Virus record (IMG/VR): IMGVR_UViG_3300047462_000072
Coordinates: 1 to 42,236 of that record
DNA length: 42,236 nt
Source: a virus
Reading direction: 5' to 3' (one strand)
Below the pieces are notes generated by a model that searched no databases, was not told the DNA's origin, and worked only from the letters and a program-made list of their open reading frames with translations. Of the stretch, positions 1 through 42,236 are shown in pieces (the first letter of the stretch is position 1; each line of letters opens with the position of its first letter). A program made the translations under genes and the position numbers.

Positions 1-660
1 CTGGCCCGCGCGAACCTGACCGGCGCGGACCTGACCGACGCGTACCTGGCCGACGCGGACCTGACCGGCGCGAATTTGGCCGACGCGAACCTGACCGGCG
101 CGAACCTGACCGACGCGTACCTGGCCGGCGCGAATTTGGCCGACGCGAACCTGACCGGCGCGAACCTGACCGACGCGTACCTGGCCGACGCGAACCTGAC
201 CGGCGCGAACCTGGCCGACGCGAATTTGGCCGACGCGAATTTGGCCCGCGCGAAGAACATTCCAACCGGCATTTTTGCCACCGATCCTCCCGAGCCGTAT
301 GAATGCAAGCCATCGGCCGAGCGTCGTGCCGAGCGCGCCGCTCGATATCGCGCACTGCATCCTGAAGTACCTGTTGTCGAGGCGCTCGACGCCAAGATGC
401 TACAGGTGATCGAGTCAGGCGCAGGGACCCTCAACATGGGCACGTGGCACACCTGCGAGACAACGCACTGCCGGGCGGGTTGGGCTGTCAAATTGGCTGG
501 CGAAGCGGGCGACGTTCTTGAGCAAAAGTATGGACCTGAACAAGCGGGCGCGATGATCTATCGGGCATCGACAGGTCACGTCCCATATTTTTACGCGACG
601 AACGAGGCCGCGCTTGATGACATTCGTAAGCGCGCTGCGCAGCAGGCGGTGGCGGCATGA
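1..660 (+). CDS. Pentapeptide-repeat protein, C-terminal part (continues from 41735-42109 across the circular junction)
   Basis: The frame is open from base 1, with no start codon, and is in phase with the gene that runs off the right end. Joined through the 127-base overlap, the protein is 344 residues. This part has 17 perfect pentapeptides (LARAN, LTGAD, LTDAY, LADAN and similar) over bases 1-255. A non-repeat C-terminal domain of about 134 residues follows, with motifs TWHTCETTHCRAGWAVKLAG and GHVPYFYATNEAALDDIR, a tail I recall from phage and prophage pentapeptide proteins. Pentapeptide repeats form a right-handed quadrilateral beta-helix; some members (Qnr, MfpA) mimic DNA and bind gyrase. 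The specific role here is unknown. It sits between the ERF gene and the recombination genes. The repeat number is uncertain because the assembly breaks inside the array. Confidence 0.85.
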   Translation: MARANLTGADLTDAYLADADLTGANLADANLTGANLTDAYLAGANLADANLTGANLTDAYLADANLTGANLADANLADANLARAKNIPTGIFATDPPEPYECKPSAERRAERAARYRALHPEVPVVEALDAKMLQVIESGAGTLNMGTWHTCETTHCRAGWAVKLAGEAGDVLEQKYGPEQAGAMIYRASTGHVPYFYATNEAALDDIRKRAAQQAVAA

Positions 661-1421
661 GCGCGCTGAACTTAGGCGACCGATTAGCCAAGATCGAGAC
701 AACCTCGCTAGAGAAAGGCGCACACAACGAAACCGAAGGCATGTGCGTGATGGAGGCCGTCGCGTACGTCGCCGGTGAGCCTTGGAGCGACGCCCCGGTC
801 TGTGCGTGCCCCGTGATCGGCGCATTCCTTCGCAATTGGAACGACAGCTTGCCGAGCAATGCCGAGCGCGATCGGCTGCTCAAACCCCTGATCCCGAAAT
901 TGATCGAGACGCGATCCACGCATGAGGTCGAGGAAAAGCGCGCCTATCTCGCGCTCGATTGGCTGGTGCGCGTCCACACGCCGATGTGGTTCGATCTCGT
1001 CGCGGATTTCGCGCCGCACTCCAAAGCCCTGCGCGATCTCGATGAGATCACCGATATGGCCGGCGCGATAGCCGCCGGAAAAATAACTACCGCAGCGCGG
1101 GACGCAGCGCGGGACGCAGCGTGGGCCGCAGCGCGGGACGCAGCGTGGGACGCAGCGTGGGCCGCAGCGTCGGACGCAGCGCGGGCCGCAGCACTGGGCA
1201 CAGCGCGGGACGCAGCGCGGGACGCAGCGCGGGACGCAGCGTGGGACGCAGCACTGGGCACAGCGTGGGACGCAGCGTGGGCCGCAGCGTCGGACGCAGC
1301 GTGGGCCGCAGCGCGGGCCGCAGCGCGGGGCGCAGCGGGGAAATTCTTGAAACCTACGGTTTCAAAAATTCAAGACAGCGCGCTTGAGCTGGTCGATCGA
1401 ATGATCGCGGTGAAGTCATGA
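657..1421 (+). CDS. Hypothetical protein with a 21-copy AAXX tetrapeptide repeat
   Basis: A 254-residue protein whose ATG overlaps the stop of the pentapeptide gene (ATGA), implying translational coupling. Residues 1-145 are an ordinary globular domain that I do not recognise, with several Cys and Trp. Residues 146-229 are 21 tandem tetrapeptides such as AARD, AAWD, AAWA, AASD, AALG, encoded by exact 12-base units at 1092-1343. A C-terminal segment of about 25 residues follows. Ala-rich tetrapeptides with alternating Trp/Arg/Asp should form helix. The function is unknown; a structural or DNA/protein-contact surface is possible. The repeat DNA keeps other frames open, giving spurious GRSVGRS-type frames. 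The gene lies in the recombination operon, and the next gene overlaps by four bases. Confidence 0.75.
   Translation: MSALNLGDRLAKIETTSLEKGAHNETEGMCVMEAVAYVAGEPWSDAPVCACPVIGAFLRNWNDSLPSNAERDRLLKPLIPKLIETRSTHEVEEKRAYLALDWLVRVHTPMWFDLVADFAPHSKALRDLDEITDMAGAIAAGKITTAARDAARDAAWAAARDAAWDAAWAAASDAARAAALGTARDAARDAARDAAWDAALGTAWDAAWAAASDAAWAAARAAARGAAGKFLKPTVSKIQDSALELVDRMIAVKS
1092..1343 (+). repeat. Tandem repeat, 21 x 12 bp (AAXX coding repeat)
   Basis: There are 252 bases of contiguous 12-base units built on GCAGCGNGGGMC-like sequence. The first two codons (Ala-Ala) are nearly invariant and the last two vary among Arg/Trp/Ser/Leu and Asp/Ala/Gly. The array lies wholly within the coding frame and preserves it at any copy number. 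Confidence 0.95.
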
Positions 1422-2065
1422 ACTTCACCATCGTCACTCATCCGCAGCGCTCGCCGGAGTGGTTCGCCGCGCGCGCCGGGCGCATCACCGGCTCCTGCGC
1501 ATCCGCAGTCACCGCGAAAGGCAAAGGAGGCGCTGAGTCGGTCGTGCGCCGCGACTACCGGCTGCAGCTCGCCTGCGAGCGCATCACCGGCATGCCGCAG
1601 GAGGGTGGTTTCGTGTCGGAGGCGATGCAGCGCGGCATCGACTTGGAGCCGATCGCATTCGCGGCCTACGAAGCCAAAACGGGCAACATGGTGCGTACCA
1701 CCGGATTTCTCACCGCGCACCAACATATGGTGGGGTGTTCGCTCGACGGCGACATCGAGGACTTCGAGGGCATCATTGAGCTGAAGTGCCCCAAAACCGC
1801 GACGCACGTGGGATACCTGCGAGATCCCATGACGCTGCGCAACGCGTACATCGCTCAGGTAACGCACAATCTATGGGTATCGGGCGCCAAGTGGTGCGAC
1901 CTGACGAGCTTCGATGATCGCCTACCGCCGCCGTTGCGTTTGGTCACGGTGCATATCGAGCGAGATGACGCGCTCATCCAAAATTACGCCGACGCCGCGC
2001 TCGATTTTCTCGATGAAGTCAGCCGCGAAGTCGAGGCGCTCCTGGCGCTCGCCAACGCCGCATGA
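1418..2065 (+). CDS. YqaJ-like viral recombinase (lambda-exonuclease family)
   Basis: A 215-residue PD-(D/E)XK nuclease of the YqaJ/lambda Exo type, which resects dsDNA 5' to 3' to give 3' single strands for an annealing protein. Visible motifs are RSPEWFAARAGRITGS near residue 11 (the family's typical N-terminus), E77 in RGIDLEP, D110 in GCSLDG, E121-x-K123 in IIELKCP, and Q147 in YIAQVTHN. These match the catalytic layout of the family. The start overlaps the previous stop (ATGA) and the stop overlaps the next start. The ERF annealase (41058-41738) and SSB (2484) in the same operon complete the recombination set. Confidence 0.92.
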   Translation: MNFTIVTHPQRSPEWFAARAGRITGSCASAVTAKGKGGAESVVRRDYRLQLACERITGMPQEGGFVSEAMQRGIDLEPIAFAAYEAKTGNMVRTTGFLTAHQHMVGCSLDGDIEDFEGIIELKCPKTATHVGYLRDPMTLRNAYIAQVTHNLWVSGAKWCDLTSFDDRLPPPLRLVTVHIERDDALIQNYADAALDFLDEVSREVEALLALANAA

Positions 2066-2487
2066 GCACGTCCGACACACCGGCCATGTTCGTGGTGTTG
2101 CCAGCTACGATGCCCCGCGAGCGGATCATCGAACGTATCGCCCGCACATTGGGCGGCCTATGCACCGAGCGTGCGTGGGCCGTCATGGTCAAGGAGCACA
2201 AGCCGAAGCGCTCCAACCAGCAGAATCGTTATCTTTGGGGCGTCGTATACCCCGAGATCATGAAACACCTGAAAGGGTGGGATGCCCAAGACGTGCACGA
2301 CTACCTTTTGGGCGAGCATTTCGGCTGGGAAACCATTGAGGGCTTTGGTAGGCGCCGGCTTCGCCCGCTGCGCCGCAGCTCGGGTCTCACGAAGCGCGAG
2401 TTCGCGGCTTACCTCGAATTCATCCAGCGGCGCATGGCCGAACTCGGCATCTTCATTCCCGATCCCGACGCGGAGTTGGCCCTATGA
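2062..2487 (+). CDS. NinB/Orf-like putative recombination-associated protein
   Basis: A 141-residue protein. The segment KPKRSNQQNRYLWGVVYPEI (residues about 48-67) resembles the R-S-x-Q-Q-N-x-x-x-W core of NinB/Orf-type phage proteins, which bind SSB-coated DNA in lambda-like recombination. The rest is basic and helical. ATGA overlaps occur at both ends, placing it tightly between the exonuclease and SSB, which supports a recombination role. Assignment rests on one motif plus context, so the precise family is uncertain. Confidence 0.6.
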   Translation: MSTSDTPAMFVVLPATMPRERIIERIARTLGGLCTERAWAVMVKEHKPKRSNQQNRYLWGVVYPEIMKHLKGWDAQDVHDYLLGEHFGWETIEGFGRRRLRPLRRSSGLTKREFAAYLEFIQRRMAELGIFIPDPDAELAL

Positions 2488-2885
2488 ACAGCGCCACATT
2501 TGCAGGCTACATCGGCAAGGACGCGGCGCTTCGCCAGACGCAGAACAACAACACCGTCGCCAATTTCAGCTTGGGTGTTACGGTGGGTTACGGTGAGCAA
2601 CAACACACGCTCTGGATCGCCTGTGCGCTCTATGGCGAGCGCGCCTCAAAGCTCGCGCCGTACCTCTTGAAAGGCACGCCCATCGCGGTGTCCGGCGATG
2701 TCGACCTTCGCACCTATCAGACGCAGGACGGCCGCTCGGGCGCGGAACTCACGCTCACCGTGCAGCGCGTGACGCTTTTGGGGAAAAAGCGCGACAACGA
2801 GGATCGCCCTGCGGCGAAAGCCGCGCCAGCGAAGCAGGCAGCGCCGGCCGGCGGCGATGACTTCGACGACGACATTCCATTTTAG
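2484..2885 (+). CDS. ssb: Single-stranded DNA-binding protein
   Basis: A 133-residue SSB. The OB fold spans residues 1-105, with the usual N-terminal GYIGKDAALRQT, NFSLGV, the strand motif LWIACALYGERASKLAPYL, KGTPIAVSGDV and AELTLTVQRVTLLG. A short Ala/Pro/Lys linker leads to the acidic tip DDFDDDIPF, the conserved peptide that recruits partner proteins to ssDNA. Length is shorter than host SSBs (about 170), typical of phage copies. The start overlaps the NinB-like stop (ATGA). Confidence 0.95.
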   Translation: MNSATFAGYIGKDAALRQTQNNNTVANFSLGVTVGYGEQQHTLWIACALYGERASKLAPYLLKGTPIAVSGDVDLRTYQTQDGRSGAELTLTVQRVTLLGKKRDNEDRPAAKAAPAKQAAPAGGDDFDDDIPF

Positions 2886-2897
2886 GGAGGTATCGGG

Positions 2898-3251
2898 ATG
2901 AGCCATGTATGCAAAAAGTGCGGACAGACCAAAGCGACTGATGAGATGTATATGCGCAATGGCGCGGTGCTGAAGACCTGCAAAGCGTGCTACGCCGCCG
3001 CCCTGTCTGCCGGCCAAGCAGGGGGGGGTAAGGCCGTGACCAGCAGACCGAAGGACACGCAGCGCACCCAGGTGAGCGCGCCCGGCTTCCCGGCGCTCTC
3101 GATCGAGCCGGGCCACGGACTCACCGCGCACATCCACGACGGCTACCTACAGATGCAGCAGTCGGACGATGAGGGCACCGACACGCTGATGCTGTCGAAG
3201 TCCGAGGCCAAAGCGCTGTTTCGCGAATTCGCGGACTGGGCGGCATCATGA
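2898..3251 (+). CDS. Hypothetical protein with N-terminal zinc ribbon
   Basis: A 117-residue protein with CKKCGQTK at residues 5-12 and CKACY at about 33-37, a CxxC...CxxC pair likely to bind zinc. The middle is low-complexity, and the C-terminal half (YLQMQQSDDEGTDTLMLSKSEAKALFREFADWA) looks like a small alpha/beta domain. A GGGAGG ribosome-binding site precedes the ATG by a short spacer. It lies between SSB and further small genes. The function is unknown; nucleic-acid or protein contact is plausible for a phage zinc ribbon. Confidence 0.75.
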   Translation: MSHVCKKCGQTKATDEMYMRNGAVLKTCKACYAAALSAGQAGGGKAVTSRPKDTQRTQVSAPGFPALSIEPGHGLTAHIHDGYLQMQQSDDEGTDTLMLSKSEAKALFREFADWAAS

Positions 3252-3517
3252 CCGATCACTGTAACGCGCGCTACTCGATGGCGCTCTACGCCTGCGTCGA
3301 TGCCATGCGCCGCTGCGATCCCGAATACGCCGCCGCGCACGGCGTGCGCCAGACGACGGACGCTGAGTGGGATCACGCGCTCGAATGGGGCGAGGACATG
3401 CTCGATGAGTTATCGACCGACGATGCACAGCTCTCGCTCTTTCCGGTCGAGACGCTGACCGACCCCTACGTCGCGCAGACCGAGCGGCTTGAGCGCGAAG
3501 CGCAAGGTGAGCGATGA
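3248..3517 (+). CDS. Hypothetical protein, 89 aa
   Basis: A small acidic protein (MTDHCNARYSMALYACVDAM start) with no recognised family. ATGA overlaps with both neighbours place it firmly in the operon. The C-terminal part (ELSTDDAQLSLFPVETLTDP) is acidic and probably partly disordered. No transmembrane segment or catalytic motif is visible. Confidence 0.65.
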   Translation: MTDHCNARYSMALYACVDAMRRCDPEYAAAHGVRQTTDAEWDHALEWGEDMLDELSTDDAQLSLFPVETLTDPYVAQTERLEREAQGER

Positions 3518-3657
3518 GACACCTCTACGAAACCCTGTCGCACCTAGCCTTCGCCTACGAATCGGCGCGCTTCGTGCGCTTCCTATGGTGGCAGTGGCGA
3601 GCGTGGCGAGATGAGTCCGAGTACGACCCCAGGGTATTAGTGAGGACCGATAGATGA
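3514..3657 (+). CDS. Small hypothetical protein, 47 aa
   Basis: ATG at 3514 overlaps the previous stop (ATGA), and the frame closes with TGA at 3655-3657. The product begins MRHLYETLSHLAFAYESARF and contains a Trp/Arg-rich core (FLWWQWRAWRDE) that could form an amphipathic or membrane-associated helix. Support is the coupled start and the otherwise empty space before the next gene. The function is unknown. Confidence 0.5.
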   Translation: MRHLYETLSHLAFAYESARFVRFLWWQWRAWRDESEYDPRVLVRTDR

Positions 3658-3670
3658 TGGGTCTGCAGCC

Positions 3671-3880
3671 ATGATCCTTCCCCGCTCCGAGCTTCGCTCT
3701 CTGACGGGCTATGTCCGGGCGTCGGCCCAGATCCGCTGGTTGCGCCGGCACGGGTGGCGGTTTACCGTGAACGCCTTGGACGAGCCGGTCGTGGCGCTCG
3801 CCGAGTTTAACAGACACATGGTCGGGGGTCGCGCGGCGGCCACGCAAGAACCGAATTGGGATGCGATAAATGGGCCGTAA
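3671..3880 (+). CDS. DUF4224-type small protein upstream of the integrase
   Basis: A 69-residue protein. The core LRSLTGYVRASAQIRWLRRH followed by GWRFTVNALDEPVVALAEF is the signature of the DUF4224 family, small phage proteins typically encoded beside an integrase. The role is unknown; an excisionase-like or integrase-partner function is a reasonable inference from size, basic charge and position. It overlaps the integrase start by 11 bases. Confidence 0.8.
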   Translation: MILPRSELRSLTGYVRASAQIRWLRRHGWRFTVNALDEPVVALAEFNRHMVGGRAAATQEPNWDAINGP

Positions 3881-4868
3881 ACGAAAGACGGAAAGGCACT
3901 TGCCGCAGCGGGTATACCTGGTTCACGGCGCTTACTATTTCCGTCCCAAGGTCGGCGCGGCGGTGCGATTGGGCGCCAATATCGGCGAGGCACTCGCAAA
4001 GCACGCGGCGTTGATTGGCCACGCCTGGGCGGTGCGCACTATGGGCGATGTGATTGATCGATATCGCGCCGAAGTGTTGCCGCTCAAGGGCTCGGCACAG
4101 ACCCGCAGCGACCAGGCTCGTCAGCTGACCAGGCTCAAAAAAAGTTTCGGCGACATGCTGCCCGACAACATTACCGCGCAGCACTGTTACCGCTATTTCG
4201 ATGCGCGCCGTGGGGTAAGTGGCGAACCAATTCCGACGACCGCGCGGCATGAGATCTCGCTACTCGGCCATGTATTCGCGAAGGCGATCCGCTGGGGCGC
4301 GGCCTGCTCGAACCCGGCCCGGGATCTCGACCTGGGGCCGCGCGCGCCGAAACGCGAACAGGTGACGCTCGAGCACGTCGAGGCGCTTAAGCGCCATTGC
4401 AATGAGCGGCTCACGCTCGCGATCGACTTGGCGGTGAGCACCGGTCAGCGCCAAGGCGATTTGCTCGGCTTGAAACGCGAGGCGGTGACGAAGGAGGGAT
4501 TGCTGGTGCGCCAGAGCAAGACGAAAGCGCGGGTGCTACTTGCATGGACGCCCGACCTTGAGGCGATCATCGCGCGCTGCAAGGCGATGGAGCCGCAGCT
4601 CCCTGGCGAATACCTGCTACGCCAAGGCCAAGGCCCAAAGCGCGGCCAGCGCTACACGTCGAAAGGCTTTCAGGCGATCTGGAAGCGGGCAATGGCGAAA
4701 CACGTCGCAGCCGACGGCGTGCGGTTCACGTTCCACGACCTGCGAAGTGTGTCGGCCGATGGGGCCGCAACGGCCGAGGAAGCGCGCGATCGGCTGGGTC
4801 ATGCCGACGTCGCGACCACCAAACGGCACTACCTGCGAGGCGTCACGAAGGCGCGGCCGCGGTCGTAA
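3870..4868 (+). CDS. int: Tyrosine-family site-specific integrase
   Basis: A 332-residue integrase catalysing attP x attB recombination. The N-terminal arm-binding region (1-50) is basic, the SAM-like core-binding domain spans about 55-155, and the catalytic domain about 165-325. The catalytic set is R194 (STGQRQGDLL), a beta-hairpin Lys near 217-219 (SKTKAR), H289-x-x-R292 (FHDLRS), H311 (LGHADVATT) and nucleophile Y321 (KRHYLRG). All expected residues are present, so it is probably active. attP with the tRNA-Arg core starts right at its stop codon, as usual for phages that carry int next to attP. Confidence 0.97.
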   Translation: MGRKRKTERHLPQRVYLVHGAYYFRPKVGAAVRLGANIGEALAKHAALIGHAWAVRTMGDVIDRYRAEVLPLKGSAQTRSDQARQLTRLKKSFGDMLPDNITAQHCYRYFDARRGVSGEPIPTTARHEISLLGHVFAKAIRWGAACSNPARDLDLGPRAPKREQVTLEHVEALKRHCNERLTLAIDLAVSTGQRQGDLLGLKREAVTKEGLLVRQSKTKARVLLAWTPDLEAIIARCKAMEPQLPGEYLLRQGQGPKRGQRYTSKGFQAIWKRAMAKHVAADGVRFTFHDLRSVSADGAATAEEARDRLGHADVATTKRHYLRGVTKARPRS

Positions 4869-4896
4869 TATTCAACAAACCCCGGAATATTCAACA
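4867..4896 (+). repeat. Arm-type integrase-site pair left of the attP core
   Basis: The 11-mer AATATTCAACA occurs at 4867-4877 and again at 4886-4896, exactly 19 bases apart. Further ATTCAACA copies lie beyond the core at 5014-5031 and 5077-5086. Direct short repeats flanking a tRNA-derived core are what arm-binding sites of tyrosine integrases look like; the binding itself is inferred. The first copy overlaps the integrase stop codon. Confidence 0.7.
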
Positions 4897-4911
4897 GCTG
4901 ACACGCTGAAA

Positions 4912-4956
4912 TGGTGCGCCCGGAGAGATTCGAACTCCCGACCTCCTGGTTCGTAG
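4912..4956 (-). other. attP core: 3' half of a tRNA-Arg(ACG) gene
   Basis: Read on the minus strand, these 45 bases start with the anticodon loop CTACGAA, give the 3' anticodon strand CCAGG, a T-arm GGGAGTTCGAATCTCTCC-like hairpin, the acceptor strand CGGGCGC and a final ACCA. The 5' half of the tRNA is absent: the bases beyond 4956 do not pair with the acceptor or anticodon stem. This is the expected identity segment for integration into a host tRNA-Arg gene, which the phage copy would restore. The position directly behind int supports this. Confidence 0.88.
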
Positions 4957-5013
4957 GTATGGGCTCTCTTGTCGATAACCCATTGTGCTAAAAAGGCTTT
5001 GTGTCAAACCGTC

Positions 5014-5090
5014 TGTTGAATACTTTCAACAAAGATAGGCCGGTAAGCCATTGATTGGTCGAGAACGAGCTAAGTGATATTCAACAGCTA
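5014..5090 (+). repeat. Arm-type integrase-site copies right of the attP core
   Basis: TGTTGAATA at 5014-5022 is an inverted copy, TTTCAACA at 5024-5031 a partial direct copy, and ATATTCAACAGCTA at 5077-5090 a direct copy sharing 13 bases with 4887-4899. The last one contains the stop codon of the leftward gene 5088-5351. These complete a symmetrical set of arms around the tRNA core. Confidence 0.6.
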
Positions 5091-5351
5091 AGGCCGCCTC
5101 GAATCGTCTTGGATTACCGCAGCAGCGCGGCGAATATCCCCTTGGATCGCCTGCTGGCAGTGATGCGGATCGCACATGATGAAATCGATGATCGGCGCGA
5201 AGATTCGCCCCCGCAGCTTGCCCTGCGCTTGGGCGGTGCCGGCGCGGCCGGACAGCGTCTCGCCCGGCATACCGCCGGTGAGCGCGCTGCCCAGGATGTC
5301 CAGGGCCAGGAGCATGTTGAACAGGTACGCCTTCGTGCCGGCGATCGTCAC
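5088..5351 (-). CDS. Conserved phage lysis-region protein of unknown function, 87 aa
   Basis: A GTG start at 5351 overlaps the stop of the upstream gene (GTGA) and the frame ends with TAG at 5088. The product has a hydrophobic N-terminal stretch (AYLFNMLLALDILGSALTGG), then the conserved-looking GETLSGRAG, and FIMCDPHHCQQAI near the C-terminus. This pattern (a short hydrophobic start, D/G-ETLS, and a Cys-x-x-x-H-Cys end) recalls small proteins often seen in phage lysis or late regions; I know of no assigned function. It is the last gene of the late operon, and its stop overlaps an integrase arm-type repeat. Confidence 0.7.
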   Translation of the reverse strand: MTIAGTKAYLFNMLLALDILGSALTGGMPGETLSGRAGTAQAQGKLRGRIFAPIIDFIMCDPHHCQQAIQGDIRRAAAVIQDDSRRP

Positions 5352-5617
5352 GGCGTCACCGGCGGGGCGACCTCGGCCGGCGCTGCCGTGAGATCGACGA
5401 AGTAGACCTGCTTCGGCAGGAGCTTGCCGAACGCGGCCGGGTTGTTGACCGTGAATTGCATGTGGGCCACGGGCGTGCTGTTCGTCCAATCCTTGTTCGC
5501 CCCGGCATCGTTCACCACGGCGCCCAAGGTGACGTGCTCGGCCGCCGTAGCGCCCGTCTCGTCGGCGTGTCGGTGCACGGCAGTCACTTTGAGCTTCAAT
5601 CGCAGAACTGCGCTCAT
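5348..5617 (-). CDS. Hypothetical late protein, 89 aa
   Basis: The product starts MSAVLRLKLKVTAVHRHADE and reads as a beta-rich single domain (HVTLGAVVND, HMQFTVNNPAAFGKLLPKQVYFVDL). No signal or membrane segment is visible. An AAGGAGAT ribosome-binding site precedes the ATG. It lies between the holin-like gene and the 87-residue gene. It resembles small proteins seen near phage lysis genes, but the function is not known. Confidence 0.7.
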   Translation of the reverse strand: MSAVLRLKLKVTAVHRHADETGATAAEHVTLGAVVNDAGANKDWTNSTPVAHMQFTVNNPAAFGKLLPKQVYFVDLTAAPAEVAPPVTP

Positions 5618-5628
5618 AATCGATCTCC

Positions 5629-6177
5629 TTAAGGTTTAGCGGCCGGCGTCGGGGCGCTCGAGGTCGCGGTAGATGCTTGGTTGCGTGCATCCGCCCCGGC
5701 GCTCGAACCGAAGTAGTAGGACAGAATGAGCGCGAGCGCCGTGTCCATCGTCCCCAGGGTGCGCATGATGATGTCCCGCATCGCGGGGTCAATCGTGTGC
5801 GATAACAGCACACCTTGAATCACGAACCAGCCGCCGACGAAGGCGAATGCGAGGATCATGGGCGTGCGGTCCTTCAGTGCGATCTCGCGCTTCCTCGCGC
5901 TGTCGGTGTCGGAAAAGGCGAGCTGCTCGCGCTCGACGCCGAGCGTGGCCAGGGTCTGCTGGAAGTCGATTTCGGCGACCTTGATCTTGGCAAGATCCTC
6001 GGTGCTCGCGGTCGTCACCGCCGATTCGACAGCCGCGGGCTCGGCGTTTGGCGCGAGGCCGAGCGCATGCGACAGCGCCGACACGGCGGCCCCCGCAAAG
6101 GGGCCGCCCAAGGCGGTGGCGACGGTGGGCGCCAGGGTGCCCACGATGGACTTGAAGTTGCTGCTGAAGGTACTCAT
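5629..6177 (-). CDS. Holin-like membrane protein (GTA_holin_3TM-like)
   Basis: A 182-residue protein. The N-terminal part (VGTLAPTVATALGGPFAGAAVSALSHALG) is small-residue-rich, like the start of the GTA 3TM holin family. A hydrophilic helix follows (EDLAKIKVAEIDFQQTLATL...DTDSARKREIA), then two clear membrane segments (MILAFAFVGGWFVIQGVLL and TALALILSYYFGSSAG), and a Thr/Ala/Pro-rich tail. This order fits that holin family, which permeabilises the inner membrane to release endolysin. The ATG overlaps the frameshifted end of the endolysin gene, with ACAGGAG upstream. Lysis-cassette position supports the call. Confidence 0.75.
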   Translation of the reverse strand: MSTFSSNFKSIVGTLAPTVATALGGPFAGAAVSALSHALGLAPNAEPAAVESAVTTASTEDLAKIKVAEIDFQQTLATLGVEREQLAFSDTDSARKREIALKDRTPMILAFAFVGGWFVIQGVLLSHTIDPAMRDIIMRTLGTMDTALALILSYYFGSSAGADARNQASTATSSAPTPAAKP

Positions 6178-6586
6178 GGCACTCCTGTTTGCAAGATTTC
6201 CGCCAATTTGCGATAGCGGGGTGCTGTTCCCGCGCGGCTTCGCTGTTCATGAGTTCAGCCGCGGCCGTCGACCAGTTGCCGATCTGCACCGCGGCGAGCA
6301 TTTTGGGAAAGTGCAGCAGCGCGCCGACGCCGTCGTTGAAACCGATGTCGAGCAGCACGGACGCGCGCACGTCATCGAGGTGCGTATACCAAGCGAACTT
6401 CCCGAGCTGCTCGGCCACTTCGCCCAACTGAAAGCCAAGCACGGTGCGCGCAAGGCCCTCGGACCAGCCGGCATCGACGTTGCAACCATAGCCGATGGTG
6501 AGTTTGCCGACGGTGTCGCGGTATGCCTTGGCGCGGAAGCCCTCCTCGGTCGCAAGCCGCGCAAGGGCGAAATTGGCGGCGCTCAT
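6174..6586 (-). CDS. T4-type lysozyme endolysin, completed only by a -1 frameshift
   Basis: A GH24 muramidase cleaving the peptidoglycan glycan backbone. Residues E15, D24 and T30 (EEGFRAKAYRDTVGKLTIGYG region) match the E-D-T catalytic triad, and the following FNDGVGAL and LMNSEAAREQ motifs are typical. In the zero frame the protein then loses homology and runs on into the holin region. Slipping back one base at the run CACCCCGC gives PRYRKLAEILQTGVP and a stop at 6174-6176, the usual end of this family, for 137 residues. Either one C is missing from a C-run (mutation or assembly error) or this is a programmed -1 slip. There is no signal or SAR segment, so export needs a holin. The ATG overlaps the upstream stop. 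Confidence 0.82.
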
Positions 6587-6762
6587 GGGTTGCCGTTTCG
6601 GTGGCTCTTGCGCACGGCATAGATGCCCGTGACGATACCGAGGCACAGCACCCCGAACTGAAGAACCTGGTTGATGGCGACAATGTTGCCCATGAACCAG
6701 GTGGCCCATGCCGCCCACGTGGTGTACGTTGCGGTCAAAAGAAAACGGTGATTGTCATCCAT
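6583..6762 (-). CDS. Small two-helix membrane protein, possible holin
   Basis: ATG at 6762 is preceded by GAGGAATTC, giving 59 residues; an in-frame earlier start at 6786 would lie inside the upstream gene and lacks a good ribosome-binding site. Two hydrophobic segments (TTWAAWATWFMGNIVAI and QVLQFGVLCLGIVTGIYAV) are followed by a basic tail (RKSHRNGNP), a class-II-holin-like topology. It directly precedes the endolysin with an ATGA overlap. It could be the holin, or an antiholin to the 182-residue protein downstream. Confidence 0.65.
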   Translation of the reverse strand: MDDNHRFLLTATYTTWAAWATWFMGNIVAINQVLQFGVLCLGIVTGIYAVRKSHRNGNP

Positions 6763-6775
6763 CGAATTCCTCAAT

Positions 6776-8494
6776 TTAGTAGCCAATGGCCATCCAGGTA
6801 ATGCCGAAGCCGCCGGTGTAGCAGCTGAAATTTGAGTTGCCGGGCAAGCCGTTCAAGGTGGTGGCCGGGATGCCGCCACCCCCGTAGTGAATGGGATTCG
6901 CCGTCACGCTCAAAACGGTCGTCGGAAAGGCGATCGGATACATGACCGTGTTGGGGTCCGATCCGGTCGATGTCGTTGAGCCGAACTGCCAGATGTATAC
7001 CCGTCCGTCCGCGGTCGCGGGGAACTTGATATACGTCCCATACGAGTTAGAACCGAACTGGATATTGACGTTGCCGCCGTGGTAGCTGTTGCCCGAGATG
7101 TCCTGGTAGAAAAGCGCGTTCGCTTCGCTGCACAGAGATATGCTGGAGAGGTGCGGCCCGTACCAGTCGAGCAGGTTCGACGACGCGCCAAAACCGATGC
7201 CCATCACCCGCATGTGGCTGCCGTTATCGAAAATCACCGTGCCCTCGGTGATGGTGCCCAGGTTCGCGCTCAACGCCGAGAGCGACGTGACGTTGAGCTG
7301 TCCCGAGGTGATGGTGTTCGCGGCGATCTGCAGCGCTGTGATCGTATTGGTCGCGATCTTATCCGCCGTCACCGCGAGCGAGGTGATGTTGTTGGTCTCG
7401 ATCGCGTTCGCCGCGACGTTGAGCGCGGTGATGGTGTTCGCCGCGATGTTATCGCCGGTGATCGTCTCGGCCGCGATGTCGTTCCCTAAGATCGTGTTGG
7501 CGGCGATCTGACCCGAGGTAATCGTGTTCGCATCGATGTTGAGCGCGAGAATCGTGTAGGCCGCGATCTGACCCGAGGTGATCGTATTGGCCGCGATCTG
7601 GCCGGAGGTAATGGTATTTGCCGCAATCTGGCCCGCGGTGATCGTGTTCTCGTAGATCTGGCCCGACGTGATCGTGTTGTTTGCGATCTCGGCTGCGGTG
7701 ATCGTCAAGGGGGCGATCTGAGCGGCTGTGATGGCGACGGGCGCGATTTGAAGCGCCGTGATCGTCTGCGGCGCGATGTTGACGGCCGTCACCGTCACCG
7801 GCGCGATCGCCCCACCCACCCCGCCCGTCACCGACCCCGGCGCCAAGGATGACCCGCTGATCGAGCCCGCCGTCACCGACCCGGTGCCGACCACGAAGGG
7901 CGGCTGCGCCAGGAACGGCTTGCCGGCCGGGCTCATTTGCAGGCCGTCGATCCAATACTGCCCCGGTTCGCTGAACGTGATCTTCCACGTCGCCTGGGTA
8001 TCGGGATAGGCGGTAAGGTCGAGAAGCGTCCAGACGAGTTGCCAGCCGTCGTTCGTCGTGCTCGCGATGCCGGAGGAAACGATCGTGCCGGCGCTGGTTG
8101 AGATCGAAAGCGAGCCGGTGAAATTCGCGCCCCACACCTGGAACGCGCAGTACCAGAGCTGGTTGGCCTGGATCGCAATAGGAAAGCCTGAGAAGGCCGC
8201 GACCGCGCCAGGGGCAGTCACCGTCACCAGGAACGAGTTCGCGGCGTAGAGCGCGTGCGTGGCGTCATCGGCCACCGAGCAATTCGAGTTGGTGTACGGC
8301 GGCACGCCCGAGACCTGCGCCACCGAATATTGCGCCGGAAGCACGTTCGGGGCAGACTGCGCCGACTGCAAAGATTGGTACTGCTCCTGCATGGCAGTCA
8401 GGAGCTGCTTCCAGGCGGCCTGGGTGGTCGGCAGCTGTGACGGCAGCAAGGGCGGCTGTCGTTTGACCGTGGTGGATGAGGAAGCGAGCGTCAT
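6776..8494 (-). CDS. Tail fibre protein with NTITSGQIAA-type repeats
   Basis: A 572-residue virion protein. Residues 1-90 form an N-terminal attachment region, including a helix rich in Gln (QYQSLQSAQSA). Residues about 95-190 form a beta-sandwich-like module (YCAFQVWGANFTGSLSIS...WKITFSEPGQYWIDGLQMSP) resembling carbohydrate-binding folds. Residues about 230-415 carry some 18 copies of a decapeptide such as NTITSGQIAA, and the C-terminal 150 residues are a presumed receptor-binding tip. Comparable TIT(S/A)xQIA repeats occur in phage tail proteins and probably form a trimeric beta-structured shaft. It is the last structural gene before the lysis genes. Confidence 0.75.
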   Translation of the reverse strand: MTLASSSTTVKRQPPLLPSQLPTTQAAWKQLLTAMQEQYQSLQSAQSAPNVLPAQYSVAQVSGVPPYTNSNCSVADDATHALYAANSFLVTVTAPGAVAAFSGFPIAIQANQLWYCAFQVWGANFTGSLSISTSAGTIVSSGIASTTNDGWQLVWTLLDLTAYPDTQATWKITFSEPGQYWIDGLQMSPAGKPFLAQPPFVVGTGSVTAGSISGSSLAPGSVTGGVGGAIAPVTVTAVNIAPQTITALQIAPVAITAAQIAPLTITAAEIANNTITSGQIYENTITAGQIAANTITSGQIAANTITSGQIAAYTILALNIDANTITSGQIAANTILGNDIAAETITGDNIAANTITALNVAANAIETNNITSLAVTADKIATNTITALQIAANTITSGQLNVTSLSALSANLGTITEGTVIFDNGSHMRVMGIGFGASSNLLDWYGPHLSSISLCSEANALFYQDISGNSYHGGNVNIQFGSNSYGTYIKFPATADGRVYIWQFGSTTSTGSDPNTVMYPIAFPTTVLSVTANPIHYGGGGIPATTLNGLPGNSNFSCYTGGFGITWMAIGY

Positions 8495-8638
8495 ATGGAA
8501 AACTTCGCGATCGCAATTTTGCTCAAACCACTATTGGCCATTCCCTTCTTTTTCGTGGCCGCGTGTGGGCGCATCGCCGTGGTGCGATTGCTCAAAGATG
8601 GCAAGTTGAAGCGCCTACTGCTGCGACGAATTGGTTGA
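8495..8638 (+). CDS. Plus-strand small membrane protein, moron candidate
   Basis: A 47-residue frame from ATG 8495 to TGA 8636-8638, opposite in strand to all neighbours. The N-terminal half is a membrane helix (AIAILLKPLLAIPFFFVAAC) and the end is strongly basic (LLKDGKLKRLLLRRIG). That layout recalls short phage membrane proteins with a GKLKRLLL-type tail, but I cannot confirm homology. It fills the only gap between two late genes and overlaps the 3' end of gene 8615-10483. Third codon positions look less GC-rich than its neighbours. No convincing promoter was found. A leftward 27-residue frame in the same gap is less likely. Confidence 0.45.
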   Translation: MENFAIAILLKPLLAIPFFFVAACGRIAVVRLLKDGKLKRLLLRRIG

Positions 8639-10483
8639 CCGGCTGCCAGCGGGCAGTAGACCGAATCCCAGCCCATCATTTTTGCCCCCGATTTTTCGCA
8701 GCAGCAGCGGCGTCGGTCCTTTGACCGGCCCACGCAGCAATCCGGCGGCTAATTGCGGATCGAGCGCAGCGTTCGCCAGGTGACGCATCACATCCGGTTC
8801 GGCCGCGGCGTAAATCGTTTTGGTAAATGGGAGGCTCATGGTGCGGCCGAGCGCGCCCTGGCCGATTCGCGACATAAATCCTTGCGGTAGGCCGATCGGA
8901 CCCATCAGCTGGCTGAGGACGTTTTGGCTGACGAGGTTTTGGCCCGTGTTCGACCCCACGGAGCGGCCGAGCTCGTCGGCGTTCGAGCGACGCGCGAGCT
9001 GCTGCCCGATCTTGGTGAGCGTGTCGAGTTGCTCGGGCGTCATGACCTTTTCGAGCGTTGAGCCCTTCCAGCCCGTAGCGTTCGCCGCGAGCTGATCGCC
9101 GTTGCGCATCGCGTTCGCGTAAGTCGCCGCGCTCAATCGCGTGTTATTGCCAAAGTCTGAGAGCGCCGGCAACAACTTGTCGGACAGCTGGCTCCCGACA
9201 CTCATTTGATTGATGGGTTTCGACAGGTCCGCGAACGCCTGGTCGGCCGCTTTCAATTCGGGCACGTTGCCCTGAATCCAGTCATTGAGCTTGCCGAGGG
9301 TGCCCTTCACCGCGCCGATCTCGTGCGCGCCCATCCCGTTCTGCGGGCCGGTGTTTGCGAGGTCGTTGAGCGACATTTTGAGATACTGCAGGTCTTTGCC
9401 GGACAACGACGTCGGCAGACCTTGCATGGTCGGCGCAAGTCCGAACGAATCGCCCTTTTCAGCCGCGAGCGCCTGGGCGCGCGGTATGGCCTTCTGCATC
9501 GATGGGCGCTGCAGGAGCGCGGTCATTTCGTCATCGAGCGGCGCGGATGCTTTGCCCGCGGCTTCGTAGAGCGGTGCGACCGCCTTGTCGCGCGCAGCCT
9601 GCGCTGCTGCCATGTCTGCGTCGGTTCCTGCGACTTTGCTGAGCGCGCCCGTCATCGCGGCTCGGTTGGACTGATTGCGATCCGTGAGCGTCGTCAGATA
9701 CTCGGGATTGTTGCGAAGCTGCCGCTCGAGCTGCGCAAGTCCCGCGTTGTTCGCGATTTCGGCAGCGGTCGGCTGCACGCCCGGCAACGTCGCCGGAGGA
9801 TTCGAGAGGCGCGCGGCTGCGGCCTGCGCTTCGGCCGGCGTGCCGGCAAAATTCTGGAGCGCACGCGAGGCGATTGTCGTCTGGCCGGATTTGGTGAAAG
9901 GGTCGATGATCGCGGCTTTCGCGGCCTTGGCGAGCCCCATACCGAGTCGCCCAACGAGGAGACCCGCGGGGCCGAGCGCCGCGCCGATGCCGGTATTCAT
10001 TGCCGTCTCGCCCGTGCTTGTCGAAGGCGCGAGCAGTCCTGCAATGCCATTGATCGCCGCGGCGCCCCCGTAGGTATTCGCGCCAGGAATGAGCATCGTG
10101 GGCGCCAACGCGCCGACGTTGCCGAAAATGTTTCCCCACTTGCCGGCGCCGGTATCTATGAGCGCCTGATCCTGCTTGCGCGACGCGCCGACATCGGCAC
10201 GCGATTCCAATCCCACCATTTGGCCGATGCCGCGGGCAAGGTCAACAGGCGATTTGCCGGCGCCGGCCGCGAACAGCTGTGGCCCGGACATGCCGCTCGT
10301 CGGGCTTTGCAGCTCGCGAGCTTCAGGCGTATTGCTCGGCACCATGCCGCCCTGGCCGTCGAGGTCGTAACTCTGCGGCTTGTGCGCGCCCGCGATGATC
10401 TTAAGCCCCGCAGAGGACACCGACGACAAATCGCCTTTTTGGATCGCCTTCAAATCCTCGGTCGAGAGCTGCGACAGGTCCAT
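8615..10483 (-). CDS. Putative internal virion / DNA-ejection protein, 622 aa
   Basis: A large protein beginning MDLSQLSTEDLKAIQKGDLS, a short helical repeat seen at the start of many podovirus internal proteins. A Gly/Ala-rich hydrophobic zone follows at about 115-185 (NIFGNVGALAPTMLIPGANT...AALGPAGLLVGRLGMGLAKA), able to associate with membrane. Long helical stretches make up the rest. Size, hydrophobic zone and position between tail fibre and another such protein fit ejection proteins that leave the capsid with the DNA. No enzymatic motif is evident. The start forms a TGATG overlap with the upstream gene. Confidence 0.6.
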   Translation of the reverse strand: MDLSQLSTEDLKAIQKGDLSSVSSAGLKIIAGAHKPQSYDLDGQGGMVPSNTPEARELQSPTSGMSGPQLFAAGAGKSPVDLARGIGQMVGLESRADVGASRKQDQALIDTGAGKWGNIFGNVGALAPTMLIPGANTYGGAAAINGIAGLLAPSTSTGETAMNTGIGAALGPAGLLVGRLGMGLAKAAKAAIIDPFTKSGQTTIASRALQNFAGTPAEAQAAAARLSNPPATLPGVQPTAAEIANNAGLAQLERQLRNNPEYLTTLTDRNQSNRAAMTGALSKVAGTDADMAAAQAARDKAVAPLYEAAGKASAPLDDEMTALLQRPSMQKAIPRAQALAAEKGDSFGLAPTMQGLPTSLSGKDLQYLKMSLNDLANTGPQNGMGAHEIGAVKGTLGKLNDWIQGNVPELKAADQAFADLSKPINQMSVGSQLSDKLLPALSDFGNNTRLSAATYANAMRNGDQLAANATGWKGSTLEKVMTPEQLDTLTKIGQQLARRSNADELGRSVGSNTGQNLVSQNVLSQLMGPIGLPQGFMSRIGQGALGRTMSLPFTKTIYAAAEPDVMRHLANAALDPQLAAGLLRGPVKGPTPLLLRKIGGKNDGLGFGLLPAGSRSTNSSQQ

Positions 10484-12171
10484 CAGTTACCCGCCTGCTG
10501 GCGACGCTTAAGCTCCGCCGCTGCCGCCGCGGCGAGACTCGACTGCGAGCCGACCGGCGCCCCGTTCCCTGTCAAACCTTTGCTGCGCGCAAAGTCCATG
10601 ATGGTCGCGCGCGGGTTCGTCGACTGTTCGAATCGGGTAATGTCGCTGTGCGTGAACGGAACCGCGTCGTCGACTTTGGCAATGATGCCGCGGACCATGT
10701 CCTTCTGCGGCTGCGGCGTCTTCGGATTCGAGAGCTGCGGCGTCAGGTTGGTGTCGATAATCTGCCGCATTTCGGCCATTTTTCGAAGTTTCGCCAGGTG
10801 CGTGTCGCCCTCGCCCATGACAAGCGCATCCATCGAGTGCGTGAGCGAACCACCCGGCGCGAGACCCGACGTTTCGAGGGTGGCCAAGTTCCGCGACACG
10901 CCCGCTAGCATAGTCTGGTAGTCCTGCACGTCTTGGCTGTTCATCTTCTGCGTAAGGACTCCTTTGACGGAACCGAGCAGGCTCGTGCCAGGGTGCGCAG
11001 TACCGAACCAGCCGGTCGAGGTGCCGATCGGCAGTTCGCCGATGTTTTTGATCGACTCGGCCGCAGCGTTGCCCGCGTTCGCGACGCGCTGGAACATGAC
11101 CTCGTTGCGCGCACCCATGCCGCTCCCAACAGCATTCGGGTCGGATGGGCCGCCCGCAATGGGGCGCAAGTTGCCGGGGTTGTCGGGGTCTTTTTCGTAG
11201 CCGTTCGGCACGCCGACACGGTCGATTTCGAGCTGCCGTTGCCGTTGCTCAAGCGCGAGCCGCTGCTGCTCCATGTTGTTCTTGATTTTGTCCTCGGCCG
11301 TGATGACGTTCGGGCCGGCGGCTTCATACGTCACTTTGCCGGTCATCGGGTCCGTCTGCGTCGGACGGCCATCGGGCGCGGTGCCTTGGATCATGCGGGC
11401 GGTCAGATCGAGCGTCGGCGCTCCGATCGGTGCTGCGAGCTGGTTGTGCGTATAGCCCAATGCGGTGCGCACGTTCGTATCGTTTAAGTCGTTGACCGGA
11501 TCGTAGCCCAGCTGTTTCGCGGCGATGCCCCATGCGGCTTGCAATGACGGGTCGGCCTTGACGGCTTTCAAGGGATCGCTCGACTTGTACAGATCGCGCA
11601 GCTTTTGAAGCGTCGGTGCGTATTGCTGTTGTGCCGCCGCACGCTGCTCATCCGTAATCTGTTTTTCAACGGTGAGACGGTCTTTTCCTTCAGCTATCGC
11701 ATTGAGCCGATCGTAATTTGGGTTTACCCCGCCGATCGGCATTTGATTGATCTGCTGCGGACTCGGCGGCGTGAACCACGATGGCATCTGTGGCTGCATA
11801 GGAGCCCCGCCCGCGGGCGCAGCGCCGGACCCAGGCGCTGGCATGGGCGCGCCTTGCATCGGCTGCGCGCCCTGTCCCTGCGGCGGTTGCGGCATCTGCG
11901 CGCCGGGTTGCGCGCCAGCGAGGTATTGTTGCGCGGCTTGGCGCAGCAGCCCCATCTTCTGCATGGCCATCTGGTTCGCGATCTGGCTTTGCGCGAGCTG
12001 CGCCTTTGCCTGCTTCTGGCCGTAGTAGTTGCCAATCGCGCCCTGGATGTCGCTCACGGGACTCTGGCCCGCGAGATGCCGGCCGCCCGCCGCGAGCAGC
12101 CCGAGGCCGAGCTGCATCGAAAGATCGGGGTCGAGTCCGAGCAGACCTTGGCCCACGTTACTGGCTCCCAC
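10483..12171 (-). CDS. Putative internal virion protein, 562 aa
   Basis: A GTG start (12171) overlaps the previous gene by 14 bases. The N-terminus (LGLDPDLSMQLGLGLLAAGG) is hydrophobic, followed by Gln/Ala-rich helix (YYGQKQAKAQLAQSQIANQM), a Pro/Gln/Met-rich linker at about 90-135, long coiled-coil-like helices near 155-190 and 300-320, and a C-terminal helical domain. The composition fits an elongated ejection or core protein. It sits in a run of structural genes between tail components. Homology is not recognised beyond this general type. Confidence 0.55.
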   Translation of the reverse strand: MGASNVGQGLLGLDPDLSMQLGLGLLAAGGRHLAGQSPVSDIQGAIGNYYGQKQAKAQLAQSQIANQMAMQKMGLLRQAAQQYLAGAQPGAQMPQPPQGQGAQPMQGAPMPAPGSGAAPAGGAPMQPQMPSWFTPPSPQQINQMPIGGVNPNYDRLNAIAEGKDRLTVEKQITDEQRAAAQQQYAPTLQKLRDLYKSSDPLKAVKADPSLQAAWGIAAKQLGYDPVNDLNDTNVRTALGYTHNQLAAPIGAPTLDLTARMIQGTAPDGRPTQTDPMTGKVTYEAAGPNVITAEDKIKNNMEQQRLALEQRQRQLEIDRVGVPNGYEKDPDNPGNLRPIAGGPSDPNAVGSGMGARNEVMFQRVANAGNAAAESIKNIGELPIGTSTGWFGTAHPGTSLLGSVKGVLTQKMNSQDVQDYQTMLAGVSRNLATLETSGLAPGGSLTHSMDALVMGEGDTHLAKLRKMAEMRQIIDTNLTPQLSNPKTPQPQKDMVRGIIAKVDDAVPFTHSDITRFEQSTNPRATIMDFARSKGLTGNGAPVGSQSSLAAAAAAELKRRQQAGN

Positions 12172-12475
12172 CGCCGAACAGCTGCGGATACTGCGTTTTG
12201 AGCAGTTGAAGCATCTGCGGATTCATGCCAGTGAATTGCGCGGCCGCGCTCACCGGCGCCTGCATTCCAGGCATTTGACCAGTGCTCATCGGGTTTCCAC
12301 CCGATTGCGCCGCCTGTTGTGCCGCCGCTCCCTGGCCGAGCAGCCCTTGCTGTCCCGGCATGCTCGCGGCAGCTTGGGCTACGGGCGCGTTGCCCGCGAT
12401 CCCGCGTAAAAGCGCCAACTGCTGCGGGCTGATCGCCTGAGCATTTTTCGATGTTCCGCTTCCGCCGTTTGCCAT
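12158..12475 (-). CDS. Small Gln/Gly/Met-rich virion-region protein, 105 aa
   Basis: The start is well supported by AGGAG six bases before the ATG. The protein is low-complexity (QQGLLGQGAAAQQAAQSGG, MSTGQMPGMQAP) with a short helical C-terminus (NPQMLQLLKTQYPQLF). It is probably a minor structural or assembly protein by position; no family is recognised. Confidence 0.55.
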   Translation of the reverse strand: MANGGSGTSKNAQAISPQQLALLRGIAGNAPVAQAAASMPGQQGLLGQGAAAQQAAQSGGNPMSTGQMPGMQAPVSAAAQFTGMNPQMLQLLKTQYPQLFGGGSQ

Positions 12476-12487
12476 GAAATTCTCCTA

Positions 12488-13324
12488 TTAAGCCAAGGCA
12501 AAAGCAGCGGGCGCAAGATCGGCCGCCGCCGTACCTAATCCAAGGCTGGCCGCCGTCGGAGCGGTCAAAGACGCATAGAGACTGCTGCCAAGGAGTCCTG
12601 CGCCAATTGCATTCGATGCCGTCGACCAAGGGCTCGACGTGCCCGTGGTGCTGCCGCTGGTCGACTTGAATCCGGAGCCATCGCTGCCGAGCAGCCCGCT
12701 CATGTAGGAGAGCTGGTTGTAGGGCATTTGCTGCTGATAATTCCACGCATTCACATTCTGGTTGATGTTGTTCTGCGTCTGCTGCTGCAGGCCCGCGCCG
12801 GTCGAGAGCAGCTGCTGGCCCGGCTGGTAGGTACCGGCGTCGATCGACGGGGCGAGCGCGGAGGCTTGCGTCATGGTGTTCAAGCCCGTGTCGTACTGGC
12901 CGCCGTAGAGCTGGGTCGCGAGATTGTTCATCTCATCCGACTGCACGGGCAAGCTCCCGATGATGTTACGGCCGGAGCCCGCGAACTCGGTCGAGAGCTG
13001 ATTCTGCACCGCGTTCGCGCCCTGTTGGAACGTCTGCTGCAAGTAGGGGTTGCTCGAGGGATTCAGCAATGCGCCCGAGGTTTCGAACTCATTCGCGTTC
13101 TGCGCGCCCTGCGATGCGCTCGGCTGGCTTGCGGCACCGACGATCGAGTTGATGCCCTGCTCCTGCACGGAGTTCAAGGGCGCGACCTGATTGCCGGGGT
13201 AGTACTCAGGGCCCGCGCCGCTGGTCAGTTGCTGGCCGGTCTGCAACGCCTGCGTGTAGTACGGTTGCAGCCACGAGGGAACCGTGGTCTGCGAGACGGT
13301 GTTTGTACCGCCGCCCCCGCTCAT
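12488..13324 (-). CDS. Putative structural protein, 278 aa
   Basis: ATG at 13324 overlaps the upstream stop (ATGA); earlier in-frame codons belong to another gene's territory. The protein is Gln/Asn/Ser/Gly-rich, with VPSWLQPYYTQALQTGQQL at the N-terminus, a pattern seen in podovirus proteins encoded between the tail hub and ejection proteins. The C-terminus is hydrophobic and Ala/Leu-rich (AIGAGLLGSSLYASLTAPTA). The function is not known; a tail-interior or ejection-complex component is inferred from context. Confidence 0.6.
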   Translation of the reverse strand: MSGGGGTNTVSQTTVPSWLQPYYTQALQTGQQLTSGAGPEYYPGNQVAPLNSVQEQGINSIVGAASQPSASQGAQNANEFETSGALLNPSSNPYLQQTFQQGANAVQNQLSTEFAGSGRNIIGSLPVQSDEMNNLATQLYGGQYDTGLNTMTQASALAPSIDAGTYQPGQQLLSTGAGLQQQTQNNINQNVNAWNYQQQMPYNQLSYMSGLLGSDGSGFKSTSGSTTGTSSPWSTASNAIGAGLLGSSLYASLTAPTAASLGLGTAAADLAPAAFALA

Positions 13325-13689
13325 CGGTTGATCCCGCCAACGCCGCGAATCGGCATCGTGGTCATGCGGCCAGGCACGTAGCCGCCGCCCACGCCATTGG
13401 GCGCACCGCCCGACATCGCCGCATTGCCCGTGCCGCCTGCCACGTACTGCGGCCCGGCGAGCGCCTGCGTCATCTGATTCCAGTAGCCGCCGGTCAGCTG
13501 CGGATTGACCGCCATGGTGTTCGTGGGATTGGCGCTCGACTGCGGCTGCGTGAAGCCGGGCGCGATCTGGCTTTGCGGCGATTGCATGCCGCCGGTGCCG
13601 GAGAGAATCTGCTCCAGCCACGGGCTTAAAGATTGCATGTTGCCGACGCCATTGCCCATGCCCTGCGAGGATTGTGGATTACCGCTCAT
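13321..13689 (-). CDS. Hypothetical structural protein, 122 aa
   Basis: The start is ATG 13689, overlapping the previous stop (ATGA); a longer frame upstream is a shadow of the neighbouring gene. The composition is Gly/Gln/Asn/Met-rich with PWLEQILSGTGGMQS and GGYWNQMTQALAG, resembling a shortened version of the next protein's N-terminus (W-L-x-P/Q ... L). It may be a paralogue or partner in the same virion substructure. No known family. Confidence 0.55.
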   Translation of the reverse strand: MSGNPQSSQGMGNGVGNMQSLSPWLEQILSGTGGMQSPQSQIAPGFTQPQSSANPTNTMAVNPQLTGGYWNQMTQALAGPQYVAGGTGNAAMSGGAPNGVGGGYVPGRMTTMPIRGVGGINR

Positions 13690-14066
13690 AGTTCGTCCTG
13701 TAGGATGATTCCGACCTTTTTGAGATTCACGACGCGCTCCCAGCCGGGCCGACCGTAGGTGCGCACCACATCGATGCCGTTCGCGCGGCCCCACGCTTTG
13801 CCCGCTTCGAAGCCGGCCTTGATCGCTTCGATTCCCCGGCCGCCGAAATAGACGATGGTGCCGACCTTCTGTGCGGGGAATTGCTGGATCGCGACGATTG
13901 CGGCGAACTGATCGGGCTCGTGAAAGAGCAAGTACACGCCGCGCGCGAGTGCGATCAGCACATCGAGTTCGTTCTCATCGCCCTGGCCGCGCTCGACCGC
14001 CGCGGTGATCCAGTGCTCGACTTGCGGCCACACGGCGCGCAGCTCGTGGGGCTGCACCACGACCAT
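13686..14066 (-). CDS. Hypothetical phage protein, 126 aa
   Basis: An alpha/beta protein with strands VLIALARGVYLLFHE, VGTIVYFGG and a helix IEAIKAGFEAGKAWGRANG, ending GIDVVRTYGRPGWERVVNLKKVGIIL. The order (buried strands, R-T-Y-G-R-x-G-W near the end) is reminiscent of small GNAT-like phage proteins, but I do not see a clear acetyl-CoA loop, so the function stays open. It lies tightly between the tail hub gene and small structural genes. Confidence 0.6.
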   Translation of the reverse strand: MVVVQPHELRAVWPQVEHWITAAVERGQGDENELDVLIALARGVYLLFHEPDQFAAIVAIQQFPAQKVGTIVYFGGRGIEAIKAGFEAGKAWGRANGIDVVRTYGRPGWERVVNLKKVGIILQDEL

Positions 14067-15818
14067 CTAAAACGGCCCTCCGGTCTGTGAGTAAATACCG
14101 GCGCCGGTGAGCGCGGCCGCGGCGCTCGAGGAGATGCGCACGCGGGTGAATTGGCCGTGGGCGCAAATCGAGCAGAGCTTCGTGAGCTTGTTGCGCGCCT
14201 GATCGCGGGAGTACTTCACTGGCAAGTCCATCGCATTTCGCGTGCCGATTTGCGCGGTGGGCGTGTCGGTGCAGGCGATGATCGGGCGCACGTCGACCGC
14301 GTAGCGCATCATACCGTCGGGCCAGGTGAGGTCACAGCTTTCGACGTAACCGGCCTGCGTCGACCCGGTGAGGGTCGCATAGGTGTGCGCTTGGTCGATG
14401 ATGCCGATCTGGGGCTTGGCGCCGGTGTTATCGGCCCACAGCAGCTCGACCGCAATCGCGGCCTTCGTCCACCGCTGCATGACCGGGTTGTAGAGCAGGA
14501 GCGTGTCCGGCAGCGTGTTGGCACCCGTGGGCACCGCGAACATCACCGAGCGCGTGTTGGCATCGTAGCCTGCGCTGATCGCACCCAATGCGGCCTGGTT
14601 GACGTTCGTCTTGAACCACTGATCGATGCCGACTGTTTGATCGGCGGAGGTGCCGATCGGCGTCACACTGTTGCCGTCGGTCGAGTAGAACCCCTCGTCC
14701 GAAACGAAGTAGACCGTCTGATCGATTGCGATCACGCAGTTGCGATTAAGCGCGCCGCGTTTCTTTTCGTAGGGCGCGAAGGTGAACACCACAGAGCCGC
14801 CGACGTAGGTCATGCGCGTGATGCCGAAGCGCTGAAACACGATGCCAAATTGCGGAAAACCGGCGATGTACTGAACCTGGCCAAAGTCAGCCGTGAGATC
14901 CTCGTAGCCTGCTTGGACGGCGAGCGCGGCGTTCGTGAGCGGTGTCGGCCACTGCGTCTGATCGCCGATCGCCGACCATTGCACGCGGTAGGGGAACGAA
15001 TTCAGCGCGAAAACTTGAATGTAGTCCGTGGGAGTGGGCGGCAACGTGAAGGTGAGCGTCACGACCCCGGTGACATAATTCACGGTACCCGTCATGCCTG
15101 GGGTCGAGAACACGCCCTCGCCGTTGTCGACGCACGCGATGGTCGTATAAGGTCCCGACGCGAATGAGCCGGCATAAACGTAGAACGGCGCGAGCGGCAC
15201 ATTGGTGAGCGTCGTCGTGAACGTCGTCTGGACATTGTTGCCGACGCCGATCTCAACAAAACTCTCGGTCGATACCGAACCTGATGGCGGCGACCAGATG
15301 TCGCCTAAGACCGCGAACTGGTTGATGACGCCGACCACGGAGCCTGAAGGCGAGCCGGTGGGCGGGGCGAAAGCCGAGCCGCCGATCGCCATCGACTGAA
15401 AGCGCGTGCCCACGGTACCGAACCAAAAGCTGTAAAGCACCGACACCTGCGGCGGGGTGAATGCCGCGATGATGAATGGGCCAAACTGCGCAAATGACCA
15501 GGCCGCCGCAAAGAACGTCTGGCCACCTGAGATGTCCGTCCAGCCGCTGCCGTTCCAGTGGTAGAGATGGGTTTGCGTGCCGGCGTAGACCTGCGGTGAG
15601 CCTTCCTGATCGATCGCGGTGAAGCACCCCAAGCACTGCGCCGGCAGCGGCGTGCCTTGCTCGACGGCCGTCGGCAGCGACCGGTAGTTGCCGTTCGCAA
15701 AGTACACGTTCAGGCAGTCGGCCACGGGCACTTCCATGACCGTCGCCGACACGGGAACCGGAATGTTGGCGAAGTCCGGCACCCACGGACCGAACATCAC
15801 CGAGAGAAGATCGGGCAT
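14067..15818 (-). CDS. Tail nozzle / DNA-stabilisation-like protein, 583 aa
   Basis: ATG 15818 forms a TGATG overlap with the adaptor gene. The protein is all-beta, with repeated Trp/Tyr/Gly strands (QTHLYHWNGSGWTDISGG, YRVQWSAIGDQTQWP, IDQTVYFVSDEGFYSTDGN, DTLLLYNPVMQRWTKAA) that suggest a beta-propeller. That fold, the length and the place right after the adaptor match P22 gp10 / T7 gp12-type proteins that close the short tail and hold DNA. The N-terminus (FANIPVPVSATVMEVPVADCLNVY region) resembles gp10-like openings. The assignment comes from fold and synteny. Confidence 0.65.
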   Translation of the reverse strand: MPDLLSVMFGPWVPDFANIPVPVSATVMEVPVADCLNVYFANGNYRSLPTAVEQGTPLPAQCLGCFTAIDQEGSPQVYAGTQTHLYHWNGSGWTDISGGQTFFAAAWSFAQFGPFIIAAFTPPQVSVLYSFWFGTVGTRFQSMAIGGSAFAPPTGSPSGSVVGVINQFAVLGDIWSPPSGSVSTESFVEIGVGNNVQTTFTTTLTNVPLAPFYVYAGSFASGPYTTIACVDNGEGVFSTPGMTGTVNYVTGVVTLTFTLPPTPTDYIQVFALNSFPYRVQWSAIGDQTQWPTPLTNAALAVQAGYEDLTADFGQVQYIAGFPQFGIVFQRFGITRMTYVGGSVVFTFAPYEKKRGALNRNCVIAIDQTVYFVSDEGFYSTDGNSVTPIGTSADQTVGIDQWFKTNVNQAALGAISAGYDANTRSVMFAVPTGANTLPDTLLLYNPVMQRWTKAAIAVELLWADNTGAKPQIGIIDQAHTYATLTGSTQAGYVESCDLTWPDGMMRYAVDVRPIIACTDTPTAQIGTRNAMDLPVKYSRDQARNKLTKLCSICAHGQFTRVRISSSAAAALTGAGIYSQTGGPF

Positions 15819-16465
15819 CAGCCTACGTCGATCTGCATGGTCGCACCCGACCACTTATCGGCCATATCCTTGGCGATGAGGCCGGCGAGCTTTGTGGCAT
15901 ACATCGACTGCCACATCTCGATCTGCGCGGCGTCCTTCATGAACGGGCCGACCTCGAGCATGCACGCGGCCAAGAGCACGTCCGGACACTCGCTCGTCAT
16001 CCAGGTGACGCCATTCGCGGCCGTGAGCACGGAGGCTTGGCTGTAATACGTGCCTTGGATCGTGTAGCCGGCATCCGGCGAGGGGCCAAAAATGAAATTA
16101 CCCAAGTCTCGCGCGACGAATTGCGGGATGCCGATCGCGGTGCGCTGCGGATAGTTGTCATAGATCCACTGCGGATCTTTGAAATCGAGCGTGATGACAT
16201 CCCCCGCTTCATCCACCACCTGCATGGCTTTGAGCGATAGGTAATCGGCTGGCACGGCGAGCGTGCCGCCGACGCCTGAGATCGCGCCCGTCAAGGCCTC
16301 CTCCATCGCCTCGATGCCTGATCCCATGTTCTGCAGGAAAATGTCGCGATAGATGCGCTGCTCGCCGAACTGGATGTAGTAATCGATGAAGGGCGCGAGA
16401 TCGTCGCGGTGCGAAAAATCGATGATGGCCTGCGTGAGCGTCGTGTAGTCCTTGACGCGCGGCAT
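15818..16465 (-). CDS. Head-tail adaptor protein
   Basis: A 215-residue protein. TLTQAIIDFSHRDDLAPFID at the N-terminus, then FGEQRIYRDI, LAVPADYLSLKAMQV, and a C-terminal helix bundle (CPDVLLAACMLEVGPFMKDA...MWQSMYATKLAGL) are the hallmarks of the SU10/T7 gp11-like adaptor family that docks under the portal. Order in the operon (portal, scaffold, capsid, small genes, adaptor, nozzle) agrees. Confidence 0.8.
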   Translation of the reverse strand: MPRVKDYTTLTQAIIDFSHRDDLAPFIDYYIQFGEQRIYRDIFLQNMGSGIEAMEEALTGAISGVGGTLAVPADYLSLKAMQVVDEAGDVITLDFKDPQWIYDNYPQRTAIGIPQFVARDLGNFIFGPSPDAGYTIQGTYYSQASVLTAANGVTWMTSECPDVLLAACMLEVGPFMKDAAQIEMWQSMYATKLAGLIAKDMADKWSGATMQIDVG

Positions 16466-16791
16466 CAGAGATTCACGTCAGCCACGGTGCGAAACGCCGC
16501 GTACTCGGGCCTCTTTAGGATTTCGACGATCGCCTTCGCGTCGCCGGGGTTGAAAAAGTCGAGGCCTGTGTCGTTGCAGATCTGCATGATGATGTTGAAC
16601 GGCACCGTCATGGTCTTGCGAAACTCGTGCTTTTTCTGCACGCGCGAATCGAGCGAACGCTCGTAATGCGCGAGCTTCAAATGCTCCTCGATGTCCTGGT
16701 GGTAGCTCAAGATGAGGTTGCCGTCCTCCTCATGCGCGCGCACCACGTGCTCGCTCTGCAGGTCGTGGTCGACCGGCGGAACTTGGCTCAC
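16465..16791 (-). CDS. Hypothetical protein, 108 aa
   Basis: A GTG start overlaps the upstream stop (GTGA). The N-terminal half is helical and His/Glu-rich (SYHQDIEEHLKLAHYERSL). The second half (FNIIMQICNDTGLDFFNPGDAKAIVEILKRPEYAAFRT) looks like a compact helical domain. It lies between the 98-residue protein and the adaptor, where several podoviruses keep small head-completion genes. No family is recognised. Confidence 0.6.
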   Translation of the reverse strand: MSQVPPVDHDLQSEHVVRAHEEDGNLILSYHQDIEEHLKLAHYERSLDSRVQKKHEFRKTMTVPFNIIMQICNDTGLDFFNPGDAKAIVEILKRPEYAAFRTVADVNL

Positions 16792-17084
16792 GAGGTGAGC
16801 TCCACCACGTAAAGCGTGCCGCTGCCGCTATCCCCGCGCGCCGCGATTTTCTCACCCGGCGAAATGCCGAGCATCAAGCCAGGATCGGTGCTTTTCAGCA
16901 GCCACGTTGTCGAACTGGCAACGGGGCTCGCACCGATTTCGATATGCACGTTCGAGGTGCACGAGAGCAGGATCGCGTACGTGTTTGCGCCAACGGCGGA
17001 GGATTGCGCGGAGCCAGAATTCGTGAACGCGACCGCCTGATCGGTGCCGGGGATCGTGCGATATCGAGTCATGCTCGTCGACAT
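16788..17084 (-). CDS. Small beta-rich protein, possible capsid decoration or head accessory
   Basis: The start at ATG 17084 is preceded by GGGAGTATTT; an in-frame start twelve bases earlier lies in the terminator tail and is less likely. The 98 residues are beta-rich and Ser/Thr-rich (FTNSGSAQSSAVGANTYAIL, HIEIGASPVASSTTWLLKS, MLGISPGEKIAARGDSGSG), resembling small phage proteins that give one beta-barrel. It sits just behind the major capsid gene and its terminator. The decoration role is an inference from position. Confidence 0.6.
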   Translation of the reverse strand: MSTSMTRYRTIPGTDQAVAFTNSGSAQSSAVGANTYAILLSCTSNVHIEIGASPVASSTTWLLKSTDPGLMLGISPGEKIAARGDSGSGTLYVVELTS

Positions 17085-17094
17085 AAATACTCCC

Positions 17095-17128
17095 AAAAAA
17101 AAGGGCCGAGCCCGCGAAGGCCCAGCCC
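17095..17128 (-). terminator. Intrinsic terminator behind the major capsid gene
   Basis: On the minus strand a 10-bp stem (GGGCTGGGCC with GGCTCGGCCC, two G-U pairs) with loop TTCGCG is followed by eight T. It lies between the capsid gene and the adaptor-side genes, so it probably trims late transcription and lowers downstream dosage relative to capsid unless antitermination prevails. Confidence 0.9.
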
Positions 17129-17146
17129 TGTTACATCACCGATCGA

Positions 17147-18097
17147 TCAACCCAGCGTGTCGTAGATCGCCGCGTGCGCCTTCTCGTTGCGCTGCTCGAG
17201 CGTGTACTCGACCACCAGCTCCCATTGGTCGGAATCGCCGACCTTCGCGAGCGGAATGGTGGTGAAGGGACGCAGGTACGCGACCGCGAGGTACGCCGGC
17301 TGGATGAAGAACACGTCGGCCGAGTGAGCCAGGAAAATATCCGGGATGATCTTCACGTCGCCGAAGTCCGACTGGTAAATATCCACTGCGGTCGCCAGGG
17401 TCTTATCTTTGACCTGGATGAAGCGCGTGCCGGGCCCGGCGAACGCCGAGATGTTCTGCTTGTTGGCCGGCGAGACCAGCGCGTACTCCGGGCAATCACC
17501 CGAGTTCTTGTAGCACAGCTGCAGCACGTTCTTCACCTGCGCCTCGGTCAGCGCCTGATTGGTGCCATACGTGCGCGCCAGGGTGCCGTTCAAAGAGGCC
17601 GGATTTGCACCGCCCGTGCCGTACGTCACATTCGTGCCGAGCCAGGTGGGCAGGCCCGCCATGTTGCGCGCGGTTGTGGACGTGCCCGCAGCCTTTGGGT
17701 TGTTGTAGGTGAGAATGCCCTCCATGTCGCGCTTTAACTCCTTGCTCTTTTTCATGAGCTGGTAGCCTTTCTTGTTGGTGGCGCCGGCGGCGACAACGAC
17801 CTGAGAGGTACCGGAGAGCGAGATCGTTTTCACGCTGATCTGGGTGTAGTTACCCAGGCGCGTGGTCGGCGAGAGCGTCTGCGGCGTCGGCGTGTCACCT
17901 TCGACCGCGGCATTCGCCGTGTTCTGCGCCGCGAGGGAATCCGTATCCCACTCGTGATAGGTCTGCGCTGCTTTGGCCTTTTTCGCCATATTCAATAGCG
18001 GTGTTTTGATCGGATCCACGTTGTAGATCGCGTTCGAGAGATCTTCTCGAATGTTGGTCTGGGTGTACACCTGATAGGTGTTCGTCGGAACGGCCAT
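17147..18097 (-). CDS. Major capsid protein (SU10/DUF5309-like)
   Basis: A 316-residue HK97-fold capsid subunit. The N-terminus NTYQVYTQTNIREDLSNAIY, then IDPIKTPLL-like VDPIKTPLLNMAKK, the segment TRLGNYTQISVKTISLSGTS, ELKRDMEGILTYN, and C-terminal IIPDIFLAHSADVFFIQPAY...LRPFTTIPLAKVGDS are the recognisable order of the DUF5309 capsid family. GGAG precedes the ATG. The scaffold gene lies immediately upstream and an intrinsic terminator downstream, the usual setting for the most abundant virion protein. Confidence 0.92.
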   Translation of the reverse strand: MAVPTNTYQVYTQTNIREDLSNAIYNVDPIKTPLLNMAKKAKAAQTYHEWDTDSLAAQNTANAAVEGDTPTPQTLSPTTRLGNYTQISVKTISLSGTSQVVVAAGATNKKGYQLMKKSKELKRDMEGILTYNNPKAAGTSTTARNMAGLPTWLGTNVTYGTGGANPASLNGTLARTYGTNQALTEAQVKNVLQLCYKNSGDCPEYALVSPANKQNISAFAGPGTRFIQVKDKTLATAVDIYQSDFGDVKIIPDIFLAHSADVFFIQPAYLAVAYLRPFTTIPLAKVGDSDQWELVVEYTLEQRNEKAHAAIYDTLG

Positions 18098-18113
18098 GAG
18101 TTACTCCAAAGGG

Positions 18114-19208
18114 TTAGATGAGCGTGTCGAAGAACGCCGCGCCCGCATCCTCATCGCGAGGGTTGGCGACAAATCGATCACGCGCTTGCTGTCGGGTTGC
18201 TTGCGCCGGGTTTCGGTTCGTGCGCACACCGGGCCGGGCCATGGGCGGAGCTGCGCGTACACGTTTGGCAGCCTCGGGCGCCGCCGCTTGGAGAGCATCG
18301 AAGCGGGCAATCTTGTCCAGCGCGATCAAAAATCGGCTGTCCCAATTGGCCCACTGCGAGATCTCGGCGTCGGAAAACCCGAGTTTGCGACCTGCACTCA
18401 CTGCTGCCGTTCTGTCGGCACTGAACTTGATCTGATCCGTCCACTCGGGACGGTACTGAATGAGCTTTTCTTGCTCTTTCGGCAGATTTGCCGCGAGCTG
18501 CTGCTGCATTTGCTGCTGCGCCTGCTGTTGACTCTGGGTCAACGCGGCCTGCGTCTGTTGCAGGTGGTTTTGGATCTGCGCCTGGCGCTGTTGGAAGTCC
18601 ATCTGCTTGACCGCCCACTGCGCGGGGTCAGCGATGCGAAGCTGATCCCAGTTGATCGCCTGGTACTCGCCCAAGAGCTGCTGCTGCGCGAGCTGGCCCA
18701 GCTGCTGCGCGGCTTGGAACTGGCTCTGCACGAAGGCCTGCGCTTGCTGGCGTTCTGCCTCGAACGCGCGCTGCGCTTCGGAGAGCTGCATCGATTTGTT
18801 ATTGACGTGGCCCTCGAGCTGATAGCTCTTGAGCACGTCCGCCAAGGGCACCGCTTTGGTCTGGCCGTCGATCTTGACCGTGACGGGTAGCGCGCGGATC
18901 GCCTCGAAGTCGACGTTCGCCTTCTGGAAATACTCCTCCAGGCTCGCGTATTGCTCGCCCTGCGCCTCCTCGCCTTCGGGTGGGGTTTGCTCGCCCTCAT
19001 TGCCCTGCGTGGCGCCCTGCTCGTCTGCGGCGCGCGGATCGGGTCTCTCGTCGGTGCGCTCATCCTGGCGTCGCTCGCGCGGATCGAGCGGTGCATCGCC
19101 CAAAATGCCCTGATCTGCAAGGCCGTCAAATGCTCTTTGGTCGTCCGCAAACGCATTGCTTTCGGCAACGGGAGTCTGCGACACGCCCGTTTGGGTGGTG
19201 TCAGTCAT
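18114..19208 (-). CDS. Capsid scaffolding protein
   Basis: A 364-residue protein. The N-terminal 90 residues are acidic and disordered (DERTDERPDPRAADEQGATQ). A folded patch at about 90-135 (ASLEEYFQKANVDFEAIRALPVTVKIDGQ) follows, then a very Gln-rich coiled coil at about 140-250, and a basic C-terminus (RVRAAPPMARPGVRTNR...FFDTLI) expected to bind capsid subunits. This architecture and the position directly before the capsid gene are classic for scaffolds. Confidence 0.85.
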   Translation of the reverse strand: MTDTTQTGVSQTPVAESNAFADDQRAFDGLADQGILGDAPLDPRERRQDERTDERPDPRAADEQGATQGNEGEQTPPEGEEAQGEQYASLEEYFQKANVDFEAIRALPVTVKIDGQTKAVPLADVLKSYQLEGHVNNKSMQLSEAQRAFEAERQQAQAFVQSQFQAAQQLGQLAQQQLLGEYQAINWDQLRIADPAQWAVKQMDFQQRQAQIQNHLQQTQAALTQSQQQAQQQMQQQLAANLPKEQEKLIQYRPEWTDQIKFSADRTAAVSAGRKLGFSDAEISQWANWDSRFLIALDKIARFDALQAAAPEAAKRVRAAPPMARPGVRTNRNPAQATRQQARDRFVANPRDEDAGAAFFDTLI

Positions 19209-19251
19209 GGAGGGTCCTTCGTTGGATGCCGGGGTAGCGCCCGGCGCGCTA

Positions 19252-19440
19252 TCAACCGTCTAAGGCGGATTTCGGCATGCCGTCATGCGTCCAGCGCATC
19301 TGCTCGATCACGCTGTGACACTTCGGGCAATACACTTCGCACGGCAGGATCAAAATGAAATCGCGATTGCCGCAGCTGCAGACGAGGTAGTGCACTTTCA
19401 TCTCGACCTCGCGGGCGAGATCGCCGTCCGGCGCGTTCAC
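19252..19440 (-). CDS. Small zinc-ribbon protein, 62 aa
   Basis: A GTG start overlaps the previous stop (GTGA). CSCGNRDFILILPCEVYCPKCH holds a CxC...CxxC set typical of a zinc ribbon, starting near residue 22. An internal ATG at residue 14 (MKVHYLVCSCG) is an alternative start. It lies between portal-side small genes and the scaffold. The function is unknown. Confidence 0.6.
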   Translation of the reverse strand: MNAPDGDLAREVEMKVHYLVCSCGNRDFILILPCEVYCPKCHSVIEQMRWTHDGMPKSALDG

Positions 19441-19712
19441 GTGCGAATCCCGAAGAGCGCACGCCGTCGCCGCTCAAGCTCGAAGTCAGCGAACTTGCCC
19501 GTATCGACCGCTTGGCCCAAGTAATCGAGCAGGTTGTTCCAGAGCTGCTCGGTCAAAATGAGCCGCGTGTGCATCTCGGTGTCACGCAGCGGCACCTTGC
19601 GACGCTGCGCGGCGAGGCCCGCTTCGATGTGCTTGCACGCGGCTTTGAACATCACGTTTTCGAGGACTTCGCGCGCGTGGCCGGCGGCGATGCGTTCTTC
19701 TTCGGGGGTCAC
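19437..19712 (-). CDS. Hypothetical helical protein, 91 aa
   Basis: A GTG start overlaps the upstream stop (GTGA), and its own stop overlaps the zinc-ribbon start. It is entirely helical (EEERIAAGHAREVLENVMFKA, EQLWNNLLDYLGQAVDTGKF) with a basic tail. No family is recognised. Tight coupling on both sides supports it as a real late gene. Confidence 0.6.
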   Translation of the reverse strand: MTPEEERIAAGHAREVLENVMFKAACKHIEAGLAAQRRKVPLRDTEMHTRLILTEQLWNNLLDYLGQAVDTGKFADFELERRRRALFGIRT

Positions 19713-20113
19713 AGCAAGCTAGGCTTGGCTTCTTGAGCGGCTTTTAGAGCCTGTTGATTACACTGCCCCTGATTGATATAGGCCGGCTGTGGGAAGCCCA
19801 TTGTTTTTTGCCCTGCCCCAATGCTAGACAGCGACGATTCGCCCTGGCTGTCGTGCTTCGCGGCCTGATCTTTCTGGTATGGCATCCACTCACAGAAGCC
19901 GTCCCGCGGGAAACGATCGCCATCCTGGTGCAATGGAACGCTGGTGTGGCCACCGTGCGCATTTCCGTTGGCATCGAATACGACGAGATTTACGCATCGA
20001 TCTCCCCAAACATGGCAGATGATCGCCGGCAGCGGCGGCGCATCGCCACCAATGATGCCTTCGCCTTTTCGGGGCCAGTACCACACTACGCGTCCAATAG
20101 TCGGTTTAATCAT
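19709..20113 (-). CDS. Conserved-type phage protein, 134 aa
   Basis: The core MIKPTIGRVVWYWPRKGEG, PLPAIICHVWGDRCVNLVVFDANGN and GFCEWMPYQKDQAAKH forms an SH3-like beta barrel pattern that I recall from small hypothetical proteins of many phages with no assigned function. The tail after residue 100 is low-complexity Gln/Ala-rich. The start overlaps the portal stop (ATGA). Confidence 0.7.
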   Translation of the reverse strand: MIKPTIGRVVWYWPRKGEGIIGGDAPPLPAIICHVWGDRCVNLVVFDANGNAHGGHTSVPLHQDGDRFPRDGFCEWMPYQKDQAAKHDSQGESSLSSIGAGQKTMGFPQPAYINQGQCNQQALKAAQEAKPSLL

Positions 20114-22428
20114 AAATCTTGAAGCTCCTGATAATCACGCTTGACGACTTGCCCCGCATCGGCCTGGGCGTTTTGCTTGAGCTGGGACGCGACGATCGAC
20201 CCGATCACCTTGATGAGGGTCTGCGCCATATCCGCGTGCATCGCCTGCGCGTCGGCCTGGCGCTCGACGTTGCCCTGCACCGCCTCGTGCGTGCGCGAGT
20301 GCTGCTCGATGAGCGCATCGTGAGCGCGCTCGCGCTGGCCTTCCTGCGCCGCGTGCGCGAGTTCCTGCTGCGAGCGGGCGTTCGCGGCGGCGAGATTTGC
20401 TTGGGCCACGGCGAGCTGGCCCTGGAGTTTCAGCACGTCGCGCTGCGCCTGGCCCTGGGCGATCGCTTGATCGGACTGCGCCTTGATTTTGGCGACGGCG
20501 ACCTGGGGCGCGGGCGGCGCGTTCATCTGATGCTGCTGCATCTCGGCCATGTGCTGCTGGTACTCGGGGCTCGACGGGTCCATCGCGAAGTCGCCCGCGT
20601 TCTCGTACCCCAGTAGCTCGACGCCGATCTTGAACGCGTTGTAGGCCTGCTTCGGGCCGACCAGGCCCAGCGGCGCGATCTTCTCCTGCATGCCCTGGAC
20701 CATGGCGATGTTCTGCTTACCTTGCTCCTGATTGCCGGCGCCCAAGCCCACGTTCACCGTCATCATGTCGCGCTTGCGCCAGGAGGTGGGGTCGGTCGTC
20801 ACCCACTTCTTGGCAATCTCGAACATGAGCGGCTGATCTTGATTGCGCATCAGCTCGCCGTGGATCTTCGAGAACATTTCCTTCACGCCCTCGGCAATCA
20901 GCCGCGCCACCAGCTCGATCTTGAGCGATGCCGCCGACATCGCGGCGAGCTGGCCGCCTTTGGTCACATCCTGGAGCGCATCGGCGTCGAGGCCCATGGT
21001 GTCGCGGCCAACGCCGGTGCGCATCTCGCGAAGACTGTCCGCGTATTGCAGCGCCGGGATCACCTGGTCGACGATGTTCGACGGCGTGACCATCGGCATG
21101 ATCGACTCGGCCGGGTTGCCCTTCGTGCGCACCACGCCGCCGGGGCGCGAGGTCAAGAGGTCATCGATGTTGACGTTCTGCCAGTCGACCGCGACCCGGC
21201 TGTTGTTGGCGAGGTAGAGGTTATCGAGGCCTTGGCGAAACAGCATGGTCTTGATGACCTGCAGATCGCCGATCAGATCGTAATAACTGATGCCGGTGTG
21301 CCGGTGCGGCATGCGGATCGGCGAGCAGCTCGAAAACGGCGTCTCATCGATCTCCTCGTTCTCAAGGATGGTGTCGCCCGCGATCTTGACCTCGCGCAAC
21401 TCAGCGACGCCGTCGCCGTCGTAATCGACGCGCACCGCGTAATGGCGAAACTCGACCTCTTGCATCGAGAAGTCGGAGGCGGAGTCCATCGCGAGCTGAT
21501 CGGTGACGACGTTTCGGGCGAGCGAATCCATCTCGAGGAAATTCATCTTGCCGGGCGAGACCTTGTTCACGATCGCCTTGTCGAATCCTTCGACGATCAG
21601 CTCCGAACGCGTCTTGGTGGTCATGTGGCCGGCGAATGGCACATCCCCCAAGCTGCCCGTGGCCTCCGAATGCACCCGCATTTCTTCGGGCGGTACGCAC
21701 ATCACTCGCGTGACCTTGCGCGTCGATTTGCGCCTAATCTTGATATCGAAGCACTGCGCGGTCATCGGCGGCGGGGCAGCCATCGGCGGTGCGCCCGGCG
21801 GCAGCATCGGCATGATCGGCGCGGGCGCGGTAATCGTGTACTCGTGCTGGCCTAAGACCTCGATTTCCTCACCATTGGCAGCCTGCAGAATGCGCGGCAG
21901 TTCGGTCTCGAGAACGCCGGTGTATGTCTCGACCTTGCTCTCGGTTTTCGTCTCGGTAAACGTTTTGGAGTAACCGTTTCTGAGCAGCAGCGCGTCTTTG
22001 ATGAAGTCGTGCAGCACGAAAAAGCCGTTGTTCTGCTTCATGAACACGTGGTTCACGGCATCGGTCTCGGTCTGCGCCTGCTCGATGTCGTCGGGGCCGC
22101 GCGGATCAAAACGGCAGGTCTGCTTGCTGCCCACGAAGATGCGCATCATCTGCGGCATGATCCACTCGACCGTATCCCGTAGCTCGGGGATCACCACCTG
22201 GCTGCGATTCTCGACCTCGTTGCCCATGGGGCGCGCGGCATACATGTTGAGCGCGTTGAAGCGATCGACCTCGAGGGAGGTCATCTGCTCGCCGTTGGGA
22301 TACTGCGTGCCTTGAACAATCGTCCCGGCGCTGGTCGCCGATCCCAGCGCCGCGCGCTCGTATTGGCCGACGAGGGTGAGCAGCTCCTCGTCCGTCATCG
22401 GCGAGGGCTTATCCGCTTGGTCAGCCAC
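20110..22428 (-). CDS. Portal protein (SU10/BPP-1-like)
   Basis: A 772-residue portal, the ring at the capsid vertex through which DNA passes. Visible parts are NRSQVVIPELRDTVEWIMPQ and VGSKQTCRFDPRGPDDIEQA near residue 75-115, the wing and stem regions (YDLIGDLQVIKTMLFRQGLDN; RTGVGRDTMGLDADALQDVT), and a Gln/Ala-rich coiled-coil C-terminus (about 620-745) expected to form the barrel. A GTG start overlaps the preceding small gene by eight bases; ATG at 22398 is an alternative. Length is in the range of SU10-like portals. Confidence 0.88.
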   Translation of the reverse strand: MADQADKPSPMTDEELLTLVGQYERAALGSATSAGTIVQGTQYPNGEQMTSLEVDRFNALNMYAARPMGNEVENRSQVVIPELRDTVEWIMPQMMRIFVGSKQTCRFDPRGPDDIEQAQTETDAVNHVFMKQNNGFFVLHDFIKDALLLRNGYSKTFTETKTESKVETYTGVLETELPRILQAANGEEIEVLGQHEYTITAPAPIMPMLPPGAPPMAAPPPMTAQCFDIKIRRKSTRKVTRVMCVPPEEMRVHSEATGSLGDVPFAGHMTTKTRSELIVEGFDKAIVNKVSPGKMNFLEMDSLARNVVTDQLAMDSASDFSMQEVEFRHYAVRVDYDGDGVAELREVKIAGDTILENEEIDETPFSSCSPIRMPHRHTGISYYDLIGDLQVIKTMLFRQGLDNLYLANNSRVAVDWQNVNIDDLLTSRPGGVVRTKGNPAESIMPMVTPSNIVDQVIPALQYADSLREMRTGVGRDTMGLDADALQDVTKGGQLAAMSAASLKIELVARLIAEGVKEMFSKIHGELMRNQDQPLMFEIAKKWVTTDPTSWRKRDMMTVNVGLGAGNQEQGKQNIAMVQGMQEKIAPLGLVGPKQAYNAFKIGVELLGYENAGDFAMDPSSPEYQQHMAEMQQHQMNAPPAPQVAVAKIKAQSDQAIAQGQAQRDVLKLQGQLAVAQANLAAANARSQQELAHAAQEGQRERAHDALIEQHSRTHEAVQGNVERQADAQAMHADMAQTLIKVIGSIVASQLKQNAQADAGQVVKRDYQELQDL

Positions 22429-22594
22429 GCTTCGCCGCCTTGCGTTCGAGCGCCTCAACGCGCTCTTTCAGCTCTCGATTCTCGCGAATTAATTCGGCCA
22501 AGTCCGCGAGCGTGACCGCCTGCTCCCGGCTGAATTCGAGTGACTCGACCCGGCGCTTCAACCCCTCCACCTCATTCAGCAGCGCGATGCTCAA
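22421..22594 (-). CDS. Small coiled-coil protein, 57 aa
   Basis: A TTG start overlaps the previous stop (TTGA) and the stop lies within the portal start. The product is a near-continuous heptad coiled coil (LLNEVEGLKRRVESLEFS, LAELIRENRELKERVEALER) with Leu at a/d positions and a basic end. The coupled start and portal overlap support expression. A chaperone or assembly role is possible but unproven. Confidence 0.6.
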   Translation of the reverse strand: MSIALLNEVEGLKRRVESLEFSREQAVTLADLAELIRENRELKERVEALERKAAKRG

Positions 22595-22767
22595 GTTTTC
22601 GGTTCCTCAACCGGCGGCTTCGGGCAGGTGCAGGGAAAGACCTGGATGCCGAAAGGCTCGCCGGAATAGCGATTGAGCGGCAGCGTCAATTTCACGTGCT
22701 GCGTGCCGTCGCAATGCGTCTGGATCTCGCGGGACAGGTTCGCCGTGCCCAAATGTTTGAATGCCAT
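22591..22767 (-). CDS. Hypothetical protein, 58 aa
   Basis: ATG 22767 with GAAGGT upstream. The sequence (MAFKHLGTANLSREIQTHCD, then LTLPLNRYSGEPFGIQVFPC) is a small beta-rich domain ending in CTCPKPPVEEPKT. No family is recognised. It lies in the run of small genes between terminase and portal. Confidence 0.6.
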   Translation of the reverse strand: MAFKHLGTANLSREIQTHCDGTQHVKLTLPLNRYSGEPFGIQVFPCTCPKPPVEEPKT

Positions 22768-22775
22768 AAATACCT

Positions 22776-22964
22776 TCAGGCGATGCCTGATTTCGGATAA
22801 TTGAGCGGCCGGCGCATGTCGTTCGAGTGCTCGGTCAGCGTCCAGTGCTCGCGCCCGATCGGGCACCAGTAGCGCTTGCCGTAGTAATCGCCAGCGCTAA
22901 GGCCTTGCGCGATCCGGCCGTTGTGGTTTGGGCAGATCGCCACCGCGTCATCCGGCTCGTCCAT
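22776..22964 (-). CDS. Hypothetical protein with Cys/His motif, 62 aa
   Basis: ATG 22964. The product MDEPDDAVAICPNHNGRIAQ... has CPNH near residue 11 and WCPIGREHW near 33, a possible small metal site. The upstream extension in the same frame is a shadow of the neighbouring gene. The function is unknown. Confidence 0.55.
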   Translation of the reverse strand: MDEPDDAVAICPNHNGRIAQGLSAGDYYGKRYWCPIGREHWTLTEHSNDMRRPLNYPKSGIA

Positions 22965-22965
22965 A

Positions 22966-23172
22966 TCAGCAATTGAACGGCTGCGCGTTCGCGGCGGCCG
23001 GCGCTTCGGTCGCGGTACCGACGACCGGCGTCGTGACGGGCGTCCAGTTGCGCGCGAGCGCTTGGCGCACGTCGGCCACGCCCACCTCCAGGCTCGATCC
23101 ATCGGTCGAGGTGTACTGAAAGCCCGAATAGCCGACGAACGTATCGCCGCCGGTGGGTGGAATCATCTGCAT
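22966..23172 (-). CDS. Hypothetical protein, 68 aa
   Basis: The start is ATG 23172 with AGGAG eight bases upstream (GTG 23175 is one codon earlier). It begins MQMIPPTGGDTFVGYSGFQY, beta-rich, and ends in an Ala/Pro-rich tail. It follows terminase directly. A small structural or assembly protein is possible; no family is recognised. Confidence 0.6.
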   Translation of the reverse strand: MQMIPPTGGDTFVGYSGFQYTSTDGSSLEVGVADVRQALARNWTPVTTPVVGTATEAPAAANAQPFNC

Positions 23173-23188
23173 CACTGAGTCTCCTCAT

Positions 23189-24481
23189 TCAAACGATGCC
23201 GCTCCTGCCGTATTTGAGCGCGGGCAGTTTCATGCCTTGGGTATTGCTCATTTCGGGGCCGGCCATGGCGGCGTATCGAAACATGTCGGCGCCGTGACTC
23301 CATTCGTCGTGCACCGGCGCACCGGGTTCGCCGGTCGAGGTCGGGATCCCGCGGCGGTACCGTTTCAGGCATTCCAAAAGCCGCGCGCACTTCACCTTGT
23401 CGATGAAGGTTGACGGAAACATCATGCGAGCCGCGCGGATGCCTTCATTCACGTCTTTGCGCGGCAGCACGGTCACGGTCCACTTCAGATCCTCGAGGAT
23501 CTCCTTCGCCGACTTGCCCGTCTTGTAGTCGCCGTGGTCGCCGTCGTGCGGCAGGAACACGCAGCCCCAGTTGAATTCGCGCTTACGCATTTCCATCGAG
23601 TACCACGCGAGCGTCTTTTTGCTGTCCTCGATGTAGTCGATGAACCGCATGGAGCTCGCCGCGCGCTGCACGAAGCCGATCGTCATGGAATCATTCCAGC
23701 CCAAATCGAACACCGGGTAGACCAGGTGATGCGGGTCGTAGGGAAAAAGCCCGCTACGCCCCTCTGCGTGCATCAATGCCACCTCATCGGCATAGATCGC
23801 GCCCGAGATCGCCGGGCGCGGCTTGCCCTCCCAGATGTTCTCGTAGTCGACTTTCGATAGCGTCGCCTGCGCGTGGGCGCGCTCTTTCTCGAGCACATCG
23901 TTGAACCAGGGATTGTCCCGCCAATTCATCTCGACGCTGATCGTGTCTGGAAACGGCCGCTCGACCAGGCGCACGTAGGTTGCATCCGTGTCGAGTTCGG
24001 GATTCCAAGTGACCCAGATCTCGGAGCCGTCGCGCCGGATGGTGGGCGTCAGAATGGACCAGGAGCGCTCGGTCGTGACCTGGCCCTCTTCGACCCACAC
24101 GTAATCGGCACCTTCGAAGCTCTTGATCGACTCGGCCGTCTGGTCGGAGAGACCCGCGAACATGAACGCTGTGCCGTTCTTGCCCGTGATGCCCTGTTTC
24201 TCGACGTTGTAAAACGCGCCCATGCCGAGCGCCTGGATTTGATCGGAGAGCAGGCGATGCACCGATTCACGAATCGAATACTGCACCTCGCGGGTGCAGA
24301 GAACGCGGATCGGGCGCTGGACCCCGATGATGAGCAGCGCTCTCGCCACCGACCAGCTTTTGGCCGACCCGCGCCCCCCGCGGATCGATTTGTATCGTGA
24401 CGGCTTGAACAGGCACCGCAGTTTCGGCGGAAACTGCGCCTCAATCTGCAAAGGTGACCTTGATCGACAGTTGCTCACCAT
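23189..24481 (-). CDS. terL: Terminase large subunit (PBSX/Terminase_3 type)
   Basis: A 430-residue packaging motor. The ATPase has a Walker-A-like IRGGRGSAKSW (residues 33-43), Walker B with catalytic Glu in YVWVEEGQ (E131/E132) and the coupling motif TWNPELDTD near 158. The nuclease domain shows D259 in PVFDLGWNDS with D264, HDGDHGDYKTGKSAKE near 306-320 and a final HDEWSHGADMFRYAAMA. ATG 24481 overlaps the small subunit by 41 bases; TTG 24451 is a shorter alternative closer to the usual family N-terminus (LQIEAQFPPKLRCLF). Confidence 0.95.
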   Translation of the reverse strand: MVSNCRSRSPLQIEAQFPPKLRCLFKPSRYKSIRGGRGSAKSWSVARALLIIGVQRPIRVLCTREVQYSIRESVHRLLSDQIQALGMGAFYNVEKQGITGKNGTAFMFAGLSDQTAESIKSFEGADYVWVEEGQVTTERSWSILTPTIRRDGSEIWVTWNPELDTDATYVRLVERPFPDTISVEMNWRDNPWFNDVLEKERAHAQATLSKVDYENIWEGKPRPAISGAIYADEVALMHAEGRSGLFPYDPHHLVYPVFDLGWNDSMTIGFVQRAASSMRFIDYIEDSKKTLAWYSMEMRKREFNWGCVFLPHDGDHGDYKTGKSAKEILEDLKWTVTVLPRKDVNEGIRAARMMFPSTFIDKVKCARLLECLKRYRRGIPTSTGEPGAPVHDEWSHGADMFRYAAMAGPEMSNTQGMKLPALKYGRSGIV

Positions 24482-24707
24482 TGCCGTCGGTCAGCCGCTG
24501 CTCGACCGGAATCAGCCGCGCATACAGCCTGTAGAAGTCGCCCGGCTCGCTTCGCGCCCAGCGCGCGAGGCCTTGAGCGCCTCCGAGCGTATCGAACGCG
24601 TGCTGAAATGCCTGCTTGGCACTTTGAGTCAGCTTGTTCGGAACGCCCTTTTTGCGGCCAGGTCCCGGCTTACCTTTGCCGATTTTCGCCGTTTGTTTAT
24701 CACTCAT
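24441..24707 (-). CDS. Putative terminase small subunit
   Basis: ATG 24707 follows AAGGGGCGAGG. The 88 residues begin with a basic, flexible DNA-binding-type segment (KIGKGKPGPGRKKGVPNKLT) and continue as a helical domain (AKQAFQHAFDTLGGAQGLARW; FYRLYARLIPVEQRL). This family is commonly encoded just before PBSX-type large subunits. It is short for a small terminase, so the role is inferred mainly from position. Confidence 0.7.
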   Translation of the reverse strand: MSDKQTAKIGKGKPGPGRKKGVPNKLTQSAKQAFQHAFDTLGGAQGLARWARSEPGDFYRLYARLIPVEQRLTDGNGEQLSIKVTFAD

Positions 24708-24750
24708 GGCCTCGCCCCTTGGGGTAGATGCCTTCACATCGAAGGTTCGT

Positions 24751-24990
24751 TCAGTCGGCGCCCAGTTTCATGAACGCCGCGTGAGATTGCGGATGGGACA
24801 CTTCGCCCGTCGCTTTCGCACCCGGCGCTTTGCTGATGCCCTTCTGGCGCTTGACCGCCGGGGGAGCCATTGCGGGAGCAGCGGGCGCTGTCATCGACGG
24901 CGCTTTGCCCACGGCCGCCCCAGGGCCCGCAGAGGAGCCGATCGCCATCTTAGGTATCTTGGCAGCGGGTACCGGCCTAATCCATCGCAT
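24751..24990 (-). CDS. Ala/Pro/Lys-rich hypothetical protein, 79 aa
   Basis: ATG 24990 with a strong AGGAGAAG site. The sequence is low-complexity (GPGAAVGKAPSMTAPAAPAM) and basic, ending EVSHPQSHAAFMKLGAD. Similar short Pro/Ala/Lys proteins occur near terminases; none has a function I can name. No fold can be predicted. Confidence 0.55.
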   Translation of the reverse strand: MRWIRPVPAAKIPKMAIGSSAGPGAAVGKAPSMTAPAAPAMAPPAVKRQKGISKAPGAKATGEVSHPQSHAAFMKLGAD

Positions 24991-25000
24991 ATCGCTTCTC

Positions 25001-25312
25001 CTATCGATTGACGGGCAGCAGCGCCACCCATACCAAATTCTTGTAAGGGTTCGTTGTCGCGCACTTGACGACGAATTCGTACACGCAGCCATTGACGCCG
25101 CCTTGCACCGGCACAATCACTTTTGTCGCGGTCGAGTCGAACACCACCTGACCAGCGAGCAGATTCGCCGGCATGGGATCGGTGCCCGACAAGACCGTGA
25201 TCGCGACCGAGGCGTACCCTGAGAGCGTCTCGCCAGAGGCCAGATCCAGCCCAAAATCGAAGGTGAGCGGCACCGATTCGGCCGGGTCTTTCACATCGAA
25301 ATAGACGCTCAA
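25001..25312 (-). CDS. Conserved-type phage protein, 103 aa (beta domain)
   Basis: A TTG start overlaps the upstream stop (TTGA). The sequence reads as one beta-sandwich: VPLTFDFGLDLASGETLSGY, ASVAITVLSGTDPMPANLL, VVFDSTATKVIVPVQGGVNG, CVYEFVVKCATTNPYKNLVW. This pattern is frequent among small phage virion-region proteins of unknown role. It lies between the appendage cluster and terminase. Confidence 0.65.
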   Translation of the reverse strand: MSVYFDVKDPAESVPLTFDFGLDLASGETLSGYASVAITVLSGTDPMPANLLAGQVVFDSTATKVIVPVQGGVNGCVYEFVVKCATTNPYKNLVWVALLPVNR

Positions 25313-27432
25313 TGCACGCTCCTCGAGACGGTGAAAGTGCGCCTCGCCGTGCGCGTCACGACATAGACCGGGTCGGTATAGACGGGCGCGGTGTTGACGA
25401 AGCCCTCGGCGGTGCCCGCGACCAGGTCGGGCGCCTCGAGAATCGAACCCACCCCTGAGTTGATGAAATCGGAACCCGCGCCCGCGATCGTGTCGGGCGC
25501 GTCCTGCATCGCACCCGCGCCCGATGCGGGGGATGATTGACTGCCGTCGAAGAACACCGTGGTCGAATCGAACCCGACGTTGGTGTCAGCGAAATTCAGG
25601 CCCGAGTCGCCCGCCATCGTATCGGGCGCGTCCTGCATCGCACCCGCGCCTGAGATGCTGCCGCCGGGCGCCTGATCGGTGCTCGAGGAGGTGCGAATGA
25701 AACCTAAATTCGCGACCCAAAACGTGTTCGATGCGAGGCCGGTCTTATCCTGAAGAATGAACTTCAAGATTTCGGTATTGACGATGCCGAGCGCCGAGAG
25801 CGGAATGGTGTACGTATTCCACGCACCCACGGCCATGGTCGATGGCCCATAGCCGGATGTCGCCAGGGTCAGGGAATTGCCGAACGAAATGTCCGCCTGC
25901 TGCAACTCGTAGTAATCGCCCGCCTGGGGCACAACGCCTTCGGTGTTGAACGTGACCGTGGTCGCCGTGTTGCCCGAGACGCCCGTCTGCACGATGCCCG
26001 CCGTCATGTCGTTGAGCGCGAAGCTCGCGAACTGATTCGTCGGCCAATTCTGCGCGGCATCGGTGAGCGTCGTGTCCGATCCCATCGCGGTCGAGACGCC
26101 GTTGTACCAAGCGCTCTTGTAGAAACCGATCGACAGGTCCTGTCCCGCGACCGTCGGATAGAGCGAGATCTGAATGTGATCGTAAGGCGCGACCGGAAAA
26201 CGCCCGTTCCCTGAGTTCGCCGGGCTGTCGTGCTGCTTGTAGAACAGCATGTAGCCGTAGGGGCTTTGGATGTCCGCTTCATACACGCCGTCGGCGCTCG
26301 TCACCGGATTGGCGGGCGCCAGGGTGCCTGTGCGGTTTGACGATAGCACCGTGCCCGCTGCAACGCCCGGCGTAAACGTGCCGCCACCGTTGTAGTTGCT
26401 CCAGGCCGGATTGAACCCGGTAACGGTGCCCCCGTCGGTGACGTAGTAATCGGCATAGGGGAGCGGCGTCACGGCGCTCGAGGGCGCGGACTCAGGCCCG
26501 ATGCCATTCGCATTGACCGCGTGCACCGTGAATGTATACGCCACGCCCGCGGTGAGCTGTGGGAAGTAGATACGCGCCGACAAACCCACGGCCGGCGTCG
26601 TGGTCGCCGAAATCATCGCCGTCGCACCGCCTGGGTTCGCGGTCGCGACATAGGCGGAGAGCGCCGAGCCGCCGTTCGAGGCCGGGGCGGCAAAAAGAAG
26701 GATCGCGCCTTCGACCGCCGCGCTCGCCACGAGGCCGGTCGGTGCGACGGGCAGATTCGCCGCGTAGCTCTGCACCGTGTCGGGCGCGTCCTGCATCGCG
26801 CCCGACCCACTGACGGGACTCGCGCCCGAACCCGCAACCGTGTCAGGCGCATCGTGCATGGCGCCCGTGCCGACGGCAGCCGGACCGCCCACGCCGGAAA
26901 CGAAATCGCCGGCATCGGCCATTGCGCCGGAGCCCGAATTTGCCAGGCCACCCGAACCCGCGATCGTGTCGGGCGCATCGTGCATGGGACCCGTGCCGAC
27001 GGTTGCAAGCAAAGGCTGAACCGTCGTCGAGTAACCGAACGACTGAAACTGATTCAGGCCGAAAGGTGCGCTAAGGGCCGGCCCCAGGTTCGACGGATTG
27101 AGCGCGCTCACCAGCGGTGCGGGAATAAAGCCCGCGCCCGCGATCGTGTCGGGCGCGTCTGCGATCGTCCCGGCTCCAGTCATCGAGGTCGGCAAAATGA
27201 CCTGGTTACTGAATACCGACTGCCATTGCGTAAACCGCGATCGAGGCCCGCGGCCGATGCCGTTGAGCGCGCTCGTCACCACCGGAGCGGCCGTTACCGT
27301 TCCCGCGCCCGCGACGGTGTCGGGTTGTTCAACCGCGGCTCCCGCCGCCATCACTAACGGCTTCGCCTTCGAGTTGGTCGGCGATAACCGAAACTGATTA
27401 CGGTTAAATGGCGCTTGGCGGGTGAGCGCCAT
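25309..27432 (-). CDS. Large virion-appendage protein with DAPDT repeats and an FN3-like domain
   Basis: A 707-residue protein with a strong AGGAGGG site. The N-terminal part (to about 225) and the C-terminal part (about 600-690) carry about nine copies of a Gly-x-Gly-Ala-Met-x-Asp-Ala-Pro-Asp-Thr-Ile/Val-x-Gly motif, e.g. GSGAMQDAPDTVQ, GTGAMHDAPDTVAGSG, GAGAMQDAPDTMAG. Residues about 230-325 look like a fibronectin type III domain (PTGLVASAAVEGAILLF ... YTFTVHAVNANGIGPES). Residues about 335-590 are a jelly-roll-like beta domain (YEADIQSPYGYMLFYKQHD; ISLYPTVAGQDLSIGFYKS), plausibly carbohydrate-binding. It is likely a fibre or adhesin on the virion. Confidence 0.65.
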   Translation of the reverse strand: MALTRQAPFNRNQFRLSPTNSKAKPLVMAAGAAVEQPDTVAGAGTVTAAPVVTSALNGIGRGPRSRFTQWQSVFSNQVILPTSMTGAGTIADAPDTIAGAGFIPAPLVSALNPSNLGPALSAPFGLNQFQSFGYSTTVQPLLATVGTGPMHDAPDTIAGSGGLANSGSGAMADAGDFVSGVGGPAAVGTGAMHDAPDTVAGSGASPVSGSGAMQDAPDTVQSYAANLPVAPTGLVASAAVEGAILLFAAPASNGGSALSAYVATANPGGATAMISATTTPAVGLSARIYFPQLTAGVAYTFTVHAVNANGIGPESAPSSAVTPLPYADYYVTDGGTVTGFNPAWSNYNGGGTFTPGVAAGTVLSSNRTGTLAPANPVTSADGVYEADIQSPYGYMLFYKQHDSPANSGNGRFPVAPYDHIQISLYPTVAGQDLSIGFYKSAWYNGVSTAMGSDTTLTDAAQNWPTNQFASFALNDMTAGIVQTGVSGNTATTVTFNTEGVVPQAGDYYELQQADISFGNSLTLATSGYGPSTMAVGAWNTYTIPLSALGIVNTEILKFILQDKTGLASNTFWVANLGFIRTSSSTDQAPGGSISGAGAMQDAPDTMAGDSGLNFADTNVGFDSTTVFFDGSQSSPASGAGAMQDAPDTIAGAGSDFINSGVGSILEAPDLVAGTAEGFVNTAPVYTDPVYVVTRTARRTFTVSRSVH

Positions 27433-27448
27433 CTGACCCTCCTATGCG

Positions 27449-28192
27449 TTAGCCGGGGCCAAAGCCCATGGACGAAAGCGATGAGACCGGCAACGGTCCC
27501 GCGGCGGTCGCGCCCTTGAAACTATCGATCCCGATGAATGCCTCGACCGCGCTCGTTCCCGTCCAGCTCGGCGTATAGGTGCCAGGGGCTGTCACCACCT
27601 GGGTCCCAATCGCGAACGCGATGGCGGTCGCCGCGTCGTAATACTTCTGCACCGTGAAACCCGTCGATTCCGAGGGTGTCGCGCTCGTTGAGGAGAAGGA
27701 GAGCAGCGCCGAGGAAATCAGCAACGTTCCGGTCGCCGGAGGCGTCACCGTGAGCGAGGTAGTGGCATAAGGGGGCGATGCACTGTAGGGGTACGACTGC
27801 GATGTGGTCTGATCGTAGATCGAAGCAAGCGCAGCGCCCGTCTCCTCAATGAGCGCCACCAAGCAAACGCCCGTGTACGATGCGCCATTCGAGTAAGTGG
27901 GCGTGAGTGTCGCTTGATGGCCAGCTCCCCCCGTGCCGTTCGCGCAATACCATGTGTCGATCGAGTACGTGCCACCACCGGCCGCAAAGGTTTGCTGACC
28001 GAGATGCGTGTACGAATTGCCGAAATTGTCGACCGCGGTGAAGCTGATGGTACCGCTGGTGGAGAGCGCCAGCGCCTTGATGGTGAACCCCGACCCCGTC
28101 GCCGTGGTGTTCACCGCGCTGGTTTGCAGCGACGTTTGGGTCGAGACCAGTGTGCTCGAGTAGCTTCCGACTTGGCCGACTGCAATAGTCAT
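27449..28192 (-). CDS. Beta-rich virion-appendage protein, 247 aa
   Basis: Ser/Thr/Gly-rich all-beta protein: SGFTIKALALSTSGTISFTA, YSIDTWYCANGTGGAGHQAT, TGTLLISSALLSFSSTSATP, YTPSWTGTSAVEAFIGIDSF. It resembles jelly-roll proteins found near phage tail fibres. It sits between the DAPDT-repeat protein and the glycosidase-like protein. It probably forms part of the adsorption apparatus; no precise family is assigned. Confidence 0.6.
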   Translation of the reverse strand: MTIAVGQVGSYSSTLVSTQTSLQTSAVNTTATGSGFTIKALALSTSGTISFTAVDNFGNSYTHLGQQTFAAGGGTYSIDTWYCANGTGGAGHQATLTPTYSNGASYTGVCLVALIEETGAALASIYDQTTSQSYPYSASPPYATTSLTVTPPATGTLLISSALLSFSSTSATPSESTGFTVQKYYDAATAIAFAIGTQVVTAPGTYTPSWTGTSAVEAFIGIDSFKGATAAGPLPVSSLSSMGFGPG

Positions 28193-28196
28193 TTAC

Positions 28197-30284
28197 TCAC
28201 ACTCCGGCTATGGCGTCTTGGCACGCCTGCCATTTGTAGGGCGCCGATGATTCTGGGCTAAAGGTTTGCTGTGGCGACTCGCTGATGCCCCACGAGGTGG
28301 CCTGGCGCGCGAGGCAGTTAGAGTACGGACAATAGACGTTGGCGTCGGTGGTGCCCACGTTGGTGTACCAGAAATGAAAATGATTCAGATACTGCGTGTA
28401 CATGCGCGCGTCGATCTGCGCGGCCTCGGCGAGCGTGTCCCAGCCTGCGGGTATACCGTATCCCCCATCCGCGAGCGGCTGATTGCCGCACAGAAGATTC
28501 TGTGTACCCTCATAGGCCACCAAATTCAATGCGGGGTACGTTGTGCTCAAGAGCGATACGTAGGTGGCAATTCGCGCCTCCGCTTGCCCGCGCCAGCCGT
28601 TCGAGGGCACAGCGCTCGACAACGTCGTACCGCCGACGACGTTCCCCGTCATGCAGGCAAAGAGCGCGCCGACGGGGTCGGTTTGGGCGTTTATTGTCGC
28701 GATGTCGCTGTTGGATGGATAACCGTCCATCCAGTACGGGGCGATGGCGACGGCTGAAATGTGGTGTGACTTCGCAGGTCCCGTGTATCCGTCGATTGTG
28801 CCGGTCCAATACGTCGTTTCAAGCGCTTCGATAGCGGAGGCCGTGTTTGCAGACTGAGCGCCTAATATCGTCACGGCGCGCGAGCCCATAACAGCGTAGA
28901 AAATTTCGGAGATCACGGCAGTGCGATAGCCGAAATAATTTCGATTCCAGCCGTAGTTGCCTGAGCTGGCGCCATTGTCTGACGCTTGGCCTGGCCACAC
29001 TTGGGCGCCCAGCGAACCGGCAACGTTATATTGCTGAAAGGCCGAATTCCACACCTCGTTGGACAGCTCGAGCTTGGCTTTCAGCGTCGAGGATAGCGCG
29101 CTGAAACCAGACTGCATGCCGGTGCCCGAATTGATGAGATTCGCCATGCTCGTCACATAGGAATCCGGGGCGGTGAGCGGCACGTTGAACCACGGATTGG
29201 CGGCTTTGAGGTTCGCGAACGCGATCATGATCTCAAGAGGGCAGCCGCCCGCCATACCCCACGTAACGTTCGAGGGCAGTGAGCGCTGAGACCAGGTGTC
29301 TTTCCAACTGATCCAAAAATTGCAATAGCAATTCTGGCCAGAGAACGTCGTGGTAATCGCGTTCGCAAGGCCGCCCGTCCATGCCACGTAAGTTGAGCCG
29401 GCGATAAACGCCGCGCTTCGCACTTCGCCATCGTTGAAATAGATGCTGCGGCTTTGTGACGCAAAAGGCCAAATGTTTGCCAGATTGCAGCTCGTCGCGC
29501 CCGCCGCGATCGTGCCGCTCGAGGTCGACAACGACGTGAATTCGCCTGGATAGTTAAAGTTCAGGGAATTGGTGTTATTCCAATCCATGTTGCGAATCGT
29601 CGAATAATTGGCAGTCATCGCCAAAAACTTCGGGTGAAAAATCGCGCCCGAATTGAATGAGGAAACGTACGCCGTTTCAACCACACTCAAATTGCGAATG
29701 TAGTTGCCGACTCCCAAAGGATCGGTGGAGGTAATGCAAAGCTGCAGGCCGTTGGTGGTCGGCGTCGCCACCGTGAATGTCGAGCCAGAACTCGTGATCG
29801 TCGCCGAGGCATCGCCCAAGATCTGGATGGTGCCCGCGCCCGTAAATTGCACGGTGTAGCTCACGTTCGCCTGACCGTACGGGTAAGTGACACCCGACAC
29901 CGCCGCGATCCCGAAATTGATCGCCATCCAAACACTTGTGAACGATCGGCCGGACGCGGTGATGGCCGTCGGATAGAAATCCGAATCCATCGGCAGCGCG
30001 TACTCTTCCTGAGTCGTCGTGCCGCCGGGAGTTGTCGCCGTCATCCAAGGGCATGCGTTCGAGGCGTTTGCCCCGGATCCGCCGGACTTGCAGATATTGA
30101 GGAACGGCTGCTCGTTGGCGTAGTAACCGATCGCACTTAAATTCACCCCGAGCGCGCGGCCAGTTCCCGCTATGCCCGATCCACCCACCACATCAGGCGC
30201 GTCCGCGATCGCCCCCGACCCGATCAGCGCGGCAGCAACCGATGCGGAAATTGAGCGGTTGGTCGCCCCGAGCCAGCTACCCAT
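28197..30284 (-). CDS. Probable tailspike with clan-A glycoside-hydrolase domain
   Basis: A 695-residue protein. Residues 1-45 hold one DAPD-type motif (GSGAIADAPDVVGGSG) as in gene 25309-27432, perhaps an attachment tag. Residues about 45-205 are beta-rich, and a DGEVR module lies at about 255-315. The catalytic domain carries RNMDWNNTN near 231, then NPWFNVPL near 363, ELSNEVWN with acid/base E410, AVAIAPYW near 511, and LVAYEGTQN with nucleophile E592. Asn-Glu on strand 4 and a second Glu on strand 7 are the clan-A TIM-barrel pattern. It would cleave capsule, LPS or exopolysaccharide during adsorption; the substrate is unknown. Confidence 0.75.
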   Translation of the reverse strand: MGSWLGATNRSISASVAAALIGSGAIADAPDVVGGSGIAGTGRALGVNLSAIGYYANEQPFLNICKSGGSGANASNACPWMTATTPGGTTTQEEYALPMDSDFYPTAITASGRSFTSVWMAINFGIAAVSGVTYPYGQANVSYTVQFTGAGTIQILGDASATITSSGSTFTVATPTTNGLQLCITSTDPLGVGNYIRNLSVVETAYVSSFNSGAIFHPKFLAMTANYSTIRNMDWNNTNSLNFNYPGEFTSLSTSSGTIAAGATSCNLANIWPFASQSRSIYFNDGEVRSAAFIAGSTYVAWTGGLANAITTTFSGQNCYCNFWISWKDTWSQRSLPSNVTWGMAGGCPLEIMIAFANLKAANPWFNVPLTAPDSYVTSMANLINSGTGMQSGFSALSSTLKAKLELSNEVWNSAFQQYNVAGSLGAQVWPGQASDNGASSGNYGWNRNYFGYRTAVISEIFYAVMGSRAVTILGAQSANTASAIEALETTYWTGTIDGYTGPAKSHHISAVAIAPYWMDGYPSNSDIATINAQTDPVGALFACMTGNVVGGTTLSSAVPSNGWRGQAEARIATYVSLLSTTYPALNLVAYEGTQNLLCGNQPLADGGYGIPAGWDTLAEAAQIDARMYTQYLNHFHFWYTNVGTTDANVYCPYSNCLARQATSWGISESPQQTFSPESSAPYKWQACQDAIAGV

Positions 30285-30287
30285 CGA

Positions 30288-30854
30288 TTAGGTGAGGTAA
30301 TCCAGCCGGTACTGCTCGCAGGTAATGCTGCCGGTGGTCACCGATTGCAGGAACTGCAGGTCGATCACGAAGCTAGTCGAGGAGTTAAAGCCTGCGGATG
30401 CCGCGAGGGAACCCACGGGAATGTTGAGCAACCCGTTGCCGCCTGCGGTGTTGACCGCGGCGCCGACAATCGCCTCCGATGAGAACGTACCCTGGCCCCA
30501 AAAGGTGGCGCTCGTGCCGCTGCCAATTGATCGGCACACTAGGTCGATATCGAGCGACCACGGCACGTTGGTCTTGCCGGCCGTGTTGAGGTTAAGAGCG
30601 CCGGAATTAAAGAGCGTCACACCTTGAGTCGTGTCGACGATGAGAAACTCGGATGCGCCCGGCGTAGTGGCTGCGCACGAGATGATGCCCTTCGCCGCGA
30701 TCTTGAACGCATCGCCGATTTTGAGAAGGTTCGCCGGGAAGGTGAACTGCGCCTGGCCGTTGAGGAGCGAGGATTGGGTCGTACCACCGGTCGAGATCGT
30801 CGGGCCCGCAGCTTGGAGCGTGACGAGCGTTTGATTCCATGAGTTGTTTGACAC
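30288..30854 (-). CDS. Beta-rich virion protein, 188 aa
   Basis: A GTG start with AAGGAG upstream. It begins MSNNSWNQTLVTLQAAGPTI and continues with NGQAQFTFPANLLKIGDAFK, SLDIDLVCRSIGSGTSATFW, and ends FVIDLQFLQSVTTGSITCEQ. This layout (a jelly-roll with W-x-x-G strands) resembles small phage proteins encoded beside tail fibres. The function is unknown; a structural or adhesin accessory is inferred. Confidence 0.6.
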   Translation of the reverse strand: MSNNSWNQTLVTLQAAGPTISTGGTTQSSLLNGQAQFTFPANLLKIGDAFKIAAKGIISCAATTPGASEFLIVDTTQGVTLFNSGALNLNTAGKTNVPWSLDIDLVCRSIGSGTSATFWGQGTFSSEAIVGAAVNTAGGNGLLNIPVGSLAASAGFNSSTSFVIDLQFLQSVTTGSITCEQYRLDYLT

Positions 30855-30863
30855 GAGGGCTCC

Positions 30864-31361
30864 TTAAGCGCCGTTTGCAGTGATGGAAAGCGAGGTCACG
30901 TTGATGGTTTCGCCCACCGTGAAAGCGACCGAGCCAAAATTAAGGTCAGCGCCCGAGGTGGCGACGCTGCCTTGCACGATGCGCGTCGTGCTCGATGCCG
31001 CCTGACAATTCGTCGCGCTCGAACTCGAACAAATGAGAAAATGTGCGGCGGTTCCCGCGGCCGTCGCGGCGGTTGCGGTGATCGCATTGAACGTGAGCAC
31101 GCCGCCCGATACGGTGCCCGGTGTCGAGGAGAGCGCCAGGGTGACGAGCACGGTGCCGGTATCCACCGTGGCGACGCTCGCCGGCTGCGCGCCCGTCACG
31201 ATCATCAGATAGCCGCTCGAGCCGATCGCGGTCACTACATCCGTCATCGCATTGTTGCGATGGGTGACGGTGTACTGCGGAGTCGCCGGTGCCGGCTGCG
31301 AGACGATCAGTGCGAATGCAAGGCCGAGCGCCAGCGCGCCGCGTTTCAGCAGACGAATCAT
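30864..31361 (-). CDS. Exported-looking protein in the appendage cluster, 165 aa
   Basis: The N-terminus MIRLLKRGALALGLAFALIV then SQPAPATPQ has a basic start, a hydrophobic core and a small-residue region with a plausible signal-peptidase I site after Ala-Thr-Pro-type residues. The mature part is beta-rich and Thr/Ala-rich (TGTVLVTLALSSTPGTVSGG). GTVSGGVLTF is similar to GTISGGVVTLGIRAS at the end of the 925-residue protein, so the two share a motif. A Sec signal is unusual for a virion protein. Confidence 0.6.
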   Translation of the reverse strand: MIRLLKRGALALGLAFALIVSQPAPATPQYTVTHRNNAMTDVVTAIGSSGYLMIVTGAQPASVATVDTGTVLVTLALSSTPGTVSGGVLTFNAITATAATAAGTAAHFLICSSSSATNCQAASSTTRIVQGSVATSGADLNFGSVAFTVGETINVTSLSITANGA

Positions 31362-31390
31362 GAGAACTCCTAAAAGTGAATCGAGAGGGG

Positions 31391-34168
31391 TTAGAACGCG
31401 CCGTGCATGGCGCTCGCGCGGATGCCTAACGTGACGACACCGCCCGATATGGTGCCGGAGGTCGGAGTGATTAAAACCGCCGTACCGGGCGAGGTGACGG
31501 GCGATGTCACGCCGAAATTCATGTTGTTGGTCGAGAGAAAATTACCCGTGGCGAGTAGCGCGGTGGGCGAGCCTGCAAAGCCCACGCCTACAGGGCCGGT
31601 AAAAGAGCCGTAGAGCGACGTGTTGACGAGGTACCCCGTCTCATCGACCGAAAAGCCGGATGGAAAAATGATCGGCGTCGCGGGACTGGTGGGCGATCCG
31701 GTCCACTCCTGCGTCCAGGTCTCTTTCGTGACCTGGCCCAAGGAAGTCGATTCCCATTCATTGTCGACATCCTTCACATGCACGAAGTTGCCAATGCCAA
31801 GACCGCCTTGGGAGAACACCACGCGGTTGATGTAGCCGTTGTAATTGGCCGCGAGCGCCCCGCCGCCGGTGGCCGTCGCCGTCACCGCGCCGGTGAGTGC
31901 AGTGAACGGGGGCACCGAAGTCGAGCCGTTGGTGAGGGTGATGTAGCGCACCTCGCCGTCCGAGAAAATCACCTTGTAAGTGCCGCTGGAATACGGCCAA
32001 CCGGTGCCTGACAGAGTTGCCGTGGTCGAGCCAGAAGCCAGCGTGCCGGTGAAGGTGATGGGCAGCTGGCGCCAGCCGAACACCGTCATGTCGATGTTCG
32101 ACTGGGTAAAAAGGTTCGCGCCCTGCTGGTAGACAGAGCCCTTGTAGGTCGCGGTCGACGAACAATTGGCGAGATGAATCTCGCCTTGGAAGTTCTCGTG
32201 CTGACCGGCCACTTGAATGCCGGGATACCACGTCGCGCTCTGCGGCCAGTCGTTTAGGAAAATCTTCCAATTGGTGAACGAGAGATCGTAGCTCTGGCTG
32301 TTGCCGAGCGTTCCATTGAACGGCACCCCGTTGGGCTCGGGCGCGGTGTCGGCGATCGTCCAATTCTCGAAGGAAATGTTGTTGAACGGCGAATTGCCGG
32401 GGAAACGCAGGCCCCACACAATTCCGTTGTTGGCCGTCGGGGTCGTCGAGTTGTAGCTCACGAACACGTTTCGGATCACGCCGCCCGTGCCTGCTGCGGT
32501 GTCGGGCTCCAGGTCCAAGAAGCCATCGGGGCGCAGCGACGTGTATCCATCGACCACCGTGCCGTAAGTCGCCTCGATCTTAAGCGAGAGCAGCGTGCCC
32601 GAGCTCGTCGAGCGGCGCGTGGCGGAGGTTGTCGCGAACACTGCCGGGCCCACGTCGAGCGCATCGTGGATGTACATCGAGCCCTGCCAGCCTGCGGTGC
32701 CCTGGTTGTAGACGTAGATCGCGTGCGGCGGGGCGAACCAGGTATTGATGCCGCCGACGTTGCCGGAGGTCGCCGTCGCGGTCGCGCTGCCGCTTACCGT
32801 CGTGCTTGCGCCGGTGCTCGAATTTAAGAAATTGGTTGCCGTCGCCTGCCCCTGCGTCAACGACATGCAGACGATCTGCGCGTTGCTCAAGGTCGGGCAA
32901 TAGGTGCCGCTGGGCAGCGTCCAATTCGAGGCGAGCGTCGCGCTCGATGCGCCGCTTGCGAAACTGCCGGCGAACGTGATCGTGCCGGTCGTGCCATCTT
33001 GCAGGTCGCTGTAGCGCTTGAAAATAGGATGAATGAGGCGCAGCGACCCCGTGCCGTTGAAGCCCATGTCGAATCCATCGAACACGGGGTGATCGAATTC
33101 GATGTCGGTGGGCAGAATGCCGAGCGTGCCGGGCGAGCTGCTCGAGGCGGTCGTGACCGCAAGCCCGGTCTGCCATTCGGGCCACACCCCAACCACAACC
33201 GGAATGAAATTTGCCGGGTTGGCGCCGATCGGCGCGGCAACCGTCAAGTTTCGAAACACCAGCCGCTGGGAGGCGCCGCGGATGTGGAAAATGCTAAGAA
33301 ACGGCGATTGCCCGTTCCAGAAAGGCCCGGTAGGCCCGAGCGTAAAGCCGCTGCCCGAACCGCTGCTGCCCTGAAAAGTGTTGCCCGCATTCGTGACGAG
33401 GTATTCCCCCATCTCGTTGTACTGCGCCGTGACGCCGGCCGCATACGGCCCCCAGGTCGGCCCTTGGATGATCGTGGATCCCGGCGTGCCCGTGTAGACG
33501 ATGCATGCCGTCTGGTTCTCGCAGGTCCACAAATTGTCGGTGGCGTTCTCCCAGACGAAAACGTTCACGCCCATGTTGTTGACGATGAACGAGCCGGAGG
33601 GGCCGATGTCGACGTTGGTGAAACTGCCGACGAAAATCTGCCGGTTGCCGTTCGAAGCCACATTCAAAAACACCGGGCAATCGACCTTGAGCACGGTCTT
33701 CGTGCCTGCCACGGCGGCGAACGCCGCGTAGGTCGCCGGCCAGCTATCGGCAACGCCGGTCGGATCGACGCCCGTCTGCTTGCACAGCTCGAGCTGGTTC
33801 GGAATACCCGATCCCGAGCCGCCGCTATAGCCGAGCAGCGCGGCGATCTGCGTGCCGGTGCAATCCTGCGCGGCGGCCGCGCTCGACAGCGGATTGCATT
33901 TGACGGTGAGCGCCGTCATCTGCGCGAGCTTCGCGTTCGTCACCGCGCCCACGTTGATCGTACTCGAATTGGTGTCTGACGGGATCGACACATCGCCCGT
34001 GATCGGCGCCCACAGATGCGCGTACAGGTCCGCGAAATTGTGGTCGATCTTCGCGCCGCCCGAACTCAACGAATCAGCCGAGCCCGGCGTGGTGATGATC
34101 GGCTGATACTGGGCGAATGCGGGCAACGCCGCGAGCAGAAGCGCGAGCGCGGTCAAACCAAATCGCAT
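31391..34168 (-). CDS. Large tailspike/fibre-like protein with an N-terminal signal peptide
   Basis: A 925-residue protein. Residues 1-20 (MRFGLTALALLLAALPAFAQ) are a textbook Sec signal with a cleavage site at AFA-Q. After it comes a fibre-type sequence (FADLYAHLWAPITGDVSIPS; VGAVTNAKLAQM). A large beta-solenoid-like region from about 150 to 680 (GSFTNVDIGPSGSFIVNNMG; IEFDHPVFDGFDMGFNGTGS; NISFENWTIADTAPEPNG) suits a pectate-lyase-type tailspike. Two SGTYxVxFSDGEVR-type modules lie near 395-470 and 690-760. It is the first gene after the leader terminator. AAGGATC precedes the ATG. Confidence 0.68.
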   Translation of the reverse strand: MRFGLTALALLLAALPAFAQYQPIITTPGSADSLSSGGAKIDHNFADLYAHLWAPITGDVSIPSDTNSSTINVGAVTNAKLAQMTALTVKCNPLSSAAAAQDCTGTQIAALLGYSGGSGSGIPNQLELCKQTGVDPTGVADSWPATYAAFAAVAGTKTVLKVDCPVFLNVASNGNRQIFVGSFTNVDIGPSGSFIVNNMGVNVFVWENATDNLWTCENQTACIVYTGTPGSTIIQGPTWGPYAAGVTAQYNEMGEYLVTNAGNTFQGSSGSGSGFTLGPTGPFWNGQSPFLSIFHIRGASQRLVFRNLTVAAPIGANPANFIPVVVGVWPEWQTGLAVTTASSSSPGTLGILPTDIEFDHPVFDGFDMGFNGTGSLRLIHPIFKRYSDLQDGTTGTITFAGSFASGASSATLASNWTLPSGTYCPTLSNAQIVCMSLTQGQATATNFLNSSTGASTTVSGSATATATSGNVGGINTWFAPPHAIYVYNQGTAGWQGSMYIHDALDVGPAVFATTSATRRSTSSGTLLSLKIEATYGTVVDGYTSLRPDGFLDLEPDTAAGTGGVIRNVFVSYNSTTPTANNGIVWGLRFPGNSPFNNISFENWTIADTAPEPNGVPFNGTLGNSQSYDLSFTNWKIFLNDWPQSATWYPGIQVAGQHENFQGEIHLANCSSTATYKGSVYQQGANLFTQSNIDMTVFGWRQLPITFTGTLASGSTTATLSGTGWPYSSGTYKVIFSDGEVRYITLTNGSTSVPPFTALTGAVTATATGGGALAANYNGYINRVVFSQGGLGIGNFVHVKDVDNEWESTSLGQVTKETWTQEWTGSPTSPATPIIFPSGFSVDETGYLVNTSLYGSFTGPVGVGFAGSPTALLATGNFLSTNNMNFGVTSPVTSPGTAVLITPTSGTISGGVVTLGIRASAMHGAF

Positions 34169-34180
34169 GGGGGATCCTTG

Positions 34181-34207
34181 AAAAAAAATCCCGCCAGAAC
34201 GGCGGGA
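34181..34207 (-). terminator. Leader terminator (tR'-like) before the late genes
   Basis: On the minus strand TCCCGCC and GGCGGGA form a perfect 7-bp stem around GTTCT, followed by eight T. It lies about 63 bases downstream of a consensus promoter at the end of the Q-like gene and just before the first late gene, so late expression requires readthrough. Confidence 0.93.
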
Positions 34208-34260
34208 TCAGGTGTTGCGCGGGGGATGACCGCTCGTGATGAAGTAGCATTGCGTCATCG

Positions 34261-34680
34261 CTACTCCACGTTTGTGCTTATACCCCCGGAACGACGCGCG
34301 TTCAAATCGAGCGTGACCCCGATGCGAAACCGCGCCTGTTTCAGCAGCCGTTGCAGATCGCGAATCGACATGCGAAGCATCTTCGCGGTGATTTCGGTCG
34401 GCTCCCAATGCAGGTAATAGCGCCGGATCACGCGCTCCTCGACTTTCGGCAACGTGCCGACCGCCGTTTCCACCTCCATGATGGCCTCGGGCATGGAAAC
34501 CGGCGCTGAGTCGGCGCCGGCCGCGACCAGGCCGAGTTCCATCATGCGCGCGATGGGCGATAAGCCGGTGCTGTGCCTTGCCTCCGCGCTCCAGCGGCTC
34601 CAAGCCTCGAGGCGCTGATGCACGAGGCGATCCTCGGGCGACATCCGGCTCGTCACCCGCGCATCACGCTCCCGCGACAT
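34261..34680 (-). CDS. Q-like late antiterminator (sigma-region-4-like helix-turn-helix)
   Basis: A 139-residue protein from ATG 34680 (TGATG overlap with the upstream gene). Residues about 64-120, MPEAIMEVETAVGTLPKVEE then RVIRRYYLHWEPTEITAKML and IRDLQRLLKQARFRI, have the shape of a sigma-70 region 4 or Q-type domain: a helix over promoter-proximal DNA, R-x-Y-Y, then helix-turn-helix. Its location, immediately before a promoter-terminator leader and the late operon, is that of lambda-like Q. It would modify RNA polymerase at the leader to pass terminators. Confidence 0.78.
   Translation of the reverse strand: MSRERDARVTSRMSPEDRLVHQRLEAWSRWSAEARHSTGLSPIARMMELGLVAAGADSAPVSMPEAIMEVETAVGTLPKVEERVIRRYYLHWEPTEITAKMLRMSIRDLQRLLKQARFRIGVTLDLNARRSGGISTNVE
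34277..34305 (-). promoter_or_regulatory. Late promoter (pR'-like) inside the 3' end of the Q-like gene
   Basis: On the minus strand TTGAAC (34300-34305), a 17-base spacer and TATAAG (34277-34282) make a near-consensus sigma-70 promoter. Transcription would start near 34270 and meet the leader terminator after about 63 bases. Confidence 0.8.
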
Positions 34681-34799
34681 CACAGCACCCATGCGCACGC
34701 CGCGATGAATCCCAGCACGAAACCAATCGCAATGAACGAGATCGGGTAGGCGATCCCCGGTCCCGCGCTCTCATCGTCATCGTCACCCCATTGCAGCAT
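34680..34799 (-). CDS. Small single-helix membrane protein, 39 aa
   Basis: ATG 34799 lies one base after the nuclease stop, and its own stop overlaps the Q-like start (TGATG). The product is MLQWGDDDDESAGPG followed by one transmembrane segment (AYPISFIAIGFVLGFIAACA). An acidic N-terminus and a single helix are seen. The function is unknown; tight coupling argues that it is real. Confidence 0.55.
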   Translation of the reverse strand: MLQWGDDDDESAGPGIAYPISFIAIGFVLGFIAACAWVL

Positions 34800-34800
34800 G

Positions 34801-35223
34801 TCAGCCTCCCTTGAAGTACTCGGCCGTCGCCCGTCTCGCTTCCTCAAACCCGTAGCACACGCGCACGCAGTAGCCGACTTTGCGCAGCCGCGCATGCCAT
34901 TCGACCTGTTTCTCACTGGGCTTTGGGCCCTTGATGCGCTTCATTTCGATCCGCAGGCCGTGATACCCATGCGCCGGCAGATCGATGTTGATGTCGGGGT
35001 AGCCGGGCCGAAGCCCCTGCTCTTTCAATTTTCGCGCCTGGATTGCGCGGTGCGCGACGCCGCCGGCCAAAAACGTGCCGTTGGGAATCGCATAAGCATA
35101 ATCGCTCACCCGCTCGCCCTGAAAGCCGAGCATCGACAGCCAGGTGAAAAACGCGGCCTGCTCGTCGCGCTCAAGCGGCGTCTTGCGTAAGTGCTCAACT
35201 AAACATGTCGATTTTCGCTGCAC
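34801..35223 (-). CDS. VRR-NUC domain nuclease
   Basis: A 140-residue single-domain nuclease of the VRR-NUC (PD-(D/E)XK) family, which acts on branched or structured DNA. Visible elements are TPLERDEQAAFFTWL, YAIPNGTFLAGG, GLRPGYPDINIDLPAHGYHG (catalytic Asp in PGYPDI), LRIEMKRIKG (E-x-K) and PSEKQVEWHARLRKVGYCV with the conserved Q. A GTG start at 35223 follows GGGAATTCC; a TTG at 35244 is an alternative. It lies between primase and the Q-like gene and probably processes replication or recombination intermediates. Confidence 0.88.
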   Translation of the reverse strand: MQRKSTCLVEHLRKTPLERDEQAAFFTWLSMLGFQGERVSDYAYAIPNGTFLAGGVAHRAIQARKLKEQGLRPGYPDINIDLPAHGYHGLRIEMKRIKGPKPSEKQVEWHARLRKVGYCVRVCYGFEEARRATAEYFKGG

Positions 35224-35247
35224 GGAATTCCCGCATCTGGTCAATTC

Positions 35248-35484
35248 TCAATCAAGGTCAAGAGCCGGAGTAAGATCCGGACCCTGCATTCGGAGCGGCC
35301 CAAAGCGCCCCCTACCCCCAGAGACGATTTTTTGAAAATCGACCTGAAAGTCGGGGGCGACGGTTCTGCACCCATCGGACCCGTTACGGGATTCCCAGAC
35401 CTTCTTTGCGTTCGCGTCCGGGTCACCCGACAGCCCCCACGAACCGACAGATTTGGTAAGGCGCCGTGTCGAGGGCGCCCCAGC
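35248..35484 (-). other. Gap with a 78-codon open frame continuing the primase frame after its stop
   Basis: Downstream of the primase TGA, the same frame stays open for 78 codons to a TGA at 35248-35250, with no ATG, GTG or TTG to start it. It reads SWGLSGDPDANAKKVWESRN, then VAPDFQVDFQKIVSGGRGRF, which looks protein-like. Other frames hold a GTG-start 21-codon frame and a 61-codon frame linked by GTGA overlaps. A perfect hairpin (CGATTTT-TTG-AAAATCG, 35325-35341) lies within. It may be a readthrough extension, a gene remnant or a structured RNA; none is established. Confidence 0.4.
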
Positions 35485-36330
35485 TCACGGCAACGCCTGG
35501 CGCAAAAATTGCGTCAGCGCGTAGATGCCATGCGCCTGGTGGTAATCGTTGAAGTCTTGGCCGACGGTCGGCGGCATGACCCATCTGAGCCCTGTGCGCA
35601 GCGCCGCGATCTCGCCCGTTTTAGATTCGTCGTTGTCGGCGCATACGAAGGCTTTAGGAAAGCGCTCGGCAACCACCTCGAGATTGCCCGCGCTGAAGCA
35701 CACGATGACCGTGTGCGGCCCCGGAAGCCGGCAGAGCGCCATGTCGAGCGATAGGCCGGTGGCGTATCCCTCGCAGAGCACCAGGCGTCGCGTGTTTCGC
35801 GGTTCGACACCGATGCGGTAGATGCCGCCCTTGGTGCGCCCGCCGGGCAAAAAGCGCTTATCGCCTTGCGCGTCGATCATTTGCACGCTGATCGGATCGC
35901 CGTAGCGGTGGGCGTCGCGGACCGGAACCAACAGCTTGCCTTCGAGCACGAGCCCGGTGTGCATCGCAAAACCCTTGCGCGCGAGATAAGGGTGCGGCTC
36001 CTCGCGAGCCTCGCCAATAAGCCGGCAGGCGAGAGCCTGCGCCTCCCTCTGTCGCGCGTAGCGCTCGGCGCGGCGAAGTTCCGATTCGCGACGCGCCTGC
36101 GCAAGCTGGCGCTCATCGTCGCCCGCATCCCGATGCGCGGCGTCCCGCCAGCTTGCGACCTCGCCCGTCGACCAATCGCCCCACACGGCCAAAGTTGGCG
36201 TGATGAGGTGGCACCAGCCGGCGCGGTTCGAGCGCTTCTTGCCGCGTCCCGGAAAACGCACGAAGCGGCCCGGCGGCAGCTCTCGGGGCGGCGTCATGCC
36301 TGCGGCGATGAGGGTCTCGATGAGCGTCAC
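35485..36330 (-). CDS. Toprim-domain primase
   Basis: A GTG start at 36330 overlaps the helicase stop (GTGA), giving 281 residues. The N-terminal region (GWCHLITPTLAVWGDWSTGEV, then a charged helix about 70-105) resembles primase N-terminal domains that lost their zinc finger. The Toprim fold carries E187 in LVLCEGYATGLSL and D232/D234 in VCADNDES, the metal-binding residues, and ends with GQDFNDYHQAHG. It would lay down primers for phage replication with the helicase encoded just upstream. The frame continues open past the TGA. Confidence 0.88.
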   Translation of the reverse strand: MTLIETLIAAGMTPPRELPPGRFVRFPGRGKKRSNRAGWCHLITPTLAVWGDWSTGEVASWRDAAHRDAGDDERQLAQARRESELRRAERYARQREAQALACRLIGEAREEPHPYLARKGFAMHTGLVLEGKLLVPVRDAHRYGDPISVQMIDAQGDKRFLPGGRTKGGIYRIGVEPRNTRRLVLCEGYATGLSLDMALCRLPGPHTVIVCFSAGNLEVVAERFPKAFVCADNDESKTGEIAALRTGLRWVMPPTVGQDFNDYHQAHGIYALTQFLRQALP

Positions 36331-37895
36331 GGGAGCTGCGCCTGATCGGCCTTCGCCGATGCCTTTTGCGACCGTCGCCACGCGATCTTGAGCGAGGTGA
36401 TTTTGCCCTGCGTCTTGCGCGAGGGCGGGATACCCTCGGTGGTTGCGAAAACGAATTCGCGCGGTGGGGTGTGGCCTGTAATGTCGCGGTAGAGGTAAAA
36501 CGCGCGCCCTGGCTGCTTCTCCGGTGGGCTGCCGCTCGAGCGCGCGAAGTAACACACCTCCTGCCAGAGCTGATAATTGTCCGCGCTCGTGATGGGGCGC
36601 CCGAATTGCATATCGCGCATCTCGCCCGCGACCGCTTCGACGGTTGCGCCCTTGCGCTTCTCGAACCCGCATTTCAGGCAGCGCTCGCGAAACGGCGTCG
36701 CGTGGCACTGCGGACACCCCGCGGCGGTGAACTCAGGCTCCTCCTTGCGGATCACCGAATCGAGCTTCTCGGCCATGTCGAGCGACTTGAAGCCGTGCAA
36801 ATAGATCTTCGAGAAATCGTCGTAGAACCGGCGGATATTGCCGCTGTGATCGAGGAGCAGGCAGTCGGTCTTGCCCGTGTCCGGGGATGAGCGAAGGCCG
36901 CGCCCCCACATCTGAATCGCGGTCGAGAGCGATTTGCGCAAGGGGCGCGCGTCGATGACGCAGCCGATGTCCTGCACGTCGAAACCTTTGGCGAGCGCCT
37001 CGACGCTCACGAGGATGCGAATCTCGGATTGGGGTTTGGCGAACTCGCGAAGGAGCTGCGCGCGCTCGGCCTCGGGCGTCTTGGCGGTGAAGCACTCCGC
37101 GACGACGCCGGCCGCGTTGAACGCTTGGGCCAGTTCGGTGCAGTGTGCGATGTTGGCGCCGAAGGCGATCGTCTTGCGCCCCTCGCCATTGGCGAGCCAT
37201 TCGGCGATTACATCGCCCACGATCTGAAGTTCGCGCTCGGCCGCGGCCTTCTTGGTCCACTCCCCGCTTGCGGTCGCGGCCCCGGCCATGTCGGGCGGCA
37301 GGCACGTCTTGATGCGCATCGGCACGAGCACGCCCTCGGTGGTCAGTTCGTGCATCGTCGCGGCGTTCACCATGTTCGTGAACAAGATCCCTAAGCCCTT
37401 CGAGCACGGCGTCGCGGTGAGGCCCACAACCGCGGCGCTCGTCTGCATGATGTGCTCTTTCCACACCGGGTATTGCGTGTGCGCCTCATCGATGATGATG
37501 ACATCGGACTTGGGCCACACCCCACCGCGATCGCGGATCGTCTGCACGGAGGCGATCTGAAACGGCATCGAGTTATCGCGGCGCCAGTGATCGGCCTGGA
37601 TGATCGCGTGGTCGGTCAGGCCGTAGTCATCCGCCCGTGCGCTCGTCTGGTTGATGAGCGCGGTGCGATCGCACAAGAAAAGCGCCCGCTTGCCTTTGCG
37701 CAGCGCCTCGTGCGCGATGCGTAGCCCGATGTACGTCTTGCCGCTTCCGGTGGGGGCGACCAGAAGCTGGCGCCGGTGGCCGGTGCGTAGGCCCTCGCGA
37801 AGCTGCTCGTGCGCGACCGACTGGAACGCCCGCGGCTCGGGAAAGCGCGTATTCGAGTAGTCGGCCTTGCGCGGAAAGAGCGCCTCCTGGTTCAC
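36327..37895 (-). CDS. SF2 DEAD/DEAH-type helicase
   Basis: A 522-residue helicase. Motif I APTGSGKT at 47-54, motif II DEAH at 136-139, motif III TAT at 160-162, and C-terminal motifs ILVSVEALAKGFDVQDIGCV and QMWGRGLRSSPDTGK (motif VI, Arg finger). A zinc finger of the form CPQC...CLKCG follows near 395-415, and a phage-type C-terminal region (FARSSGSPPEKQPGRAFYLY). This family is common in temperate phage replication modules, next to the Toprim primase as here. The start overlaps the upstream stop. Confidence 0.93.
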   Translation of the reverse strand: MNQEALFPRKADYSNTRFPEPRAFQSVAHEQLREGLRTGHRRQLLVAPTGSGKTYIGLRIAHEALRKGKRALFLCDRTALINQTSARADDYGLTDHAIIQADHWRRDNSMPFQIASVQTIRDRGGVWPKSDVIIIDEAHTQYPVWKEHIMQTSAAVVGLTATPCSKGLGILFTNMVNAATMHELTTEGVLVPMRIKTCLPPDMAGAATASGEWTKKAAAERELQIVGDVIAEWLANGEGRKTIAFGANIAHCTELAQAFNAAGVVAECFTAKTPEAERAQLLREFAKPQSEIRILVSVEALAKGFDVQDIGCVIDARPLRKSLSTAIQMWGRGLRSSPDTGKTDCLLLDHSGNIRRFYDDFSKIYLHGFKSLDMAEKLDSVIRKEEPEFTAAGCPQCHATPFRERCLKCGFEKRKGATVEAVAGEMRDMQFGRPITSADNYQLWQEVCYFARSSGSPPEKQPGRAFYLYRDITGHTPPREFVFATTEGIPPSRKTQGKITSLKIAWRRSQKASAKADQAQLP

Positions 37896-38251
37896 AGCTC
37901 CAACTCCTTAGAGAGGGGTGAATAGCCATCGCACCAGAACGGCATCACAGGATCACTCGCCACCGCGAAGCGGTGACACCAACCAGCCCCCGGCGCGGCG
38001 GCATCGTTGCTCGCAAGCGGCGCGCGGCCGTGGTGCCCGCAGCCCTGACATTGCTGGAGCACGCCGTGCCGGATGGCCGTGACGAACGCTTCCTCATCGC
38101 GCAGGTCCGAGAGCAATTGCGGCTTGTCGAATTGAATTTCGGCGCGCAGCTCATCCGTCACGCGCGCGGCCGGACCCACCCGCAGCTCATCACCCTTGCG
38201 GCTCACATGAAGCCCCGCCTTACGCAGCCGAATGAGGAGCGGTGCGCCCAT
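37892..38251 (-). CDS. TubC_N-like protein with C-terminal Cys/His cluster
   Basis: A 119-residue protein. Residues 1-50 (LLIRLRKAGLHVSRKGDELR then VTDELRAEIQFDKPQLLSDL) match the TubC N-terminal-like fold, a small docking or binding module often found in phage and integrative-element replication proteins. The second half holds CQGCGHHG and WCHRF...PFWCDGY, a probable zinc-binding part. It lies directly before the helicase with overlapping ends and likely assists the replication proteins. Confidence 0.75.
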   Translation of the reverse strand: MGAPLLIRLRKAGLHVSRKGDELRVGPAARVTDELRAEIQFDKPQLLSDLRDEEAFVTAIRHGVLQQCQGCGHHGRAPLASNDAAAPGAGWCHRFAVASDPVMPFWCDGYSPLSKELEL

Positions 38252-38985
38252 CAGAACGTCTCATCCCCGTTGTCGCGGGCTTCTTTGCGCGCCGCCTCCA
38301 ACTCCTTGCGCAGGCGCGCGACCTTGTTCTGCTCGGCCTTTAGCATCTTCACGACCTGCGTCTTGCCATTCATGAAGCCGTCGCGGGAGACCTTGAGCAC
38401 CGCGATCTCGGCCGCCTGGCGCTTGATCTCGGCGTGCGCCGCGGCCAACTTGTCATCCGCCGCCATGACCTTCTCCATCGATGCCTGGTACTCGCGCTCC
38501 TGCGCTTCGAGATAGGCCTCCTCCTCGATGGTAGGTGCCCAGTCATCGGCCAGTTCGGGGATCGGCGCGGGGTCGATAATCTGCGCCGCGCGCTCACTGC
38601 CGGAGGGGGCCGTTTGCTGCGGGGCCGCATCGAGTTTTGAAGAGAATTCCGCAGGTTTTTCATTCCAAAACGGCAACGCGTTGCCGTTTTGGGGTTCCTG
38701 GACGGGGGCTGTTTTCGCTCTTTCCTTGGCAGGAAAAAGCGACCGAAGGGAGTCGAATGCGATGCTGTCGGCTTTTTGTTTCGCGGCCTGCATGTAGAGG
38801 CGCGCTGTGCGTTCGCTGAAGTCGCACCATTGTCCCACCCACGCCTCGAACTTGCCGTGGTCCAGCTCGTCCTTTTTCTTCAGCAGGAGCTTCCCGCACT
38901 CGATGGCGTGCTCGACCGCGTTCTCCGCGCTGGCTTTCGCTTTTCGGTGCGCCTCGTTGACTGATTCGGCTGAGACGATCTTCAT
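38251..38985 (-). CDS. DUF3102-like protein, 244 aa
   Basis: ATG 38985 with AAGGGAA upstream; the longer in-frame extension is a shadow. The N-terminus (AENAVEHAIECGKLLLKKKD, KFEAWVGQWCDFSERTARLY) is the DUF3102 signature, found in phage and plasmid proteins with a ParB/KorB-like helix-turn-helix flavour. The middle is Pro/Ala-rich and the C-terminal 80 residues form a coiled coil (EYQASMEKVMAADDKLAAAH; LKAEQNKVARLRKELEAARK). A role in replication or DNA binding is inferred. Confidence 0.75.
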   Translation of the reverse strand: MKIVSAESVNEAHRKAKASAENAVEHAIECGKLLLKKKDELDHGKFEAWVGQWCDFSERTARLYMQAAKQKADSIAFDSLRSLFPAKERAKTAPVQEPQNGNALPFWNEKPAEFSSKLDAAPQQTAPSGSERAAQIIDPAPIPELADDWAPTIEEEAYLEAQEREYQASMEKVMAADDKLAAAHAEIKRQAAEIAVLKVSRDGFMNGKTQVVKMLKAEQNKVARLRKELEAARKEARDNGDETF

Positions 38986-39200
38986 CGTGCGATTCCCTTT
39001 TGTTGTTCCATTTGCCGGATGCGCTCCGGTGAGCGACAGCCCACGTGGTAGGCCAGGCGGTTGAACCACAGCATCTGATCGGTGGTGTCGACGGCGTTGA
39101 GCATCCGCTGATAGCAGAGCGCGACCATGTACTCGGTGAGCGCGTCGTCGGCGCGGGAGGCGCTCCCGAGCGCATGTCGCGTTGACTTAATTTCGGTCAC
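38982..39200 (-). CDS. Hypothetical protein, 72 aa
   Basis: A GTG start overlaps the upstream stop (GTGA) and the end overlaps the next start (ATGA). The sequence (ADDALTEYMVALCYQRMLNA, LWFNRLAYHVGCRSPERIRQ) is helical and basic at the C-terminus. No family is recognised. It belongs to the leftward early operon. Confidence 0.6.
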   Translation of the reverse strand: MTEIKSTRHALGSASRADDALTEYMVALCYQRMLNAVDTTDQMLWFNRLAYHVGCRSPERIRQMEQQKGIAR

Positions 39201-39427
39201 GATTTCGTAGTCCCCGCACGGGGTCGCACGCAATCAGCCAATCCCTCGCGGTGCAACAATTCGTTGAGTAGCCTGCATTCTTCGAGTTTGATGAGAGCCC
39301 AGTCATGCAGAATTTCGCGAGCGATTACATTCATGTCGAGTCCGCGCCTTTTCGCTTCCCACTCCAGCGCCACATGACTTTCAACAGTGATTTTTGGCCG
39401 GATCGCATCCCTGAGTTCACGGGGCAC
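39197..39427 (-). CDS. Arc/MetJ-type ribbon-helix-helix-like small protein
   Basis: A GTG start. RPKITVESHVALEWEAKRRG then LDMNVIAREILHDWA (about residues 10-45) fits a ribbon-helix-helix pattern: a short beta strand (KITVE), then two helices. Such proteins bind DNA as dimers and often act as phage regulators (Arc, Mnt, CII-like roles). Position second in the Cro operon suits an early regulator, but binding is unproven. The end overlaps the next gene. Confidence 0.6.
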   Translation of the reverse strand: MPRELRDAIRPKITVESHVALEWEAKRRGLDMNVIAREILHDWALIKLEECRLLNELLHREGLADCVRPRAGTTKS

Positions 39428-39430
39428 AAG

Positions 39431-39640
39431 CTAGGCGGCTTCGTCAGGACGACGCTGAGGGTTGGTGGCGTAAACGGACGGGTCGACGCGAAGCTGGCCG
39501 CCCGTAACGACTTCGATGTGATAAGCGGAGCTGCGAGGAACGATCTCGGGCCACTGCCACACGGCGCCGCGGGTCAGACCGAGTGCGCGGGCGACGGCTG
39601 CAGCGGATCCGAAATGACTGATAACCGCGGATTTGAGCAT
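39431..39640 (-). CDS. cro: Cro-like repressor
   Basis: The start at ATG 39640 fits the family; the longer frame would begin upstream of the promoter. The 69 residues SAVISHFGSAAAVARALGLT then RGAVWQWPEIVPRSSAYHIE and VVTGGQLRVDPSVY are the Cro layout: a helix-turn-helix, then the Y-x-I-E-x-x-T-G-G-x-L-x-V-D-P end. It would repress the repressor promoter. The -10 box lies so close that its mRNA should be leaderless or nearly so. Confidence 0.88.
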   Translation of the reverse strand: MLKSAVISHFGSAAAVARALGLTRGAVWQWPEIVPRSSAYHIEVVTGGQLRVDPSVYATNPQRRPDEAA

Positions 39641-39648
39641 GCGGGGAG

Positions 39649-39676
39649 CGTATAGCATGCTATTCCCCGGAGTCAA
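39649..39676 (-). promoter_or_regulatory. Leftward early promoter (pR-like) for the Cro operon
   Basis: TTGACT (39671-39676) and TATACG (39649-39654) on the minus strand are separated by 16 bases. Operator ATAGCATGCTAT overlaps the -10 box and spacer. The predicted start near 39642 almost touches the cro ATG. Confidence 0.75.
39652..39663. promoter_or_regulatory. Operator 1, perfect palindrome ATAGCATGCTAT
   Basis: A perfect 12-bp palindrome within the leftward promoter. Near copies lie at 39690-39701, 40116-40127 and 40137-40148, only in the switch region, so it is very probably the repressor/Cro site. Confidence 0.8.
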
Positions 39677-39689
39677 CTATACTACACGG

Positions 39690-39701
39690 CTAGCTGGCTA
39701 T
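39690..39701. promoter_or_regulatory. Operator 2, CTAGCTGGCTAT, overlapping the repressor promoter
   Basis: Matches the operator consensus ATAGCWTGCTAT at 10 of 12 positions and extends into CTATAC like the 40137 copy. It overlaps the -10 hexamer TATACT (39699-39704) of the repressor gene, so bound protein would block that promoter. A half-site CTATAC lies between operators 1 and 2 at 39677-39682. Confidence 0.7.
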
Positions 39702-39704
39702 ACT
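39699..39704 (+). promoter_or_regulatory. -10 box of the repressor promoter (pRM-like)
   Basis: TATACT with no good -35 at the usual distance, as expected of a weak, activatable promoter. The predicted transcription start falls at about 39711, the A of the repressor ATG, so the mRNA should be leaderless. Confidence 0.6.
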
Positions 39705-39710
39705 TGTCCT

Positions 39711-39995
39711 ATGAATTCGCTTGGCAGCAGAATCAGGCAGCAACGGCTCGCAAAGGGCCTGTCTCAGCAAGACCTGGCGGAAAAAGTAGGTGTCACAAAG
39801 GGCGCTGTATCCCAATGGGAGCTAGGACGCACACTTAACATAAAGCTTCCACCGGTAATCAAACTCTGCGAGGTGCTCGGCGTCTCGCTCGATTACCTTG
39901 TCCACGGCCCTTCCCCCCGACATTTGCGCGGCTCCGCCTCACCCGGTGCAGCAGGCGAAAATCCTTCCGATCCGTCACGAAATAAACCCACGTAA
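39711..39995 (+). CDS. Short XRE/CI-type repressor lacking a peptidase domain
   Basis: A 94-residue protein. Residues 5-65 are a complete XRE helix-turn-helix domain (IRQQRLAKGLSQQDLAEKVG, VTKGAVSQWELGR, VIKLCEVLGVSLDYLVHG). The remaining 30 residues are low-complexity (PSPRHLRGSASPGAAGEN). There is no S24 (LexA/CI) self-cleavage domain and no remnant of one downstream, so RecA-triggered autocleavage is not expected. The longer in-frame extension upstream crosses the promoter and operators. Divergent from cro, it is the likely lysogeny repressor. Confidence 0.85.
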   Translation: MNSLGSRIRQQRLAKGLSQQDLAEKVGVTKGAVSQWELGRTLNIKLPPVIKLCEVLGVSLDYLVHGPSPRHLRGSASPGAAGENPSDPSRNKPT

Positions 39996-40115
39996 CGTTG
40001 TCGTCGCTGATGCAGATCATCGGCTTTCGCATTCTTCCCCTCCCTCAATAACCTTCTGGTTTGTTGTTTTGATGTAGGAAATCCCCTACACGCGCTAATG
40101 TAACGCGATTTGGGT

Positions 40116-40127
40116 ATAGCATGCTTG
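40116..40127. promoter_or_regulatory. Operator 3, ATAGCATGCTTG
   Basis: Ten of twelve bases match operator 1, and it overlaps the -35 hexamer (TTGACC, 40125-40130) of the rightward promoter. Its centre lies 21 bases, two helical turns, from operator 4. Confidence 0.75.
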
Positions 40128-40151
40128 ACCTTTAGAATAGCTTGCTATACT
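40125..40151 (+). promoter_or_regulatory. Rightward early promoter (pL-like)
   Basis: TTGACC (40125-40130) and TATACT (40146-40151) with a 15-base spacer, or CTTGAC with 16. Operators 3 and 4 cover both hexamers, so repressor binding would shut the recombination/integration operon. Confidence 0.75.
40137..40148. promoter_or_regulatory. Operator 4, ATAGCTTGCTAT
   Basis: Differs from operator 1 at one central base and overlaps the -10 hexamer of the rightward promoter. Confidence 0.78.
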
Positions 40152-40188
40152 TTTCTCCCCATCGGCCCCAAAACCGCATGGAGAGACG

Positions 40189-40452
40189 ATGATCGACGCC
40201 CGCGACACCATTCACCTGACCTGCCCCGCCCTGTTCGGCGAGCTGCACGCCCAGGTGACATTTCACACCAGATGGGACTACGCCTGGGTCGTGCACGACA
40301 TCGCGCTCTTTGCCGATGCCGCGTGCTCGAACCTGTTGGCCGATGACATCCATTTGGATGATTTCACCCCGGCGCAGCAACGCCTGATTTTCGATGCACT
40401 GACCGCCGCCGAGCGCGCCCGTCGCCAGCACTACAGCCGGGAGGTCGCATGA
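40189..40452 (+). CDS. Hypothetical early protein, 87 aa
   Basis: The first gene of the rightward operon, with GGAGAGACG before the ATG. The sequence (ARDTIHLTCPALFGELHAQV, WDYAWVVHDIALFADAACSN, FTPAQQRLIFDALTAAERAR) has a beta-rich first half and a helical end. I do not recognise a family. As an immediate-early product it could be an anti-host or regulatory protein, which is inference only. The stop overlaps the next start (ATGA). Confidence 0.65.
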   Translation: MIDARDTIHLTCPALFGELHAQVTFHTRWDYAWVVHDIALFADAACSNLLADDIHLDDFTPAQQRLIFDALTAAERARRQHYSREVA

Positions 40453-40709
40453 GTCACACGCTAGGACCGTGGAAGCGCAGCCAGACCCATATTTGCTCAG
40501 CCGATAAGGGTACGCACGTTGCCACGATCTCGACGCAAGTGGCGAATCTCGAACAGTCGCTCGCCAACGCCAAACTGATCGCCGCCGCGCCCGACCTGCT
40601 CGTCACGCTGCGCCAGATCGCGATCGGCCAGGACGCCGAGCACGCGGACTTGAACCGCGACCAGATGATGCGGCTCGCGCGCATCGTCATCAACACGGCG
40701 GGTCTATGA
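40449..40709 (+). CDS. Conserved-type small phage protein, 86 aa
   Basis: The pattern LGPWKRSQTHICSADKGTHV ... ANAKLIAAAPDLLVTLRQIA is widespread in phage early regions: an N-terminal beta hairpin (PW...V) followed by the A-N-A-x-L-I-A-A-A-P-x-L-L helix. No function is established. It is coupled to both neighbours by ATGA overlaps. Confidence 0.75.
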   Translation: MSHTLGPWKRSQTHICSADKGTHVATISTQVANLEQSLANAKLIAAAPDLLVTLRQIAIGQDAEHADLNRDQMMRLARIVINTAGL

Positions 40710-40858
40710 ACTGGCAGCAGGCCCTTCTGATGCTGTTCGGCGCGCTGGTGATCTTCGCCGCGCTGGTGCTGCTCATCGACGAATTCATTCAACGCCGCCG
40801 CGCACGGCGCACGTATCGCATCAATCCCATGTTCCGTGTCGGAGGCGATGCCAAATGA
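40706..40858 (+). CDS. Small membrane protein, 50 aa
   Basis: ATG 40706 overlaps the previous stop (ATGA), and TGA 40856-40858 overlaps the next start. One transmembrane helix (ALLMLFGALVIFAALVLLID) is followed by a basic tail (RRRARRTYRINPMFRVG). Single-span early proteins with basic cytoplasmic tails often act on host functions or exclusion, but that is not shown here. Confidence 0.6.
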   Translation: MNWQQALLMLFGALVIFAALVLLIDEFIQRRRARRTYRINPMFRVGGDAK

Positions 40859-41061
40859 TGACGCTCGCCTTCGACTTAGACACCTACCTCGCAGCGAACG
40901 CGGCGCTGCGCTTCTCGGCCGCGCGCGCCCGCCAATGCAAGGCGCCGGAACTTGCCGCGAAATTTGACCAGGCGCTCGCTGAGTTGCAGCGCGCGCGAGA
41001 TAGCTGGATCGAACGTCAGATCGACACCACCCCCGCATTTTTGAGGAGACAAGCCGAATGA
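40855..41061 (+). CDS. Hypothetical helical protein, 68 aa
   Basis: Coupled on both sides by ATGA overlaps. Entirely helical and Ala-rich (LDTYLAANAALRFSAARARQ, ELAAKFDQALAELQRARDSW). No family is recognised. It lies just before the ERF gene. Confidence 0.6.
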   Translation: MMTLAFDLDTYLAANAALRFSAARARQCKAPELAAKFDQALAELQRARDSWIERQIDTTPAFLRRQAE

Positions 41062-41738
41062 ACGCACAACTGAAAGAGCCGTGGCCTTTGGCTACGCCGA
41101 CCGACGCGCCCACGCCCAAAGTCTACGCCGCGATTGCCAAGGTGATGGCGGCGGTGGGCATGTCAGGCATCTCGAAGGATCGCAAGAACGAGCAGCAAGG
41201 CTACAAGTTCCGCGGCATCGACGATGTGTACAACGCGCTCTCGACGCATCTCGCCCATGCCGGGCTGGTGCTCTTACCGCGCGTCAAGTCGCGCGCGGTG
41301 ACCGAGCGCCTCACGCAGAAAGGCGGCGTGCTGTTCTACGTCGTGCTCGACATGGATTTCGACATCGTGTGCGCCGAGGATGGCAGTCGCCACACGGTGT
41401 CGGTGTCGGGCGAGGCGATGGACTCCGGCGACAAAGCGACGAACAAAGCCATGTCGGCCGCATTCAAATACGCCTGTATGCAGGTCTTTTGCATCCCGAC
41501 CGAGGGCAACCCCGATGCGGATCAGACGACGCATGAAGTCGCGCCGCCGCCCGTCGCGGACATCGTGTGGACGGCGCTCACCGATGCCGCCGCGCACGGC
41601 GAGAAGCAACTGCGCAAGGTGTGGTCGAAGGGCGTTCCCGAGGAGACGCGCAACATCATCACGGGCGCGCACAACGCGCGCTGGGAGCAGATCAAGGCGA
41701 CCGCGGCGGCTGCGGACAAGGCGAAGGTGGCGGCATGA
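41058..41738 (+). CDS. erf: ERF-family single-strand annealing protein
   Basis: A 226-residue recombinase that anneals complementary ssDNA (P22 Erf type). Features are VYAAIAKVMAAVGMSGISKD, the core RKNEQQGYKFRGIDDVYNAL, HLAHAGLVLLPRVKS, VVLDMDFDIVC, and SVSGEAMDSGDKATNKAMSA then AFKYACMQVFCIPTEG, in the order known for ERF. The C-terminus is helical and basic. It works with the YqaJ exonuclease and SSB further along the operon, and could circularise the genome or repair it. Confidence 0.93.
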   Translation: MNAQLKEPWPLATPTDAPTPKVYAAIAKVMAAVGMSGISKDRKNEQQGYKFRGIDDVYNALSTHLAHAGLVLLPRVKSRAVTERLTQKGGVLFYVVLDMDFDIVCAEDGSRHTVSVSGEAMDSGDKATNKAMSAAFKYACMQVFCIPTEGNPDADQTTHEVAPPPVADIVWTALTDAAAHGEKQLRKVWSKGVPEETRNIITGAHNARWEQIKATAAAADKAKVAA

Positions 41739-42236
41739 AATTTGAAATCAAATCCCGCTTCAGCAAGCGAGTGTTGTTCACCGCTGAGACAGAGTCGATG
41801 AAACTTTGCGTAGAGGCGGCCGTAAAAGCCCGCGCGTACCTGGCCCGCGCGAACCTGACCGGCGCGGACCTGACCGGCGCGGACCTGACCGATGCGTACC
41901 TGGCCCGCGCGAACCTGACCGGCGCGGACCTGACCGGCGCGGACCTGACCGGCGCGAATTTGGCCGACGCGAACCTGACCGGCGCGGACCTGGCCGATGC
42001 GTACCTGGCCGACGCGAACCTGGCCGACGCGGACCTGACCGGCGCGGACCTGACCGGCGCGGACCTGACCGACGCGTACCTGACCGGCGCGAACCTGGCC
42101 GACGCGTACCTGGCCCGCGCGAACCTGACCGGCGCGGACCTGACCGACGCGTACCTGGCCGACGCGGACCTGACCGGCGCGAATTTGGCCGACGCGAACC
42201 TGACCGGCGCGAACCTGACCGACGCGTACCTGGCCG
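41735..42236 (+). CDS. Pentapeptide-repeat protein, N-terminal part (continues at base 1)
   Basis: ATG 41735 overlaps the ERF stop (ATGA). Residues 1-35 (MKFEIKSRFSKRVLFTAETE, then MKLCVEAAVKARAY) form the non-repeat cap often found on phage pentapeptide proteins. From residue 36 perfect A/L-D/N-L-x-x pentapeptides run to the window end; 18 units precede base 42110, after which the sequence repeats bases 1-127. Joined, there are 35 units in a 344-residue protein. The frame agrees across the join. Gyrase or DNA-mimic activity is possible from family knowledge, not shown. Confidence 0.85.
   Translation, partial: MKFEIKSRFSKRVLFTAETESMKLCVEAAVKARAYLARANLTGADLTGADLTDAYLARANLTGADLTGADLTGANLADANLTGADLADAYLADANLADADLTGADLTGADLTDAYLTGANLADAYLARANLTGADLTDAYLADADLTGANLADANLTGANLTDAYLA
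42110..42236 (+). repeat. 127-bp terminal overlap with bases 1-127
   Basis: The last 127 bases are identical to the first 127, both within the pentapeptide array. A repeat equal to a common assembler k-mer (127) at contig ends usually marks a circular assembly rather than a biological terminal repeat. The true unit length is then 42109 bases. Confidence 0.9.

Follow-up and report, generated by a model that had tools for sequence, protein, structure and literature searches.

A phage genome recovered from environmental DNA encodes a protein, P0001, that we interpret, with fair probability, as a retaining endo-glycosidase of the clan GH-A type, likely virion-borne, which binds and cuts host exopolysaccharide at adsorption and is probably derived from the host. 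The fold is well supported by a predicted model; we infer the activity, the retaining mechanism, the polysaccharide substrate and the virion location. The genome is the IMG/VR virus record IMGVR_UViG_3300047462_000072 (42,236 bases, known from environmental DNA only), and this whole stretch is the window of the present analysis.

A single open frame of 695 codons fills positions 28197-30284 on the minus strand, and several stops interrupt the plus strand across the same interval. All four motifs that the initial annotation quoted from this interval are present and their coordinates are correct, namely RNMDWNNTN (residues 231-239), ELSNEVWN (406-413, including N409-E410), AVAIAPYW (511-518, including Y517) and LVAYEGTQN (588-596, including E592); the strand had not been given. 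Because the gene starts 3 bp past the stop of its upstream neighbor and ends 4 bp short of the next gene, it belongs to a tight minus-strand gene run, which heads toward the terminase with all its genes on the same strand. The gene lies among virion genes, as do those of tailspikes and virion depolymerases (Table 1). Further phage genes include an ejection protein and an integrase, and the portal belongs to phrog_1216, a group that has LUZ24-like Pseudomonas podoviruses among its annotated relatives; the phage is temperate and podovirus-like. Elsewhere in the window, a predicted plus-strand protein (657-1421) has a long low-complexity tail of alanine/aspartate/arginine repeats (DAARDAAWAAA...).

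Table 1. Features of the glycosidase-like gene and its surroundings, in window coordinates
Feature	Position	Strand	Basis or comment
Virion gene block: terminase large subunit, portal, scaffold, major head protein	17147..24481	-	same strand as P0001
Fn3-containing protein, six copies of DAPD repeat	25309..27432	-	repeat shared with P0001 N-terminus
Downstream partner gene, 247 aa	27449..28192	-	same gene 3' of glycosidase in phage contig L012
Glycosidase-like gene, 695 aa (P0001)	28197..30284	-	ORF
E592, putative nucleophile, directly after predicted barrel strand 7 (587-590), within AYEG	28509..28511	-	model and alignment; pairs with GH5 nucleophile Glu, not significant
Y517, invariant Tyr after predicted strand 6	28734..28736	-	model and alignment; pairs with invariant Tyr of GH5, not significant
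E410, putative acid/base, directly after predicted barrel strand 4 (403-407), within SNEVWN	29055..29057	-	model and alignment
Small insert, residues 241-327 (repeat core 255-316), after strand 2	29304..29564	-	missing from most bacterial relatives
R231, invariant Arg, end of predicted barrel strand 2	29592..29594	-	alignment
Beta-sandwich-like region, residues about 80-215; seems to split the barrel between strands 1 and 2	29640..30047	-	mostly beta in model
N-terminal repeat GSGAIADAPDVVGG, residues 22-35 of P0001	30180..30221	-	common to Fn3 protein (25309-27432)
Virion structural protein (phrog_3758)	30864..31361	-	PHROGs match
Pectate-lyase-like protein (phrog_11548), second candidate depolymerase; two small-insert-domain copies	31391..34168	-	PHROGs match and insert similarity

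P0001 matches no sequence model in Pfam, PHROGs, NCBIfam or PDB, and the profile search against glycoside hydrolase families that had been suggested as a check likewise came back empty in Pfam. Membership in GH5 or GH39 was rejected since the family profiles are unmatched: GH5 (PF00150) gave no Pfam match and a profile-profile E of 0.065-0.2 at a probability below 1%, and GH39 (PF01229) gave no Pfam match in P0001 or in 43 relatives. With P0001 as the only query, exact-peptide scans detected no relative in the viral or the genome collections. A translated search of plasmids yielded 25 records at 23-31% identity to P0001, and patterns from an alignment of ten of these matches with P0001 (alignment A1) were used to find relatives in viruses and genomes. 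The family is encoded by at least 122 IMG/VR viral contigs and at least 547 bacterial-genome stretches, the bacterial members occurring in Cyanobacteria, Pseudomonadota, Planctomycetes, Acidobacteriota and other groups. No member was detected by tblastn with five family queries (P0001 and four others) among the 50,697 deposited phages of INPHARED, and literature searches on TIM-barrel phage glycosidases, the SNEVWN motif and new clan GH-A families turned up no account of it. It is without a name in Pfam, PHROGs and NCBIfam, the family libraries compared here. One member, on a Paracoccus marcusii plasmid (L008), is part of a single frame that exceeds 2,100 codons and bears the annotation family 16 glycosylhydrolase, and a Proteobacteria MAG (genome G077, locus L149) carries ten family copies in 2.6 Mb, some of them as tandem pairs.

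Eight putative active-site residues of P0001 (R231, N409, E410, W412, N413, Y517, Y591 and E592) are conserved with no exception in the ungapped homologues examined. These homologues number about 190 and comprise 79 viral (79 or 80 by column), 82 genome and 10 plasmid sequences and 20 paralogues found by profile. The patterns used to fetch the viral and genome loci included [SA]NE[VIT]WNxxF, so that retrieval partly builds in the invariance; because the NEVWN motif was contained in the fetch pattern, these two sets independently test only R231, Y517, Y591 and E592. All eight residues are tested independently by the plasmid sequences, which were found by tblastn, and by the paralogues found by profile rather than by motif, in which the eight are kept in 20/20 cases. 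An alignment of 106 members (A2) has ten invariant positions: R231, E406, N409, E410, W412, N413, F416, Y517, Y591 and E592. Judged from these alignments, the motifs are far beyond chance.

Structure prediction, named in the initial annotation as a check of its proposal of a TIM-barrel clan-A glycosidase, returned a barrel-type fold in which strands alternate with helices. AlphaFold2 supplied with A2 gave a model with pLDDT 87.9 and pTM 0.90, in which residues 1-39 are predicted to be disordered; the single-sequence model (pLDDT 31.8) was set aside as useless. Predicted strands at 363-368, 403-407, 470-475, 509-514 and 587-590 are separated by helices, consistent with a (beta/alpha)8 barrel. 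In a Foldseek search of the PDB, 25 of the 26 matches at E<=0.001 belong to clan GH-A, including GH2 beta-glucuronidases (E 4.5e-7), GH10 xylanases and GH26 lichenases and mannanases, and the single remaining match is an unrelated transporter-complex entry. The TM-scores do not exceed about 0.5 of the target, a modest value, and the search against viral models revealed no convincing relative (best E 2.3e-4, probability 0.54). Enzymes of clan GH-A carry an Asn-Glu acid/base pair at the end of strand 4 and a nucleophile Glu at the end of strand 7. In the predicted model, N409-E410 come after strand 403-407 and E592 after strand 587-590. The proposed fold is thus borne out by a confident model, by PDB matches that are nearly all from clan GH-A, and by an invariant Glu pair that ends strands 4 and 7; as predicted, a TIM-barrel fold of the clan GH-A glycosidase type is well supported for P0001.

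The same evidence bears on the idea that the motifs are a chance resemblance within a beta-helix tailspike or another non-barrel fold. That idea could draw on the lack of any matching family model and on the pectate-lyase-like nature of the neighbor at 31391-34168, but the confident model with its barrel-like alternation of strands and helices, the clan GH-A matches in the PDB and the invariance of the motifs among the examined relatives make it very improbable. A beta-helix fold for P0001 was rejected on the AlphaFold2 model, and the non-barrel reading is largely refuted.

A trimmed profile, from which residues 61-213 (the beta-sandwich) and 240-326 (the insert) had been removed, was compared with GH5 as a consistency check. 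The comparison aligned 288 columns at an E of 0.2, which is not significant, and misplaced the acid/base pair; it pairs G46 with the strand-1 Gly, R231 with the strand-2 Arg, Y517 with the strand-6 Tyr and E592 with the nucleophile. This non-significant alignment suggests that LGVNL (45-49) may be strand 1 and residues 229-231 strand 2, with the beta-sandwich between them. By PDB profile the beta-sandwich weakly matched cellulosomal scaffoldin domains (E 0.05), and no use was made of this match.

The gene context of other family members links them both to virions and to polysaccharide synthesis. Among viral contigs, the family gene adjoins portal and terminase genes (L013), major head protein and tail fibre genes (L012), head-tail adaptor and head protein genes (L034) or a baseplate gene (L027). 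The phrog_2 terminase family was detected in 20 of 50 viral records, the rest perhaps having other terminases or being fragments. In bacteria, 7 of 40 genomes have a Poly_export (Wza) gene within 12 kb of the family copy, where chance would give 0.8 from genome size and gene number (p 8e-6, a value that overstates independence, as four of the seven genomes are Rhizobiales and hence not independent). In Thioclava, the family gene is inside a full plasmid exopolysaccharide locus with a flippase, glycosyltransferases, a pyruvyl transferase, an acyltransferase and a Cps kinase, and in Roseobacter it adjoins glycosyltransferases. In a FastTree phylogeny covering 152 members, the virus/cell label switches 11 times, and supported branches require at least nine of these switches; the group that contains P0001 has seven viral rows and a single cellular one. 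Because bacteria share the family and often have a copy near their exopolysaccharide genes, the phage enzyme probably descends from a polysaccharide-trimming hydrolase of the host, and the bacterial gene context makes host exopolysaccharide the probable substrate.

Within the window, P0001 shares sequence elements with two of its neighbors. The repeat G-x-G-x-x-x-DAPD occurs once in its N-terminus and six times in the Fn3 protein (25309-27432, minus strand), where it takes the form G-x-G-x-x-x-DAPD-x-V/I-x-G and accompanies an Fn3 domain; it was found neither in any of the shuffles nor in the other fetched phage loci. The core of the small insert has 39% identity to residues 705-768 of the pectate-lyase-like neighbor (31391-34168), and further copies of the insert occur in seven other viral family members (L012-L017, L020) and in one bacterial contig (L092). 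Sharing of either kind would be usual between phage tail proteins. The 247-aa downstream protein matches its counterpart in L012 at 68% over 89 aa; the downstream genes in L013, L014 and L019 look alike by eye, yet homology held for L012 only. Just upstream of the 31391-34168 gene, a strong terminator-like hairpin with a T-run (34187-34209, minus strand) may set the spike module apart from the genes before it.

Judging by gene position only, P0001 is probably carried on the virion. Apart from the shared N-terminal repeat, no tail-attachment, trimerisation or chaperone domain was recognised in it with Pfam and PHROGs. An alternative is that P0001 is a glycosidase that acts as a free enzyme, released by the infected cell or lysogen, either clearing exopolysaccharide for the spread of progeny or altering the biofilm of the lysogen. 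The integrase of this phage agrees with such a role, as do the signal-peptide-like (Sec-type) N-termini of 35 of the 81 viral members (L013, L027 and the lipoprotein-like L034 among them), which are easier to reconcile with secretion than with a place in the virion; most bacterial relatives (64 of 88 by the same rule) appear to be secreted. This rule is crude and is not SignalP, P0001 itself scores weakly, and its N-terminus is the disordered repeat that it has in common with the Fn3 protein. Both window neighbors on the minus strand, at 30864-31361 and 31391-34168, are virion-type proteins whose starts resemble those of Sec substrates, but the former is classed as virion structural (phrog_3758) despite its own signal-like start, and the glycosidase-like gene lies in the tight run toward the terminase-portal block. 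We consider release as a free enzyme rather unlikely. In contig L013, five consecutive genes (7215-13831) apparently have Sec-type signal-peptide-like starts, which is odd for virion parts assembled in the cytoplasm.

In the mechanism proposed for the virion-borne enzyme, E410 at the end of strand 4 of the (beta/alpha)8 barrel would serve as the acid/base and E592 at the end of strand 7 as the nucleophile, with R231 and Y517 assisting the catalytic pair, and the glycosidic bond would be cleaved by retaining double displacement, as in clan GH-A. The beta-sandwich would sit between strands 1 and 2, and the small beta domain added after strand 2 in the phage subgroup would lie on the active-site side and possibly shape substrate binding. 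The particle would carry P0001 beside the pectate-lyase-like candidate depolymerase, and P0001 would bind and cut host exopolysaccharide during adsorption.

The barrel could instead be a non-cutting polysaccharide binder that takes part in receptor binding only. P0001 is divergent from all named hydrolases, and some bacterial slime-locus glycosidases, such as WceF, combine strong polymer binding with slow cutting (PMC7949094). Retention of the catalytic Glu pair and the supporting Arg, Asn and Tyr in all 79 viral copies would be unexpected for a pure binder, which we regard as improbable.

P0001 resembles the clan GH-A families GH2, GH10, GH26 and GH5 in its predicted barrel, the Asn-Glu of strand 4, the Glu of strand 7, the Arg after strand 2 and the Tyr after strand 6. 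It differs from them in that no family model and no PDB chain matches it significantly by sequence or by profile, in the apparent beta-sandwich between strands 1 and 2, and in its NExWN and AYEG motifs, for which this analysis turned up no named family. PslG is a GH39 hydrolase of clan GH-A encoded in an exopolysaccharide locus; the bacterial members of the P0001 family are likewise enriched near such genes, whereas P0001 is unmatched by the GH39 or GH5 models of Pfam. Hydrolases are frequent in exopolysaccharide synthesis clusters (PMC9075953). The slime-locus enzyme WceF of Pantoea stewartii has a tailspike fold, a trimeric beta-helix (PMC7949094), and is a precedent for an enzyme type common to phage tailspikes and a bacterial exopolysaccharide cluster, although P0001 is predicted to be a barrel and WceF is a beta-helix.

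The initial annotation held that most phage depolymerases are beta-helices or lyases, and the rarity of TIM barrels among them agrees with DepoScope: of the 984 phage proteins assigned a polysaccharide-degrading fold there, 10 (about 1%) are TIM barrels, which are absent from the training set (PMC11326577). These rare depolymerase-like proteins share the TIM-barrel polysaccharide-degrading fold with P0001 (PMC11326577), but they come from INPHARED-listed phages and match known domains, whereas the five queries of the P0001 family found no member in that collection. TIM-barrel phage depolymerase-like folds are already known and rare.

As a broader and more tentative proposal, which we hold to be possible rather than probable, the family may represent an unnumbered clan GH-A family with a sandwich-split barrel that moves between exopolysaccharide loci and tailed phages, the slime-trimming enzyme serving as a key, so that the phage enzyme would predict the host polymer. 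Since the bacterial copies can adjoin polymer-building genes, the bacterial relatives of a phage copy could hint at what it cuts. If active, the family would provide a set of enzymes against exopolysaccharide that current depolymerase predictors, for which beta-helices are the main training material, would be expected to overlook. Phages may have taken the slime-trimming enzyme of their hosts as a way through that slime.
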